Positions 1-64,000 of a stretch of DNA of 64,000 nt are shown here, in pieces (within the stretch, counting starts at the first letter, position 1; each line of letters starts with the position of its first letter). Under the pieces are notes generated by a model. The model ran no database searches. It was not told the DNA's origin and saw only the letters and a program-made list of their open reading frames with translations. Both the position numbers and the translations under genes were made by a program. The DNA comes from Haliclystus octoradiatus (lineage: Eukaryota; Cnidaria; Staurozoa; Stauromedusae; Haliclystidae), in contig OU744453.1 of assembly GCA_916610825.1 (NCBI GenBank), forward strand, positions 3,664,724 through 3,728,723. The letters are read 5' to 3'.

Positions 1-405
1 ATTAAGACAATGAATAGGGGTAAAGTTCTTATCTGAATGTCAAGTTAATCTATTGATAATTAGACTTGTTAATTGTGATTTAAACGAATGATAAAAATGT
101 TAGTCAACGTTTAGACAACAATTTGTTCGAAGATGGTGTAGATAACCCTGTCGAAAGGTCAATCAACCTTCGAGTCGATATAATTAGTGATACAATACTA
201 GTTAACTGAATTTAAAACAACCATTTTATTGTGAAGATGACAAACCACGGCCAAAACGTCAACGGAAATGTATCACTCCACACAATTCATATTTATCAAT
301 TTGTTTTCATTTTTTATTGTTTTGAATGATAAACCTTTACGTTCTTCTCATGATTGTTGTCAATTACTGTTTACTATTTTCTCATACAGCTATACAATTC
401 CTCGT

Positions 406-413
406 TATAAAAG
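406..413 (+). promoter_or_regulatory. Candidate TATA box of PAN-TSP1 gene copy 1
   Basis: TATAAAAG lies about 160 bp upstream of the chosen ATG at 570 and is conserved in the duplicate at 7848-7855. The spacing would allow a 5' UTR of about 130 bases. No transcription data are available. Confidence 0.35.
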
Positions 414-569
414 TTGATACATACCCTTTCCTTAAAGACTATAAAAAATTTAATTCGTAATCATTCTTAATACTTTAATTACATATTGTGCATGATTATA
501 CTAAGTATCCACATTCATATTCTATATCTATATACATGAAATATATTGTCATTCATTCAAAAATTGTAT

Positions 570-3500
570 ATGATGAAATCAGCGACGGAATATCACATAA
601 TTTTACAAATATGGAGCATAATAATGTTGATGTATTCCATCCAAGTAACAGATGGCAATATGAAATATACATTGATGGATAAACAACCAATTGCTGGCAG
701 TAAAGAAATAGAATCATTTCAAGTAAATCATCCAAGTAAATGCGCGGTTCTCTGTGAAATTGAAACATCTTGTAATAGTTTTTTGATTTCAATGATCTCA
801 TTTGGACAATTTCTATGCCTGCTCTTCGATCGATGTTCTCTTAAAACAACAAATATCAATACTACAAATGAGGGATACCCACATTTTTATCGAGTAAGTA
901 TACTATTCATGCTTGAATTTGAACAATTTAAAGACATTATTTTGAGATTTTTATATAAAACTCCTTTGGTGTTGATTTGATAAAAAAAGTCAACGAAAAT
1001 TTTTTTAATTTTTTTTTCATATTAATAAACAACGTTTCGATAGTTTCTATAAATGAGGGATACCCACATTTTAAGTATATTATGTACGAAAAGACTCATT
1101 TCATTCTTTAATTGAAACAATTACAGACAATATTTTGGCACAAGCATAATTTATACTATTACTTACTGAAATAATTTCTGTGAAATATCATTATTTCACT
1201 ATCGACTTCAGCCACTAACAAATGAAGTTCTTGGTAGAATTCTTCTATTTTAAGTATAATTTTACTGATGAATTTAATTATTTATTATTCATCATTTTTG
1301 AAATGAAGGGTTTAGTTTCTATTACTATTATTTCAATTGATCATGTTATAATAATTATTCATTGTAAACAATTGCAAACTTTTTTGATGATTACACTTTT
1401 CCACTGCATGCAGTCTATTCGAAATAAAAATGATATTTGAGGAAGTTTTACACATAGCAATTTGATTAGCAATATTACAACATATAATGAAATGCCGCAA
1501 TCGACCAGGACATTATCCAAATCCCATCTAATGTATTTTGTGAACAACATGAAATGTTATCAATCTTGAATGCTTATGAAAAACATTAAATGTGGATTTT
1601 TTTGCAACGAGGAGTGCCACGTTCTGGAAAATGAACACTTGTTAATAAGTATTCAAGTATTGTACTAACGATGTTTATTGTAGTCTGTGTTACAGACCGC
1701 GAATCATTCACAAAATAATAGGGTCTGTGTGATTTGCGCAGTTCTCTGTCCAGCCACTTTACGAAACATAGAGCGGAAGTTTCTGATAGATGCATGGTAA
1801 ATCTATTGTTCTTAGATAATAAATTCATCAACTCTGTTCGATCAATTAATTGTCATAGCTACGAAGCCTAATATAGAACTTATTTCAATCATGTAAACTG
1901 AAGTAAACAAAGTAATGTGAGAATCCCGGTGAGAATCACCTTAATCTTGCATAATTATGTGACATCAATCTTATTCTGATACGAGGCCAGGATAAAGAAA
2001 CCGTTCAATTCCCACAGACCCTATTCTTTCGTGAATAAATCGCGGTCTGTAACGCAGGCTACGTTTATCGATGATCTATATATATTTTGGTATATAATTT
2101 GTCTTAAATCGTCTATTGTAATCTTGAATGCTAAAGCCCTAAATTGTAATCATTGAATCGTTCTTGATTACCAATTGATTGGAATGTTAATATTTACATT
2201 TTTGACTTTCAGTCTCAAAATATTATTGGATGTCCTGGTAAGTGAATTAGTGAAAATTGCATTCCACGCCATTATTTTAAAGGAAAATGCAGAGTAATTA
2301 ATGGCAATTAGATATTATAGTGGAGCGAAAGACTGCTCATTTTTGTTGTAGATCAAAATTGTATTACGAACAAAACATGATCAATTTGTCATAAGTTATC
2401 TATAGCTTTTAAGTTCAGGAGCATTCAGTCCTTGGTCTGTTAGAGATTTCATCATTTCACTGATAGGAATATTCTGAATTACGCTCAGAACTACACATCG
2501 AGAACTTCATACAAAGTTCTACAACACAATAAAGGGTATATCAGCACGGCAGTCATGTTTTGGGATCTTTGATGTCAACTGGCATAATCACATGGGAAGC
2601 TGGGGGCGAGAAAGCATCAAAGAATACGAGCCCGTAGGGCGAATGTGTTTCAGATTCATAGCATCTCCCTAGCCAACATCTCAATATCAGTATCACAGGA
2701 AAACTAGGGCAGCACTCGAACTGTTTTACAAATATCAAAATCGCTGTTTTTGCACAACCAAATATTCTGAAAAGATAGGTTTCATGGACTTGAGTGAACT
2801 GGTTGAGTTGATAGATTATTGTTCTGAAATATAATGATAATATGCCCATCCTATCGCTTAATAGCCGGATGCCCTTCCTGACGCTTAACATATAGTGCTC
2901 CGGACAGGGATTGAACGCGAGACTCTGTGGGCCGTGGTCCAACGCCCTGGTATGTATTTAAGATTGCATTATTCAAATTTTCTATCCAATGCAACTCAAA
3001 GTAATCTATTCTTTATGAAAAATAGACGTTTGTCTACCTACAAATGTCTACCTACAAATGTCTACCTACTTGGGAGAATGTGCACGTTGTTTTGGTGGCG
3101 GCGCAAGACTTGCAGTCGTTATGTTTATCCTCACAGCACCAACGGCATTTTTTCGGTTTGCTTCACGGTTTTGTTGAAAGCTCAGCATGTGGACGATAGG
3201 TTGCCAGTTTTCGATATTTGATAATAAGTTCGTAGTGAGTTACTTTACTAACTGTTCTGAATCGGAAAAAGCAGCCTCTTTGGAGCAACACAAATCAATA
3301 ACGTCTTGGAGTGTAGGTGATTGTCGTAGCTTCATCAATTTGCGTTTTGCTACCTGGGATGTATTTCTGGCAGTAAGGACCGTGCCAGACAATTTGTTTA
3401 CCGAAGAGCTGGTCTATCAGGGGGGTTTATAAACATCACTGTTTGTTTCAGTAATTGATCTTCTCGGGATTGTCGATGTTACCATCAGATTGACCATTCC

Positions 3501-4520
3501 TCTCATTGTTTGAAAAATCTTCACTGACATCATTCTGAGCCAAGTCTTAAGGAGTTCCTCGTGTGTTTGACATACTAGCTTGTACTTAAAATGATATGGA
3601 TGAAAGTAATATCATTAAATGTAATCTATCATAAGATATATTATTAAATAGTATTGCTTGTGAATAAAGTTGGATAAGTCCTATCAACTGCGCCATGTAA
3701 TAATCAATAATGCAGGGTGAGACAAATCAATACTCAGGGATAGCGAGTGATTTTATATATATAGATAGAGTTTTTATTAGGCGATTCTTTTGTTCCACAG
3801 TCGATGGTTCATGGAGCCCGTGGGGACAATACTCTGCTTGCAGCCGTTCATGTGGAAATGGATATGCCACTAATAAAAGATATTGCAATGACCCAGCACC
3901 AAGTTATGGTGGAATTACCTGTCCAGGTTTAGATCAAAAATCCATCGAATGTGCAACGTTCCCGTGTCCAAGTATGTATTTTGGGTTAGATTATTCAAAT
4001 TCTCTATCCAATTTAACTCGAGTTTCAGCCTTTACGACATCAGATCAAAAATTAAACAATTTCATCATTAATCAATCCAATCCAGTTATTTACAAATTAT
4101 TTTGATCCGATTGAGCGGAATCAGATTCACGATTAGATTAGAGTGTATACCCCCAGATAGTTGCACTTGTTTTAAATTGCTGGCACATTTTTAAAAACTT
4201 TTACATGCCTTTCTAATGCATAAGTAAGAATTGTAATTGTGTTTTTGGTTTTATTTTGTTTATTGATTTTCCATTGTATCTCTAAACCAATCATATTGAT
4301 CAAATCAATTTCGTTATTATACAATTGTTTTTGTTATATAGTCGATGGTTCATGGAGTCAATGGACACAATATTCTTCTTGCAGTTACGTTACATGTGGA
4401 ATTGCACAAGCTACTTTTCTAAGATATTGCAATTCTCCTTTAACACGTTATGGCGGAGTTTACTGTCAAGGGGTGAGCCAAGAATATAGAGATTGTGTGG
4501 AATTGTACCCGTGTCCGCAG
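570..4520 (+). CDS. PAN/Apple-TSP1 secreted protein, copy 1 (spliced, probably truncated)
   Basis: Exons read from splice signals: 570-893, 2213-2237, 3801-3971 and 4342-4520. Exon 1 starts at ATG 570 and encodes a hydrophobic leader followed by a PAN/Apple-like domain with five cysteines (KCAVLCEIETSCNSF, then FLCLLFDRC). It ends at a GTAAGT donor in phase 0. Exon 2 is 25 bp. Exons 3 and 4 each encode a TSP1 repeat opening VDGSWS, with the Cys-Ser-Cys core and YGG...C pattern. Most TSP1 exons here are symmetric phase 1-1, but exon 4 ends in phase 0 (CAG before GTATGT). Joined to the downstream exon at 5845 it reads CAG then TAA, so the product would stop after about 233 aa. PAN and TSP1 modules bind carbohydrate or protein partners outside cells, so an adhesion or recognition role is inferred. 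Expression is unproven and it may be a decaying paralogue. Confidence 0.7.
2213..2237 (+). other. 25-bp microexon of PAN-TSP1 copy 1
   Basis: The 25 bases lie between a pyrimidine-rich acceptor (TTTTTGACTTTCAG) and a GTAAGT donor. They read SQNIIGCP plus one base and convert phase 0 to phase 1, as needed to enter the TSP1 exons. The same microexon is at 13645-13669 in copy 2. Confidence 0.75.
2856..2951 (-). mobile_element. tRNA-derived SINE fragment at the duplication break
   Basis: On the minus strand this reads a B-box-like stretch, then CTGTCCGGAGCACTATA, then GTCAGGAAGGGCATCCGGCT. The same string occurs on the plus strand at about 53725-53782. It begins exactly where homology between the two PAN-TSP1 copies stops. 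The bases after it (2952 on) resemble the 5' end of introns that follow TSP1 exons elsewhere in the window. Confidence 0.6.
3040..3435 (-). pseudogene. LTR-retrotransposon gag remnant with zinc-knuckle-like end
   Basis: Minus-strand translation gives KLMKLRQSPTLQDVIDLC, then KEAAFSDSEQL and a stop. Further on it gives KKCRWCCEDKHNDCKSCAA and KTTCTF. This resembles the C-terminal gag region and first zinc knuckle of Gypsy/Mag-type retrotransposons. Stops and frame changes show it is dead. A triplicated TCTACCTACAAATG-like stretch lies at about 3032-3072. No LTRs or pol were seen beside it. Confidence 0.4.
3801..3971 (+). other. TSP1 exon of PAN-TSP1 copy 1
   Basis: A 171-bp exon, phase 1 at both ends, flanked by TTCCACAG and GTATGT. 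It encodes VDGSWSPWGQYSACSRSCG and onward with YGGITCPG and FPCP. It is a complete single TSP1 repeat with a WxxW-type tryptophan pattern and six cysteines. Confidence 0.85.
4342..4520 (+). other. Second TSP1 exon of copy 1, asymmetric phase
   Basis: It encodes VDGSWSQWTQYSSCS, then YGGVYCQG and LYPCPQ. It begins in phase 1 after TATATAG but ends in phase 0 at CAG before GTATGT, unlike its paralogous exons. That shifts the frame into the next recognisable exon. Confidence 0.75.
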
Positions 4521-5159
4521 GTATGTATTCTAGATAAGATTATTCAGTTGAAGTTAATATGATCCAATTTGTCATTAGAATCGGATTCCGGATTAATGAT
4601 AATTGCATATCTTGGATGCATAGCTATAAACAAGATAATACATGTGAGAACGAAGATACAGAATGCATCTATTGAAAACACAAATTTAACCAATTCTCAA
4701 AAGAAGTAAAACTTTCTCTACCAAAACAGCTGATCTTTTGTTTGATTTATTTTCCCGCCAAAGCTGCCAAAACGTCACGACGCCATTGTTTTTCCCTCCA
4801 AGAAAATGGCGGAAGTCAGCGACAGAGGAGGTCACGTGGTTAGCGCTCTATATCTTATACCTCTATGCTCTAAACCAATTAAGTTGATCGAATAAATTTC
4901 ATTACTATCTAATTACTTCTCACTATATGCTGCTATATATAATATAGTTTTAATGGTTATTTTTGTATGTTGTCCTGAGAAATTATTTTACTTCAGTAAC
5001 TTCTACACTTTTGGTATATGGAGACGCTCAAATGGTACCATTTTTAAAATCCAGAAAACATTTTGAGGTATCATTTTGACACTTTTCAATGTTTTCATTT
5101 TTGCAAACAAATTTTGCCTATAAATTTTTTGTTTTTTTCTTTATTTTCGGCCAATTCTG

Positions 5160-5541
5160 TAATTCATCAAATTATATTCAACGCAAATGTGTAGGACCAA
5201 TATTACGAAATTTATGTTTAACAACAGAGTGATACCATGGTGGAACTCACTACCGGACTTTGCAGTTAATTCTAAGACTGTCAAAGAGTTCAATTCATCA
5301 CTCGAAAAAGTAAACACGTTATCACATTGCAAAATTTTTGGCTATGGTTAATCAGTTAATCATTGCAACAATATCTTTAAATTGATTACTTATTTACAAT
5401 CAATTTATCACACATTAATTATCTTCTTATTCATGTATTATATATATATTACTTAGGCCACATGTTAGTGAGGGTGCAAACTCTCCTTTGTTCTTGCCTG
5501 TCACTTTTTGGCAAATAAATGAATGAATGAATGAATGAATT
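5160..5541 (+). mobile_element. 5'-truncated LINE (CR1-like) 3' end
   Basis: Plus-strand translation shows NRVIPWWNSLPDFAVNS and KTVKEFNSSLEKV before a stop near 5349. This matches the conserved C-terminal tail of CR1/Jockey-group reverse transcriptases (R-V...W-N-x-L-P...F). About 165 bp of 3' UTR follows, ending in tandem GAAT at about 5515-5540, a typical LINE tail. The rest of the element is missing. Confidence 0.6.
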
Positions 5542-5844
5542 ATATTTAAGGTATCTATTCACCTTGGGAAATATTTTTATGGTGATTCTACCAAAGTTCC
5601 ATTTGAACAACCCCGTCAAAGCGCAATGGAAGTTACCCCGCGGGGAATATGACTCTTTCCTAATGCCCTATATGCAATAGAAATCGGATGTAAATCATTG
5701 CATTCTCCAATGCTCCACCTGAGTTTGGACAATTTTCCTTTCTCTTAACCTGTTTTAATCAATATCCCTTGCTCCCCAGCTTGTTCATCAATTATATTGT
5801 GATATGAGATTGATTTTCTTTTCTTCTCTGGTAATACTCTATAG

Positions 5845-5995
5845 TAATATATGGAGATTAGAGGCTACGCCAGTGTCTGCCTGAAAATATACCTTGAACT
5901 GTTGGTGCCCACTATGAAGAAGTTATAACAGGAAATGTGGCTGTCCGTATCCAGGAAATGACGCAATATCTTGTCAAGGGCGATCAATTATACCT
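5845..5995 (+). pseudogene. Degenerate terminal exon of PAN-TSP1 copy 1
   Basis: It follows a good acceptor (TACTCTATAG) and is homologous to the intact terminal exon at 16591-16757: the shared CGxPYPGND...CQG motif is clear. In the phase-1 frame it has stops, including TAG where copy 2 has a Trp codon and TGA where copy 2 has a Cys codon. It therefore cannot encode the C-terminal domain. If spliced from 4520 in phase 0, its first triplet is TAA. Confidence 0.6.
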
Positions 5996-7000
5996 TATTT
6001 AATTACACCTATATGGTACTTATAATCACTGTTTGGAATTTAATTATATATATGCTTAAAGATGTTAATAAATTATGTTATTTATGTTATGTATGTATAA
6101 TGGATGTTATGCTATGTTATGTTATATATTAAACATATATTATGTTATGCTATACAATGGTTGATTATTACGCTATAGTATTGCATATTATCATATAATC
6201 ATGTTCTAATCCGGAATCTACGGTACTATAGATATTCATGGCTGTAAATCCTAGGGTGTGCGTGTTGCATCCAATAAAATTGTTGACAAAATTGCAAAAT
6301 CGTGAGATTTTGAAGGTATCACAGTAATGAAGCTCCCAAATATTTAAAGGCTATGCCCTTTTTTCTTGCAAAATCCCGATTGTATTGCTTGAAACATATT
6401 ATCAAGCTTATATTTCCGCTAAACAATTGGCTAACAATTGATTACTGGTCGAAAAATGAATTATAGAACCTGCATATTATAGAGAATCCAAATAGAAGTT
6501 AGAATAATTTCAATCAGAGCTCCGGTCAGACTCCAAATCACTAAAACAATAGACTGTAATCCAAACATCAATTAAACATCAATTAAAAAAAACATTCCTA
6601 TAAAAGATTTCCATTTATATACCCAGAACGCAGCAGAAACAGAATGCTAGAAATTTCAGATATGAGATGAATTAATGAAAAATATACAAAATCTTCGATG
6701 CATATCCTAATTCAAATATGATTAGTATTGTATGGCTGGAGAATAAAATGCAACACTTATGATATCAAATTAAAATGTAATAGGTTAATGTGATACGCTC
6801 ATACGTTTATAAAAGGCGGTTTCACGCCAACCTTAGTCAAGAAACGAACATTTCGTGATAAAACCAGCACATTTCGGGATCATTATTCCAGAAACCAGCA
6901 TATATGCATACATGCATCAAACAATTTATGGGTGTCTGAGCCTTCCTAGATCCCCACTCTTGCATCTTATCTTCCGGAACTTATGCTTTGCAAGTGCGTT
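5996..7000. other. Intergenic stretch, no gene seen
   Basis: AT-rich DNA with short ATG-TTAT repeats near 6060-6170. No convincing exon or RNA gene was seen on either strand. Confidence 0.5.
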
Positions 7001-7004
7001 GATT

Positions 7005-7190
7005 AGCCCAGAGGGAGGGGGTACTTCTGTAATTTTTACGACCAAAAAAGGAAAAATTATAAACATTTTAAAAATCTCTCAATAATTGAAAATTTAAAAT
7101 CTCACAAGAATCTGGTTAGTCAGCCTTGAAAAAAATGGCACGTCACCGTACAGCCGATGTGTGGATGTCCCTCCGGGCGATTAGCAGAGT
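7005..7190. mobile_element. Short terminal-inverted-repeat element (GGGGGTACT family)
   Basis: It opens GGGAGGGGGTACTTC and closes with GGCACGTCACCGTACAGCC followed by TGTCCCTCCGGG. The arms match the ends of the better-preserved copies at 27213-27535 and 33686-33985. It shares an internal ACAAGAATCTGG segment with the copy at 57530-57790. No ORF; a non-autonomous DNA element is inferred. Confidence 0.5.
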
Positions 7191-7847
7191 AATATCCCAT
7201 GAGAGAAAGACAAATGGGATTTCCTCATGGATTTACTTAACATCGCGTGAGTGCGTTATCGTAAACAAAGCTAGCATAATGAAGAATAGAACACACATAT
7301 AAATCATATCAATCAGCTAATGTATGAAGAGGTTGAGTTAATTTAATAGAAGTTACAATATAAATAAGTATGCAAAGCCCGATAGAATTCAAGTCAAGTT
7401 GAATCTATGTCCTGAACTTGAGTTATCACATATAAGAATGTTTATTAAGACAATGAATAGGGGTAAAGTTCTTATCTGAATGTCAAGTTAATCTATTGAT
7501 AATTAGACTTGTTAATTGTGATTTAAACGAATGATAAAAATGTTAGTCAACGTTTTGACAACAATTTGTTCGAAGATGGTGTAGATAACCCTGTCGAAAG
7601 GTCAATCAACCTTCGAGTCGATATAATTAGTGATACAATACTAGTTAACTGAATTTAAAACAACCAGTTATTGTGAAGATGACAAACCACGGCCAAAACG
7701 TCAACGGAAATGTATCACTCCACACAATTCATATTTATCAATTTGTTTTCATTTTTTATTGTTTTGAATGATAAACCTTTACGTTCTTCTCATGATTGTT
7801 GTCAATTACTGTTTACTATTTTCTCATACAGCTATACAATTCCTCGT

Positions 7848-7855
7848 TATAAAAG
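7848..7855 (+). promoter_or_regulatory. Candidate TATA box of PAN-TSP1 gene copy 2
   Basis: TATAAAAG at the same distance from the ATG (8012) as in copy 1. It was duplicated with the gene. Confidence 0.35.
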
Positions 7856-8011
7856 TTGATACATACCTTTTCCTTAAAGACTATACAAAATTTAATTCGT
7901 AATCATTCTTAATACTTTAATTACATATTGTGCATGATTATACTAAGTATCCACATTCATATTCTATATCTATATACATGAAATATATTGTCATTCATTC
8001 AAAAATTGTAT

Positions 8012-11000
8012 ATGATGAAATCAGCGACGGAATATCACATAATTTTACAAATATGGAGCATAATAATTTTGATGTATTCCATCCAAGTAACAGATGGCAA
8101 TATGAAATATACATTGATGGATAAACAACCAATTGCTGGCAGTAAAGAAATAGAATCATTTCAAGTAAATCATCCAAGTAAATGCGCGGTTCTCTGTGAA
8201 ATTGAAACATCTTGTAATAGTTTTTTGATTTCAATGATCTCATTTGGACAATTTCTATGCCTGCTCTTCGATCGATGTTCTCTTAAAACAACAAATATCA
8301 ATACTACAAATGAGGGATACCCACATTTTTATCGAGTAAGTATACTATTCATGCTTGAATTTGAACAATTTAAAGACTTTAATTTGAGATTTTTATATAA
8401 AACTCCTTTGGTGTTGATTTGATAAAAAAAGTCAACGAAAATTTTTTTCATTTTTTTTTCATATTAATAAACAACGTTTCGATAGTTTCTATAAATGAGG
8501 GATACCCACATTTTAAGTATATTATGTACGAAAAGACTCATTTCATTCTTTAATTGAAACAATTACAGACAATATTTTGGCACAAGCATAATTTATACTA
8601 TTACTTACTGAAATAATTTCTGTGAAATATCATTATTTCACTATCGACTTCAGCCACTAACAAATGAAGTTCTTGGTAGAATTCTTCTATTTTAAGTATA
8701 ATTTTACTGATGAATTTAATTATTTATTATTCATCATTTTTGAAATGAAGGGTTTAGTTTCTATTACTATTATTTCAATTGATGTTATAATAATTATTCA
8801 TTGTAAACAATTGCAAACTTTTTTGATGATTACACTTTTCCACTGCATGCAGTCTATTCGAAATAAAAATGGTATTTGAAGAAGTTTTACGCATAGCAAT
8901 TTGATTAGCAATATTACAATATATAATGAAATGCCACAATCGACCAGGACATTATCCAAATCCCATCTAATGTATTTTGTGAACAACATGAAATGTTATC
9001 AATCTTGAATGCTTATGAAAAACATTAAATGTGGATTTTTTTGCAACGAGGAGTGCCATGTTCTGGGAAATGAACACTTGTTAATAAGTATTCAAGTATT
9101 GTACTAACGATGTTTATTGTAGTCTGTGTTACAGACCGCGAATCATTCACAAAATAATAGGGTCTGTGTGATTTGCGCAGTTCTCTGTCCAGCCACTTTA
9201 CGAAACATAGAGCGGAAGTTTCTGATAGATGCATGGTAAATCTATTGTTCTTAGATAATAAATTCATCAACTCTGTTCGATCAATTAATTGTCATAGCTA
9301 CGAAGCCTAATATAGAACTTATTTCAATCATGTAAACTGAAGTAAACAAAGTAATGTGAGAATCCCGGTGAGAATCACCTTATTGTGTGTGTATCACGCT
9401 TCTCCGTCCCAGGACACTGCGCGGTCAACAATCGTCCGCCATGTTTTTCTTTCTTTAGTTAATGCTTTTATTTGTGTTAAATTTAGTTTACGTTTGAATG
9501 TTTTTCCAGGATTTATATTAGTTTTTATGTTCATTTCTACGTTCATTAATTTTAAATCATTTTCTATCAATTTCAACCATGTATATTTTTGTGCTCCACG
9601 AGGCTTTGGCCAGAATTTTTCTGCCTCTTTCAATGCTTGCTTGGCTGGAGTGTGATCTGGTAGTCTTTGTAGATGGCCATACCATTTTAAACGTCTGGCT
9701 TTAATCTCGAGGCTCCATGGTGATTGATTTGTGAATTTGTACAGGTTAGCATTCGTTGTTTTATCTTCCCATGTCAAATTCATTATTCTTCTTAAGAATT
9801 TTCTTTGAAGTATGTTTATTTGATGTTCGTTATTGTTTGTTAGTGTCCATAACTCACAGTTGTAGAAAAAAATACTTTCTACGTGTGTTCTAAAAATTCT
9901 CATTTTGATTTCAATGTTTATCTTTTTATCTTCGAATAAATACTTTAGTTTATTATATGCGCTTATCGCTAAAATCTTTCTTCTATGTATATCTTTGTCA
10001 GTGTCTAGCATGCTTCCTAGGTATTTGCATGTTTTCCATTCGTCATTATCTTTCTCTCTTTTGATTTTATATTCTTCTGTTTTTGTGTCATTTACTTGTA
10101 GATTATACTTTTTCAACATAGATGGTATTTCTTTTCTTATTTTTTGTAATTCTTGATGAGTATTTGTAATGTAACTTATATCATCAGCATATTGCTGGTC
10201 TATTAAAATTCTATTCTTTTTTTCAATGGTATATGTGTGATCGTGTGTATATGGTGGATTGATTATATTTTTAGTTGTGCTTAATGCATTAGCTAAGTAA
10301 ATTATGAATAACAAGGGACTGAGACAGTCACCTTGTGGTACACCTATATTACTAACTATATTATTTCCTATATTGTTATTTATTTTTACTTTCAAAACTA
10401 CATTTTCTATAAGTATTTTTATCATATGTAATTCGTCTTCATCGACTACTTCTTTTAAAATATTTACAATGTGGTCACGTTTTACAGTATCAAAGGCCTT
10501 AGACATATCTAATAACAATAAGAATATGTTGTAATCTTCTGAGGTTATAGCCTTTTCTGCTAGGATCTTGAAAGCAAAGACTTGTTCAGTGGTGCTCCTC
10601 CCTTGCTGGTAAGCTGATTGTGATTTTGGGATTAGCACCATGAACTTATCTAGACAGCGCCTCAGCATGCATATAGCCAATATTTTCCTGAGTGAGGACA
10701 AGAGAATCACTGGTCTCAGGTTTGCTGCAGGTCCAGGCTTTTTACCTGGTTTAGGGAGGGGTACTAATAAGCCTTCTTTAATCTCTCTTGGGTACGTTCC
10801 TGTTCTTGAAATGTCATTAAATATGTTGGAAATCAGTTGACAGAGCTCATCAGGACCATATTTTAGAAATTCGGCATGCAAGGAGTCAATTCCCGGGCTT
10901 TTACCATTTTTTAAACTTTTGATCGCATCTTTTATTTCTTTCTCTGTGAAGGGGATTTTCATTTCTACGGGATTTATGTTGTGGATTTCTTTTTCTGATG

Positions 11001-14000
11001 TTTTAATAAATATGCTTTGAAAATACTTAGTTATAATATTAATTTGTTGTTTTTCATCAGTAGTGATGCCATTTTCTCCATTTACTATTACTTTTCTTTT
11101 ACTATTTCTTTGTTGTAGATGTTTAACCACTTGAAACATTCTTCTTGAGTCGGGTTTCAGCTTTTCTATTTCCTCTACCAATTCCATAATGTGGGTTAAT
11201 TCTTCCTCTTGTATTTTATTGTGAATTTCCTTCATGATGTTATTGCGTTTTTTTATAAGACTAAGTTTTTCTTTTTTATTATTTGTACTATTTATTTTAT
11301 CTCTAAGGGCTTTTTGTTTATCTGAAAGTTGTAAAATTTCTCTATTTTGACTTTTTTTATTCTTTTTAGTTGTTCCAACAACTTCTTTTGCTGCTTCGCT
11401 GCAAGAATTTACAATATCTGTCCATTTATCTTGAATGGTAACAGAATTTTTAGAGCCTAATTTTTCAATAACTTTGTCTTGATATGCCTTTTTGTTTTCT
11501 GTGCCTTTTAGTGCGTGTATATTTAATCTTTCTTTGGATTTTCTAAATTTAACTTTGTACCATTTTATGTTGAGCTTAGCTTTTACTAATCTATGATCTG
11601 TGTACGTTTCTATGCCACTGTAGGACCTAGAATCTTCTATAAATGGTTTATGTTTTTCTTTCATCATTATATAGTCAATTTGATTTCTGTAGGGATTTTT
11701 CCTTAATGTTCCATTTTTGTCATTATGGTCTTGTACTCTGATGGGTGCTTCCCATGTGGTTCGATGTGCCATTTTATGGGGAAATATGGTGTTGCATAAT
11801 ATCATCTCATTTCTAAGAAGCATTTCTGCAAGTGCCCTGCCATTTGAGTTCATGGTACCTTTACCATATTTTCCTATCACATCTGGAAATTCTTCTCTGC
11901 CAAGACCTGTTTTGGCATTCTGATCTCCTCCTACGATGCAGATATCTCTGTTATTTATTTTCTGAATTACATTTTCTAATTGTTCATAATATTCTTCTTT
12001 TATTTCAGGTTGTTTTTCACTTACATCTAAAGTTGGTGCATATGACGAGATAAATATTATATTTCTATTATTAGTTTTATTATTTCTATTTACAGTGTTA
12101 AGTTTTATAGTGGCTGTACAAATGCGATTAGAAATTCTCTTAAATTCTGCATGGATTCCTTTTTCTATAACGATACCAACTCCATGATAGTTGTTTTCTT
12201 GATTTCCGGTATGAAATACTTCGTATCTTGCCCTTTTATCACTTGTTTGAATATCAAAAATACCTTCTTCTTTTAGTTTTGTTTCTTGTATAGCTAATAT
12301 AGACAGTTTATAATGACACATATCATTTGCTAATTGTTGTCTTTTTAATGCAGTATTTAAGCCTCTTACATTTAAAGTTCCTACATTGAAAACTTGTTGT
12401 ATATTATTAAATGTTTTATCGGACATGGTTGACGGATGTTGATCATGACTTTAAAAAAGCTTCTCTAAGGTAGAGTTTGTGAGGAGTCACCCGTCACAGC
12501 CGGCTTTTGCAGAACCTGTAATATTATATTTGGCAAAATGTTGAGTTTATTACTTACCATGAACGATGACAGATATATTCTTACCTTGTATTGATTTTCT
12601 TTGCTGATTTTTAAACAAATATATAACAATCACAGCGTATTCAAGTTAGCAAGATAATAGATATAACAACAAATTTGAGACCGGGAAGTTCAACTATTTG
12701 ATAGCAAGATAAATAATTTCAGTTTTTGTATAAGGTCTAACTAAACTTATAAATCGTCTCCGTTTCGTTTGCAGACAACAAAAGAAAGAAATATTTGTGC
12801 TACCAAAACGGTATCAAAGTAAACATAAGAAAACGCCCAGTTTTCAAATAAACAAAATAATATAGTACAACAAATTTGTAACCGGGAATTTAATTTTTTT
12901 GGTAACAGGGAAATATTTTTTCAGATTATATAAAGTCTGGAGCTATTAGTATTTAATCTACTCCGTTAATAGCAGACAATAAAAAGAAATTAATATTTTT
13001 GCTACCAAACGGTATCAAAGTAAGCAAAAGAAAACGCCCAGTTTTCAAATAAACAAAATAATATAGTACAACAAATTTGTAACCGGGAATTTAATTGTTT
13101 TTTGGTAACAGGGAAATACTATTTCAGATTATATAAAGTCTGGAGCTATTAGTATTTAATCTACTCCGTTAATAGCAGACAATAAAAAGAAATTAATATT
13201 TTTGCTATCAAACGGTATCAAAGTAAACAAAAGAAAACGCCCAGTTTTCAAATAAACAAAATAATATAGTACAACAAATTTGTAACCGGGAATTTAATTT
13301 TTTTTTGGTAACAGGGAAATATTATTTCAGATTATATAAAGTCTGGAGCTATTAGCTATTAGTAGAATCACCTTAATCTTGCATAATTATGTGACATCAA
13401 TCTTATTCTGATACGAGGCCAGGATAAAGAAACCGTTCAATTCCCACAGACCCTAATCTTTCGTGAATAAATCGCGGTCTGTAACGCAGGCTACGTTTAT
13501 CGATGATCTATATATATTTTGGTATATAATTTGTCTTAAATCGTCTATTGTAATATTGAATGCTAAAGCCCTAAATTGTAATCATTGAATCGTTCTTGAT
13601 TACCAATTGATTGGAATGTTAATATTTACATTTTTGACTTTCAGTCTCAAAATATTATTGGATGTCCTGGTAAGTGAATTAGTGAAAATTGCATTCCACG
13701 CCATTATTTTAAAGGAAAATGCAGAGTAATTAATGGCAATTAGATATTATAGTGGAGCGAAAGACTGCTCGTTTTTGTTGTAGATCAAAATTGTATTACG
13801 AACAAAACATGATCAATTTGTCATAAGTTATCTATAGCTTTTAAGTTCAGGAGCATTCAGTCCTTGGTCTGTTAGAGATTTCATCATTTCACTGATAGGA
13901 ATATTCTGAATTACGCTCAGAACTACACATCGAGAACTTCATACAAAGTTCTACAACACAATAAAGGGTATATCAGCACGGCAGTCATGTTTTGGGATCC

Positions 14001-16757
14001 TTGATGTCAACTGGCATAATCACATGGGAGGCTGGGGGCGAGAAAGCATCAAAGAATACGAGCCCGTAGGGCGAATGTGTTTCAGATTCAGAGCATCTCC
14101 CTAGCCAACATCTCAATATCAGTATCACAGGAAAACTAGGGCAGCACTCGAATTGTTTTACAAATATCAAAATCGCTGTTTTTGCACAACCAAATATTCT
14201 GAAAAGATAGGTTTCATGGACTTGAGTGAACTGGTTGAGTTGATAGATTATTGTTCTGAAATATAATGATAATATGCCCATCCTATCCATTGTGATGTGA
14301 ACAGTGATAAAAGTTAATAATGTAAATACAGTGTTTTTGTTTCATACAGTTGATGGTTCATGGGGCTTGTGGCAAGAAATATCTCCTTGCAGTGTTTCAT
14401 GTGATAGTGGATATTCTAACCATCGAAGACAATGCAATCGACCTACACCACGCTACGGTGGATTACAATGTGTAGGAAGTGCGAATAAGACTATGTCTTG
14501 TATGCTAATGCAATGCCCTCTAATTCCAAGTAGGTATAAAAGTAGTTTTTCATCATCAATCATCATCATCATGAGAGTGAATAGATTAAACTTGGAAAGT
14601 CAGATTTTGTAGAAGATGTCATATTTCATTGCACACGGCTACAACATGATCATAAGTGAATTTTGGGTCATGACACGGTTGAGCAAAGCCTATTTTCCAT
14701 TCAGAATCAGGAGACACCGCGTCCTACGCCGTTGAAAACCAAACGCATGCAGGAAACAAATCAAACGCAAATCAAACGCATCCATCGCTGGTCGACTCCC
14801 GAATATAAAACATGTTTGATAATAAAAACAATAAAACATTCGCGCTGGTGTCTCCCGACTATAACATGAATACTGTAATGGCTCAATGTAATAAGTTCTT
14901 TAAACTCAGCTGATTTTTACTGTAGTATGTTCTTTAGTAAGTTTTAAATTGTAAACTTTAATGTCAAGTATAGTGTATAGTTCTCTATCCATTTACCATC
15001 TTTTACTTTGCCATTGCGTGGTTCTCATGAAGAGTTTGCTAATAGGCTACAACTTACAACAAAACTGAATTGAATTGAACAATGGCATTAAATTGTTTAA
15101 TAAAATTAGTAGCGTTGACACTTTTGACTTTCTTACGCAGTCCATGGTTCATGGGGCCCGTGGCAACAAATATCTGCCTGCAGCGTTACATGTGAAAATG
15201 GATATATGAGCTATCAACGGGAATGCAATCAACCAGAACCAAAACATGGCGGCTCTCAGTGTTTAGGGTTTAGTACACAAACTTTGCCATGTTCAAAGCC
15301 CTCATGTCCACGTATGTATATGTTAAGTTTACTTCGCGTTATCTTGCTCCATTGTAGGTTAGAGCATTTGATTTTTGGCATGCACCCAGTCACTTACGAG
15401 TAGAAAGTAATTTTATCCGATAGGAAGAGATCGGATTAAGGATTAAATCATAATTGCACATCCTGTAGGTTCGAATTTTCTTGAGTAAAATTTATACTTT
15501 GTACAGTGGATATCCATTTAAGCGCAATTCGGATAAGTGAAATTCTCGCTTAAATGCAACCTGATTTTAAAACTCGATTGAATATTTTGTAGTCATGACA
15601 GCTTTGTTAAACAAATTCGGATAACTGCAATGAAAATTGTTGACAATTTGACTTGCGCTTAAGTGGGTTGCACTGTATAATCAATCGCTATTTTTGTTTC
15701 AATGCCCTGAATAGTTATTTGCAAGGAGGATTAACTCAGATGGCAGAGCAACCGAACTTCAGATCGGATCATATCTGATTGACTGTGGTTCAAATCCCCC
15801 GAAGGTCAACTCAGCCTTGACTTTATCTGAAACATCAAATGTGTCCCATCTGAGGATGGCGGATGGAGTGGTCCAGAGGAAAATTTATTGTTAGTAGCTG
15901 CGGCGCATCGTTGCGCATTGACAATCAAGACCTAGCTGCCATGAAATCTGTTGAAATTGATCTGCAGTGTTGCGGCTGAGATCAACAAAGAGCGTTTAAA
16001 ATCATTGCTCTCAGCAAAAAATAGCCATCCCTCTAGAAATAGAGGAGTGGTATGGGTGGTTTCGATAGGGCGACACCATCTACATTACTTACTTTTTGAT
16101 AATTATTTCTCTAATTTATTTTTTTGAAAAGTATACAATACCTCGAATAAAGTAAATTATGAATTAAACATTTGAACAACCTATTATTAAAAAACCTGAA
16201 TATTGTGTATAAATGGGTCCATTTGAGCCTATCATTCCTTTATAGAGTACTGACATACTTTAGATATGGAAAATCCTGGAAAACGTTGTACAAAATGTTG
16301 GATACAAATTTCGCTCAATTTTGTAAAAATGCTGGCAAAAGGAAGGCGGGGTCGCCAAAGCCAGCATTTTCACTAGATCAATGTTATGGAAAAGCTGGCA
16401 AAATGTTGGCTTCACTTGGCTGGGGCTTAATATGAATAATCAAACAGATTTATCTCGAAATGAATCTGTATAACCCCAAATTATCATGCATAACTTTATC
16501 ACAAAGGCCATTTAATTAATTATATTTCATTATAGAATGTATAATGCAAGAAGATATTGATTTTATTCTCTTTTAATTAACGTTCTTTAGTAATCTATGG
16601 AAATTGGCAGAATTGGGTGTCAAACGAGTGTTTATCTGATAATCATTGTAGCTGCTTAAAATGTAGAAAATTCGAAAGAACCTGTGGTAGCCCTTATCCT
16701 GGAAATGATGTTATGTATTGCCAAGGAGATAAAGTGATATATGTATGCTGTCAATAG
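8012..16757 (+). CDS. PAN/Apple-TSP1 secreted protein, copy 2 (intact)
   Basis: Exons from splice sites and frame: 8012-8335, 13645-13669, 14350-14529, 15141-15311 and 16591-16757. The joined frame is open and gives about 288 aa. Order: hydrophobic leader (about residues 1-28), PAN/Apple-like domain with five cysteines, a short linker from the 25-bp exon, two TSP1 repeats (VDGSWGLW and HGSWGPW openings) on symmetric phase 1-1 exons, and a Cys-rich terminal domain (YGNWQNW ... CGSPYPGND ... VCCQ, stop TAG). AATAAA lies at 16784-16789. These modules are extracellular, so a secreted adhesion or recognition role is inferred. Intron 1 holds the 4-kb LINE on the opposite strand. The gene could instead be called a TSP1-containing lectin-like protein; the exact family is unknown. 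Confidence 0.8.
9394..12426 (-). CDS. RTE-like endonuclease/reverse transcriptase polyprotein
   Basis: 1010 aa from ATG 12426. The N-terminal third is an APE-type endonuclease (LNVRGLN, QETKL, GGDQNAKTG, SSYAPT, YTDHRLV). The centre is a reverse transcriptase (GKSPGIDSLHAEFLK, LLLLDMSKAFDTV, GVPQGDCLSPLLF, catalytic QYADD at about residue 745). The C-terminal part has RRLKWYGHLQRLPDHTPAK and a PRG...TW motif typical of RTE and related elements. It nicks target DNA and primes reverse transcription of its own RNA. All catalytic motifs are present and there are no internal stops, so activity is plausible. Confidence 0.93.
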   Translation of the reverse strand: MSDKTFNNIQQVFNVGTLNVRGLNTALKRQQLANDMCHYKLSILAIQETKLKEEGIFDIQTSDKRARYEVFHTGNQENNYHGVGIVIEKGIHAEFKRISNRICTATIKLNTVNRNNKTNNRNIIFISSYAPTLDVSEKQPEIKEEYYEQLENVIQKINNRDICIVGGDQNAKTGLGREEFPDVIGKYGKGTMNSNGRALAEMLLRNEMILCNTIFPHKMAHRTTWEAPIRVQDHNDKNGTLRKNPYRNQIDYIMMKEKHKPFIEDSRSYSGIETYTDHRLVKAKLNIKWYKVKFRKSKERLNIHALKGTENKKAYQDKVIEKLGSKNSVTIQDKWTDIVNSCSEAAKEVVGTTKKNKKSQNREILQLSDKQKALRDKINSTNNKKEKLSLIKKRNNIMKEIHNKIQEEELTHIMELVEEIEKLKPDSRRMFQVVKHLQQRNSKRKVIVNGENGITTDEKQQINIITKYFQSIFIKTSEKEIHNINPVEMKIPFTEKEIKDAIKSLKNGKSPGIDSLHAEFLKYGPDELCQLISNIFNDISRTGTYPREIKEGLLVPLPKPGKKPGPAANLRPVILLSSLRKILAICMLRRCLDKFMVLIPKSQSAYQQGRSTTEQVFAFKILAEKAITSEDYNIFLLLLDMSKAFDTVKRDHIVNILKEVVDEDELHMIKILIENVVLKVKINNNIGNNIVSNIGVPQGDCLSPLLFIIYLANALSTTKNIINPPYTHDHTYTIEKKNRILIDQQYADDISYITNTHQELQKIRKEIPSMLKKYNLQVNDTKTEEYKIKREKDNDEWKTCKYLGSMLDTDKDIHRRKILAISAYNKLKYLFEDKKINIEIKMRIFRTHVESIFFYNCELWTLTNNNEHQINILQRKFLRRIMNLTWEDKTTNANLYKFTNQSPWSLEIKARRLKWYGHLQRLPDHTPAKQALKEAEKFWPKPRGAQKYTWLKLIENDLKLMNVEMNIKTNINPGKTFKRKLNLTQIKALTKERKTWRTIVDRAVSWDGEA
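12630..13363 (-). repeat. Tandem monomers in the LINE 5' region
   Basis: The string CGCCCAGTTTTCAAA recurs at 12834, 13035 and 13238, giving a period of 201-203 bp. A more diverged unit precedes it at about 12630-12833. The outermost unit is cut part-way at 13363. The arrangement resembles the promoter monomers of mouse L1, so a promoter role is inferred. Confidence 0.8.
14350..14529 (+). other. First TSP1 exon of copy 2
   Basis: 180 bp, phase 1-1, between TTCATACAG and GTAGGT. It encodes VDGSWGLWQEISPCSVSC, then RYGGLQCVG and MQCP. Its counterpart in copy 1 is missing: copy 1 has a SINE fragment at that position. Confidence 0.85.
15141..15311 (+). other. Second TSP1 exon of copy 2
   Basis: 171 bp, phase 1-1, between CTTACGCAG and GTATGT. 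It encodes HGSWGPWQQISACSVTC, then KHGGSQCLG and PSCP. The preserved phase fits module shuffling or duplication. Confidence 0.85.
15506..15679. mobile_element. Tigger/pogo-like MITE
   Basis: Ends are inverted: TACAGTGGATATCCATTTAA on the left, and TTAAGTGGGTTGCACTGTA on the right. It is flanked by TA, has internal GCTTAA inverted motifs and no ORF. It lies in the last intron of PAN-TSP1 copy 2. Confidence 0.6.
15724..16095 (+). mobile_element. tRNA-derived SINE, copy 1
   Basis: The head has an A-box-like TTAACTCAGATGG and a B-box TGGTTCAAATCCC, about 50 bp apart. A unique body (GCGCATTGACAATC, GATCTGCAGTG) follows, ending CTACATTACTTAC. A second full copy is at 41464-41844. It inserted in the last intron of PAN-TSP1 copy 2. 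Confidence 0.8.
16591..16757 (+). other. Terminal exon of PAN-TSP1 copy 2
   Basis: It starts after ACGTTCTTTAG in phase 1 and ends at TAG. It encodes a Cys-rich domain with ten cysteines (YGNWQNWVSNECL, HCSCLKC, TCGSPYPGNDVMYCQGD, VCCQ). It opens like a TSP1 repeat but diverges after the first tryptophans. No longer ORF covers it. Confidence 0.75.
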
Positions 16758-16799
16758 TAATTTAACTTGCAAATTATTTGTATAATAAAAACCACACAT

Positions 16800-18950
16800 A
16801 TTGTTTATGGACTTACATATAAGCATATTTAAATTTGCTACATTACGAAATATTATTATACCGAATCGCTGTCGAAAACCTACTGCAAACTTGTAATAAA
16901 ATTCGCCAGAAATCGTTAGCTAGATTATGCTCATTACACATCATTATTGTAAAACTTCAGAAAGTCACCTCAAATTAAAAAAATCTAATAAAAGTTGCCA
17001 ATTAAGTACTCTATGCAGAAAAGTTTCAGTAGATTTCCAGTAAGATTCCGGTGCTTCAAGACTTTAAAATACAATCTACAAATTGTAATTAACCAGAATT
17101 ATTCATATACCATATAGTTTGTATTCGCTCGTATCCCGGCTCGTATATATAACAAGCACATTTTTGATTAGTTTTAAACTTGTTTTATAATCGTAGTTTT
17201 GATGGTCACAATGTTAATAACAAACATTTTTCACATTAATTATAGCTGTATTTAACTCTTATGTATCTGTATTAATTAAGAATATATCTTCACAAAAAGC
17301 TGCTTTAGTAAAATGTTCATATGATCGTACTGTTTTCAGAGCTTTGTTAAATGTGTTGATGTTACATGAAAATGTTATTGTTAACAGGCCAAGATGATCA
17401 GAATTGCAAACAGTTGCTGGTATACATGAATCAGATTGGTCACTAATATCTTCCGATGATATAATGTGGTTTGTGGTTCTGTGGACTCAGTTATGCGTGT
17501 TGCGTCAGTGTTGAGAGAACACAAATGAAATCGAGATATCAGATCTGCTAGTGCAAGATTGGAGAAGATGAATTTAAATAGTTAAGGTTTAAATCAACTG
17601 CAAGAATAAATTTACAATTACGCTCAGATACAATTTCCAGAGTATCACAAATGCGGTCAATTGCTTGTATATAACGTCATTGCGCGGGTTGTAATAATAA
17701 TAACGTTTTTGATACATTCGCTATTTTTGGAATATTTTGAGATACCAGCGTTTGATAACTTAATTATTTCAGAGTTTTATTTCAGGTTGTAAGCCGGTGT
17801 TTTTAAGGGTAATATTGCCAGATGTTCATTCCAACGCCCCCGGTCTAGCTGTAAAGTACTGGAAGTTTGCTTTTTAAAACTAGGAAAGGTCGTATTAAAA
17901 AATGGGTTATTTGACAAGTAAGAATATGACATGTCTATGTTTGAAAACATAATTCAACTGATGAATGAGGCTTCTTTTTATTTACCATGACGACTTGATT
18001 ATTTTGTTCTTTCTCTTAGAAAGTTCAGGAATGTTTCAAATTGCGAAGCTTCGTGATGAGAAAAGATGTTTGGCACTCATAAAAAATATATATATTTTTT
18101 AATATTTACATTTCGAAGGTTTGTTGATTTTATTGCCGGAAAAGCTGTTGAAACTAGAAAATCAAGCTTATTTCGTATTTTAATAGCACTTTTAAAAAAA
18201 TTGAATCCGGAAGGATTGATAATTTTACTTGTATGCGATATCATGATATAGATTGATCAGCATTTTATAGTATTTTTTGTATAATTTTTTAATAGATACA
18301 TACAATTTTGAAATATTATATTAAAAGTTAAAAATACATCCCCGCATCACTTATCATAACCTTGAATGCATAAAGTTGACTGCCGGTCTTTGCTTTCGAT
18401 TTTATGGATTTGATGCGTGATGTACGCTACTTATGGCTTGAGAAATGACATTCATTTTTTCAACTTTGACAGCGCAAAGGTCACTCTTATGCCTTAGCAA
18501 AAAACAGCAGTATTAAAAATTATTACTAAATATCTACACTATTTAATTCTTGTTTGTTTTAAAAGTTGCCATGATACCGATTTTACACAATAAACAGAAT
18601 AATTCATGGGCTCTTGTGGATTTGATATTACTTATCTCCTGTTCAAAACTATATCTAACTCTCTCGTAGAGCCTCACTCGTAAGATATCACTTGGAGCAT
18701 TGACAATTTAAAATCTCATATCTCCGCGAGACTATGAATAATTATCTAAATCATCGTTACTGATAACAGTGGCTAACCAAGAGTTAATTTTTCATTGGAT
18801 GGACACACATGTCAATTAGGATCTTTATTTTTTTATAATTTACTAATGTTCTTCTAGCAATAAACAAATTTCACTCGAACATAATATTATTAATTAATTA
18901 TTAACCAATTAATAGGTAGCTTTTTTAGTATGAAAGATAGCGACAAAAAA
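16800..18950. other. Intergenic stretch, no gene seen
   Basis: Low-complexity AT-rich DNA. Short ORFs are present but show no domain, splice-consistent frame or repeat identity that could be recognised. Confidence 0.5.
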
Positions 18951-18954
18951 TCAC

Positions 18955-19012
18955 GATTAAATTTTTTCCGACGTTTCGACTGGCTGTTGTCATTATCAAA
19001 GTTAAAAGAAAT
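18955..19012 (-). repeat. GAAACGTY-motif repeat fragment
   Basis: The minus strand reads ACAGCCAGTCGAAACGTCGG after a TTTGATAATGAC stretch. Related strings occur at 21565-21680, 33468-33570 and 52060-52110. Such motifs are common in dispersed animal repeats; the source element was not identified. Confidence 0.35.
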
Positions 19013-19329
19013 ATTATATAATAATATTAACATATTAATTTTCTATCTTGTAATTTCATAAAAATGATTTAATGTATGTTATTTGAGATCAAAGATATCA
19101 CAGAAACCTGTCGCGATTCAAACATGCAATTAAAATTCACTCAGTTTTCATATTAAAAGCGTTAGCGACTTTTGTGTTTCAGTTACGAATAACGAAGAAA
19201 CGTTTTTCGAAGAAATTTTTAATTAATAAATAACTTATTACAGTTAATCAGGCTAGGAAGAAATTTGTCAAAAGTGACAAACCATCATCATCATCATAAT
19301 GTTAACTAAGCATTTTCAACTCGTTTAAC

Positions 19330-19425
19330 ATTATCAACAACAAAAACAACAAAAACAACAACAACAACAACAACAGCAACAACGATAACAATAACAACAA
19401 CAACAACAACAACAATAACAATATC

Positions 19426-19471
<46 letters not shown>

Positions 19472-19545
19472 GTAGCAACAACAACACTATAAAAAACAAC
19501 AACAACAACACTATAAACAACGATAGCAATAACAACGACAACAAC
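19330..19545 (+). repeat. (AAC)n microsatellite
   Basis: Long, slightly interrupted AAC/ACA trinucleotide array. The minus-strand poly-Leu ORF it creates is an artefact of the repeat. Confidence 0.95.
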
Positions 19546-19559
19546 ATGTACGTACTAGC

Positions 19560-21560
19560 GTTGAGTCACACGTGAGCTTTGGTATCTAAAATGAAAGCCA
19601 TATGCAATTAATGAAGGTGAAACAGTATGTTTTCCTACGTTTTTCGAAACAGAAAGCTAAATAAAAGAGAACCACCGCGGTCAAGAAAGGTCAAGAAATC
19701 CGCGGAAAACAGGACCACCCACCCACACACACACACCTTCGCATTTGAAATAGGTATAATTCTTAATCAATTGGTGTTTCTTTTTTAGATATAAAGATTT
19801 TGGGTTGTCAGACTTTTCTTTTATCCACGCTTGTTGATTAAATTTCTATAACAGCTAATTTCGAATCGGAAGAAATAAGTATGCTATAATTACCATTGTG
19901 GGAGAAGGTTCGAGTTTTGGTTGAAGTTACCAGTAATCCCTACCAATTTAGCTAGCCTATACACTTAGGATAAAGCACTGGCCATAATATAATAAGTCAA
20001 AAGTCACAATGTATACCTCAAAATATTTTGCTGGCATAGACTACCGTAAATTAATTTTAAGAATTCTAAAAGGTGCTATGTAATATTTGAATATCCCTGT
20101 GGGAAAAAAACTATGGAACTATCCCCCCAAGCAAACTATAAATGACTGAATAATTTGAATATATTATACAAATAAGTCTTCATAATAACCTGATTAATAA
20201 TTTACACCTTGTTGGCCACCCAAGAAATTTGACTGTTTTCATATTGTCAAAGATAATTGTTTACGAAACACAAGCTGTCGTAAATATTGCATGCTGATTG
20301 GTTGCAATATGGCCATGTCATGATGATAACAATCATGTAAAATACTTGCCTGTCACCTGCCGAAATGAAATCAGCTTAGCTCTGCAGACTCTGGTATCGT
20401 TTATAAACGTCTGGATTTGAAAACACTCTGATTAATAAAACACAATTATGGTATGTATAATCATGTTAATGTTATGTTATGTGAACTCTTACTGATATCT
20501 TACTATACTATATATATATAGTAGCGTTATGCTTCAACTCATTATTTTAATAGTTGACTGGAGAATGCAGTCTGCTATAGGACGCATGCATGTTTTTCTA
20601 AAACTTACTATTACACCTCTTGCTCAACTCATATTGAGAACATATATAGATGTTATGAAAGCAGGGCCTCCACAACTCTGAAGAATTGTTGGCGATTGTC
20701 TACATCTATGCTAGTTTGTATCAATTCTACATTTTTAATGCTGATGCGACTAAAGCATCAACTTAAATTGATGATATAAAATACTATGCTATATATAAAA
20801 AAAATAAAAGATAGTTAAATATTATCTACACAATACTGAATAAAATATTCATCACAAAAGTATTTAGGCAAGCAGTTATTTATTTTTTTAAAAGTTTTCT
20901 TAAGTCAATGTTCGCAATCTGCTATTCTTTCTGCTATTATACTTCGCTAGCCTGCTTGGTGGAAACGATTTTGAATTTTGCAGATCTACCTGATCTAATT
21001 GGAGTTTATTTACAAAACTTTTATGCAAACTTATTTTTTGAATCGTGCATTTCATTCATAATGCTGCAATAAGGTGAAACTAAATATAAAATATGTTATC
21101 AAAGGATGATATATTCGTATATTTTCAAAAAATATTCATTTAACTTTCGTAAAAACGACAACAGGTGGTAATATTTGATTAGTGATTGTCTACAAATTTG
21201 AGCATTCAATAAAAACTTTGCAGAAAAAATTTGTTTGCGACAGAATGAATAGCCATACAAGCATATCTAAATATATAATTTAGAATTTTCATTTTTTTTT
21301 CCATTCTGCTGGCCTCATTGTTTATTCTTAAAGAAAGTTGACGATTATTATTTGATGAGCATAAATTAGTAAATGCTGATGACTCAAAGTTGACAATCAC
21401 ATTGTTATAAACGTTCGCTCTTATTTGAAAACTTATCCTCAAACTAATTTCTAATATCTATTCTTTAAAGCAAGCCAGGCAGGGGATATACGCGCGAATC
21501 AAAAGTAATAGAATTTGAGCATGCTCCTAATCGAATTAGATTCGCTTGCCACGTTATACA
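19560..21560. other. Intergenic stretch, no gene seen
   Basis: AT-rich, with no recognisable exon, RNA gene or complete repeat. A short CA run is at 19720-19734 and a TA run near 20508-20520. Confidence 0.5.
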
Positions 21561-21564
21561 TTCA

Positions 21565-21680
21565 ATGAAAAAGTCAATAGCAACAATTTTGAAATTTTAT
21601 TATTATTTTGAACAACGTTTCGGCTAGATTTAACTTCTGCCATTTCCAGGTTAAAAAATAACAAATCCAATATACGTTAT
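21565..21680 (-). repeat. Dispersed repeat with GCCGAAACGTTGTTC motif
   Basis: The segment is closely matched in the same orientation at 33468-33570 (shared TTTTATTATTATTTTGAACA, TTCAACTTCTG-like and TAACAAATC strings). The minus strand carries CTGGAAATGGCAGAAG followed by the GAAACG motif. Element type unknown. Confidence 0.5.
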
Positions 21681-22380
21681 ACATGCAAACTTAACTATTA
21701 ATTAATTGAGCTAATGGATAACATGATGTATCGTGAGTTTTCTCACATGATCGAAATGTTTGATGCTGTTTTGTATGTTGAAATTGGCAAAATCTAGCAT
21801 TTTATATTTACGTAATGACCTGAAAATTGTAAAATATTTAAAATGCGAATGTCTTTATTTATGTGTGCTTGCGGTGGTATTTTGCGATTCTATCAAACAT
21901 TTCAAAACGAAATGAATAAAATATCATATCAATTGAATCAATTGATAAATAGCTGCAAATAATTTTACAAGGGTTTTATTCACATTTTCACTTTTCTTTG
22001 CGTATCGAAGGAGAACGTCATTTCATGCAATGATTTTGTTCTGCCCATTTGGAACCGCCATATATGATACGGCTTGCTTCGTTGCGGTTCTATTGTTTGA
22101 TATTAAAATTCATGTATTATCCAATTTAAGTTCGCGTCAATAGTAGTTTTTATTCGGTTAAACTTTACCAAGCAGCGCGAGCAAGACATTGCTAGTATAC
22201 TTATGAAGCGTATTCTAATAAAAAGTAAATACGGGTAATATAAGATGAATAGTTTGGACCTATACCCTTAACGTTAGTATTCTAATATTCCAATACACTA
22301 GTAGCGGAGCCGTGGCACGGAGTGAGCCAGAAATCCTGCGAGCAACCTGTGTTTTCTATCCTTACGTTATATATTGTTTT

Positions 22381-22582
22381 ATACAGTTGAATCCGGCAAT
22401 AAAGGCATGCTAGGGAAACAAAACTTTTTACCTGTTTTTGCAGAATCCGTTGTTAACGGTAAATGTTTAGTAAGTTTGACTGTAAATTACTCATTCCCGA
22501 ACTTTTTTTTGGCTTACTGTTATCTACAGAGTACGTTAATTCCGGAACCGCTATTGCCGGATTTACTGTATCTGTATGTAGA
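22381..22582. mobile_element. MITE with CAGTxxAATCCGGC ends
   Basis: Left end TACAGTTGAATCCGGCAATA; right end CTATTGCCGGATTTACTGTA. The inverted ends are about 20 bp, with TA at both borders, giving an element of about 200 bp without coding potential. CAGT-starting termini next to TA suggest the pogo/Tigger group. Confidence 0.6.
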
Positions 22583-23164
22583 TAAATTTTGCACCTATAA
22601 ATAAACAAGTTTACAAGGTGATTGTTAATATCAACTACTGCATATGCAATGGAAAATGCAACATTATATTATTGTTATTATTATTACTGTATATGAGCAA
22701 AGACACCAGAAAGGCCTCTGATGAGTCCATTGATCCTTGACATTGACGAAACACGTGCCACTACAGCAGTCCAGATTTAATTAATCAAGAGTTGTTATTA
22801 ACTTGGACTGAGCATGTGATATGCACCGAGGTGGTCATAATCCTTACAGTCCGTCAGCAGGACATCAGCAGATGTGATACATGAAAAGTTACGACATTAG
22901 AGATTGATAAATAATTCAAATTTGATGAGTACTTTCATTTGGCCGAATGTTCTTAATTCATGCAGGGATCACTGCATGCCTATGAATATTCAGATGTACC
23001 ATTATATTGGACTTTGAAATATCTTGAAAATGAGATTTGCATCTTTAGCATCTTGTATCATGTAGCTATAATTAATAATTCGTTATCAGATAGACATGGA
23101 TTTGAGATCTTTATCAAGACGATAAAGTTGGTCAAAACATTCTTATATATACACTAAACAAAAC

Positions 23165-23240
23165 GTGCACTGCTAGCCTAGTGGATAGGTGCCCAAACTC
23201 TGTGCGGGAGGTCGCGGTTCGTTTCGTCGTCGGTACACAC
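23165..23240 (+). repeat. tRNA-like sequence (relic or SINE head)
   Basis: It has a good A box (TAGCCTAGTGGATAGG) and a B-box-like GCGGTTCGTTTCG. A possible acceptor stem GTGCACT/GGTACAC has one mismatch. The anticodon and T arms do not fold cleanly, so a functional tRNA is unlikely. Confidence 0.35.
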
Positions 23241-23244
23241 ATGT

Positions 23245-24295
23245 TTGCTTTTAGTAATCATTTGCATATATAAATTTGTTAATGTTACTCTTAATCATAG
23301 CGATTGCCTATAAAATGTGATCTGCAATACTAATAAGTATATCTGATGACTATATGTAACAAATGGAATATGGTACTCCATTGTACTCTGATATAACACG
23401 TTGGGTGCGTAATGAGACATGAACAAAATTTAAAAAATCACTAGCAACCATGCGAGTGATTTTCACCTCTTCAGTGTGTCACAACGCCCAAGTGTTCGTA
23501 TACGAAGAATCGTTTTTCTATATGTTTTATAAAACAAACAAACTGTTTATTTTGAAATAAAAAAGCTCAAATTAATGATCACATCTAAATTGTTCTAAAA
23601 TGACGTCCCCGTAGGTCTAGAACGAGCGCGGATTTTCAATAGAAACACGCAGCCTTTTATTGAGAAAAGTTACGAAAATTGAAGAAAATAGTTTGGAAAT
23701 AAACAGATAACACATGACTGTACAATCTAGTAACGCTTGAAAATATAATCATTAGTTATCTCATATTGTAATAATAATTAAAAAAAATCAAATATATTTA
23801 GTGCAAACTCAGATACGCACATGAATATGAAAGCGTCCAATGTTGGGTAAACAGAGAATTACATAAATAACAGACAAAGATGAGGAAAAAGTCTCTTACC
23901 CGTTACTCAGAGTTTTATGCGTTTAATTGCGATCTTTACAGTCTGAAGAGTCATGACGCTTTTGCAGATAGATAATATTCATGTGGATATATGTTACATT
24001 TACTAAACATTTAACGTGACAATAATATCTATAATCTTTCTGAGGGATAAAGAATAAAATTTATAAGCACCAAACTGTATTTTTCGGGAAGAAAAAAGGG
24101 TAAAATAATAGATATGGATTTCGCTAAAATTAATCCGTTGTATCAAAGCTTAATTGTTGACTTTATATTTATTAGGCTGCAAAATTTAACAAAGAGAAGA
24201 TTGAAGGTAAGTTTATAAATTAGAGAAATCCCTATCCAAACACTGTGATATTCAATGCCAAGGGACCAGCCAATCATTGCCCACTTTTCTCTGTC
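23245..24295. other. Intergenic stretch, no gene seen
   Basis: No supported coding exon or structured RNA was seen. Weak ORFs only. Confidence 0.45.
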
Positions 24296-24300
24296 AATTA

Positions 24301-24583
24301 AGCCTGGTTCCCATATAGCCAATTTCTCTGCGACAGTGCCTGCAACATTTGTGTGGGTCACAGCTGTAGACATTTATCTATGTTTTGACAGGATATCGTT
24401 GGTCTAGCATGGCTGATTTCAAAGTTGAACTCACTCCCACTTTGAAATGACGCAGAAGAGACTAATGATATCCGCTCAAAACAATAGGAAAAAGATCGAT
24501 AAGCGTTTACGGCTATGAACCAGGCAAATGTCGCAGGGAGTGTGACAATATCACAGGCAAATTGGCCAATTGAGAACCCGGCT
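24301..24583. mobile_element. MITE with AGCCTGGTTC termini
   Basis: The left end AGCCTGGTTCCCA is mirrored by GAGAACCCGGCT at the right. Subterminal GCCAATTT and CTGCGACA motifs are also inverted between the halves. There is no transposase; it is a non-autonomous DNA element by structure. Confidence 0.5.
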
Positions 24584-24589
24584 TTACCT

Positions 24590-25340
24590 GTACTCAGTAA
24601 AAATCGACTATAAAGAAGTAACGATATAAAATAAGATTTTTGAATAAAAATTGAAAAGATTGAAATTGATGTAAAAATGTGGACAGAAACATAGAATAAA
24701 GAAGCTTTGTATATAGGATATATCTAGCAACAACATGTGGTTTTCTTGCTGCTAACTTGAAGAATATTGTAAAAGAAAACTGTTGATTCGTCACAAAATA
24801 TTATTTGTAATTTATTTCTGTTACGCTTTGGTGCTTCATGCTGACAACCCTTTAGTCTCACGTAGCCTGGTATTCAAACATTTACAACAACAGATCATCA
24901 ACAATAGTATTATCAGTCGTTGAAGAAAAGTTGTATGTAACTTAAAGGGGCAAAATTGACCGGCGACCGCTGCGAGCACAAGTTGAATTTATGCTTAGCG
25001 TAATTCAACCGTCTCGCTTTGAAACTATTGTTATAAACAGGCCTAATTGGAAATAAAATCCATGTCAACAATGAACATTGTGTTACAAACAATAAGCATG
25101 CGCGTGATCCTAAGTGTGTAGCGCCTGCCGGACACTTTTGCTCCTTTAAAAGGTTCTGAGTAAATGATGATGATGATGACAATTACATGCCCTAATTTTG
25201 TAATCGATAATGAAACATGACTGAGCGAATATCCAGGCTGTCGTACGTCGACTGAAATTTCTATCAGAATATCGATGGGACAAATTCGGTTTAATCGAGC
25301 AATAGAAAAATAATATTTTTGAAATTATGAATTCTATTTA
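24590..25340. other. Upstream region of the EF-hand gene
   Basis: The initiating exon of the EF-hand gene should lie here or further left. ATG ACT GAG CGA at 25219 is the only tempting start, but no GT donor places it in the required phase, so it is not called. Confidence 0.35.
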
Positions 25341-25347
25341 CTCTCAG

Positions 25348-26779
25348 AACTTCGTGGTGCATTTTCGATGTTGGATAAGAATAAAGATAATAAAATTAGT
25401 ATGGATGAATTGAAAACAGTTTTATGTAAAGCTGGACAGAAAATTAATGATAGAGAAATGAAGAAGACTTTCCGCGCCATTGATAAAAACGGTAAGAATA
25501 CACAATAGCTATTGATATGCTTTTTTTGTAATGCCGTCGTAAGAACGAAGACCTTCAGGATTAGAAATTGGAAATTGATTACGATTGGCAGGTCGTCACA
25601 TGATTCAAATAACAAGAAAAATGAAAGTAATAAGGGTATTGATTGCCTGAAGAATTTATTTATATTTATTTCAAAAACAGGAAGTGGTACAATTGATTTT
25701 GACGAATTCTTGGAAATGATGTGGATGAGAGCTGAATCATGCAAGAAACAAGATCGTTATCTCTCTCGCTTCAAAAGATTTGATTTAGATGGTAATGGCT
25801 ATATCTCATGGGATGAATTAAAAACAGTTTTGTCAGCTATGCGAATGGATTGTGACGATGCTATGGTTAATAAAATGATTAAAAAAGCAGACCTAAACAA
25901 AGATGGCAAAGTCGACTATCAAGGTATACGCTTACGATATCGGAAAGTTATCATTCTACCGATTTTCAAGGTTTGTCTCTTATAGATTACAAACAATAAT
26001 GAATCAGTGCATTCTCGCAACTCAGAATATGACACGGTTTTAAATAAACGACCGATGATATCAATTTAAACTCTGAAACTCCGAGTCGATTTTCCTTGTT
26101 ATTGTTACCACTCTTTTTATGCTATGGTTTACTAACAGTTAACGCTTCCACATACAATGTGTTCGTACCATTGTCTATGAGATCATTGCAATTTTTCTTG
26201 AAGTATTTTTGGAGTATATAAGTGTGTATTGGCATGATGCTAGAATAGGTTACATTGTGTCATATGGAAAATGAATTGATCAATCTGATTGGTTTAGAGT
26301 TTGACGCCAAATCACCACAGCAAAACTAATTTCGAGAACAAAATCGATCTTACGATTCGAACATAATATCAAGAGTAAGAATTTCCAATTTGATCAGGAG
26401 ATTTCAAAGATAAATCATGAACAAGAAAGTCATGTATAAGTGCTTGTAAAGTTGTGCTACGTATAATACAAAGCAATTGGCGCACAGTTTCCTATACTCT
26501 CAGACAAAAGTGTACATATTTTATTCCCTAAAAACTACATATACCGTTGCCCTTATATTGGACCCCAAGTTTGTACCCTATTTCAATTGTATATCAGCTA
26601 TTTGCGGCAAATTTCAGTAGTTCATAGAAAACTGTGCACTATAGTTGTGTATTGCTTTATTGTTATAGATATTTTAGAACAACAAAGATATCCTTCATCA
26701 CTATATAGATTGATATTATAGATTTCACAAATGTTGTTTTTTGTTTGTTTTAGAGTTCGTCAGCACAATGGCAATGTGA
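25348..26779 (+). CDS. Calmodulin-like four-EF-hand protein (5' exon missing)
   Basis: Three exons are visible: 25348-25491, 25681-25923 and 26754-26779. The joined frame is open and ends at TGA. Four canonical Ca-binding loops are present: DKNKDNKISMDE, DKNGSGTIDFDE (split by the first intron), DLDGNGYISWDE and DLNKDGKVDYQE. The protein ends EFVSTMAM, like the EFV...M end of calmodulin/troponin C. The first visible codon (GAA-LRGAFSM) corresponds to the AFxxFD helix before loop 1. A short upstream exon supplying Met and about 10 residues must exist, entering in phase 1. A cytosolic Ca sensor is the likely role. AATAAA signals near 26971 and 26987 suit the 3' end. Confidence 0.85.
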
Positions 26780-27104
26780 CTAAGAAGACATCATATTCCA
26801 TTACATATACCGATTCAAGTTAAAAGATTAAATCAAGGATTCTTTAAAAGCAGAACTAGCTTCAGCAATATAATAACTATACGGATTTCTTTTTTTCTTT
26901 GATTCACTCACAAAATTTTATACATCTACTCATAGATTTATATTTCAATGTAATATGTAATTATCGTCGCAATAAAAACGAAAAATAAAGGATGTAGCAT
27001 ATTGACAAAATGTTATTATTACGTAACATCCATATTAGATACAAGCTTATTTTATGTTGTTGACAGCTTTGATAATATATTGAACTCGATCATGTATCTC
27101 CGCG

Positions 27105-27212
27105 GGGTAACAACAACTCTGCATGGACGGGGAGAAGTGAAACTTTGGATAAAGTGTCCAAAAAGTTACAAAAACCTGATTTTTTCTAATTTTTAATGTA
27201 ACAATTCTACCA
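27105..27212. repeat. Partial GGGGTAAC-family element end
   Basis: CCGCGGGGTAACAACAACTC with GGACGGGGAGAAGTG resembles the left end of the element that follows directly at 27213. This suggests a nested or tandem partial copy. Confidence 0.4.
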
Positions 27213-27536
27213 AAATCCCGGGGGGGGGGTAACTCCAGCTCTTCAGGGACGGGGAGGTGCCACTTTGGAAAATGGTAAGGTACACAAAAGGTTCCAAAAC
27301 TTTTGTTGATGCTACCCAAAAAGTTCTAACAGGTTGATTAATTTTAAGTAAATACACAAAAATGATGCAAATTTTTTCAAAAATTCTTGAAAAAGTCAAA
27401 AATGGGATACCCAAAAGCTCCGAAATTTGAAATCTCATGCCCAAAAAGTTCTTTCTCAGCAGGAATATGGACCCAAAAAAGTGGCACGTCCCCGTATAGC
27501 CGTCCTAGTGGAGTTACCCCCCGGGACCAAGATCGT
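27213..27536. mobile_element. TIR element, best-preserved copy
   Basis: It begins CCCGGGGGGGGGGTAACTCC and ends GGAGTTACCCCCCGGG. Inside each end is GGACGGGGAGGTGCCAC or its counterpart GTGGCACGTCCCCGTA. It is about 324 bp with no transposase. The same unit in inverse orientation is at 33686-33985, with deleted versions at 42600-42770, 7005-7190 and 57530-57790. Confidence 0.7.
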
Positions 27537-27539
27537 GTC

Positions 27540-28190
27540 TTAGTTGCCATCCATAAACGTTTTGATTGACATCGATCAGCCCGAAATCATCAACATTTAT
27601 CTGCTTGCTTTTTGATGATAAGAAAGTTTATACCCACCTCCGTATAGCTAACTCACGAATAGTTTATAGTTTAATGCATTGTTTACAAGGAGGGCAAGTT
27701 GAACAATGTAGAGAGAAAAGATCTTGCAGTTTTCAATGTTCGAAACAACTGAAAACTTGACCTGAGTATCCAAGCTACTCGCCTATTTTTGTTGACAAGT
27801 CACAGAATTGTCCTGGCTGCTAGGCTGTAACCAGTTATGTCGAAACGAGTAGCTCGAGTAGGCGAGATCTCTGTGTCATCTTGCTTGTAAACAGAACGCA
27901 ACTTAAACAATAAAACCTCATAACTCTCTTTACTTGTAAACAAGGTCTAACTATACCTTCATATATATATATTTGATATTTGAAGAGGAAACTTCTCTCT
28001 TCTTGGATGGTTTTCAGGTTTCCATTTTTTTTTAATAAAAAGCTATTTCAATCACGTTACGCATAGACTCGAAGGTAATGATAACGAATAACATTTATAG
28101 CAATTTTATTTCTATCAACTGTGAAAGTATGGAATATGTGTGTTTACCATTAAAACATGTTATTTATTTCGATTGTAAAATCACAACACT
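27540..28190. other. Spacer 3' of the SVOP-like gene
   Basis: An imperfect inverted motif (AGCTACTCGCCTA and TAGCTCGAGTAGGCGAG) spans about 27768-27867. No gene was seen. Confidence 0.4.
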
Positions 28191-29633
28191 TCAGTCATCG
28201 TCAATATTAAGAGGTATTGGCTTAATAAAGAAGAAAAGTATTGTACACACCCCAGCAATTGCTCCCAAAACAATCACAGCCAATACAGGATTAATTACAG
28301 CGAGTACTTGCGCAATTGAAGGACCAATAATAGCTCCTATTTTATAGGCTGTATTTGCTAGGCCTGATATCTTTCCACGTAAGTTAGACTTATACATAAG
28401 TGGCAGTACGGCAAAGAGTGTTACATTTGCCGCTCCAATTGTCAACCGTAAAACAGATATTCGTAGAGAATATAGAAAACCAGTTTTTATCAAAGAAATA
28501 AATGTTATGCTTGATATAAATGATAATACTATCATAGGATTTTGAATTCTGTAAAATCTTTTGAATTTCCCAATAAAACAAGCTAATATAGATCCGCATA
28601 GGGAGCCAACAGAAGATAGCATTATTGTCCCATAGTCATTTACGTTCAATTCATAACATCTCTTACACTGTACTTTATCATGTGTAATTATTTCATTTAC
28701 ATCAATTATTTGACCTATGTTTAATGTTGCTAAAAATACTGCACTGTAATATGTCACCCCAAATCCTAAAATTAAGCACAAATTTATCAAAGTTTTGAAT
28801 AAGTTATCTTTGTCAAATAATTTCAAAATGTTTCCGTGATCTGCAGTTTCTGATAACGAGATTACAATTCTTCCATTAGGTAGATTTTTCTCATTTACTC
28901 TAGCAATATTTTTTAAGACCCTGATTAGACCATTGTAATCACGAATCTCTGAGCAATATTTTGGACTTTTTGATAGTTGAAAACTACAAAACATACCCAA
29001 AATAGAAGGAATAGCCATCATCAAAGTGAAATATCGCCAACTAAGAAAACGAAGAAATAAAAAGGCAAGTAAAGAGCACAGTATACTACCAACAGCCCAT
29101 GCCAAGATTACAAACGTCAGGTAATATCTGGTATGACTGGGCAACACTTCCACAGCAGCTATGGCTACTTGCAACTGAGACGCAAGTCCACAACCAATTA
29201 ATAATTGAAAAAATAAAATCCAAGAGAAACGAATAGAGAATGAAATGAATAATGTTCCATATGATGTGATTAAAGTGGAAAGCAATAAAGTATTTCTCCT
29301 TCCGAATTTGTCTGAAACAATCCCAAATAAAGGCGAACAAATAATTATACCAAACATACATATATTGTTTAAATAAGATACTTCAATGCTGCTTAAAAAG
29401 AATTCACATTGTAAAAACTGTGCAATAATACTGATCATTGTAATTTGAATTCCTTCAAGCATATAAATTAGAAAACAGCATAGCAAAGTGTAATTCTGGA
29501 ATTTACCATGACCAAGATAATTTAATATTTCATCGATTGTATACACAGCTGTATTTCTGCAGTTTTCTTTTATATCCATGAAGTAGACTCTGTATTTAGT
29601 ATTTCCTATCATTTTCTGCTTGTATTCAAACAT
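28191..29633 (-). CDS. SVOP/SV2-like major facilitator transporter
   Basis: 480 aa, single exon, ATG at 29633 (in-frame Met also at residues 8 and 19). The GHGKFQ opening, the acidic residue of MLEGIQITMIS in TM1, the CE..LSS.EVS.LN segment and the motif A GIVSDKFGRR match the SVOP/SV2 branch of MFS organic-ion transporters. Twelve membrane segments are apparent, with an N-terminal six-helix block, a polar central loop (about residues 230-280) and a TM7-8 loop containing VQCKRCYELN. It ends IPLNIDDD. Substrate unknown; the location is probably vesicle or plasma membrane. A frame-broken paralogue lies 13 kb to the right on the same strand. A foldback element sits about 100 bp upstream of the ATG. 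Confidence 0.9.
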   Translation of the reverse strand: MFEYKQKMIGNTKYRVYFMDIKENCRNTAVYTIDEILNYLGHGKFQNYTLLCCFLIYMLEGIQITMISIIAQFLQCEFFLSSIEVSYLNNICMFGIIICSPLFGIVSDKFGRRNTLLLSTLITSYGTLFISFSIRFSWILFFQLLIGCGLASQLQVAIAAVEVLPSHTRYYLTFVILAWAVGSILCSLLAFLFLRFLSWRYFTLMMAIPSILGMFCSFQLSKSPKYCSEIRDYNGLIRVLKNIARVNEKNLPNGRIVISLSETADHGNILKLFDKDNLFKTLINLCLILGFGVTYYSAVFLATLNIGQIIDVNEIITHDKVQCKRCYELNVNDYGTIMLSSVGSLCGSILACFIGKFKRFYRIQNPMIVLSFISSITFISLIKTGFLYSLRISVLRLTIGAANVTLFAVLPLMYKSNLRGKISGLANTAYKIGAIIGPSIAQVLAVINPVLAVIVLGAIAGVCTILFFFIKPIPLNIDDD

Positions 29634-29743
29634 AAAATAAAGTAGCAGCTTAATTCTTGTCTGAGAAACCTTGAAACCTCTCCTACATTTGCATGATCAA
29701 CCATCTATAACACGAGAGAAAGAAAATGGCAAACGTTTTATTG

Positions 29744-32727
29744 ACGTCTGTCAAGCTGGCCCACCCACCCTTTCAGATTGTAACGAAAATGGTATCCAGA
29801 TTTAGATCACATTTAGCTCACAATTGCTCAGCTACTTTGAAAATTTGCTCACGCGAAATAACCAGGTAATTCGCAACTTAAGACGGGTGGGCCAGCTTGA
29901 CGCTAGCCCACCCGCCCTGAAATATTGCCAATTTTTTGGTATCAAAATTTAGATCACAGTTAGAGAAAATTTGCTCAGCGGGTTAAAAAATTGCTCACGC
30001 AGTAGTTTTTCTGGAAATAGCCTTTTACTGGTTCCGGCTAGCCCACCCACCTTTGAATTTCTAAACTTTTTTTATATCGAAATTTAGCTCACAATTAGCT
30101 CACAATTGCTCACTATCTTTCAAATTCACTCAACAAATAGTTTTGAGATAACGGAGTTTTTAATGTTAAATAATGACGTAATCCTATGCTATTGTTTACA
30201 CAATGTTCATTTAATGAGCTTGTCTTTTGTTTTGTTTTGCTTGTCTTATCTCGTTTTAGATTGCTCTAGCCTGCGCGCAGACCTTGCGGGATAAAAATCT
30301 AACTCCCACGTTAGCAAGGGGGTTAAATTTTAATCCCGTAAGGTTTGCGTACAGGCTAGATTGCTCTGGTTTAGATGGATTGAATATAACCTAAAGTAAA
30401 CTAATAATACTAAATTAAAACTTCCTGTAACTTTTAGAGGTTCTTGAATCAGATGAGGCCCGTAGAAAATCCAGATATAGAATTTTAAAGACATATAAAC
30501 ATTTTATATAGTTCAGTTTTTATTAATTGAAATCGATTTTTTTGCTAAAATTCAAATAGTCTAATTCTTTCACGGATGCCCGGACATGGCTCAAAATGTA
30601 TTTAGCAGGGTTTTCAGATTTGTGGTAAAAATCTTATTGTGTGAATCAATGCCGGAATCAATGTATTATGAATACAGCTTCAAGGCCCCTTCAATACTTA
30701 CGGTAAGTATCATTGAATTGTAGAATCAAACAAAAGATTCGCTTTTTGATTTAATAATTTAAAAAAGCAATGCATATATGCTTCACTATGATGTGTAATT
30801 TATAATCCAACTAATCAAACCCTCGTATAATATTGAATGATATTTAAAGATCTATTAGTGAATAAACAGTAGATCAAAGATCAGGAGTTTACCCGTTACT
30901 CTGAGTTTCACATAAACACGCTCTTCAGACGGTTTAATAAATATAAAAACATTGTGGAGTTCTCAAGTATCGCATCGTAACAATGTAAGCGAAAGTATTT
31001 CTCATATTGAAAACGATGTTAAATAAAATTGCACACACATGACTCAAGTTTCTATTGTTTACATATAATATACATCTATTGGATTTTCATTGAGCAATCA
31101 AATTGATGTGATTGAATTCTAGTGGATAAAAGTTATCTGGTCAAACGCCGTTTTAATCTGTGTGCATTTTCATACGATTTCATACAGCGACTCTCAGTAT
31201 CATGGAGAGGAACACGGGATATAGGCTATTGCCTGAAAGTTATCTACCATCTATCTACTATTATGTAGCCTCTTTATTATACATGTGCAAAGAATTTTTA
31301 TATATTAGAGATTTAACTCATTATTGTTTATCGACTGTTGTTGTATCATGTTTTGAGATATATATATTTATCATCATCATCGTCAGCATTTATTCAGTGC
31401 CCATAAGCCAATATGATTTTTCATGGGGCTGTCGACAAAAATAACATCTTAACATATAAAAGAGAGTTAGTTCAAACGTATGTACCCTAATAACTCTCCG
31501 AATTCTCCATCAAAATGTATGAAAGCAATATCATTCAAACACCCCTGTTTCTATCTGTGTAGTTTTTATATCTCCTTCTCTACTCGTCATATCGAAATAA
31601 AATGTAACTTTCCGTTTTACAACAATTGCGGCTTTACGTCATAAAGCTGATATTGTTCGCGAGGGATCTCTCCGTGGTAATTCATTGCTAGTACAAAAAC
31701 GTAGGACCTTGAGAATAGACACAAAAGACCAAACAATAGAGAATATATGACATTCGTGAAAGAATTAAAATATTTGAAATTTAGCAAACAAATCGAATTC
31801 AATTAATAAAAACTGAACTATATAAAATGTTTATATGTCTTTAAAATTCTATATCTGGATTTTCTACGGGCCTCGTGATCTGATTCAAGAACCTCTAAAA
31901 GTTATATGAAGTTTAATTTAGTATTATTAGTTTACTTTAGGTTATATTCGTCCATCTAAACCAGAGCAATCTAGGCTGTACACAAACCTTACGGGATTAA
32001 AATGTAGCTCCCTTACTAACGAGGGAGTTAGATTTTTATCCCGCAAGGTCTGCGCGCAGGCTAAAGCAATCTAAAACGAGATAGCAGGCAAAATTATGCC
32101 TGACTTGTAATCTAGATCATTGTGAATCAAAAACTAACCTTTTGTTTGATTCAGGTGATTAAGCATACGTAATTATTAGCTACTTCATTGTACCCGAGAC
32201 AATATAGTGATTTTTCATTGTTTCCTTTTGTTTTTGTCAACAAAAGACAAGCTCATTAAATGAACATTATGTAAACAATAGCATAGGATTATGTCATTAT
32301 TTAACATTAAAATCTCCGTTATCTCAAAAATTATTTGTTGAGTGAATTTGAAAGATAGTGAGCAATTGTGAGCTAATTGTGAGCTAAATTTTGGTATAAA
32401 AAATGTTTAGAAATTCAAAGGTGGGTGGGCTAGCCGGAACCAGTAAAAGGCTATTTCCAGGAAAACTACTGCGTGAGCAATTTTTTAACCCGCTGAGCAA
32501 ATTTTCTCTAACTGTGATCTAAATTTTGATACCAAAAAAGTGGCAATATTTCAGGGTGGGTGGGCTAGCGTCAAGCTCGCCCACCCACTTTAAGTTGCGA
32601 ATTACCTGGTTATTTCGCGTGAGCAAATTTTCAAAGTAGCTGAGCAATTGTGAGCTAAATGTGATCTAAATCTTGATACCATTTTCGTTACAATCTGAAA
32701 GGGTGGGTGGGCCAGCTTGACAGACGT
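29744..32727. mobile_element. Foldback/Mutator-like element with long inverted arms
   Basis: A 9-bp direct repeat, GTTTTATTG, flanks it at 29735-29743 and 32728-32736. The outer ends are ACGTCTGTCAAGCTGG and its complement. The left arm (about 29744-30580) and right arm (about 31748-32727) are near-complementary; the right has about 150 extra bases. Each arm has internal subrepeats (CCCACCCACC, TCACAATTGCTCA). The 1.17-kb spacer shows no transposase. A 9-bp target duplication and long TIRs fit Mutator-like or foldback elements. Confidence 0.85.
30268..30363. repeat. Small hairpin inside the foldback left arm
   Basis: AGCCTGCGCGCAGACCTTGC and its imperfect complement (GCAAGG... to GGTTTGCGTACAGGCTAG) enclose about 50 bp. 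The same hairpin is present in the right arm at about 31971-32065. Confidence 0.55.
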
Positions 32728-33467
32728 GTTTTATTGCTGTAGTGAGCTTATTATTGTTGACGCGTTTTCTGTTGCCATTAGCTATCACCTTTATGTTTAG
32801 TCACAATCATTTTCATCGTTCATTAGTTTCTATTTGTGTTTGCAATGTTTCATTGTGATTGATTGCATTCATCGTATTTCAATAGTAATAATTTTTGCTT
32901 TGTATTATGTGGAACTTCTTCCTGTCTGTTTGTGGTGGATTTCTGTGTTAAACTTGTTTAAGTGAGTTCTTGCCTGCCATCGTCACATCAACATGTCGCT
33001 TGAGCTAAACATTTGAGTTAAGTATTTGATAGAAACTGACGCTTAGCTTAGAAGTATTTGCGTAACATGATTTTGATGTTACTGTTATTTATTATCCTTT
33101 TTGTATAACTTAAGTATTGAAAATGTTATAATCTAGTTCATGTCAACGGCTAGCCTGATGATTTTTGTCGCCTCCTAAATTGATTTGCTTAAAGGAATTT
33201 GATATACAGTCCTCTTAATATTGCCTTCGTTCAAGTTCTTCCTTTAGACAGCATTTTAGGACATTTAGTAATCACAGAAACCGTTCATAATTATATAAAA
33301 TTTCACAAAGATTATGCTGAAAATAGTTCGTACATATTGAAGGCCAGTAAAATCATCAAGACGAGAAGTTTCAATTGTAACTTCTTTAATGAACTTTCAA
33401 TTATAAAATTAGCTTTGATCTTGAGACTTTTTGCAGCAGCCAATGAGTCTTTAGAAAATAAACTTTC

Positions 33468-33570
33468 GATGAAAAAGTCAACAGCAACAATGTTGAAATT
33501 TTATTATTATTTTGAACAATGTTTTGGCGAGATTCAACTTCTGCGATTTTGAAGTTAAAAATAACAAATC
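33468..33570 (-). repeat. Dispersed repeat, second copy of the 21.6-kb family
   Basis: It matches 21565-21680 along its length with scattered changes, including TTTTATTATTATTTTGAACA. The motif core is altered here (GCCAAAACATTG on the minus strand). Confidence 0.5.
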
Positions 33571-33685
33571 TTTATACATGCATATAGATACTACATGATA
33601 ACAATAGATTACATATTATAAATTACGTAAAGCAATATGCATGTAAATAAAGGAGAATTTGATTTATTTTATATATATATCATCC

Positions 33686-33985
33686 CGGGGGGGGGGGGTA
33701 ACTCCACTATGATGGCTACACGGGGACGTGCCACTTTTTTTGGGTCCATATTCCAGCTGAGAAAAAACTTTTTTGGTATGAGATTTCAAAGTTTGGAGCT
33801 TTTGAATATCCTATTTTTGACTTTTTCAAGAATTTTTGAAAAAATTTGCATCATTTTTGCATATTTACTTGAAATCAAGCAACCTGCTAGAACTTTTTGG
33901 GTAGCATCAACAGAATTTTTGGAACTTTTTGGGTACTTTACCTTTTAAAAAAATGGCACCTCCTTGTCCCTAAAGAGCTGAAGTT
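33686..33985. mobile_element. TIR element, inverse copy
   Basis: It begins CCCGGGGGGGGGGGGTAACTCC-like and follows with CACGGGGACGTGCCAC. Its body is the reverse complement of 27240-27520. The far terminus (CTCCTTGTCCCTAAAGAGC) is eroded. Confidence 0.65.
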
Positions 33986-33989
33986 CACA

Positions 33990-35477
33990 CGCTAGTTTCT
34001 TGTTGTCCTCATTATATTCAATAGTGCATAATTATTGTACGGAAAAGTACAGAAAGTCTTCCGGAATAGTCCATTCATGCAGCTAATCCAGTTTTGGTTT
34101 TCTGCTTGTAGTTTTATATAGATTTAACTGTACATCTAATTATTCTATACATTGCTAATTTATATATTGCTAATCATCAGAATTGTATATATCAAGCCTC
34201 GTTTATTCGGCCTCTCTTTAAATTAGCGAACAAGGCCTGATGCCTTGGATATATGGTGAGATCCTTTATGTCCGTGTTTGGAACTAGACATATATCTTAA
34301 AACCAATATTATATTTTCATTACGGTTTTCACGCGGATTAAATGAGCGTCGTATAGCCTATTCTGAATTATTTACATTATTAGTTATTCTGTTTTTTGAT
34401 TATTGGAATTACATGACAATTTACGATTTCTTTGATTTATCGATTTGTTAGTTTCTTCGAATTACATCTTACACTGCTATATCATACTCCACGCTCTGTT
34501 AAATGTTCATCCAGTTGAATTGATTTTCTGTGGAAAAGGTGCTTATTAAAATATGGGCTTTTTTACAATGAGGTTTTGTACCTTGGCCTGCTAGTTTGAA
34601 ATAAACTGTAGACTGTAACATATATTTCTGAGGATTGAGGAGCTTCCAGCTGAAACTTTCCAACATTATTGCTTAAAATTGTCTACCCCAATTCTTTATC
34701 ATGAAAACACTTTATTTCATTTTATGAAATGAATTATTGTATCATTTTTTTTGTATATAACGTCCTTCTGCGTTTGGATGTTAAAAAATCCGTCAAAATG
34801 ATTGCTAATTCTGCAAAACAGAAGATGCTAATTCTCCAAAACAGAAGATTCTTAATGCTGCTTGCCTAGAAAATGAGACAGTGGCGACAAACATGGCCTA
34901 CACAACAGCAACGAGGCAAACGATACCACTTAATTTCCAAATTCCAAGGTCCAAACTGGCGATTTGCTCGAGTGTCTTTGAGACCAGCAACTGTTGCAGC
35001 GTGAACCAAAAAGTGAAAAGCAAACAGTATAGATAGACGGAAAAAATATTTATGACTAAAATCGTAGTTGGATCGATCTCTCCCGATTTGAAAGCAACCG
35101 AAATTAAGTAAAAGGTAGGGAACGAAAGCCAGATACCTTTGAACCCGAAGACTGGACAAATGTGCTCAACTCCATGCCTGAGTAACAGGAAATCACAGAT
35201 ACTGAATGGATTAATCATCAACATCTATATATGGCATCAAACAACGCAGAAATGCAAACGCTTCTAAAAATGCAAGACAGAAAATTACCACTGTGTATCA
35301 TCATCGAATCGTAGGAAATTGAAAATAAATGACATCCAATTAATGCAAATTACTACACTGATTCATGAAAATACGTCATCCCCGTTCAATCGAAATTTGA
35401 CCCGAATTTGGCTTCATATTCTCGGAACTGAATTGTGGATTTTGATAATGATCTTCGGAAGGACCGGTATAGATGTA
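33990..35477. other. Intergenic stretch before the satellite
   Basis: Two overlapping minus-strand ORFs (about 34866-35224) have hydrophobic composition but no recognised family, so they are not called. Nothing else is supported. Confidence 0.4.
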
Positions 35478-38400
35478 CAAGTATATAGAAATATTGAGCT
35501 ATAGAAATATAGAAATATAGAAATATAGAAATATAGAAATATAGAAATATAGAAATATAGAAATATAGAAATATAGAAATATATAAATATATAAATATAG
35601 AAATATAGAAATATAGAAATATAGAAATATAGAAATATAGAAATATAGAAATATAGAAATATAGAAATATAGAAATATAGAAATAATATAGAAATTTAGA
35701 AATATAGAAATTTAGAAATATAGAAATAAGGAAATATAGAAATATAGAAATATAGAAATATAGAAATATAGAAATATAGAAATATAGAAATATAGAAATA
35801 TAGAAATATAGGAAATATAGAAATAATATAGAAATTTAGAAATATAGAAATTTAGAAATATAGAAATATAGAAATATAGAAATATAGAAATATAGAAATA
35901 TAGAAATATAGAAATATAGAAATATAGAAATATAGAAATATAGAAATATAGAAATATAGAAATATAGGAAATATAGAAATAAAATAGAAATTTAGAAATA
36001 TAGAAATTTAGAAATATAGAAATAGAGAAATAATATAGAAATTTAGAAATATAGAAATTTAGAAATATAGAAATAAGGAAATATAGAAATATAGAAATAT
36101 AGAAATATAGAAATATAGAAATATAGAAATATAGAAATATAGAAATAATATAGAAATTTAGAAATATAGAAATTTAGAAATATAGAAATATAGAAATATA
36201 GAAATATAGAAATAAAGAAATATAGAAATATAGAAATTTAGAAATATAGAAATATAGAAATATAGAAATATAGAAATATAGGAAATATAGAAATATAGAA
36301 ATATAGAAATATAGAAATATAGAAATATAGAAATTTAGAAATATAGAAATATAGAAATATAAAAATATAGAAATATAGAAATATAAAAATATAGAAATAT
36401 AGAAATATAGAAATAATATAGAAATTTAGAAATATAGAAATTTAGAAATATAGAAATAAGGAAATATAGAAATATAGAAATATAGAAATATAGAAATAAT
36501 ATAGAAATATAGAAATATAGAAATTTAGAAATATAGAAATATAGAAATATAGAAATATAGAAATATAGAAATATAGAAATATAGAAATATAGAAATATAG
36601 AAATAATATAGAAATTTAGAAATATAGAAATTTAGAAATATAGAAATAAGGAAATATAGAAATATAGAAATATAGAAATAATATATAGAAATATAGAAAT
36701 ATAGAAATATAGAAATATATATATAGAAATATAGAAATATAGAAATATAGAAATATAGAAATATAGAAATATATATAATATAGAAATATAAATATAGAAA
36801 TATAGAAATAATATATAGAAATATAGAAATATAGAAATATAGAAATATAGAAATATAGAAATATAGAAATATAGAAATATAAAAATATAGAAATATAGAA
36901 ATATAAAAATATAGAAATATAGAAATATAGAAATATAGAAATATAGAAATATAGAAATATAGAAATATAGAAATATAGAAATATAGAAATTTAGAAATAT
37001 AGAAATATAGAAATATAAAAATATAGAAATATAAAAATATAGAAATATAGAAATATAGAAATATAGAAATTTAGAAATATAGAAATATAGAAATATAGAA
37101 ATATAGAAATATAGAAATATAGAAATATAGAAATTTAGAAATATAGAAATATAGAAATATAAAAATATAGAAATATAGAAATATAGAAATATAGAAATAT
37201 AGAAATAATATAGAAATTTAGAAATATAGAAATTTAGAAATATAGAAATAAGGAAATATAGAAATATAGAAATATAGAAATAATATATAGAAATATAGAA
37301 ATATAGAAATATAGAAATATAGAAATATAGAAATATAGAAATATAGAAATATAGAAATAATATAGAAATATAGAAATATAGAAATATAGAAATAATATAT
37401 AGAAATATAGAAATATAGAAATATAGAAATATAGAAATAGAGAAATATAGAAATATAGAAATATAGAAATATAGAAATATAGAAATATAGAAATATAGAA
37501 ATAATATATAGAAATATAGAAATATAGAAATATAGAAATATAGAAATATAGAAATATAGAAATATAGAAATATAGAAATATAGAAATATAGAAATTTAGA
37601 AATATAGAAATATAGAAATATAAAAATATAGAAATATAAAAATATAGAAATATAGAAATATAGAAATATAGAAATTTAGAAATATAGAAATTTAGAAATA
37701 TAGAAATATAGAAATATAGAAATATAGAAATATAGAAATATAGAAATATAGAAATTTAGAAATATAGAAATATAGAAATATAAAAATATAGAAATATAGA
37801 AATATAGAAATATAGAAATATAGAAATAATATAGAAATTTAGAAATATAGAAATTTAGAAATATAGAAATAAGGAAATATAGAAATATAGAAATATAGAA
37901 ATAATATATAGAAATATAGAAATATAGAAATATAGAAATATACAAATATAGAAATATAGAAATATAGAAATATAGAAAATTAGAAATATAGAAATATAGA
38001 AATATAGAAATATAGAAATATAGAAATATAGAAATATAGAAAAATAGAAATATAGAAATAGAGAAATAATATAGAAATAATATAGAAATTTAGAATTATA
38101 GAAATATAGAAATATAGAAATATAGAAATATAGAAATATAGAAATATAGAAATATAGAAATATAGAAATATAGAAATATAGAAATATAGAAATATAGAAA
38201 TATAGAAATATAGAAATAATATAGAAATAAAGAAAAATAGAAAATTAGAAATATAGAAATATAGAAATATAGAAATATAGAAATATAGAAATATAGGAAA
38301 TATAGAAATATAGAAATATAGAAATAATATAGAAATAATATAGAAATATAGAAATATAGAAATTTAGAAATATAGAAATATAGAAATATAGAAATATAGA

Positions 38401-39612
38401 AATATAGAAATATAGAAATATAGAAATTTAGAAATATAGAAATATAGAAATATAAAAATATAGAAATATAGAAATATAGAAATATAGAAATATAGAAATA
38501 ATATAGAAATTTAGAAATATAGAAATTTAGAAATATAGAAATAAGGAAATATAGAAATATAGAAATATAGAAATAATATATAGAAATATAGAAATATAGA
38601 AATATAGAAATATAGAAATATAGAAATATAGAAATATAGAAATATAGAAATATAGAAATATAGAAATATAGAAATATAGAAATATAGAAATATAGAAATA
38701 TAGAAATATAGAAATATAGAAATATAGAAATATAGAAATATAGAAATATAGAAATAATATAGAAATAAAGAAAAATAGAAAATTAGAAATATAGAAATAT
38801 AGAAATATAGAAATATAGAAATATAGAAATATAGAAATATAGAAATATAGAAATATAGAAATATAGGAAATATAGAAATATAAAAATATAGAAATATAAA
38901 AATATAGAAATATAGAAATATAGAAATATAGAAATTTAGAAATATAGAAATAAGGAAATATAGAAATATAGAAATATAGAAATATAGAAATATAGAAATA
39001 TAGAAATATAGAAATATAGAAATATAGAATTATAGAAATATAGAAATAATATAGAAATTTAGAAATATAGAAATTTAGAAATATAGAAATATAGAAATAA
39101 TATAGAAAATTAGAAATATAGAAATTTAGAAATATAGAAATATAGAAATATAGAAATATAGAAATAATATAGAAATATAGAAATATAGAAATATAGAAAT
39201 ATAGAAATATAGAAATATAGAAATATAGAAATATAGAAATATAGAAATATAGAAATATAGAAATATAGAAATATAGAAATATAGAAATAATATAGAAATA
39301 TAGAAATATAGAAATATAGAAATATAGAAATATAGAAATATAGAAATACAGAAATATAGAAATATAGAAATATAGAAATATAGAAATATAGAAATATAGA
39401 AATATAGAAATATAGAAATATAGAAATATAGAAATATAGAAATATAGAAATATAGAAATATAGAAATATAGAAAAATAGAAATATAGAAATAGAGAAATA
39501 ATATAGAAATAATATAGAAATTTAGAATTATAGAAATATAGAAATATAGAAATATAGAAATATAGAAATAATATAGAAAATTAGAAATTTAGAAATTTAG
39601 AAATATAGAAAT
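35478..39612 (+). repeat. 4.1-kb ATAGAAAT satellite with higher-order pattern
   Basis: Period 8 (ATAGAAAT). Variant units ATTTAGAA, AATATAG (+3-4 bp), AAGGAAAT and AAAAATAT recur in a fixed order, e.g. around 36045, 36415, 36600, 37205, 37825 and 38495. This gives higher-order blocks. The plus strand is almost free of C. ORFs in it are artefacts. Confidence 0.97.
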
Positions 39613-40225
39613 AACTTATCAACAAACAGTAAATATTATTAATGTAGAGATAAAGATTATCGAAATTATCAGGTATATCTATAAAGTAGAAAGCAGACGA
39701 TGAAGCTGAGATAATGCAGGTATTACTCTGATCTTAATGTTAGTGCTTGTGAGATCAGCAGAAGTAATTAAGAATGAATTCTGAGCTCTTGGCAAGCATA
39801 TAAGCAGAGATATCACAGTCACGATGGAAACGTGATCATATTATTAATCCTTGATTAAACTAGATATATTGCATGAGTTTTTACAGGCTTTGAATACGTT
39901 CTTACTTAAATGATTTTCATAGTTATAGCAATATGCATAATCTAAAAGAACCAATGAAAATGTTAAATATGATTCGACCTTTTCCATGTTGTTTTAATAA
40001 ACACCGCGTTTTTACTTAACCTTGCCACCTGCTTCATTTTGCGACTTTCCCACTATATGCAAGCCACTGTTCGATTGATATAGAAGTACTTTTACAATAA
40101 TATTGTAATGGATTGTTTTACTTTAACAAGGCTACAATATAAAACAGAAGGAGCGTGTTAATTATTAAAACTGGAATATTCTTGTAGATACGTGTTGTAT
40201 ACTGTCCTGAAATTTGAATTTTAAA
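39613..40225. other. Spacer and putative promoter of the orphan gene
   Basis: No gene was seen. The 3' part should hold the promoter of the ORF at 40226; no clear TATA box was identified. Confidence 0.4.
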
Positions 40226-41368
40226 ATGTTAATGAGAAGCAGCATATTCGTGGCTTGTTCAAGATGTATTTTATATTTATATGCCTCGATTTACTGTCAA
40301 ATTTATGGTATTTTTGGTAATGAATTTAGTTCTTCTACTGAAGATTTATCTTCAGCGTCAAGCACACAATATCCGGAATCTACAAATTACTTTATTGCCT
40401 ATGAAAGAGCTAGACCATTAATTCTTGGAGAAGATGAATACAAAAATACTTTATTTGTTCGACAATACGCTCAACATGTTGATGGGGAAACTATAAATGA
40501 TATTTTCAACTCTGTTTTATTATCAATTACAAAATATAGTTCTATATTAAGAATAACACAAGATTTGAAAATATGGCTATTAAATTCTCAACATTCACGT
40601 TCTATCTGGCCTCGTTTAACAGAAGAAACAAAACGGTTAATGAACGAGACAGCTAACCAAGATGAATTAATCAAAATGGTAGTAAGCTTAGAAAGATTAT
40701 CAAGGCATTTTAGCTTGTGTGATAAATCATCAGAAATACCAAACAAATTATCTTGTTTTAGTCAATTAATTAATGATACGATGGAACATAATCATTATTT
40801 TCAATTTCAAAATGATATTTATAAATTTTCATATTGGTTTGTATATAAGTTGATTGTTTTAGAATTTATAAGGTTATATGATCTACAATCTACAAATAAT
40901 AAACAATTCAATATTAAAGCAAAAGAATTATTAAAATATCAAATTTTAAATTTTCAAAACGAATTTGAAAATGGTACGAAAGAGCTATACAATTGGAGAG
41001 AAAACAAAATCGGAAAGTTAGAGATTTGTAGAAGTGAAGTTGTCTTTGGTGAAAGTTTTACCAAAGAATGTTGCAATTATAAAAACAAGTACAAATTACG
41101 AAAACTTATACATCGTGCGAAAGAAACAAAACTTTTTGTTAAAGGACATTTAAAAACAAGATTTTATGATCATTTATTAGGTAAAGAAATATTAATTAAT
41201 GAAGTTGAATTATCGATTGGCGATGAACAAAATCTAGCTGATGAATTAATAGACATAGGAGTAAAAAGTAAGAAACTATATATCCAGCAAATTAAAAAAT
41301 CAATTAAAAATTATTGGCCAAGGAGAGGTGGGATGTTATTGAAAGCGTTAGAACATTTTTTGGATTGA
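40226..41368 (+). CDS. Orphan secreted protein, single exon
   Basis: 380 aa from ATG 40226. Residues 1-25 form a plausible signal peptide (RSSIFVACSRCILYLYASIY). A Ser/Thr-rich linker with acidic residues follows, then about 330 residues that look mainly helical, rich in Leu/Lys/Glu, with few cysteines (a pair in ECCNYK near residue 285). It ends in a basic stretch (KSIKNYWPRRGG). No family, repeat or catalytic motif was recognised. Codon use is typical AT-rich and the frame has no interruption over 1.1 kb, which supports a real gene. An ER-lumen or extracellular location is inferred from the leader only. Confidence 0.7.
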   Translation: MLMRSSIFVACSRCILYLYASIYCQIYGIFGNEFSSSTEDLSSASSTQYPESTNYFIAYERARPLILGEDEYKNTLFVRQYAQHVDGETINDIFNSVLLSITKYSSILRITQDLKIWLLNSQHSRSIWPRLTEETKRLMNETANQDELIKMVVSLERLSRHFSLCDKSSEIPNKLSCFSQLINDTMEHNHYFQFQNDIYKFSYWFVYKLIVLEFIRLYDLQSTNNKQFNIKAKELLKYQILNFQNEFENGTKELYNWRENKIGKLEICRSEVVFGESFTKECCNYKNKYKLRKLIHRAKETKLFVKGHLKTRFYDHLLGKEILINEVELSIGDEQNLADELIDIGVKSKKLYIQQIKKSIKNYWPRRGGMLLKALEHFLD

Positions 41369-41463
41369 AATAAAATTTGGAGAAATTTCATTGTTGTCTT
41401 TTAGAGCATTTTTTTTCATCTCGGTTAATAATAATAATGATAAAACATTGCTATATAAAAAAT

Positions 41464-41844
41464 TGGGAGGATTAGCTCAGATGGCAGAGCAACCGAACTT
41501 CTGATCGGATCATATCTGATCGACTGTGGTTCAAATCCCTCGAAGGTCAACTCCGCCTTGACTTTATCTAAAACATCAAATGAGTATCATCTAAGGATGG
41601 AGGATGGAATGGTCAAGAGGGAATTGCATTGTGAGTAGCTGCGGCACATCGTTGCGCATTGACAATCGAGACCTATCTGGCATGAAATCTGTTGAAATTG
41701 ATCTGCAGTGTCGCTGCTGAGATCAACAAAGAGCTTTTAGAATCATTGCTCTAAGCGAAAAAAGCCACTTTTCTAGAAATAGAGGAGTCGTATGGGTGCC
41801 TTTGGTAGGGTGACACCGTCTACATTACTACTATACTTACTTTA
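41464..41844 (+). mobile_element. tRNA-derived SINE, copy 2 (with target duplication)
   Basis: A 13-bp near-identical flank is at 41451-41463 (CTATATAAAAAAT) and 41845-41857 (CTATATACAAAAT). A box TTAGCTCAGATGG; B box TGGTTCAAATCCC. The body matches 15724-16095. The tail is ACTATACTTACTTTA. Confidence 0.85.
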
Positions 41845-41908
41845 CTATATACAAAATATGTACATCTTAATGAATAATATAAAACTAATTAAAAGCGACC
41901 ATATATAT

Positions 41909-42115
41909 TTATAAAATTGAAGGAAGGCTAAAACTGATCTTCTTGCATTTTTTGGATATAAGTCCAGCGTCAAGCAACCACTCGTCAAACTCCGTGTCTG
42001 GGAGACTACAATCATGTAATGTTTTGCAATATTTACTTGATTTAAATATATATTCATCATAATCTTCAAATTGTTCTGATAGCTGTTTTGCGAGGGGGAA
42101 GTAGCAGAGCCACAT
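41909..42115 (-). pseudogene. Unidentified coding fragment
   Basis: 68 codons with protein-like composition (KQLSEQFEDYDEYIFKSS, then LPDTEFDEWLLDAGLISKK). There is no recognised family and no partner exon was found. It lies between the SINE and an LTR-like sequence, so it may be the stub of a disrupted gene or element. Confidence 0.25.
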
Positions 42116-42165
42116 TTCCAGAAAACGTGATATCCAACAAATAAATAAACCAATTGATTAACGGG

Positions 42166-42341
42166 TGTAATGGTTTATATATATTGTAACTTCCGTTTGT
42201 ATCAGTCTTTCTCTACATGTAAATAATCATTGTAATATGTAATCGCCCTCTTTCTATGTCAACCTATTTCTTTCTATTTCTGTAGAGTCAAAGTGTAATA
42301 AATACATTCTCATACAAAACTCTACATTGGCGACACCGACG
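42166..42341 (+). mobile_element. LTR-like end plus primer-binding-site-like sequence
   Basis: About 160 bp starts TGTAATGG, contains AATAAA (about 42295) and ends CTCTACA. TTGGCGACACCGACGG follows immediately, which resembles the primer-binding site of Gypsy-type elements. No gag or pol follows, so it would be a truncated remnant. Confidence 0.4.
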
Positions 42342-42599
42342 GAAATTTCATGAATATAAAAAGAAAACTTCATTGGAAGCACTTTGCATACATTTTATTT
42401 AATCACTGTTTTGTGTCATGGAGTAGATAAAACACATGAAGTAATCCCTCTATATATATTGACTATTAGGACACAGCTTTCTGTATTCTATAGGGCTGCT
42501 TTGTAGCTACTCTCAGATAATGCTTCTTTCCATTATTGATGAAAAAAACTTTAGATGATGTAACTACAATATGTATAACATGATTAGGGTCAATGTGAG

Positions 42600-42770
42600 G
42601 GAGAGGGAGGGGGAGGGAGGGGAGGAACTCTGAGTCATTGACGGAGGGGTGCTGCTATTTTGGAAAAATGTGAAGTACCCGAGATACCCAAATTGTTTAT
42701 ATGGTATATGGACCCAAAAATGTGGCACGTCCCCGTATAGCATCAGTATGGGAGTTACCCTCCCCGGGCT
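42600..42770. mobile_element. Internally deleted TIR element copy
   Basis: Left GGGAGGGGAGGAACTCTGAG; right GTGGCACGTCCCCGTATAGC and GGGAGTTACCCTCCCCGGG. It keeps only the end regions of the 27.2-kb element. Confidence 0.6.
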
Positions 42771-42994
42771 CTTTTCGTATCATGTTCGTATTCTCATGAA
42801 AAGCTTTATCTATATTTTCACAGTATTCCTATCACATTGCATATGAAACAAACAATAGCGTAAATAGACAAGTTACAATCACACCATCCCTCGTAATCAC
42901 GAAGGGTTATCGAAAATTAAAAAGTGTCATAAATCAATCCTCACAGACATTTCATAATCAATCATAATTTATACATTTTCTCATAAATTACTTC

Positions 42995-44417
42995 TTATTC
43001 GTCGTCAATATTAGTTGGTACTGATTTTATCTTAAAGCAAAGTATGGTACATAATAAAGCTGTAATTGCTAACACAAGCAACGCTAATATTGGATTATAT
43101 ACAGCTAATACTTGTGCTATTGTAGGACCGATAATAGCACCTATTTTATAAGCCATACTAACAAGGCCTGATACTGTACCACGCAGGTTAGTCCTATACA
43201 TTAGGGTAGTATAGTGAAAACTGATGTAATAGTTGCTGCAAGTGTCAATCGTAGAATACCTAAACGTATAGAATATATGTAACCAGTTTTCATTAATGAA
43301 AGAAAAGTTATACTTGATATTAATGATAGTATTATCAAAGGCGTTTGTATTCTGTAAAATCGTTTGAATTTCCCTATAAAACAAGCTAGTATTGATCCAC
43401 TTAGCGAACCGAGAGAAGATAATAAGATCGTCCTATAATCATTTTCGTTCAATTCATAACACCTCTTGCATTGTACGATCTCTTTTGATATGATTCCATT
43501 GACGTCAATTGTATCACTTAATCCTAAGGCAGCCAAATATAATGAACCATAATAGGTTAATCCAACCCCTAACATTAGAAAGATAACTATCAATGTCTTT
43601 GATTGGTTTTCTTGGGTAAATAGTTTGAGAATACTTCCACGATCTTCATGTTTAGGCAGCGGTATTACAATTCTCCCGCTAGGTAATTGTTTTTTGTTGA
43701 TATTAGCAATTTTTTTGAATACTTTTATCAGACCATCGAAGTCTTTAGCTTCAGCACAGAATTTAGGACTTTTACATATTTTTCTGCTACTAAACATACA
43801 TAGAGCTGATACAGTGGCCATAATTAACGAGAATTCACACCAACCAAGTGCGTCTAGAAACAAAATCGCACAAATTGACGAAAGCATAGCGCCTGAAGAC
43901 CAACCCAAGATGATAAATCCTAGACAGTATCTCGTATTTGTCGGCAAAAATTCAACAGCCACTACAGTAATTTGCAGTTGAACAGCGAGTCCACAACCGC
44001 TTATAAATTGAAACAATAAAATCCAACTAAAACTTATACAAAATGCAATAGATAATGCACCAAATGTTGCTATAAAAATATAGAAAGTAATATGCTTTTT
44101 CTCCGTCCAAAATGATCGGAAATTTGTCCGTAAAAAAGTGAAAATACGATCATACTAAACATAAATATATTATTTAAATGAGATACTTCAACACTGCTCA
44201 AAAATAATTCACATTGAATTAGTGGTGCAATAATACTTATCATAGTAATTTGAATTCCTTCTAACATATATAATAGAAAACAACATAGCAATATGTAATT
44301 CTGGAATTTTCCATGACCAATGTGATTAATTACTTCGTCAATTGTATACAGAATATTTGTGTTGCTACTATCTGTCAGTTCCACTGTGACTACTTCGATC
44401 TTTTGACTGTCCATCAT
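42995..44417 (-). pseudogene. SVOP-like transporter paralogue with two frame breaks
   Basis: It is homologous end to end to the intact gene at 28191-29633: TIDE...GHGKFQ opening, MLEGIQITMIS, GQISDHFGRR, VQCKRCYELN, CFIGKFKRFYRIQ, and ending VPTNIDDE. The frame changes twice: near 44070-44080 in a T run, and near 43200-43206 in a C run. Each is explained by a single missing base in a homopolymer. No other stop was seen. It is either a young pseudogene or an intact gene with assembly errors. MFS transporter as above; substrate unknown. Confidence 0.85.
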
Positions 44418-44429
44418 TATTTTTACCGT

Positions 44430-45220
44430 TCTCCTTTATATAGACAGAAATGAGATCAATCAATTCTCTACAAAATTTAGATGCATTTATCAATGGTCTT
44501 CAGATCCAAAGGGTACAGTAATTAAAATTAGTTAACTTTAATCTCGCTTATCGATAAAAGAATGTAACAATGAAAGTACGCTTGATTGACTAATGGAAAG
44601 AAAATTGTTAGTACAAGGTACAACAAAAATTGCAATAATTCGGATTTGAATAGACCTATTATATCGAAAAATCAATAACATTGTTCAAAGTACATAGTAT
44701 TTGCTAAGAAAGAAGTAGTTTGTTAGTTTTTTAATAAGTCAACAGTTTCTGTTTTGATGCTTTGTCAACAAATCAATGTACAGGCGCATGCGTATAGAGT
44801 CTAGAGATATCTAGCGGAGACGAAGTTATGTATATCATAGAGGCTCTATTCAAGTTCCTATCTTTAAAAACAGAACAAAGTAAAGATTGTACAAGAGTGA
44901 TGTTCTCGAGCAAATTTACTCAAAAAAAGTCTGATTATTTTTGCAGAAAATATCGGGGAAATGTCCCTAGACAGACTGCAGGGAAGCATTTAAGTAATCG
45001 AGAGGGGTTATTACAGCACAATATAGACTACGCTTTTTTTCTGTTTGGAGACTTACACTACGATGTCCCAGCATTTCAGCTTTGTTGACGATATCTCGAG
45101 AAAACTAAAAAAAAATTAAATGAAAAAAAAAAAATGCTTCTAGATTAATTAAAGTGGAATGTATACATTAGAAGTCCTCCCCCGGGTCTGTATAATAACA
45201 CAAATACAACTATAAAATAA
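44430..45220. other. Upstream region of the SVOP paralogue
   Basis: An 86-codon plus-strand ORF (44828-45088) shows no family and ends beside an A-rich run. No supported gene. Confidence 0.4.
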
Positions 45221-48200
45221 CTAGCAATGAGTGTAGTCCATAATGGACCTTCTATGATAAAACTTTCAGATCACTTATAATTAAACAATTGACTAAGCTT
45301 TCTATCGCTGTATAATACGGAGTATGAACTCTGGAGGAGAACATGAGACACAATACGCATTGAAACGATGTAGCATTAATCAATACATCTTAATCATTCC
45401 TTTAATAAAAATTTAATTTATTTCACATCAATTGAGTCGATTGAAATGTATAATTTAACGTAGCTTTGTCTACATAGAAAAACTTTATTTTATGTGTTGA
45501 AAGGAAGCCAGAACACATTAATTATTATAAATTACAAATACTCAGTCAAATTTCGAAATCTGAAACTATCCATAAAAAATCACTTCAAATCCGATCAGAT
45601 CCGAAGACCTAAAATATTAACCCGAATCTGACCCGACACGATCGGATCGCGTTCGGTTCGAATTCATAAATCTTTATTGCAATATATACAACACTAATGT
45701 GGTGTTCACAAAATAACGCCGTCAAGGTGTGGCCGGTCAAACTCGTGGCATTGCATGCAATATATTCAGCATTAAATTAATTTAGCTTCGACAAAACACA
45801 TGGTCCACTAATTTCTGTTATTAACATGATCAAGCGATATCTTTTGTTAATTAACAATGATTTACTGCTTCATATTAAAAAAAAAATCAGAAAAATCGTT
45901 GATAAAAACTGCCGAATGGCAGATTTGAACTTACGACCCTGATTTTGTAATACCAGAGCATTAACCAATGAGCCAACCCCTTACATACTGTTGTACGCGC
46001 CTTGACTGTACTAATCAACAAACCTATTGCTTCGACAACGTATTACTGAACAAGGCGACAGCGCGTGTATTGATTTCAAACTATATATATAATCTGATAA
46101 TATTATGATATGATAGTATATGAGCCTATATATTTTTGATCTTTGCAATCTCAGCAAGTAGGCCTGTGATTTTCATGGCAGTCTATCAAAATACTAAGAG
46201 TTCGTTGAAAATAAAATTTTAAAAGTAAACAAAAGATGTGAAATGTTGAACTCATAGTGCTTCTTGTTATCAAATTTTCCAGACTAATAGCATCAACATT
46301 CTTTTAAAAGGAAATAAAATTCTATAATAAATCGCTATACTAATTCGATATTGATATTATGTTACATCTTGTTGTCAATATTTCTACGCGCTATTTATAA
46401 TACATTACAGATGTCGAATGAAAGGAAAGACGATTATGAATAAATTAATTATTTTGATAGAAAAACGAAAACAACTCATTTTGCCAGATTCGTGATATGC
46501 ATATTTATTCAGAATTTATTGAAACGGACGCGATGGTTTATAGAGTGGAAATGTTTAGTGCAGCTTCAAAGATATAAAATACCATAGCCGATGGTAATAT
46601 TTAAATGCTCATGTTATGATGTCTGACGAAAAGGATAATTTACTATGTAGAAAATGAATCTACTTTACCATGCATTTGATTACGATATGAAATGATCATT
46701 TTTGTCAGAATTATTTCGAATAAAAGACAATCTTTATTTTATTCTTATCGGGCGTACATTCTCCTTCGATAAAATATGGTTGTTAACTTACTATTGATTG
46801 GTGTATTAACTCAGAGAACCCGCTATTATGTATTTAAATGTTGTTCGGAGATTATGCCGCTCGTATAGTTTTTATTTGGATCTCATTTGGAAAATGGTAA
46901 GTTTTATTTTAATAAATATTGTTTGCTATGATCGATTATTTCGTGCAACCTTTTCACTTTTTATTTTTGTAACACAAGGTTTGTTACACTCATCCAAACT
47001 GTATTAACTATTTAAAAATGTTTTTGAATTATGTTTTTGTGCTTTTAAATTCAAAGCAAAATTTTTGAACGCTGAAAATATTATAATTATTATTATTTAT
47101 CACAAATCATACGCTCAATTCAATTTAACTTTGTTAAATTTGATATACCTGAAATTAACTTTATTAAATGTTGATCAAAGATAATAACAAGACATCGCTA
47201 TTTTTATTCTCGAAACTGTAGTAACATACTGTGTCTTATTCGTATAGCAAGTCAACAAAATGAAATTTTAATATTAATCGATGCCAGTATAATTCCTTCG
47301 TTAATTATGGAAGCAAAATCTGAAAATAAAAGCCTTGCTGCTTAAAACCAAATGATTCGTTTTTTTATATTAAATAATAAATTATAAAAATACTTTTGTG
47401 CAATGCCTTGATTAATTCTAAACTCTATGATTTTAGACTGTAGACAGATAATCTCTTCGAACTTTGAATATTTTTCGAAATAGTCGAACGCCAACGCCAA
47501 TTTGAAAATTCTTGCAAATTAATTTGTTTTTAAGCCCCGCGATAGATTATTCATTTCAAAACAGATTGTTTGCTCAGTGTTCTCACAAATTATGTATCAA
47601 AATAGCCTTTTTAAAAGTGAAATGTTTTATATCTCGATTTTGAGAAAAGTAATGAACGGCATTTTGTTTCATTAATAAATTAAATTAAGACCTCAAGTCT
47701 CTTTAATTTCATAGCGTTTGTGCCGCGCTATATGTATTGCTGATATCAACACTACATGAAATATGTCTACGTTTCTTTGATTTCAAAACATATTTTGTCT
47801 GGCCTAGTTATACTGGTAATTCAATGTAATTCAGTATTTCGTATTGCTTTAATTATCATAAAACTGATTCAGTTTCAAGTTTCACTTGTTCAAACAATTT
47901 ACACGCAGCTTTTAAATTTAAAGCAAAATATTTTTGTTCTGGAGATTTCAATTTGAAGTCGATTTGGCTGCCCGCTAGATTATCGACCTATGAAATTTTT
48001 CAAAATCTCTGAATTTTTTAATGCAATGATATCAAATAAAATATCAGATGAAGTATATTATTTTAAAACAACGCCATAGACCCATACTTTTCATACAACA
48101 AATTTGTTACTGTACACGGTTATCTCGACACAAATGTTTGCATAATTTCCCGACAACGGATTATCCGTATTATATCGCCAGTAAGACGTACATAAGTCGC

Positions 48201-48273
48201 GGACAGACACAGAAATATCGAAATATAGAAATATAGAAATATTGTGATATATAAACAGACAGTATTATGTATA
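45221..48273 (+). repeat. 3.05-kb tandem duplication, unit A
   Basis: It starts CTAGCAATGAGTGTAG and ends CAGTATTATGTATA. It is followed without spacer by unit B, offset 3053 bp. It differs from unit B only at scattered bases. It contains a tRNA-like relic and a short ATAGAAAT run near its end. No domain-bearing ORF was seen. TATTTAAAT with a downstream ATG directly before GTAAG (46894-46901) is a possible first exon. Confidence 0.95.
45909..45982 (-). repeat. tRNA-like relic in unit A
   Basis: The minus strand has A-box TTGGCTCATTGGTTAATG and B-box-like AAGTTCAAATCTG. An anticodon-like stem CTGGT/ATCAG has an 8-base loop. There is no acceptor pairing, so it is a pseudo-tRNA or SINE head. 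Confidence 0.45.
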
Positions 48274-51200
48274 CTAGCAATGAGTGTAGTCCATAATGGA
48301 CCTTCTATGATAAAACTTTCAGATCACTTATAATTAAACAATTGACTAAGCTTTCTATCGCTGTATAATACGGAGTATGAACTCTGGAGGAGAACATGAG
48401 ACACAATACGCATTGAAACGATGTAGCATTAATCAATACATCTTAATCATTCCTTTAATAAAAATTTAATTTATTTCACATCAATTGAGTCGATTGAAAT
48501 GTATAATTTAACGTAGCTTTGTCTACATAGAAAAACTTTATTTTATGTGTTGAAAGGAAGCCAGAAAACATTAATTATTATAAATTACAAATACTCAGTC
48601 AAATTTCGAAATCTGAAACTATCCATAAAAAATCACTTCAAATCCGATCAGATCCGAAGACCTAAAATATTAACCCGAATCTGACCCGACACGATCGGAT
48701 CGCGTTCGGTTCGAATTCATAAATCTTTATTGCAATATATACAACACTAATGTGGTGTTCACAAAATAACGCCGTCAAGGTGTGGCCGGTCAAACTCGTG
48801 GCATTGCATGCAATATATTCAGTATTAAATTAATTTAGCTTCGACAAGACACATGGTCCACTAATTTCTGTTATTAACATGATCAAACGATATCTTTTGT
48901 TAATTAACAATGATTTACTGCTTCATATTAAAAAAAAAAAATCAGAAAAATCGTTGATAAAAACTGCCGAATGGCGGATTTGAACTTACGACCCTAATAT
49001 TGTAATACCAGAGCATTAACCAATGAGCCAACCCCTTACTTACTGTTGTACGCGCCTTGACTGTACTAATCAACAAACCTATTGCTTCGACAACGTATTA
49101 CTGAACAAGGCGACAGCGCGTGTATTGATTTCAAACTATATATATAATCTGATAATATTATGATATGATAGTATATGAGCCTATATATTTTTGATCTTTG
49201 CAATCTCAGCAAGTAGGCCTGTAATTTTCATGGCAGTCTATCAAAATACTAAGAGTTCGTTGAAAATAAAATTTTAAAAGTAAACAAAAGATGTGAAATG
49301 TTGACCTCATAGTGCTCCTTGTTATCAAATTTTCCAGACTAATAGCATCAACATTCTTTTAAAAGGAAATAAAATTCTATAATAAATCGCTATACTAATT
49401 CGATATTGATATTATGTTACATCTTGTTGTCAATTTTTCTACGCGCTATTTAGAATACATTACAGATGTCGAATGAAAGGAAAGACGATTATGAATAAAT
49501 TAATTGTTTTGATAGAAAAACGAAAACAACTCATTTTGCCAGATTCGTGATATGCATATTTATTCAGAATTTATTGAAACGGACGCGATGGTTTATAGAG
49601 TGGAAATGTTTAGTGCAGCTTCAAAGATATAAAATACCATAGCCGATGGTAATATTTAAATGCTCATGTTATGATGTCTGACGAAAAGGATAATTTACTA
49701 TGTAGAAAATGAATCTACTTTACCATGCATTTGATCACGATATGAAATGATCATTTTTGTCAGAATTATTTCGAATAAAAGACAATCTTTATTTTATTCT
49801 TATCGGGCGTACATTCTCCTTCGATAAAATATGGTTGTTAACTTATTATTGATTGGTGTATTAACTCAGAGAACCCGCTATTATGTATTTAAATGTTGTT
49901 CGGAGATTATGCCGCCCGTATAGTTTTTATTTGGATCTCATTTGGAAAATGGTAAGTTGTATTTTAATAAATATTGTTTGCTATGATCGATTATTTCGTG
50001 CAACCTTTTCACTTTTTATTTTTGTAACACAAGGTTTGTTACACTCATCCAAACTGTATTAACTATTTAAAAATGTTTTTGAATTATGTTTTTGTGCTTT
50101 TAAATTCAAAGCAAAATTTTTGAACGCTGAAAATATTGTAATTATTATTATTTATCACAAATCCTACGCTCAATTCAATTTAACTTTGTTAAATTTGATA
50201 TACCTGAAATTAACTTTATTAAATGTTGATCAAAGATAATAACAAGACATCGCTATTTTTATTCTCGAAACTGTAGTAACATACTGTGTCTTATTCGTAT
50301 AGCAAGTCAACAAAATGAAATTTTAATATTAATCGATGCCTATAATTCCTTCGTTAATTATGGAAGCAAAATCTGAAAATAAAAGCCTTGCTGCTTAAAA
50401 CCAAATGATTCGTTTTTTTATATTAAATAATAAATTATAAAAATACTTCTGTGCAATGCCTTGATTAATTCTAAACTCTATAATTTTAGACTGTAGACAG
50501 ATAATCTCTTCGAACTTTTAATATTTTTCGAAATAGTCGAACGCCAACGTCAATTTGAAAATTCTTGCAAATTAATTTGTTTTTAAGCCCCGCGATAGAT
50601 TATTCATTTCAAAACAGATTGTTTGCTCAGTGTTCTCACAAATTATGTATCAAAATAGCCTTTTTAAAAGTGAAAGTTTTATATCTCGATTTTGAGAAAA
50701 GTAATGAACGGCATTTTGTTTCATTAATAAATTAAATTAAGACCTCAAGTCTCTTTAATTTCATAGCGTTTGTGCCGCGCTATATGTATTGCTGATTTCA
50801 ACACTACATGAAATATGTCTACGTTTCTTTGATTTCAAAACATATTTTGTCTGGCCTAGTTATACTGGTAATTCAATGTAATTCAGTATTTCGTATTGTT
50901 TTAATTATCATAAAACTGATTCAGTTTCAAGTTTCACTTGTTCAAACAATTTACACGCAGCTTTTAAATTCAAAGCAAAATATTTTTGTTCTGGAGATTT
51001 CAATTTGAAGTCGATTTGGCTGCCCGCTAGATTATCGACCTATGAAATTTTTCAAAATCTCTGAATTTTTTAATGCAATGATATCAAATAAAATATCAGA
51101 TGAAGTATATTATTTTAAAACAACGCCATAGACCCATACTTTTCATACAACAAATTTGTTACTGTACACGGTTATCTCTACACAAATGTTTGCATAATTT

Positions 51201-51325
51201 CCCGACAACGGATTATCCGTATTATATCGCCAGTAAGACGTACATAAGTCGCGGACAGACACAGAAATATCGAAATATAGAAATATAGAAATATTGTGAT
51301 ATATAAACAGACAGTATTATGTATA
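48274..51325 (+). repeat. 3.05-kb tandem duplication, unit B
   Basis: Direct repeat of unit A with small indels, e.g. one extra A run near 48930 and a lost AG near 50340. It ends at GTATA 51325, after which the sequence is unique (TAAGTGATAAGTG). Confidence 0.95.
48965..49036 (-). repeat. tRNA-like relic in unit B
   Basis: Duplicate of the relic at 45909-45982. The anticodon-stem side has changed (CTAATATTG in place of CTGATTTTG on the plus strand), weakening the fold. Confidence 0.45.
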
Positions 51326-51547
51326 TAAGTGATAAGTGATAAGTGATAATGGAACATTCGTATAGAGAAGCTGACTATCGAATCATAATATAACCACATA
51401 TCCAAATCTAAACGTTTGCTATTTTAATCTTAGTCTGATGACCTATCTAAAAATCTAATTCTACAATAAAAAATAGTAACACAAAAGAGGACAAGGATTT
51501 GGTGGATTCAAATAGTTTATCTATAATGTATTCATAATAGTAATAAT

Positions 51548-51597
51548 AGCAGCAGACAAGTACATGTTTCTGTCCATTAGCCTTCATCAGTACTGCT
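51548..51597 (-). ncRNA. Hammerhead ribozyme motif D (type I, weak stem II)
   Basis: Core CTGATGA at 51590-51584 and GAAA at 51570-51567 (minus strand). Stem I is seven pairs: GCAG region before the core with UGCUGCU after the cleavage site, including one G-U. Stem III is ACA/UGU with a 6-base loop and cleavage-site triplet GUC (after 51555). Stem II is imperfect: G-C, G/A, C-G, U-G with AAU loop. Catalysis is uncertain because of stem II. Confidence 0.55.
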
Positions 51598-51830
51598 CAG
51601 TGAGCGAACAAGGAACTGACTTCAGTATACACCTAAGTCAAGATGAGTTATAAATGTGGTGAAAAAATTCATCACATGAAAAAAACATCTGTGCCATACC
51701 AGAGTGCTCAAACTACCGAAGTAGTGGGCAATGCATTATGCAAATAGTATAGACACATCCCGAGTCGATAGTGCTCAGAATTGCGCATGCGCAATTGAGA
51801 CATACATAGCAGCAGAGAACAAGTACATGT
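51549..51830 (-). mobile_element. 282-bp hammerhead-bearing element with 14-bp target duplication
   Basis: The direct repeat TAATAGTAATAATA flanks it at 51535-51548 and 51831-51844. On the minus strand it starts ACATGTACTTGTTCTCTGC and ends ACATGTACTTGTCTGCTGC, so the ends repeat. The distal end carries a hammerhead motif (next entry). There is no ORF. Short size, a target duplication and a terminal repeat built from ribozyme sequence suit a retrozyme-like or Penelope-mobilised non-autonomous element. Confidence 0.6.
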
Positions 51831-51849
51831 TAATAGTAATAATATATAG

Positions 51850-52500
51850 TTTTCAAAGTTTTCAAATAACTGCATGCATTTCATGATACAGCATTTCGTC
51901 TAAGGATTAGAAATATATCTAGGCTAGTTACTATAGTTACTGTTGTCACTGATATGAATATCATATTGTAAATATTCTTTATGATGTAACTTTACCCTCA
52001 AGGGCAAACAATTTTTTATGTATATATTAATATCTTAATTATTATTAAAAAAACATTCACTTGAGAATGGCTGAAGTTAATCAGTCGAAACGTTGTGCAA
52101 ACTTAGTTGTGTTGTTATTTTGTACCAAAATTATCATCAAGAAGATTCTGATAAATAATATATATCGCGAAAAATTCAAATAATACACGTTCTTTACTGT
52201 TACTTTACATTTTTTTTTCTTTTCTCAGGCATATATAGATATTATTACAAAGTTATCAAAAAGTCTCCATTCTTTCTATGTTGGTTTTTTTGACACTGGC
52301 GGGGAAAATTGACATGAGAAATGCTCTCTGAGAAATTTTGAACAATTGAGAAAATCTTTTTTGACAACATTTCGATAACAAAAAGTCATTATCAAATCCC
52401 ATTATCAAATGTTTAGCATATAGGCATATAAATTAAATTTATTTGTAAAACGTTGTCTTACTGATTGAACATAGGGCTCAATGCAAAATATAGCAGAGCT
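51850..52500. other. Repeat-fragment zone downstream of the protease gene
   Basis: Contains a CAGTCGAAACGTTGTGC motif (52080-52100) of the GAAACGTT class and a weaker inverse form near 52360-52420. No gene. Confidence 0.4.
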
Positions 52501-52504
52501 TATA

Positions 52505-52615
52505 TAATAAAAGTCAGAGAATCAGAAAATCATGTTTGAATTAATTGCCTGATGATCGCCTCGGCGTGAAACTTCAAGTAGCAAACATGACTGTCTGATT
52601 CTCTGACTTTTATTA
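52505..52615 (+). ncRNA. Hammerhead ribozyme A inside a 111-bp palindrome
   Basis: CTGATGA 52549-52555, stem II 52556-52567 (CGC/GCG plus a possible inner C-G), GAAA 52568-52571. A 3-bp stem III has a UCA loop, and the cleavage triplet GUA ends at 52580. Proximal stem I is TTGC (52545-52548) with GCAA (52581-52584). After an asymmetric bulge on the 5' side, stem I extends another 25-30 pairs to 52505/52615. Positions 10.1/11.1 are U and U. It is antisense to the protease gene and lies 350 bp beyond its stop. Confidence 0.8.
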
Positions 52616-52963
52616 AGTTAAAGTTTCTAAGTTAAGTTAAATTTCTTTCATATAACGTAAACAAATTTTGTAGGATTCTAGCAACGATTTTATGACGAAT
52701 TATTTGGGAATGGCAATTTTACAATAAATCCTTACTGACATACAATATCGTTTGATAGACGAGATCTATTCAAAAAAATATTCAAAATAGTGTGTTACAA
52801 TAAAAAACCGTTTTCACAATTAATTCAGAAATAAGTAAAGAGGGTAGAAATCAAGAAAACACAGACTACTCAATTATTATAATTTAAAATTTTATGAAGA
52901 CACTTCTACATTACAATTATCAATTCATTTTATGCGAAACCTAGGTAATTAGTAGTCAGTTAA

Positions 52964-53194
52964 TTATCCAGAAAAGCGCATAATTTGATCGATCCAAGGC
53001 CTAAGTTCAGCTACTCTTGCAAACACAGTATAGGTTTGTCTAGCACTGCATGTTTTCGATCCCCAACTAACAGCTCCTTGGACTTGCCATTGGCCTGATC
53101 TTGTTTTACAAACAAATGGGCCACCACTGTCACCATGACAACCGGATACAGACGTTCTTCCTCCATGTCCAGCACAAATCATGGATTTTGTAAT
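52964..53194 (-). other. Protease exon 5 (catalytic Ser, stop)
   Basis: Acceptor TCTACATTTAG; starts phase 0 at ITKSMICAG. It carries GCHGDSGGP, AVSWGSKTC and the C-terminal helix RPWIDQIM. Stop TAA at 52964-52966. Confidence 0.9.
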
Positions 53195-54335
53195 CTAAAT
53201 GTAGAACGAAATATGTCGTCATTGTACTTTTTAATTCCGTGCAAGAATTCCAGAACAGGAATATTTAGAATGGACATGAGTTGTATTATATGCTACTAGC
53301 TTAATATTAGGAAATCGTGTAATTTACAATATCCATTCAGTCTCAAATGTGATACATATGTGTACTAGCATATTCTCAGGCACAATACTGCGGAACTATC
53401 TAAATATAGTTCATAGAGCAGAAGTAAGGATATCTTTTTAGACTACTCCATCTATACTTAATTTTTACAAGACTTGTGCTCTTTTGAAATTCGGACAAGA
53501 TGGGGGCTCATCGAGCACCTTGTGTGGTTGATTGTAGTTGAACTTCAAATATTCAGTCCTGTTTTATGCGGCTTTAAAGAGCAAGAGCCGAATAAAAATG
53601 TCAAGACCCAAATCCAGATACCAGCAAAAGGTGAAGATCCTGTCTGATCCGAGTCAAGTGCGGCATTGGTGTAGTCACGTAGTGGCTAGGGAGTTGAACC
53701 ATGGCCAGTAGGGTCTCGGGTCAATCCCTGTCCGGAGCACTATAGATTGGTGTCAGGAAGGGCATCCGGCTATTAAACGCAAACAAGCTTCAAAATACTA
53801 ACCAACTTAACCAACCACCCCAGTGAAAAAAAGCTGCAAGCCTACCCGATTTGTAGATAAATGATAAATCCAAAAACAAACAAAAAAGGATACTTCTGAT
53901 ATGGGAATGATGGAAACTTACCCTGATACGGGTATTGCGGTAGTTGAGACGACTACATTCCTGGTTGCTGACAACAGGAATTCTTGCTTGTTGCAATACG
54001 GGATGCATACGTCCGAATGGATTAATCTTTCCAAAACCTATTAACAAATTATGTATTTTTGTCAATTAAAAACAATTGGCAGGCAAACCTGGCATAAATG
54101 TTGTATATATATATATATATATATATAATAATAATATGTTTCAAATTTAATAAAAATACAAGTATACAAGTACAATATGTATTCTGTCTGATGATCGTTT
54201 AACAACGTGAAACTTCAAGTAACAGCAAAAATGGTGTGTCTTTCTTGGCTCTATTATTATTTACCGCTCTGCTATTTACAAGCATTGAGCACTGTTCACC
54301 TGCCAATACTTTTAAATTTTTATTAAATTTGAAAC

Positions 54336-54374
<39 letters not shown>

Positions 54375-57300
54375 CAGCAGACAAGTATATATATATATAC
54401 ATATATGTTTCAATGTATATTGTATAAGTTTATTAAAGGCACAGTCTTAAACGCATATGTTGTACACCAAACTTGGGCTACTGTTTATTGACGTGTTTAT
54501 GGCATTATCGTAAGGTATCCTTATTGACATTCACTACTGGCACCAAAACCATGATAAGAAATAGTGTTTTCATGGGATTTTCAAGGCATTTTTACACTTT
54601 AATATCGCGAATATGAATGTTTTCATGGTTTTCAAACATTTTATTGGTTTGAAAAATTTGTGGTTTTCACTATTTTACATTTTCATGATGTTTTCACCAC
54701 ACTTTCATGGCATTTTCATGGTTTTTGGTGTTGGTAGTGATTGTCTGATGCTTTATTAGATCATACGTGATTGAAAACGTATACTCTTAAGATGATGCTT
54801 CCGATGCCTACTAGGAAAAATTTATTTTGTAATGAAAGAACCATTTATAATTGGAGACTTTGTCACACACGACTGAAGTATATGTTCTGTTCTAGCGAGA
54901 CTACGTTTTGAACCATTTACGTCTTTAAGCCACCTAGCATCAGTTTCATGTATGCTGACGCTATTTTGTCGAAAAAGATTATTTCTACTGTTGAGATTTG
55001 TTTAGAGTTTTGATATGTTGTTAATCATAAAATTTGACACTATATAGATTCTGCCAAAAAAGTTTCTGTTGCAATTAATGGTGGCTCATTTCATATGATG
55101 ACTGTACTAGTCGTGCAGAAAATGCTTTAAAGAAAGGTTTATCGAAATTACATTTAAATTCATATATTAGATATTTGTTTCAGAATTGACAACAACACTC
55201 GCGGCACTATAATGAATTTGCAGCGGACTTTGATTGTTGTCAGCTGGAATTCTTCCCGTTTGTTCAATTATATGATCAGTATAACTGTTGATTAGTTGTT
55301 TTTCTTACCTGTAATATAGCATTCAGTTCCAGGAGGAGCATTCTCACCAGATTTTGGGAGACATGCAACATTAACACGGCTGTTGAGTCGGGCAGGGGTA
55401 GACAGTCTTACGAGTGCAATATCAGAGTCAAAATGACTGAATGAGAAACGAGAGTGAGTGTAAATGGCTCTGACACGAAATACTTGTTCATGTCCTTCGT
55501 TCTTGTTGAACTGATGATCACCCAATCTAATAAAAATAAGGTATAAAATCATTGTATAATACAATATAATAAAGATGAACATAAATCTTTTATAAACGAA
55601 GTTGGAAAGCTCTTGATCAAAGCTACCGGTGAATAAAGATGAAGGACAATTCTTTGGCAAAGGCTGTCCATTGCAATCCAAAGCAGAAATGCCTTTGTTT
55701 TAGGGACATTTCAAAACAAAAGTATTTTTTAACTACAGTGAAACCTGTATATAACGGCCAGCTACGAGAGGTAGATAAATTGACCACTAGAGAAAGGTGG
55801 CCTTTATATACAGGTTTGATTCAATAGAAAATACTATTTTAGACATTGCAAGAGTGACCACTATAGATAAGTGACCGCTGTATAGGGGTGACCGCTATAG
55901 CAGGTTTGACTGTGTTATATATTTTCAATGTATCTATAGGTTCTAAGTTTGTTTTTCAATTGTGTATATTATTTATAAATAATGTATATAATGGTATTTT
56001 GAGAAATGTATGTTTTTAATTACTATTAAATTATTTAATAAAATTTAGATTAAAAAATAAAATATATAATACTAACAATAATATATATTATTAAAGTCCT
56101 TAATTATATGAAATATTCGAAGGACTGTACAATATTTGAAAGTAAACGTAATCTTATACATACATATTAACGTGTAATATTTGGTCAATATTTTTTTATT
56201 TGTTTATAAAAACAAATGATAATTTAAAATAAAATGAGAGTCAAAAATGAAACATTCTAGATTTCCGCAACTTCAAGTTTCACACCAGAAGGTGATCATC
56301 AGGCGATTTATTTCACGTGAAGATCAGGTGAGTTGAAATAAATCGCCTGATCGATCACCTTCTGGTGTGAAACTTGAAGTTGCGGAAATCTAGAATGTTT
56401 CATTTTTGACTCTCATTTTATATATAAATGCTCTGATTAATTTCATTGAGCACTATACCAAGAACTGATGTGGAACAATCCACCTATTAATATTATATTA
56501 TTATTATTATTATAATTTAAAATGAAAAAAATGTTTTCAGGCTGGATTCAAATTGATGGTTATGTGTCGTTGAAGGCTGAGTGACAGTGCCAAAGCGTTC
56601 CATAAATGATGGTAATAATTAATATAATTATCGTTTTGATAAGCTATAAAATAGGAGCATGGTTGTCAAATCTTTTGTAGCCATTTTGAAATTTTTTATC
56701 TTGAATATAATTGGTATGAAAATGATGCAGAATTCTTTGGTATGATCATATAAGTCAATCGGGAAAGAAAAAACATGAAAAATGTGACACCGGAACTAGT
56801 GCCAGGCTCTTTTCGTTCAAGTAAAATGGGTCTTCTTAAAAAGGTCGGGTGTAAAATTTCTTTTCATAAATCTTAATTATTTTTGCTGGTAATTGTACCT
56901 TGACATATTTGCTTGGATTCTACCGTGTGCTTTTTTTGATTGGTGAAGAAACAAAAAGTTGTAGTATTTTGAAGTTTCAAAAAGCAGTCACGCTCCAGCT
57001 GTTTTAGAAAGTTTCTAAACATCTGATTGAAATAGGTGTTGAATTTGGGCCATTTCTGTGAACACATCGTCAACAATTTTGGCCAAATCGGCGACGTAAT
57101 TTTAAAGATACTCAACTAAAGTTGAGGCTCAACAGCCATAATCATCATTAGTCATCATCATCATCATCACCATTCGTCATGTCAACCAGGAAATTCTAGA
57201 TTAAATCAATCTGGTCTGTGTGGTCGGCGAGTCGGCGGGTCGGTATATTACACCCACCGAAATTAGTTAAATCTCTGTTTATAAGTTATATAAAATTAGA

Positions 57301-60300
57301 ATAAGAGACCAAGTTGAAGCAAACGCCTTTTCCGTTAATTAGAGTTTCACATGTTTAATTGTGGACTGCAGACGTAAGATATAAATTTAATAATGGAATT
57401 ATACGGTAGTTATTTGATGATATTGTATTTATCATACTTTCTTTAAAATTATAATTAAGTCTTGATATTTTTGATATGATGGCTTTGATTCGAATATTGA
57501 ATATCCCACTCCTTGTCATGAGCCAGGAGAGGGCAGGGGGTACTTCGGTAATATTTTGACGGAGGTGTGCCATTTTCGAAAATAGAGGAAAACCGTAGAA
57601 CTTCTCAGCAAATGAGAATTAAAACTCTAAAATTTCATGTTATTACGATAAAAGCAAAGGAAAAGTTTTAAAATTAGAATATCTCTAAATTGAAACCGTG
57701 AAATTTCACAAGAATCTGGAAAAGAAACTTTTTGATAACCGCATGTCTCCGATGTATGAAAGTCTCCCCTCGGAGTCATAAGTTGACTTCCCGCAGCATT
57801 TACCAAATCTCCATTTTTTGTCAAGATATTTCACAAAATCGAAAGCCTATATAACTTACACAACTTTGAATGAGCGTGTTCTTCCTTCTTTTCCTTTAAA
57901 GCAATGTGCAGCACTCAAAACCCAATTTGGATCAATCAGAGTTCCCCCACACATTGGCCCTCCGTTTTCATAAAACAAAGCCTGCCACGGCCATGCTCCA
58001 GATTTAGCGTCATGACCAGAAATAACACGACTACCCATGCTGTATGTGAGGCCACATTCTATGGAAATATGAATAAAGTATCAAAATAGAAAGTGATGAT
58101 ATATTTCGACAATCAGACAATCTGTGTAATGGTATAGTTCTAAGAATGTAGACTTGAAAAAATTCTGTAAATTATACCCCTAACTGAGGATGTAACATTA
58201 GCGTAATTTGCTATCTGTATTTTCCAGTTAAATTTATTTGACAAACATAGAACATACATACGTACATACATACATACATACATACATACATACATACATA
58301 CATACATACATACATACATACATACATACATACATACATACATACATACATACATACATACATACATACATACATACTGGTTTTATTTTCACGGAAGACA
58401 GACGTCTTTTTTTACTGCATGACTTTTTGCAAATAAAAGGTACAATATATGCCGTAATATCAAATTATTTTAGTTAAACAATACACAATATATATGACAT
58501 AAGTCACCAGATACAAAAGATGGATGTAGAAAGCAGCAGTACCATCAATCCAGTGCTGGTAAGCCCAATGGAAAATTTGAACAAGGTAAATGATGTCCAG
58601 TCTAGCAATGTAAAAACTAGCATACTGGATAAAACATACCGTAAAGGTACCAATTATCTACAAAGTTTGCAATTTAATACAACTAATACAAAACTATGGA
58701 GAGAGGCTATTGAAAAGTATTACCAAAATAAGAACATGTTTGTGAACAAAATAAACCACGAAAATCTTACGCTACACACAATTCAAATATACACCGACCA
58801 GACAAAGAAACAAAAATACTTACAATTTGAAGTTAGAGATACAACTGGCAATGCATTTATCACTTGGATACATGGTATGAATAATTTTTACAATACAGAA
58901 TTTACAGAAATACAATCACTAATCCCTTGCTCACTCCAGCAGACAGGACAAAACGGCGGCCATCTTGAATTAACCGAAGGAGACGGTCAACCATGTGCTC
59001 ATTGCGCAAGTGAGGTTGAAAGTCCGCGTCTGCGTTGCCATGACTGCACCTTGCCCATTCACCTCAAGTGTTTCACAAACAAAAGCGGGAATGAAATTGA
59101 TGCTGAAACTGCAGCAATTCTTTTAAGTTTTCCAGGCATCAGAGCTCTGTGTTCTCACTGCAGCAGTTCTGATGTTTCAATACTGGAAACAGTAAAGGCA
59201 ACAGAATTAAAAACAAAAGCCATTTCACAAAAGCTAGACAGTTTAACAGCATTAATTTCTAATAAACAAACATATGCAAACATCACTGCCACATCACATG
59301 TACAACAACACCCTACTCAGTTGAGAAAAGAAACAACTTCACCACCCACCCAATCCTATGCGGCAGTACTCAGTATACAAAATCAACAACAATTGCACGA
59401 AAAAGCAATTAAAAATATCCAGGAAAGAGAGAAACGTAAGCTCAATGTCATTGTTCGAGGATTAGAACCTGACAAGGAACTGTCTGACAAAAGGTTAATA
59501 ACTGTAATATGCAAAGACGCCTTAAACATAGATGTCGAAATTGAATCCACAAAAAGACTGGGAAAAGCTGATGGCCTCCGGACCCAACCCATCCAAGTGA
59601 AATTAAGAACAATTGAAGGAAAGAAGACAATGTTAACATCAGCAAAAAAGCTTAAAACTTCTATCGCTACTGAAGGGATATACTTTTCGCCAGACTATAC
59701 CATTGTAGAACAAAAACTCCACTTGGAACTTCGAGTTGAATGTAAGAAGAGGAATGAAGACTTAACAGATGAAAAGGAGAGGTGGATTGTAAGGAGTTTA
59801 CAACTGACGCAAGTAAAAAACCTCAACCAAAATGTATCTCAGAATGCAGACGACCATCAATGACTCAATAAAACAGCACCCATTGAAATTATGACTACCA
59901 CCACCGCTAATGTAAAAGAAACAGATAACAAAATTCTTAGTATACTCTCTATCAATGCCCAATGCTTAACATCTGTAAGACTAGCAGAACTGCAAATATT
60001 CATTGTACACCATAAAATTGACATACTACTACTACAAGAGACATGGCTCCAACCTGAATCAATGGATTGCAATATATCTGGTTACAACTTATACAGAAAT
60101 GACAGAGACGGTAGACATGGTGGTACAGCCATATTTTACAAAAATAACTTAAAATTAAAAATTGACCTAACATTGACGAAGCAAGCAAAGGGCATCCAAT
60201 ATGAACAATTAGCAGTACAACTATATACTTCAAGCAGTGACAGTATCTACATAATAGATTGTTACAATCCACGCAATGATAATTACTTACAAGCCATTGA

Positions 60301-63154
60301 AAATATCCGTACGACAGCAGAAGCATTGACAGAAAAGGGATGTGGATTCATCCTGGCTGGGGATTTTAATATAGACCATTTAAAACATTCTCCTTCCAGA
60401 ACTTTGCTAATGGAGACATTGGATCAATTTGATTTACACTCGCATAACACTGCTCCGACACGCATAACACATCAAACTCAAACTTCAATTGACTATCTTA
60501 TCACTTCACACTCCTTTAAATCCAACATAACTAAATGCACGCCAGAGGATGTGTGCAGCTCTGATCATCTTGGTTTAGTAACCATAGTAACCCTGGACAA
60601 AAATAAATATACAAAAAAATCATTGAAATGCACTCGATCGTACAAAACATTTTGTCGAGAAGAATTTTGCAACGATTTGATAAACAGTGATATGTCAGTT
60701 TTTACGTCAGCTATACAAAAAAATGACGTACAATTGGCTGCTGAAAACTTACAAACAATATTAAAAGTAGCGCTAAACAAACACGCTCCTGAAAAGGTCA
60801 TTGCCCTGCATCCAAATTATGCACCATGGATGACAATAGAGCTAAGAAATGCACTCAAAAAACGCAACAAAATGCGCTATAAGGCTATGAGAACAAAACA
60901 ACGACACGATTGGGAATCATATCGCCAGGTACGAAATCAAGTGAATACTGACTTGCAAAGAGCAAAGATTGAATACAACAAAACTAAATTTATGGAATGT
61001 GGAAGTAACATGAAAGAGGTATGGGATTTAATTAAAAGATTAACAAAGAAGACAAAACAAAAATGTACAGCTACTACTAAAGCAGAGCTAGATGAAATCA
61101 ATTCTTTCTTCAGCGAAGTTGGACAAAATATCAAGGAGATCACACACACAACTCCATCCTACGACAATATTCAACAAAATGATCAACAATTCAACTTCAC
61201 TGAAATATCGGTGATTGATACAATCAAAGCTGTTGGCATGCTTCCAAATTGGAAGGCACCGGGTGATGATGGACTGAATGGTTTTGTTATTAAAGCTGCA
61301 TTACCAGCCATTGCTACACCACTCACTCAACTGATCAACCTTTCATTAAAAACATCTACCTTTCCAACAATATTCAAGAACACTATTGTAAATCCAATTC
61401 CAAAAACACCAGCAGCCTCAACGCCAAACCAGCATCGCCCATTAGCCCTATTATCACTGTTGTCAAAAATTCTGGAAAGAGTGGCGTATGTTCAACTATA
61501 TCCGTTCATCGCACCAATCTTAAATAAGTATCAGCATGGTTTCAGACTCGGAAGATCGACAATAACAGCTCTCTTAAATATCACCGAAGAAATTTTCAAA
61601 ACAATGGATGAACATCAGGTATCGCTACTTTTATTAATGGATTTATCAAAAGCTTTTGATAGTCTTCAACATGACATTTTGCTCCATAAACTGAAATTAT
61701 TTGGACTCTCAGACAAAGCCTTGGAATGGATGCGATCTTACCTTACTGCAAGGAAGCAAGTAGTGAAAGTAGACAATATTTATTCTAGTGAAGTTATATT
61801 AACTTGTGGTGTTCCCCAACGATCCATACTTGGGCCACTACTATTCCTTATTTACGTAAATGACCTACCCAATGCCATATCATCTGGCACTGTTGGACAA
61901 TTTGCAGACGACACGCAAATCCTGTATAAGTACAATCCAAAAAAACCAGGCTCACTACCTGAAATAGAATCAAAAATAAATGCTGATTTACAAACACTTA
62001 CGTCCTGGTTCAACTCAAATTCGCTTTTACTCAATGCCAAGAAAACACAAATTCTATCCATTGTTCATAAGAAAGTAGCAAATACGCAACTGCCACTGCT
62101 AAAAATAAACAATGAAACTCTTTCCTATACCCCTTCTGCTCGAAACCTTGGTATCACATTCGACAAAGATATGAGCTACAAGCAACACATCAACCAAATC
62201 TTAAAGACAGCATCACATCGAATATCAGCAATAGCAAAACAACGTCGGTACATTCCAAAACATCTTTTTACCCGACTTGTTGAATCAAAAATTGTAGAAC
62301 CAAGCTTATATGCTCTTGAAGTATTTTCATCATGTACAAAAACTCAATTGCGTAGGGTACAGATTGGAATACAAAATTGGGCAGCCAAATTAATCATAGG
62401 GAAAAGAAAACATTCACGAATGGAAGACGCATTGAAACAATTGAACTGGCTGACAATTGAACAAATTGTTGAATTAAGAACAGCTACAACAGCTCACAAA
62501 TCAGTTTTAGGCATTAATGGCGCTAATTTACAATCTCTTTTTACCAAAGCTAATTCAAATTATAACACTAGAAGAAAATCATTTATACTTCCACGTGTAC
62601 ATACTGACCGCGGAAAACGTTCTTTCTCCTTCCGTGGAGCACAGTTGCTAAATAAATATAATCACTTAGAAAATTATAATAAATACCAATATAAACAAGA
62701 AGTAATGAACTTATTGCGAACATAATAAATCAACAGTTTAAAATAACCTGATAGACATCAAGAAACAACTGCAATTATACCTAGAAAAACCATATAGCCT
62801 TTTAACCTACATAAGTTATAATAGCCACTTGAAAATTGTATTAAGTTGTTTACATGTCTCAAAATAAACTACTATCTATCTATCTATCTATCATACATAC
62901 ATACATACATACATACATACATACATACATACATACATACATACATACATACATACATACATACATACATACATACATACATACATACATACATACATAC
63001 ATACATACATACATACATACCATACATACATACATACATACATACATACATACATACATACATACATACATACATACATACATACATACATACATACATA
63101 CATACATACATACATACATACATACATACATACATACATACATACATACATACA

Positions 63155-63190
<36 letters not shown>

Positions 63191-63302
63191 TATACAGATT
63201 GTAGAATTGCGTGATCTATCATACACCGATATACTAATCATTATACTCACGTTGGGCAGCAATTGCCGGTAGAAGTACCAGAATACAAATTAAGGAATTC
63301 AT
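52964..63302 (-). CDS. Secreted chymotrypsin-fold serine protease
   Basis: Five coding exons on the minus strand: 63251-63302, 57860-58058, 55309-55526, 53922-54037 and 52964-53194. All have GT-AG borders and an uninterrupted joined frame of 271 aa. Signal peptide MNSLICILVLLPAIAA, then a short pro-segment with one Cys. Activation cleavage is at R28/V29 (SR-VISG). Catalytic triad: H69 (LSAAHCF), D119 (DSDIALVRL) and S218 (CHGDSGGP). By alignment position 189 is Ser, as in chymotrypsins; 216 is Gly, 225 Tyr and 226 Thr. Substrate preference is thus more likely hydrophobic than basic. No CUB or other accessory domain. Intron 1 (5.2 kb) hosts a CR1-like LINE; introns 3 and 2 host hammerhead palindromes. 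Confidence 0.92.
53665..53805 (+). mobile_element. tRNA-derived SINE in protease intron 4
   Basis: A-box-like TAGTCACGTAGTGGCTAGG and B-box-like CTCGGGTCAATCCC. Then CTGTCCGGAGCACTATAG and GTCAGGAAGGGCATCCGGCT. It ends with ACCAACTTAACCAACC. Related fragment at 2856-2951. Confidence 0.65.
53922..54037 (-). other. Protease exon 4
   Basis: Between TTGTTAATAG and GTAAGT. It encodes TGFGKINPFGRMHPVLQQAR and then VVSNQECSRLNYR. The usual TGWG motif is TGFG here. Confidence 0.88.
54102..54126. repeat. (TA)n left of ribozyme element B
   Basis: Alternating TA run. A second run is at 54341-54373 on the other side, followed by AGCAGCAGACAAGTATA, which resembles the end of element D. Confidence 0.9.
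54133..54340 (+). ncRNA. Hammerhead ribozyme B inside an inverted-repeat element
   Basis: CTGATGA 54188-54194, stem II CGTT/AACG with UAAC loop (54195-54208). GAAA 54209-54212; stem III CU/AG with UCA loop; GUA triplet ends at 54221. Stem I CTGT (54184-54187) pairs with ACAG (54222-54225). A perfect 25-bp inverted repeat, 54133-54157 and 54316-54340, brackets it, and TA repeats lie outside both ends. U and U again occupy 10.1/11.1. It is antisense to the protease, in intron 3. Confidence 0.78.
54430..55300. other. Protease intron 3, remainder
   Basis: A degenerate tandem of TTTTCATGG-type motifs runs at about 54560-54740. No gene or clear mobile element. Confidence 0.45.
55309..55526 (-). 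other. Protease exon 3 (catalytic Asp)
   Basis: Between TTTTTATTAG and GTAAGA. It encodes LGDHQFNKNEGHEQVFRV, the catalytic FDSDIALVRL and CLPKSGENAPPGTECYIT. Confidence 0.9.
55735..55913. mobile_element. Tigger/pogo-like MITE in protease intron 2
   Basis: Left end CAGTGAAACCTGTATATAAC; right end CTATAGCAGGTTTGACTG. TA precedes the left end. GACCACTAGAG and GACCACTATAGA motifs repeat inside. No ORF. Confidence 0.7.
56229..56421. repeat. 193-bp near-perfect palindrome carrying hammerhead C
   Basis: Arms of about 85 bp are separated by an 18-bp centre (about 56314-56331). The left arm holds an intact hammerhead core on the minus strand. The right arm holds the same sequence on the plus strand with one extra base in the core (CTGATCGA, 56347-56354). 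It lies in protease intron 2. Confidence 0.9.
56265..56306 (-). ncRNA. Hammerhead ribozyme C
   Basis: Minus strand: CTGATGA 56302-56296; stem II CACC/GGTG with UUCU loop (56295-56282). GAAA 56281-56278; stem III CU/AG with a UGA loop; triplet GUU ends at 56269. Stem I TCGC (56306-56303) pairs with GCGG (56268-56265), including one U-G. U and U at 10.1/11.1, as in A and B. It is sense to the protease transcript. Confidence 0.75.
56430..57520. other. Protease intron 2, left part
   Basis: No gene. ORFs such as that at 56873-57115 lack any recognised domain. Short ATC trinucleotide run at about 57144-57168. Confidence 0.4.
57530..57790. mobile_element. Degenerate TIR element copy in protease intron 2
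   Basis: Left GGCAGGGGGTACTTCGGTAA with GACGGAGGTGTGCCATTTTC. Right part GCATGTCTCCGATGTATGAA with CTCCCCTCGGAGTC. It shares ACAAGAATCTGG with the copy at 7005-7190, indicating a subfamily. Confidence 0.5.
57860..58058 (-). other. Protease exon 2 (activation site, catalytic His)
   Basis: Between TATTTCCATAG and GTAAGT. It encodes CGLTYSMGSRVISG, GAWPWQALFY, CGGTLIDPNWVLSAAHCF and FKVV. The phase (2 bases in, 2 out) joins exactly to exons 1 and 3. Confidence 0.92.
58257..58376 (+). repeat. (CATA)n microsatellite, left of the LINE
   Basis: About 30 CATA units with one early CGTA variant. It abuts the first base of the CR1-like element at 58377. Confidence 0.97.
58520..59863 (+). CDS. CR1-like ORF1 protein (PHD-like zinc finger)
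   Basis: 447 aa. Residues about 158-222 carry a Cys/His pattern (PCAHCASEV, LRCHDCTLPIHLKCF, ALCSHCSS) like the PHD fingers of CR1 ORF1 proteins. Residues about 230-300 are helical and Gln/Thr-rich. From about 305 on, LNVIVRGLEPDKELSDK and RLGKADG form an RRM/C-terminal-domain-like nucleic-acid-binding region, as in LINE ORF1 chaperones. It is likely to coat element RNA. No stops; upstream of ORF2 in the usual order. Confidence 0.85.
   Translation: MDVESSSTINPVLVSPMENLNKVNDVQSSNVKTSILDKTYRKGTNYLQSLQFNTTNTKLWREAIEKYYQNKNMFVNKINHENLTLHTIQIYTDQTKKQKYLQFEVRDTTGNAFITWIHGMNNFYNTEFTEIQSLIPCSLQQTGQNGGHLELTEGDGQPCAHCASEVESPRLRCHDCTLPIHLKCFTNKSGNEIDAETAAILLSFPGIRALCSHCSSSDVSILETVKATELKTKAISQKLDSLTALISNKQTYANITATSHVQQHPTQLRKETTSPPTQSYAAVLSIQNQQQLHEKAIKNIQEREKRKLNVIVRGLEPDKELSDKRLITVICKDALNIDVEIESTKRLGKADGLRTQPIQVKLRTIEGKKTMLTSAKKLKTSIATEGIYFSPDYTIVEQKLHLELRVECKKRNEDLTDEKERWIVRSLQLTQVKNLNQNVSQNADDHQ
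59891..62725 (+). CDS. CR1-like ORF2 endonuclease/reverse transcriptase
   Basis: 944 aa. Endonuclease at about 15-235 (LSINAQCL, LQETWLQPES, GGTAIFYK, LAGDFNIDH, SIDYLITS, SSDHLGLV). Reverse transcriptase at about 440-720 (WKAPGDDGLNGFVIK, HRPLALLSLLSKILER, HGFRLGRSTITALL, LLLMDLSKAFDSL, catalytic QFADD at about residue 670-674). The C-terminal tail YNTRRK...RGKRSFSFRGAQLLNKY is CR1/Jockey-group. One conserved site is altered: GVPQRSILGPLLF has Arg (about residue 644) where Gly is almost universal. That may reduce activity. Otherwise intact. Confidence 0.92.
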   Translation: MTTTTANVKETDNKILSILSINAQCLTSVRLAELQIFIVHHKIDILLLQETWLQPESMDCNISGYNLYRNDRDGRHGGTAIFYKNNLKLKIDLTLTKQAKGIQYEQLAVQLYTSSSDSIYIIDCYNPRNDNYLQAIENIRTTAEALTEKGCGFILAGDFNIDHLKHSPSRTLLMETLDQFDLHSHNTAPTRITHQTQTSIDYLITSHSFKSNITKCTPEDVCSSDHLGLVTIVTLDKNKYTKKSLKCTRSYKTFCREEFCNDLINSDMSVFTSAIQKNDVQLAAENLQTILKVALNKHAPEKVIALHPNYAPWMTIELRNALKKRNKMRYKAMRTKQRHDWESYRQVRNQVNTDLQRAKIEYNKTKFMECGSNMKEVWDLIKRLTKKTKQKCTATTKAELDEINSFFSEVGQNIKEITHTTPSYDNIQQNDQQFNFTEISVIDTIKAVGMLPNWKAPGDDGLNGFVIKAALPAIATPLTQLINLSLKTSTFPTIFKNTIVNPIPKTPAASTPNQHRPLALLSLLSKILERVAYVQLYPFIAPILNKYQHGFRLGRSTITALLNITEEIFKTMDEHQVSLLLLMDLSKAFDSLQHDILLHKLKLFGLSDKALEWMRSYLTARKQVVKVDNIYSSEVILTCGVPQRSILGPLLFLIYVNDLPNAISSGTVGQFADDTQILYKYNPKKPGSLPEIESKINADLQTLTSWFNSNSLLLNAKKTQILSIVHKKVANTQLPLLKINNETLSYTPSARNLGITFDKDMSYKQHINQILKTASHRISAIAKQRRYIPKHLFTRLVESKIVEPSLYALEVFSSCTKTQLRRVQIGIQNWAAKLIIGKRKHSRMEDALKQLNWLTIEQIVELRTATTAHKSVLGINGANLQSLFTKANSNYNTRRKSFILPRVHTDRGKRSFSFRGAQLLNKYNHLENYNKYQYKQEVMNLLRT
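62893..63182 (+). repeat. (CATA)n microsatellite, right of the LINE
   Basis: About 72 CATA units with one missing base near 63020, followed by TATATATATA. It lies directly after the LINE's CTAT tail. ORFs in it are artefacts. Confidence 0.97.
63251..63302 (-). other. Protease exon 1 (signal peptide)
   Basis: ATG at 63302-63300; MNSLICILVLLPAIAAQ plus one base, then donor GTGAGT. Too short to be seen as a long ORF. It joins exon 2 in phase, which identifies it as the start of the protease. Confidence 0.88.
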
Positions 63303-63362
63303 AACTGTATCCTTGTCTGTCACAACTTCAAATTGATCGATGAGTTATCGAGATTTCACACA

Positions 63363-63370
63363 TTTATATA
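63363..63370 (-). promoter_or_regulatory. TATA box of the protease gene
   Basis: Minus-strand TATATAAA, about 61 bases upstream of the ATG. This leaves room for a start site about 30 bases downstream and a short 5' UTR. Confidence 0.5.
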
Positions 63371-63379
63371 CATGTGTGA

Positions 63380-64000
63380 TATTGTTATTATAATATTGAC
63401 ATAACTCATTACAATTTCCAGCTGTACATCTTCGTATGCAACTACACTATATTTTATAGTGCGTTTTTAATTTTCATTTACAGAGCTGTTTCAAATATGA
63501 TTTTTTACGAAGGTCTACTCCAAATAGTATTAAAACAATCTCAATTTACTATCAAGAGTGATGCTTTTTTGTTAATATAGCTGGTAAAATGTATCGTTTT
63601 ATGAGCGTAGGAATATTTAACTTGATTTAGCAGACAAGCGGTAAAATAAATACACCTATATAACTTTTAATCAAAAATATATATACACTTCGAGCAAAAA
63701 TTTAAACAACTTAAGTATTATTGATTAAATGAAATATTCGAACATTTTTATGAGAAAAATCGGATAATGTTAAGGCAGCCTCGTTTACAATATGGATTTA
63801 TGATTTGTTGTTATAGAAAACCGCATGGGTCTAAACTTGAAATATGCCAGTATCCAAACTTAATTAACACTTTCTTATTATTTAAATATCAAATAGCGTA
63901 TAGAAATTCAATTTTTACTACCATATTTAACCGGTTTGATGTAATTTAATTATGAGTAGCTATAGTAAATATAAAAAAACTTGTTTTATAACCAAATATT
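63380..64000. other. Upstream flank of the protease gene
   Basis: No gene was seen to the right edge. A 60-codon ORF at 63767-63949 has no recognised features. Confidence 0.4.

Follow-up and report, generated by a model that had tools for sequence, protein, structure and literature searches.

The three hammerhead motifs described here, A, B and C, are very probably minimal type I hammerheads lying in the pseudo-LTRs (pLTRs) of several families of Penelope-like elements (PLEs), where they are proposed to work as dimers; a fourth motif of the same interval belongs to a retrozyme. They lie in a window of 64,000 nucleotides from Haliclystus octoradiatus (contig OU744453.1, positions 3,664,724 to 3,728,723), the window being the whole stretch of DNA that was analyzed.

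Hammerhead motifs in the window

The following PLE-type features were located, with positions given relative to the window:

52541-52590, plus strand: hammerhead A, PLE type; core 52549-52580, cut predicted after 52580; 64.8 bits with model R1 (training-set copy)
52505-52538, minus strand: inverted partial tail arm of copy A, 94% complementary to 52582-52615
54188-54221, plus strand: core of hammerhead B; cut predicted after 54221; 63.6 bits (training copy)
54178-54370, plus strand: 5'-truncated pLTR of PLE family B with hammerhead B and 3' tail; 98.96% identity to the unit of locus L017
54094-54165, minus strand: inverted tail fragment of the B family beside B, from comparison with the L017 unit
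56259-56310, minus strand: hammerhead C; core 56302-56269, cut predicted after 56269; 55.9 bits (training copy)
56339-56391, plus strand: opposite side of the C palindrome, with a motif like C and a broken core (CTGATCGATC); 45.1 bits
30887-30936, minus strand: further PLE-type hammerhead, outside the interval of the sequence-only reading; core CTGAAGA, G.U at 10.1/11.1; 38.6 bits
23945-23894, minus strand: decayed PLE-type hammerhead; 18.4 bits

The pattern CTGATGA-N6..30-GAAAC matched six times in the window against 0.29 expected, a count reached in none of 100 shuffles. Both this search and the sequence bore out the three cores placed by the sequence-only reading at 52549 (plus), 54188 (plus) and 56302 (minus). 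Inspection of the sequence also upheld the pairing it had described, both in stem II (CGC(C)/(G)GCG in A, CGTT/AACG in B and CACC/GGTG in C) and in proximal stem I (TTGC/GCAA, CTGT/ACAG and (U)CGC/GCG(G)), as well as the cleavage triplets GUA, GUA and GUU that end at 52580, 54221 and 56269. A, B and C keep the type I core CUGANGA ... GAAA and an NUH triplet.

At the foot of stem II, a U faces a U in all three motifs, a feature that the sequence-only reading did not mention. The usual hammerhead pair at positions 10.1 and 11.1 is G-C, from which this unpaired U.U departs. The standard 10.1-11.1 pair, which is usual but not strictly defining for type I, is absent from A, B and C; this lineage lacks a base pair there.

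Copy A is flanked by inverted arms of 34 nt (52505-52538 and 52582-52615), its tail arm beginning 1 nt short of the first base past the predicted cut, and C sits within a palindrome with arms of 69 nt each (56229-56297 and 56353-56421) that are 100% complementary.

Genome-wide abundance and covariation

The sequence-only reading had proposed a search of the rest of the genome, and this found the U.U motif 3,237 times in 262 Mb and a reversed-pattern control not once. Motifs in which 10.1 is not U and 11.1 is not A gave 239 matches; within these two pattern classes U.U dominates, which may be a difference from the published PLE minimal type I hammerheads. Sister motifs with a standard A-U or G-C at 10.1/11.1 are also present in this genome.

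The covariation proposed from three copies was followed in larger sets. In 30 selected cores, 95.0% of stem I and II cells were paired, versus 88.6% after shuffling, and 31 cells carried a double change, versus 11.6; none of 500 shuffles attained either figure. This set was picked by eye from 53 cores, and two of its rows are not U.U (L036:527, C.U; L032:655, U-A). Of the 23 cores left out, four are of other 10.1/11.1 types (two A.A, one A-U and one G-C), and the remaining 19 are U.U, near-duplicates or visible point mutants. When all 47 distinct U.U cores that the pattern matched in the retrieved loci were kept, with none dropped, 90.3% of cells were paired (80.3% shuffled) and 55 were compensatory (18.5 shuffled), and the maxima over 2,000 shuffles were 83.9% and 35 cells. 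A control with stem II chimeras was weak, at least three pairs being formed by 59% of 61 distinct inserts versus 50% of chimeras.

On these comparisons, the letters of the stems change while the pairing stays, in A, B and C and in their relatives. The compensatory change claimed in the sequence-only reading thus stands. Its placing within one spreading family does not: because the family sequences of A, B and C differ, the covariation is between families. All three helices of a type I hammerhead were recovered, with the covariation coming from stems I and II; stem III says nothing on this point, since its three proximal pairs are invariant in the 30-core set.

Probable Penelope-like elements carrying the motifs

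The B core has 100 letter-for-letter copies in the genome, and several B units are more than 99% identical across at least 1 kb. The unit at locus L017 has a 299-bp direct repeat (1096-1394 and 3565-3863) enclosing a reading frame that one stop codon interrupts in this copy. The hammerhead lies within the pLTR: on the reference, the B core is found at 235 and again at 2704, one per repeat. The coding blocks recognized by eye (FDIENFYPSI, GSYDGAE, YRDDGLA) we take to be of reverse transcriptase (RT) type, and the C-terminal domain (NYIGLTE...R...H...CRHENK) presumably is a YIG-type (GIY-YIG) endonuclease. Searches of Pfam, NCBIfam and PDB with L017-type coding returned nothing confirming RT or GIY-YIG, a PHROGs search gave a single weak match to a family of unknown function, and the six peptide patterns of the L017 protein revealed no close relatives in viral contigs. 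Two other families likewise have motifs with related coding next to them (L020, L025 and L027; L023).

Family B presents the layout of a PLE, namely a pLTR-ORF-pLTR unit together with inverted, tailed pLTR copies, and it has head-to-head solo copies. In its head-to-head pairs, the shorter arm usually stops around 2779 of the unit, while the longer extends to about 2859 or beyond. Neighboring exact B cores at most 5 kb apart are arranged -/+ (head-to-head) in 25 cases, +/- in none and in tandem in 3. A, B and C look like pLTR pieces of PLEs, complete coding units having been seen for the B family and A and C being assigned through motif, layout and tail. A reading of the palindromes as DNA transposons (MITEs) was abandoned because RT- and YIG-type coding lies between the same repeats.

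A retrozyme in the same interval

The minus-strand pattern match at 51566-51590 is part of a separate element:

51549-51831, minus strand: retrozyme insertion of 283 bp, covering roughly 1.1 repeat units of 260-261 bp, from sequence, repeat and genome comparisons
51536-51548: left copy of a 13-bp target-site duplication (TSD), AATAGTAATAATA
51832-51844: right copy of the same 13-bp duplication, AATAGTAATAATA

Its hammerhead core (51590-51555, minus strand) has A.A at 10.1/11.1 and a decayed stem II, GGAC in place of the GGCC of the common core. Elsewhere the family shows a spacing of 260/261 bp at many places among the 100 matches listed, and the unit in locus L080 measures 260 bp. Tandem units within the 150-450 bp range, a hammerhead, a long TSD and no LTR are the marks of a metazoan retrozyme, and on this comparison the fourth motif is assigned to a non-autonomous retrozyme. 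The claim of the sequence-only reading that the fold is of the hammerhead type of PLEs and retrozymes is supported. A stretch, TGAGCACTAT, is common to the retrozyme unit and the PLE tails, a chance match being bounded only through random samples drawn from the window (1.0% per 200 nt).

Rfam scans and RNA folding

Rfam covariance models gave no match at threshold in the window, and no hammerhead match at E up to 10 was obtained in its 50-58 kb region. A canonical hammerhead family of this genome likewise gave no match at threshold in the five loci tried; of two loci rescanned, L092 reached 25.2 and 21.7 bits with RF00163 (threshold 34) and L085 gave nothing. The Rfam check proposed in the sequence-only reading is therefore negative but uninformative, and Rfam was dropped as an arbiter. 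Matches of MIR172 on C were also set aside, as they fall under the family threshold and are a product of the C palindrome.

Single-motif folds of A, B and C showed no extra stability compared with shuffles (z of 0.35, 0.73 and 0.07). In 53 of 64 distinct motifs, the stem III triloop has a first letter that can form a Watson-Crick pair with its third, where permutation predicts 24.5; counted by distinct triloop, this holds for 10 of 16, versus 6.0 expected (P=0.036). This pair could form only in a dimer, since a loop of 1 nt forbids it within one molecule, and the covarying bases would fit the dimeric PLE hammerheads that have been published. In each of the 26 cores (of 30) whose monomer hammerhead fold could be scored, the hammerhead fold of the dimer scored lower than two such monomers. 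Set against the best monomer fold counted twice, it won in only 13 of the 30 cores (hand count), and for only 5 of them did it come within 5 kcal/mol of the best fold of the dimer.

Preferred and alternative explanations of the motif

It is highly improbable that the motif is a DNA-level site, ACTnnnAGT with flanking dyads, bound by a dimer of the element's endonuclease or RT, the pairing then being DNA symmetry and not that of a ribozyme. Such a site would account for the palindromes in which the copies lie, for the dyad symmetry of the stem III segment and for the weak folds of the single motifs. Stems I and II, however, lie outside the ACTnnnAGT dyad and covary separately, the retained letters CTGATGA, GAAA and NUH are those of the hammerhead core, and the sister motifs with a standard pair at 10.1/11.1 are hammerhead-like.

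It is also unlikely that the present copies are inactive relics of a functional ancestral fold, abundant only through hitch-hiking on the spread of PLEs. Signs of decay do exist: 25 of the 100 matches listed have fewer than three stem II pairs, stem II has U.U at its foot, the partner arm of C has a broken core and a stop codon lies inside the L017 reading frame. Nevertheless, the 12 stem II inserts that occur at least twice among the matches listed all keep at least three pairs, and the letter-identical B cores and near-identical B units likewise argue against relics.

Under the preferred reading as dimeric type I hammerheads, two motif copies in PLE transcripts would meet through a near-palindromic ACUnnnAGU segment, forming a dimer whose shared stem III would be a duplex of about 8 pairs. 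This dimer may cut after GUA or GUU, perhaps aided by a PLE protein. Target-primed reverse transcription into AT- or ATT-rich sites would have given rise to the copies, many of them 5'-truncated near the hammerhead.

Where insertions end relative to the predicted cut

In the inverted pLTR arms of family A, 12 of the 22 scored 5' ends (+13 to -1; one of the 22 is an internal deletion) fall between 0 and +2 relative to the predicted cut. Judged by eye, non-resuming ends were found at 10 of 13 places at 0 and at 11 of 25 places at +1. This concentration of ends in one family is suggestive, as a pointer to in vivo cleavage and no proof of it. A sharp peak exactly at the cut was considered and rejected, as +1 is as frequent as 0 and no family B end falls exactly at the cut among the 100 matches listed of 147 places.

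The same two observations favor another origin of these ends, which we consider likely: RT halting at the folded motif, or joining through TTG, TTGC or GC overlaps from stem I. Of the 11 ends at +1, 5 have almost the same junction, which shows a TTG overlap, and of the 10 ends at 0, 4 share a GC overlap and 1 is a short tandem repeat. What this origin explains less well is how few family A ends lie just upstream, with 4 of 14 places non-resuming at -1 and, among the 100 matches listed of 442 places, a single end at -1, with positions -2 and -3 empty. That the PLE hammerhead would cleave its transcript in vivo, with the cut RNA templating integration, is a tentative and rather doubtful proposal.

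Relation to known systems and significance

The motifs resemble the PLE minimal type I hammerheads (Cervera and de la Pena 2014; Lunse, Weinberg and Breaker 2017, via the available text of PMC7761336) in their short or missing stem III, pLTR location and thousands of dispersed copies; cleavage of those ribozymes is there thought to depend on dimers. The type I HHR_Amex2 of axolotl retrozymes likewise has mismatched U and U at the helix II foot; for it, the available part of PMC7229834 gives self-cleavage of 22% within 1 h for the monomer and much better cleavage for dimers. HHR_Amex2 is located in 350-bp tandem retrozymes, whereas the window motifs lie in PLE pLTRs. The copy at 51549-51831 shares a type I-like core, tandem units and a long TSD with the metazoan non-LTR retrozymes of the same source, and differs in its A.A at 10.1/11.1 and in having TGAGCACTAT in common with PLE tails.

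The layout is that of Adineta vaga Penelope as described in the accessible text of PMC3846280: direct and inverted pLTRs, one shorter and a tail on one, palindromes at head-to-head junctions, and an ORF with RT and GIY-YIG (here by-eye motifs). The host is different, and the word "hammerhead" is absent from that text. PAc, a Poseidon element of Anolis, is likewise a PLE with a hammerhead where pLTR meets ORF and with AT-rich targets; according to the available portion of PMC11167929, its cleavage depended on the PLE's own protein, and the cut coincided with neither the start nor the end of any RNA read.

The kind of element is already known, and this genome is an unusually rich example with thousands of copies. 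The role of hammerheads in PLEs is termed a mystery in the available text of PMC7761336. A single host here offers a series of sister ribozymes that differ at 10.1/11.1 (U.U, A-U and G-C) and come in many stem II and III variants, retrozymes with A.A and with canonical cores, and hundreds of insertions with mappable ends, which opens both dimer action and a connection of cleavage with integration to direct tests. If the cut RNA does template integration, a single PLE machinery would, given the TGAGCACTAT stretch that both have, mobilize PLEs and the 260-bp retrozyme alike, and the hammerhead would gain a place in the PLE integration cycle.

Hammerhead motifs in the window and in the genome

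Three minimal hammerhead motifs were located by pattern search and by reading of the sequence, at a frequency above chance, and their stem pairings and cleavage triplets agree with those described in the sequence-only reading. That reading did not include three further features: the unpaired U.U at the foot of stem II (positions 10.1/11.1) of all three motifs, a palindrome that surrounds motif C, and a match of another type within an adjoining retrozyme. The features of the window are as follows.

52549, plus strand: motif A
54188, plus strand: motif B
56302, minus strand: motif C
51549-51831: retrozyme copy
51566-51590, minus strand: match of a type other than A, B or C
22718-22759, plus strand: canonical type I hammerhead relative, decayed-looking (CTGATGAGTCC...GACGAAACACGTGCC)
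30887-30936, minus strand: hammerhead of the type found in Penelope-like retrotransposons (PLEs), core CTGAAGA, G.U at the stem II foot, beyond the stretch covered by the sequence-only reading
23894-23945, minus strand: PLE-type hammerhead, decayed, likewise beyond that stretch
35483-39613: 4.1-kb array of about 512 copies of the 8-bp repeat ATATAGAA, with a GC skew of 0.99 at 36-38 kb
9394-12450, minus strand: LINE-type long ORF, RVT_1 and Exo_endo_phos domains
59864-62725, plus strand: LINE-type long ORF, same two domains, immediately preceded by a 461-codon ORF (58478-59863)

In the home genome (262 Mb, 33 contigs; window at G000:C10:3664724-3728723), a pattern with the core, U.U and a short stem III fixed was found at 3,237 places (1,619 and 1,618 by strand; 75 distinct among 100 listed), and the reversed pattern at none. 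A pattern that excludes U at 10.1 and A at 11.1 was matched at 239 places (reversed control, 1); judged by eye, A-U and G-C types make up most of the 100 of these that were listed, and some C.U sites resemble point mutants. U.U is therefore by far the commonest of the states counted, namely U.U itself and the sites with these two exclusions, and others exist. An axolotl retrozyme (PMC7229834) provides a published precedent for U.U at this position. The type related to the 22718-22759 motif occurs at 117 genome places, some of them in 144- or 183-bp tandem arrays.

The sequence-only reading was correct in what it observed and largely so in its interpretation: these are minimal PLE hammerheads with an adjoining retrozyme, a kind already known and here richly represented.

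Covariance models and compensatory changes

No Rfam family reached threshold across the window, and no hammerhead family appeared at 50-58 kb up to E=10. In a scan of eight other loci, the L020 and L080 motifs gave weak matches to Hammerhead_HH9, of 21.7 bits (E=0.27) where the threshold is 52. The canonical family of 117 places also gave no match at threshold in five loci, and a rescan of two gave RF00163 at 25.2 and 21.7 bits (threshold 34) in L092 and nothing in L085. Since this canonical hammerhead family also falls below it in the loci scanned, the Rfam threshold, proposed in the sequence-only reading as a refuting test, is unable to decide here.

The compensatory change proposed for stems I and II is borne out by the pairing counts. 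In a chosen set of 30 cores (300 cells), 95.0% of the cells were paired versus 88.6% after shuffling, 31 cells were changed on both sides versus 11.6, and sliding the partner lowered pairing to 21-50%. Because these cores were hand-chosen, the count was repeated with every distinct U.U core of the fetched loci, 47 in number, giving 90.3% paired versus 80.3% (highest of 2,000 shuffles, 83.9%) and 55 double changes versus 18.5 (highest, 35); the shuffles ignore the relatedness of cores, so these figures are not probabilities. The three proximal stem III pairs are invariant in the 30-core set and carry no covariation evidence. On the unselected U.U matches listed, the stem II test is mixed: at least three pairs were present in 75 of 100, and in all 12 inserts occurring at least twice, while chimeras of the distinct inserts listed paired in 50% versus 59% observed, as CGC/GCG is common to many families.

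Stem III and possible dimer folding

The stem III loop is mostly of 3 nt (ACU-xyz-AGU). Among the 64 distinct motifs with such a loop, 53 have Watson-Crick complements at x and z, where permutation gives 24.5; counted by distinct triloop, the figure is 10 of 16 (6.0 expected, P=0.036). A standard pair is present in 39 of the 40 triloops of the 47-core set. A one-base loop cannot close within one molecule, so x-z pairing is consistent with two copies joined in a duplex, of the kind that would be expected for dimeric hammerheads. The same complementarity could instead reflect a symmetric site bound by a protein on the DNA. Folding energies for the dimer hammerhead are mixed. The predicted dimer lies below two monomer hammerhead folds in all 26 scorable cores (in four others a 2-nt loop makes the monomer hammerhead fold impossible). 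It is better than two copies of the best monomer fold in just 13 of 30 by our own count, no more than 5 kcal/mol above the lowest-energy dimer fold in just 5, and positive in three. Single motifs A, B and C were no more stable than shuffles and, with the mixed dimer results, this means that the energies are no proof of the fold.

Carrier elements

At one fetched locus (L017), the B motif lies inside a 299-bp direct repeat whose copies, 2,469 bp apart, flank a reading frame split in that copy by one stop codon. The coding pieces of L017, L018, L020, L023 and L027 have in common blocks that we take to be RT-like, with a C-terminal domain of putative YIG type. Pfam, NCBIfam and PDB searches of these pieces gave no match confirming either label, and PHROGs gave one weak match to a family of unknown function. 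The full unit was seen for the family of B; A and C are placed in putative PLEs from their motif, palindromic layout and tail. Trypsin-like serine protease exons, judged by eye from the sequence and the ORF list, seem to flank copy B (about 52900-55700, minus strand).

Neighbors of 100 exact B cores within 5 kb were head-to-head in 25 cases, tandem in 3 and tail-to-tail in none; one tail-to-tail case appeared within 10 kb. In 30 fetched B loci (several overlapping) and the window, one arm (pseudo-LTR copy) of a pair usually stops at about unit position 2779 and its partner reaches about 2859 or further; 5' truncation 9-30 nt upstream of the core is frequent among short copies. This is the layout of Adineta vaga Penelope elements, including palindromes at head-to-head junctions, which the report on them attributes to self-priming (PMC3846280). 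At L048 (G000:C1:3064050-3065000, 408-510), the head-to-head arms, with 14 nt between cores, are from different hammerhead families, which is at odds with self-priming on one cDNA.

Insertion ends near the predicted cut

Ends were numbered from the predicted cut (position 0) and, except where a scoring is named, read by eye at junctions. For family A, junctions that did not resume the element numbered 11/25 at +1, 10/13 at 0 and 4/14 at -1, with position-specific patterns that each miss about one-quarter of junctions. A nearby seed (377 places, 100 listed, with satellite units frequent) gave three ends at 0, one of them maybe at -1, and a further two on the upstream side, close to -8 and -12. 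A seed further downstream (100 listed of 442 places, simple scoring) gave 4 at 0, 5 at +1, 3 at +2, 2 at +3 (one a satellite array), 1 each at +4 and +6, 2 at +10, including an internal deletion, and 3 at +13; upstream there were 1 at -1, none at -2 or -3, 2 at -4, of which one is plainly misassigned, and another 8 at -5, taken as an edge effect. Family B had no end exactly at the cut among 100 listed of 147 places; two were at +3, one near -1, one near -2, and one was ambiguous. The pattern of ends is no more than suggestive of ribozyme cleavage in vivo; sequence overlaps and reverse transcriptase stops account for it equally well. The stretch immediately 3' of the family A hammerhead is included in 72-bp and 79-bp-spaced tandem satellites (G000:C1:30858167-30863144 and C1:38701497-38701855).

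Retrozyme and PLE tails

The retrozyme core CTGATGAAGGCTAATGGCCAGAAACATGTACTTGT has 385 exact genome copies, and many of the 100 listed are tandem direct repeats spaced 260 or 261 bp apart; the window copy has a 13-bp duplication on both sides. GAGCACTnT is present twice in this copy and twice in the L080 unit. For 19 of 47 PLE core types, one or more fetched copies have GAGCMCTnT in the 200 nt downstream, versus 1.0% of random 200-nt window stretches; many fetched copies are short arms without the tail. The 183-bp canonical retrozyme-like repeat had no GAGCMCT within 300 nt of the core in five loci. PLEs have been proposed in a review (PMC7761336) to mobilize retrozymes; a tail stretch common to the retrozyme and the PLEs is what such PLE-driven movement would predict.
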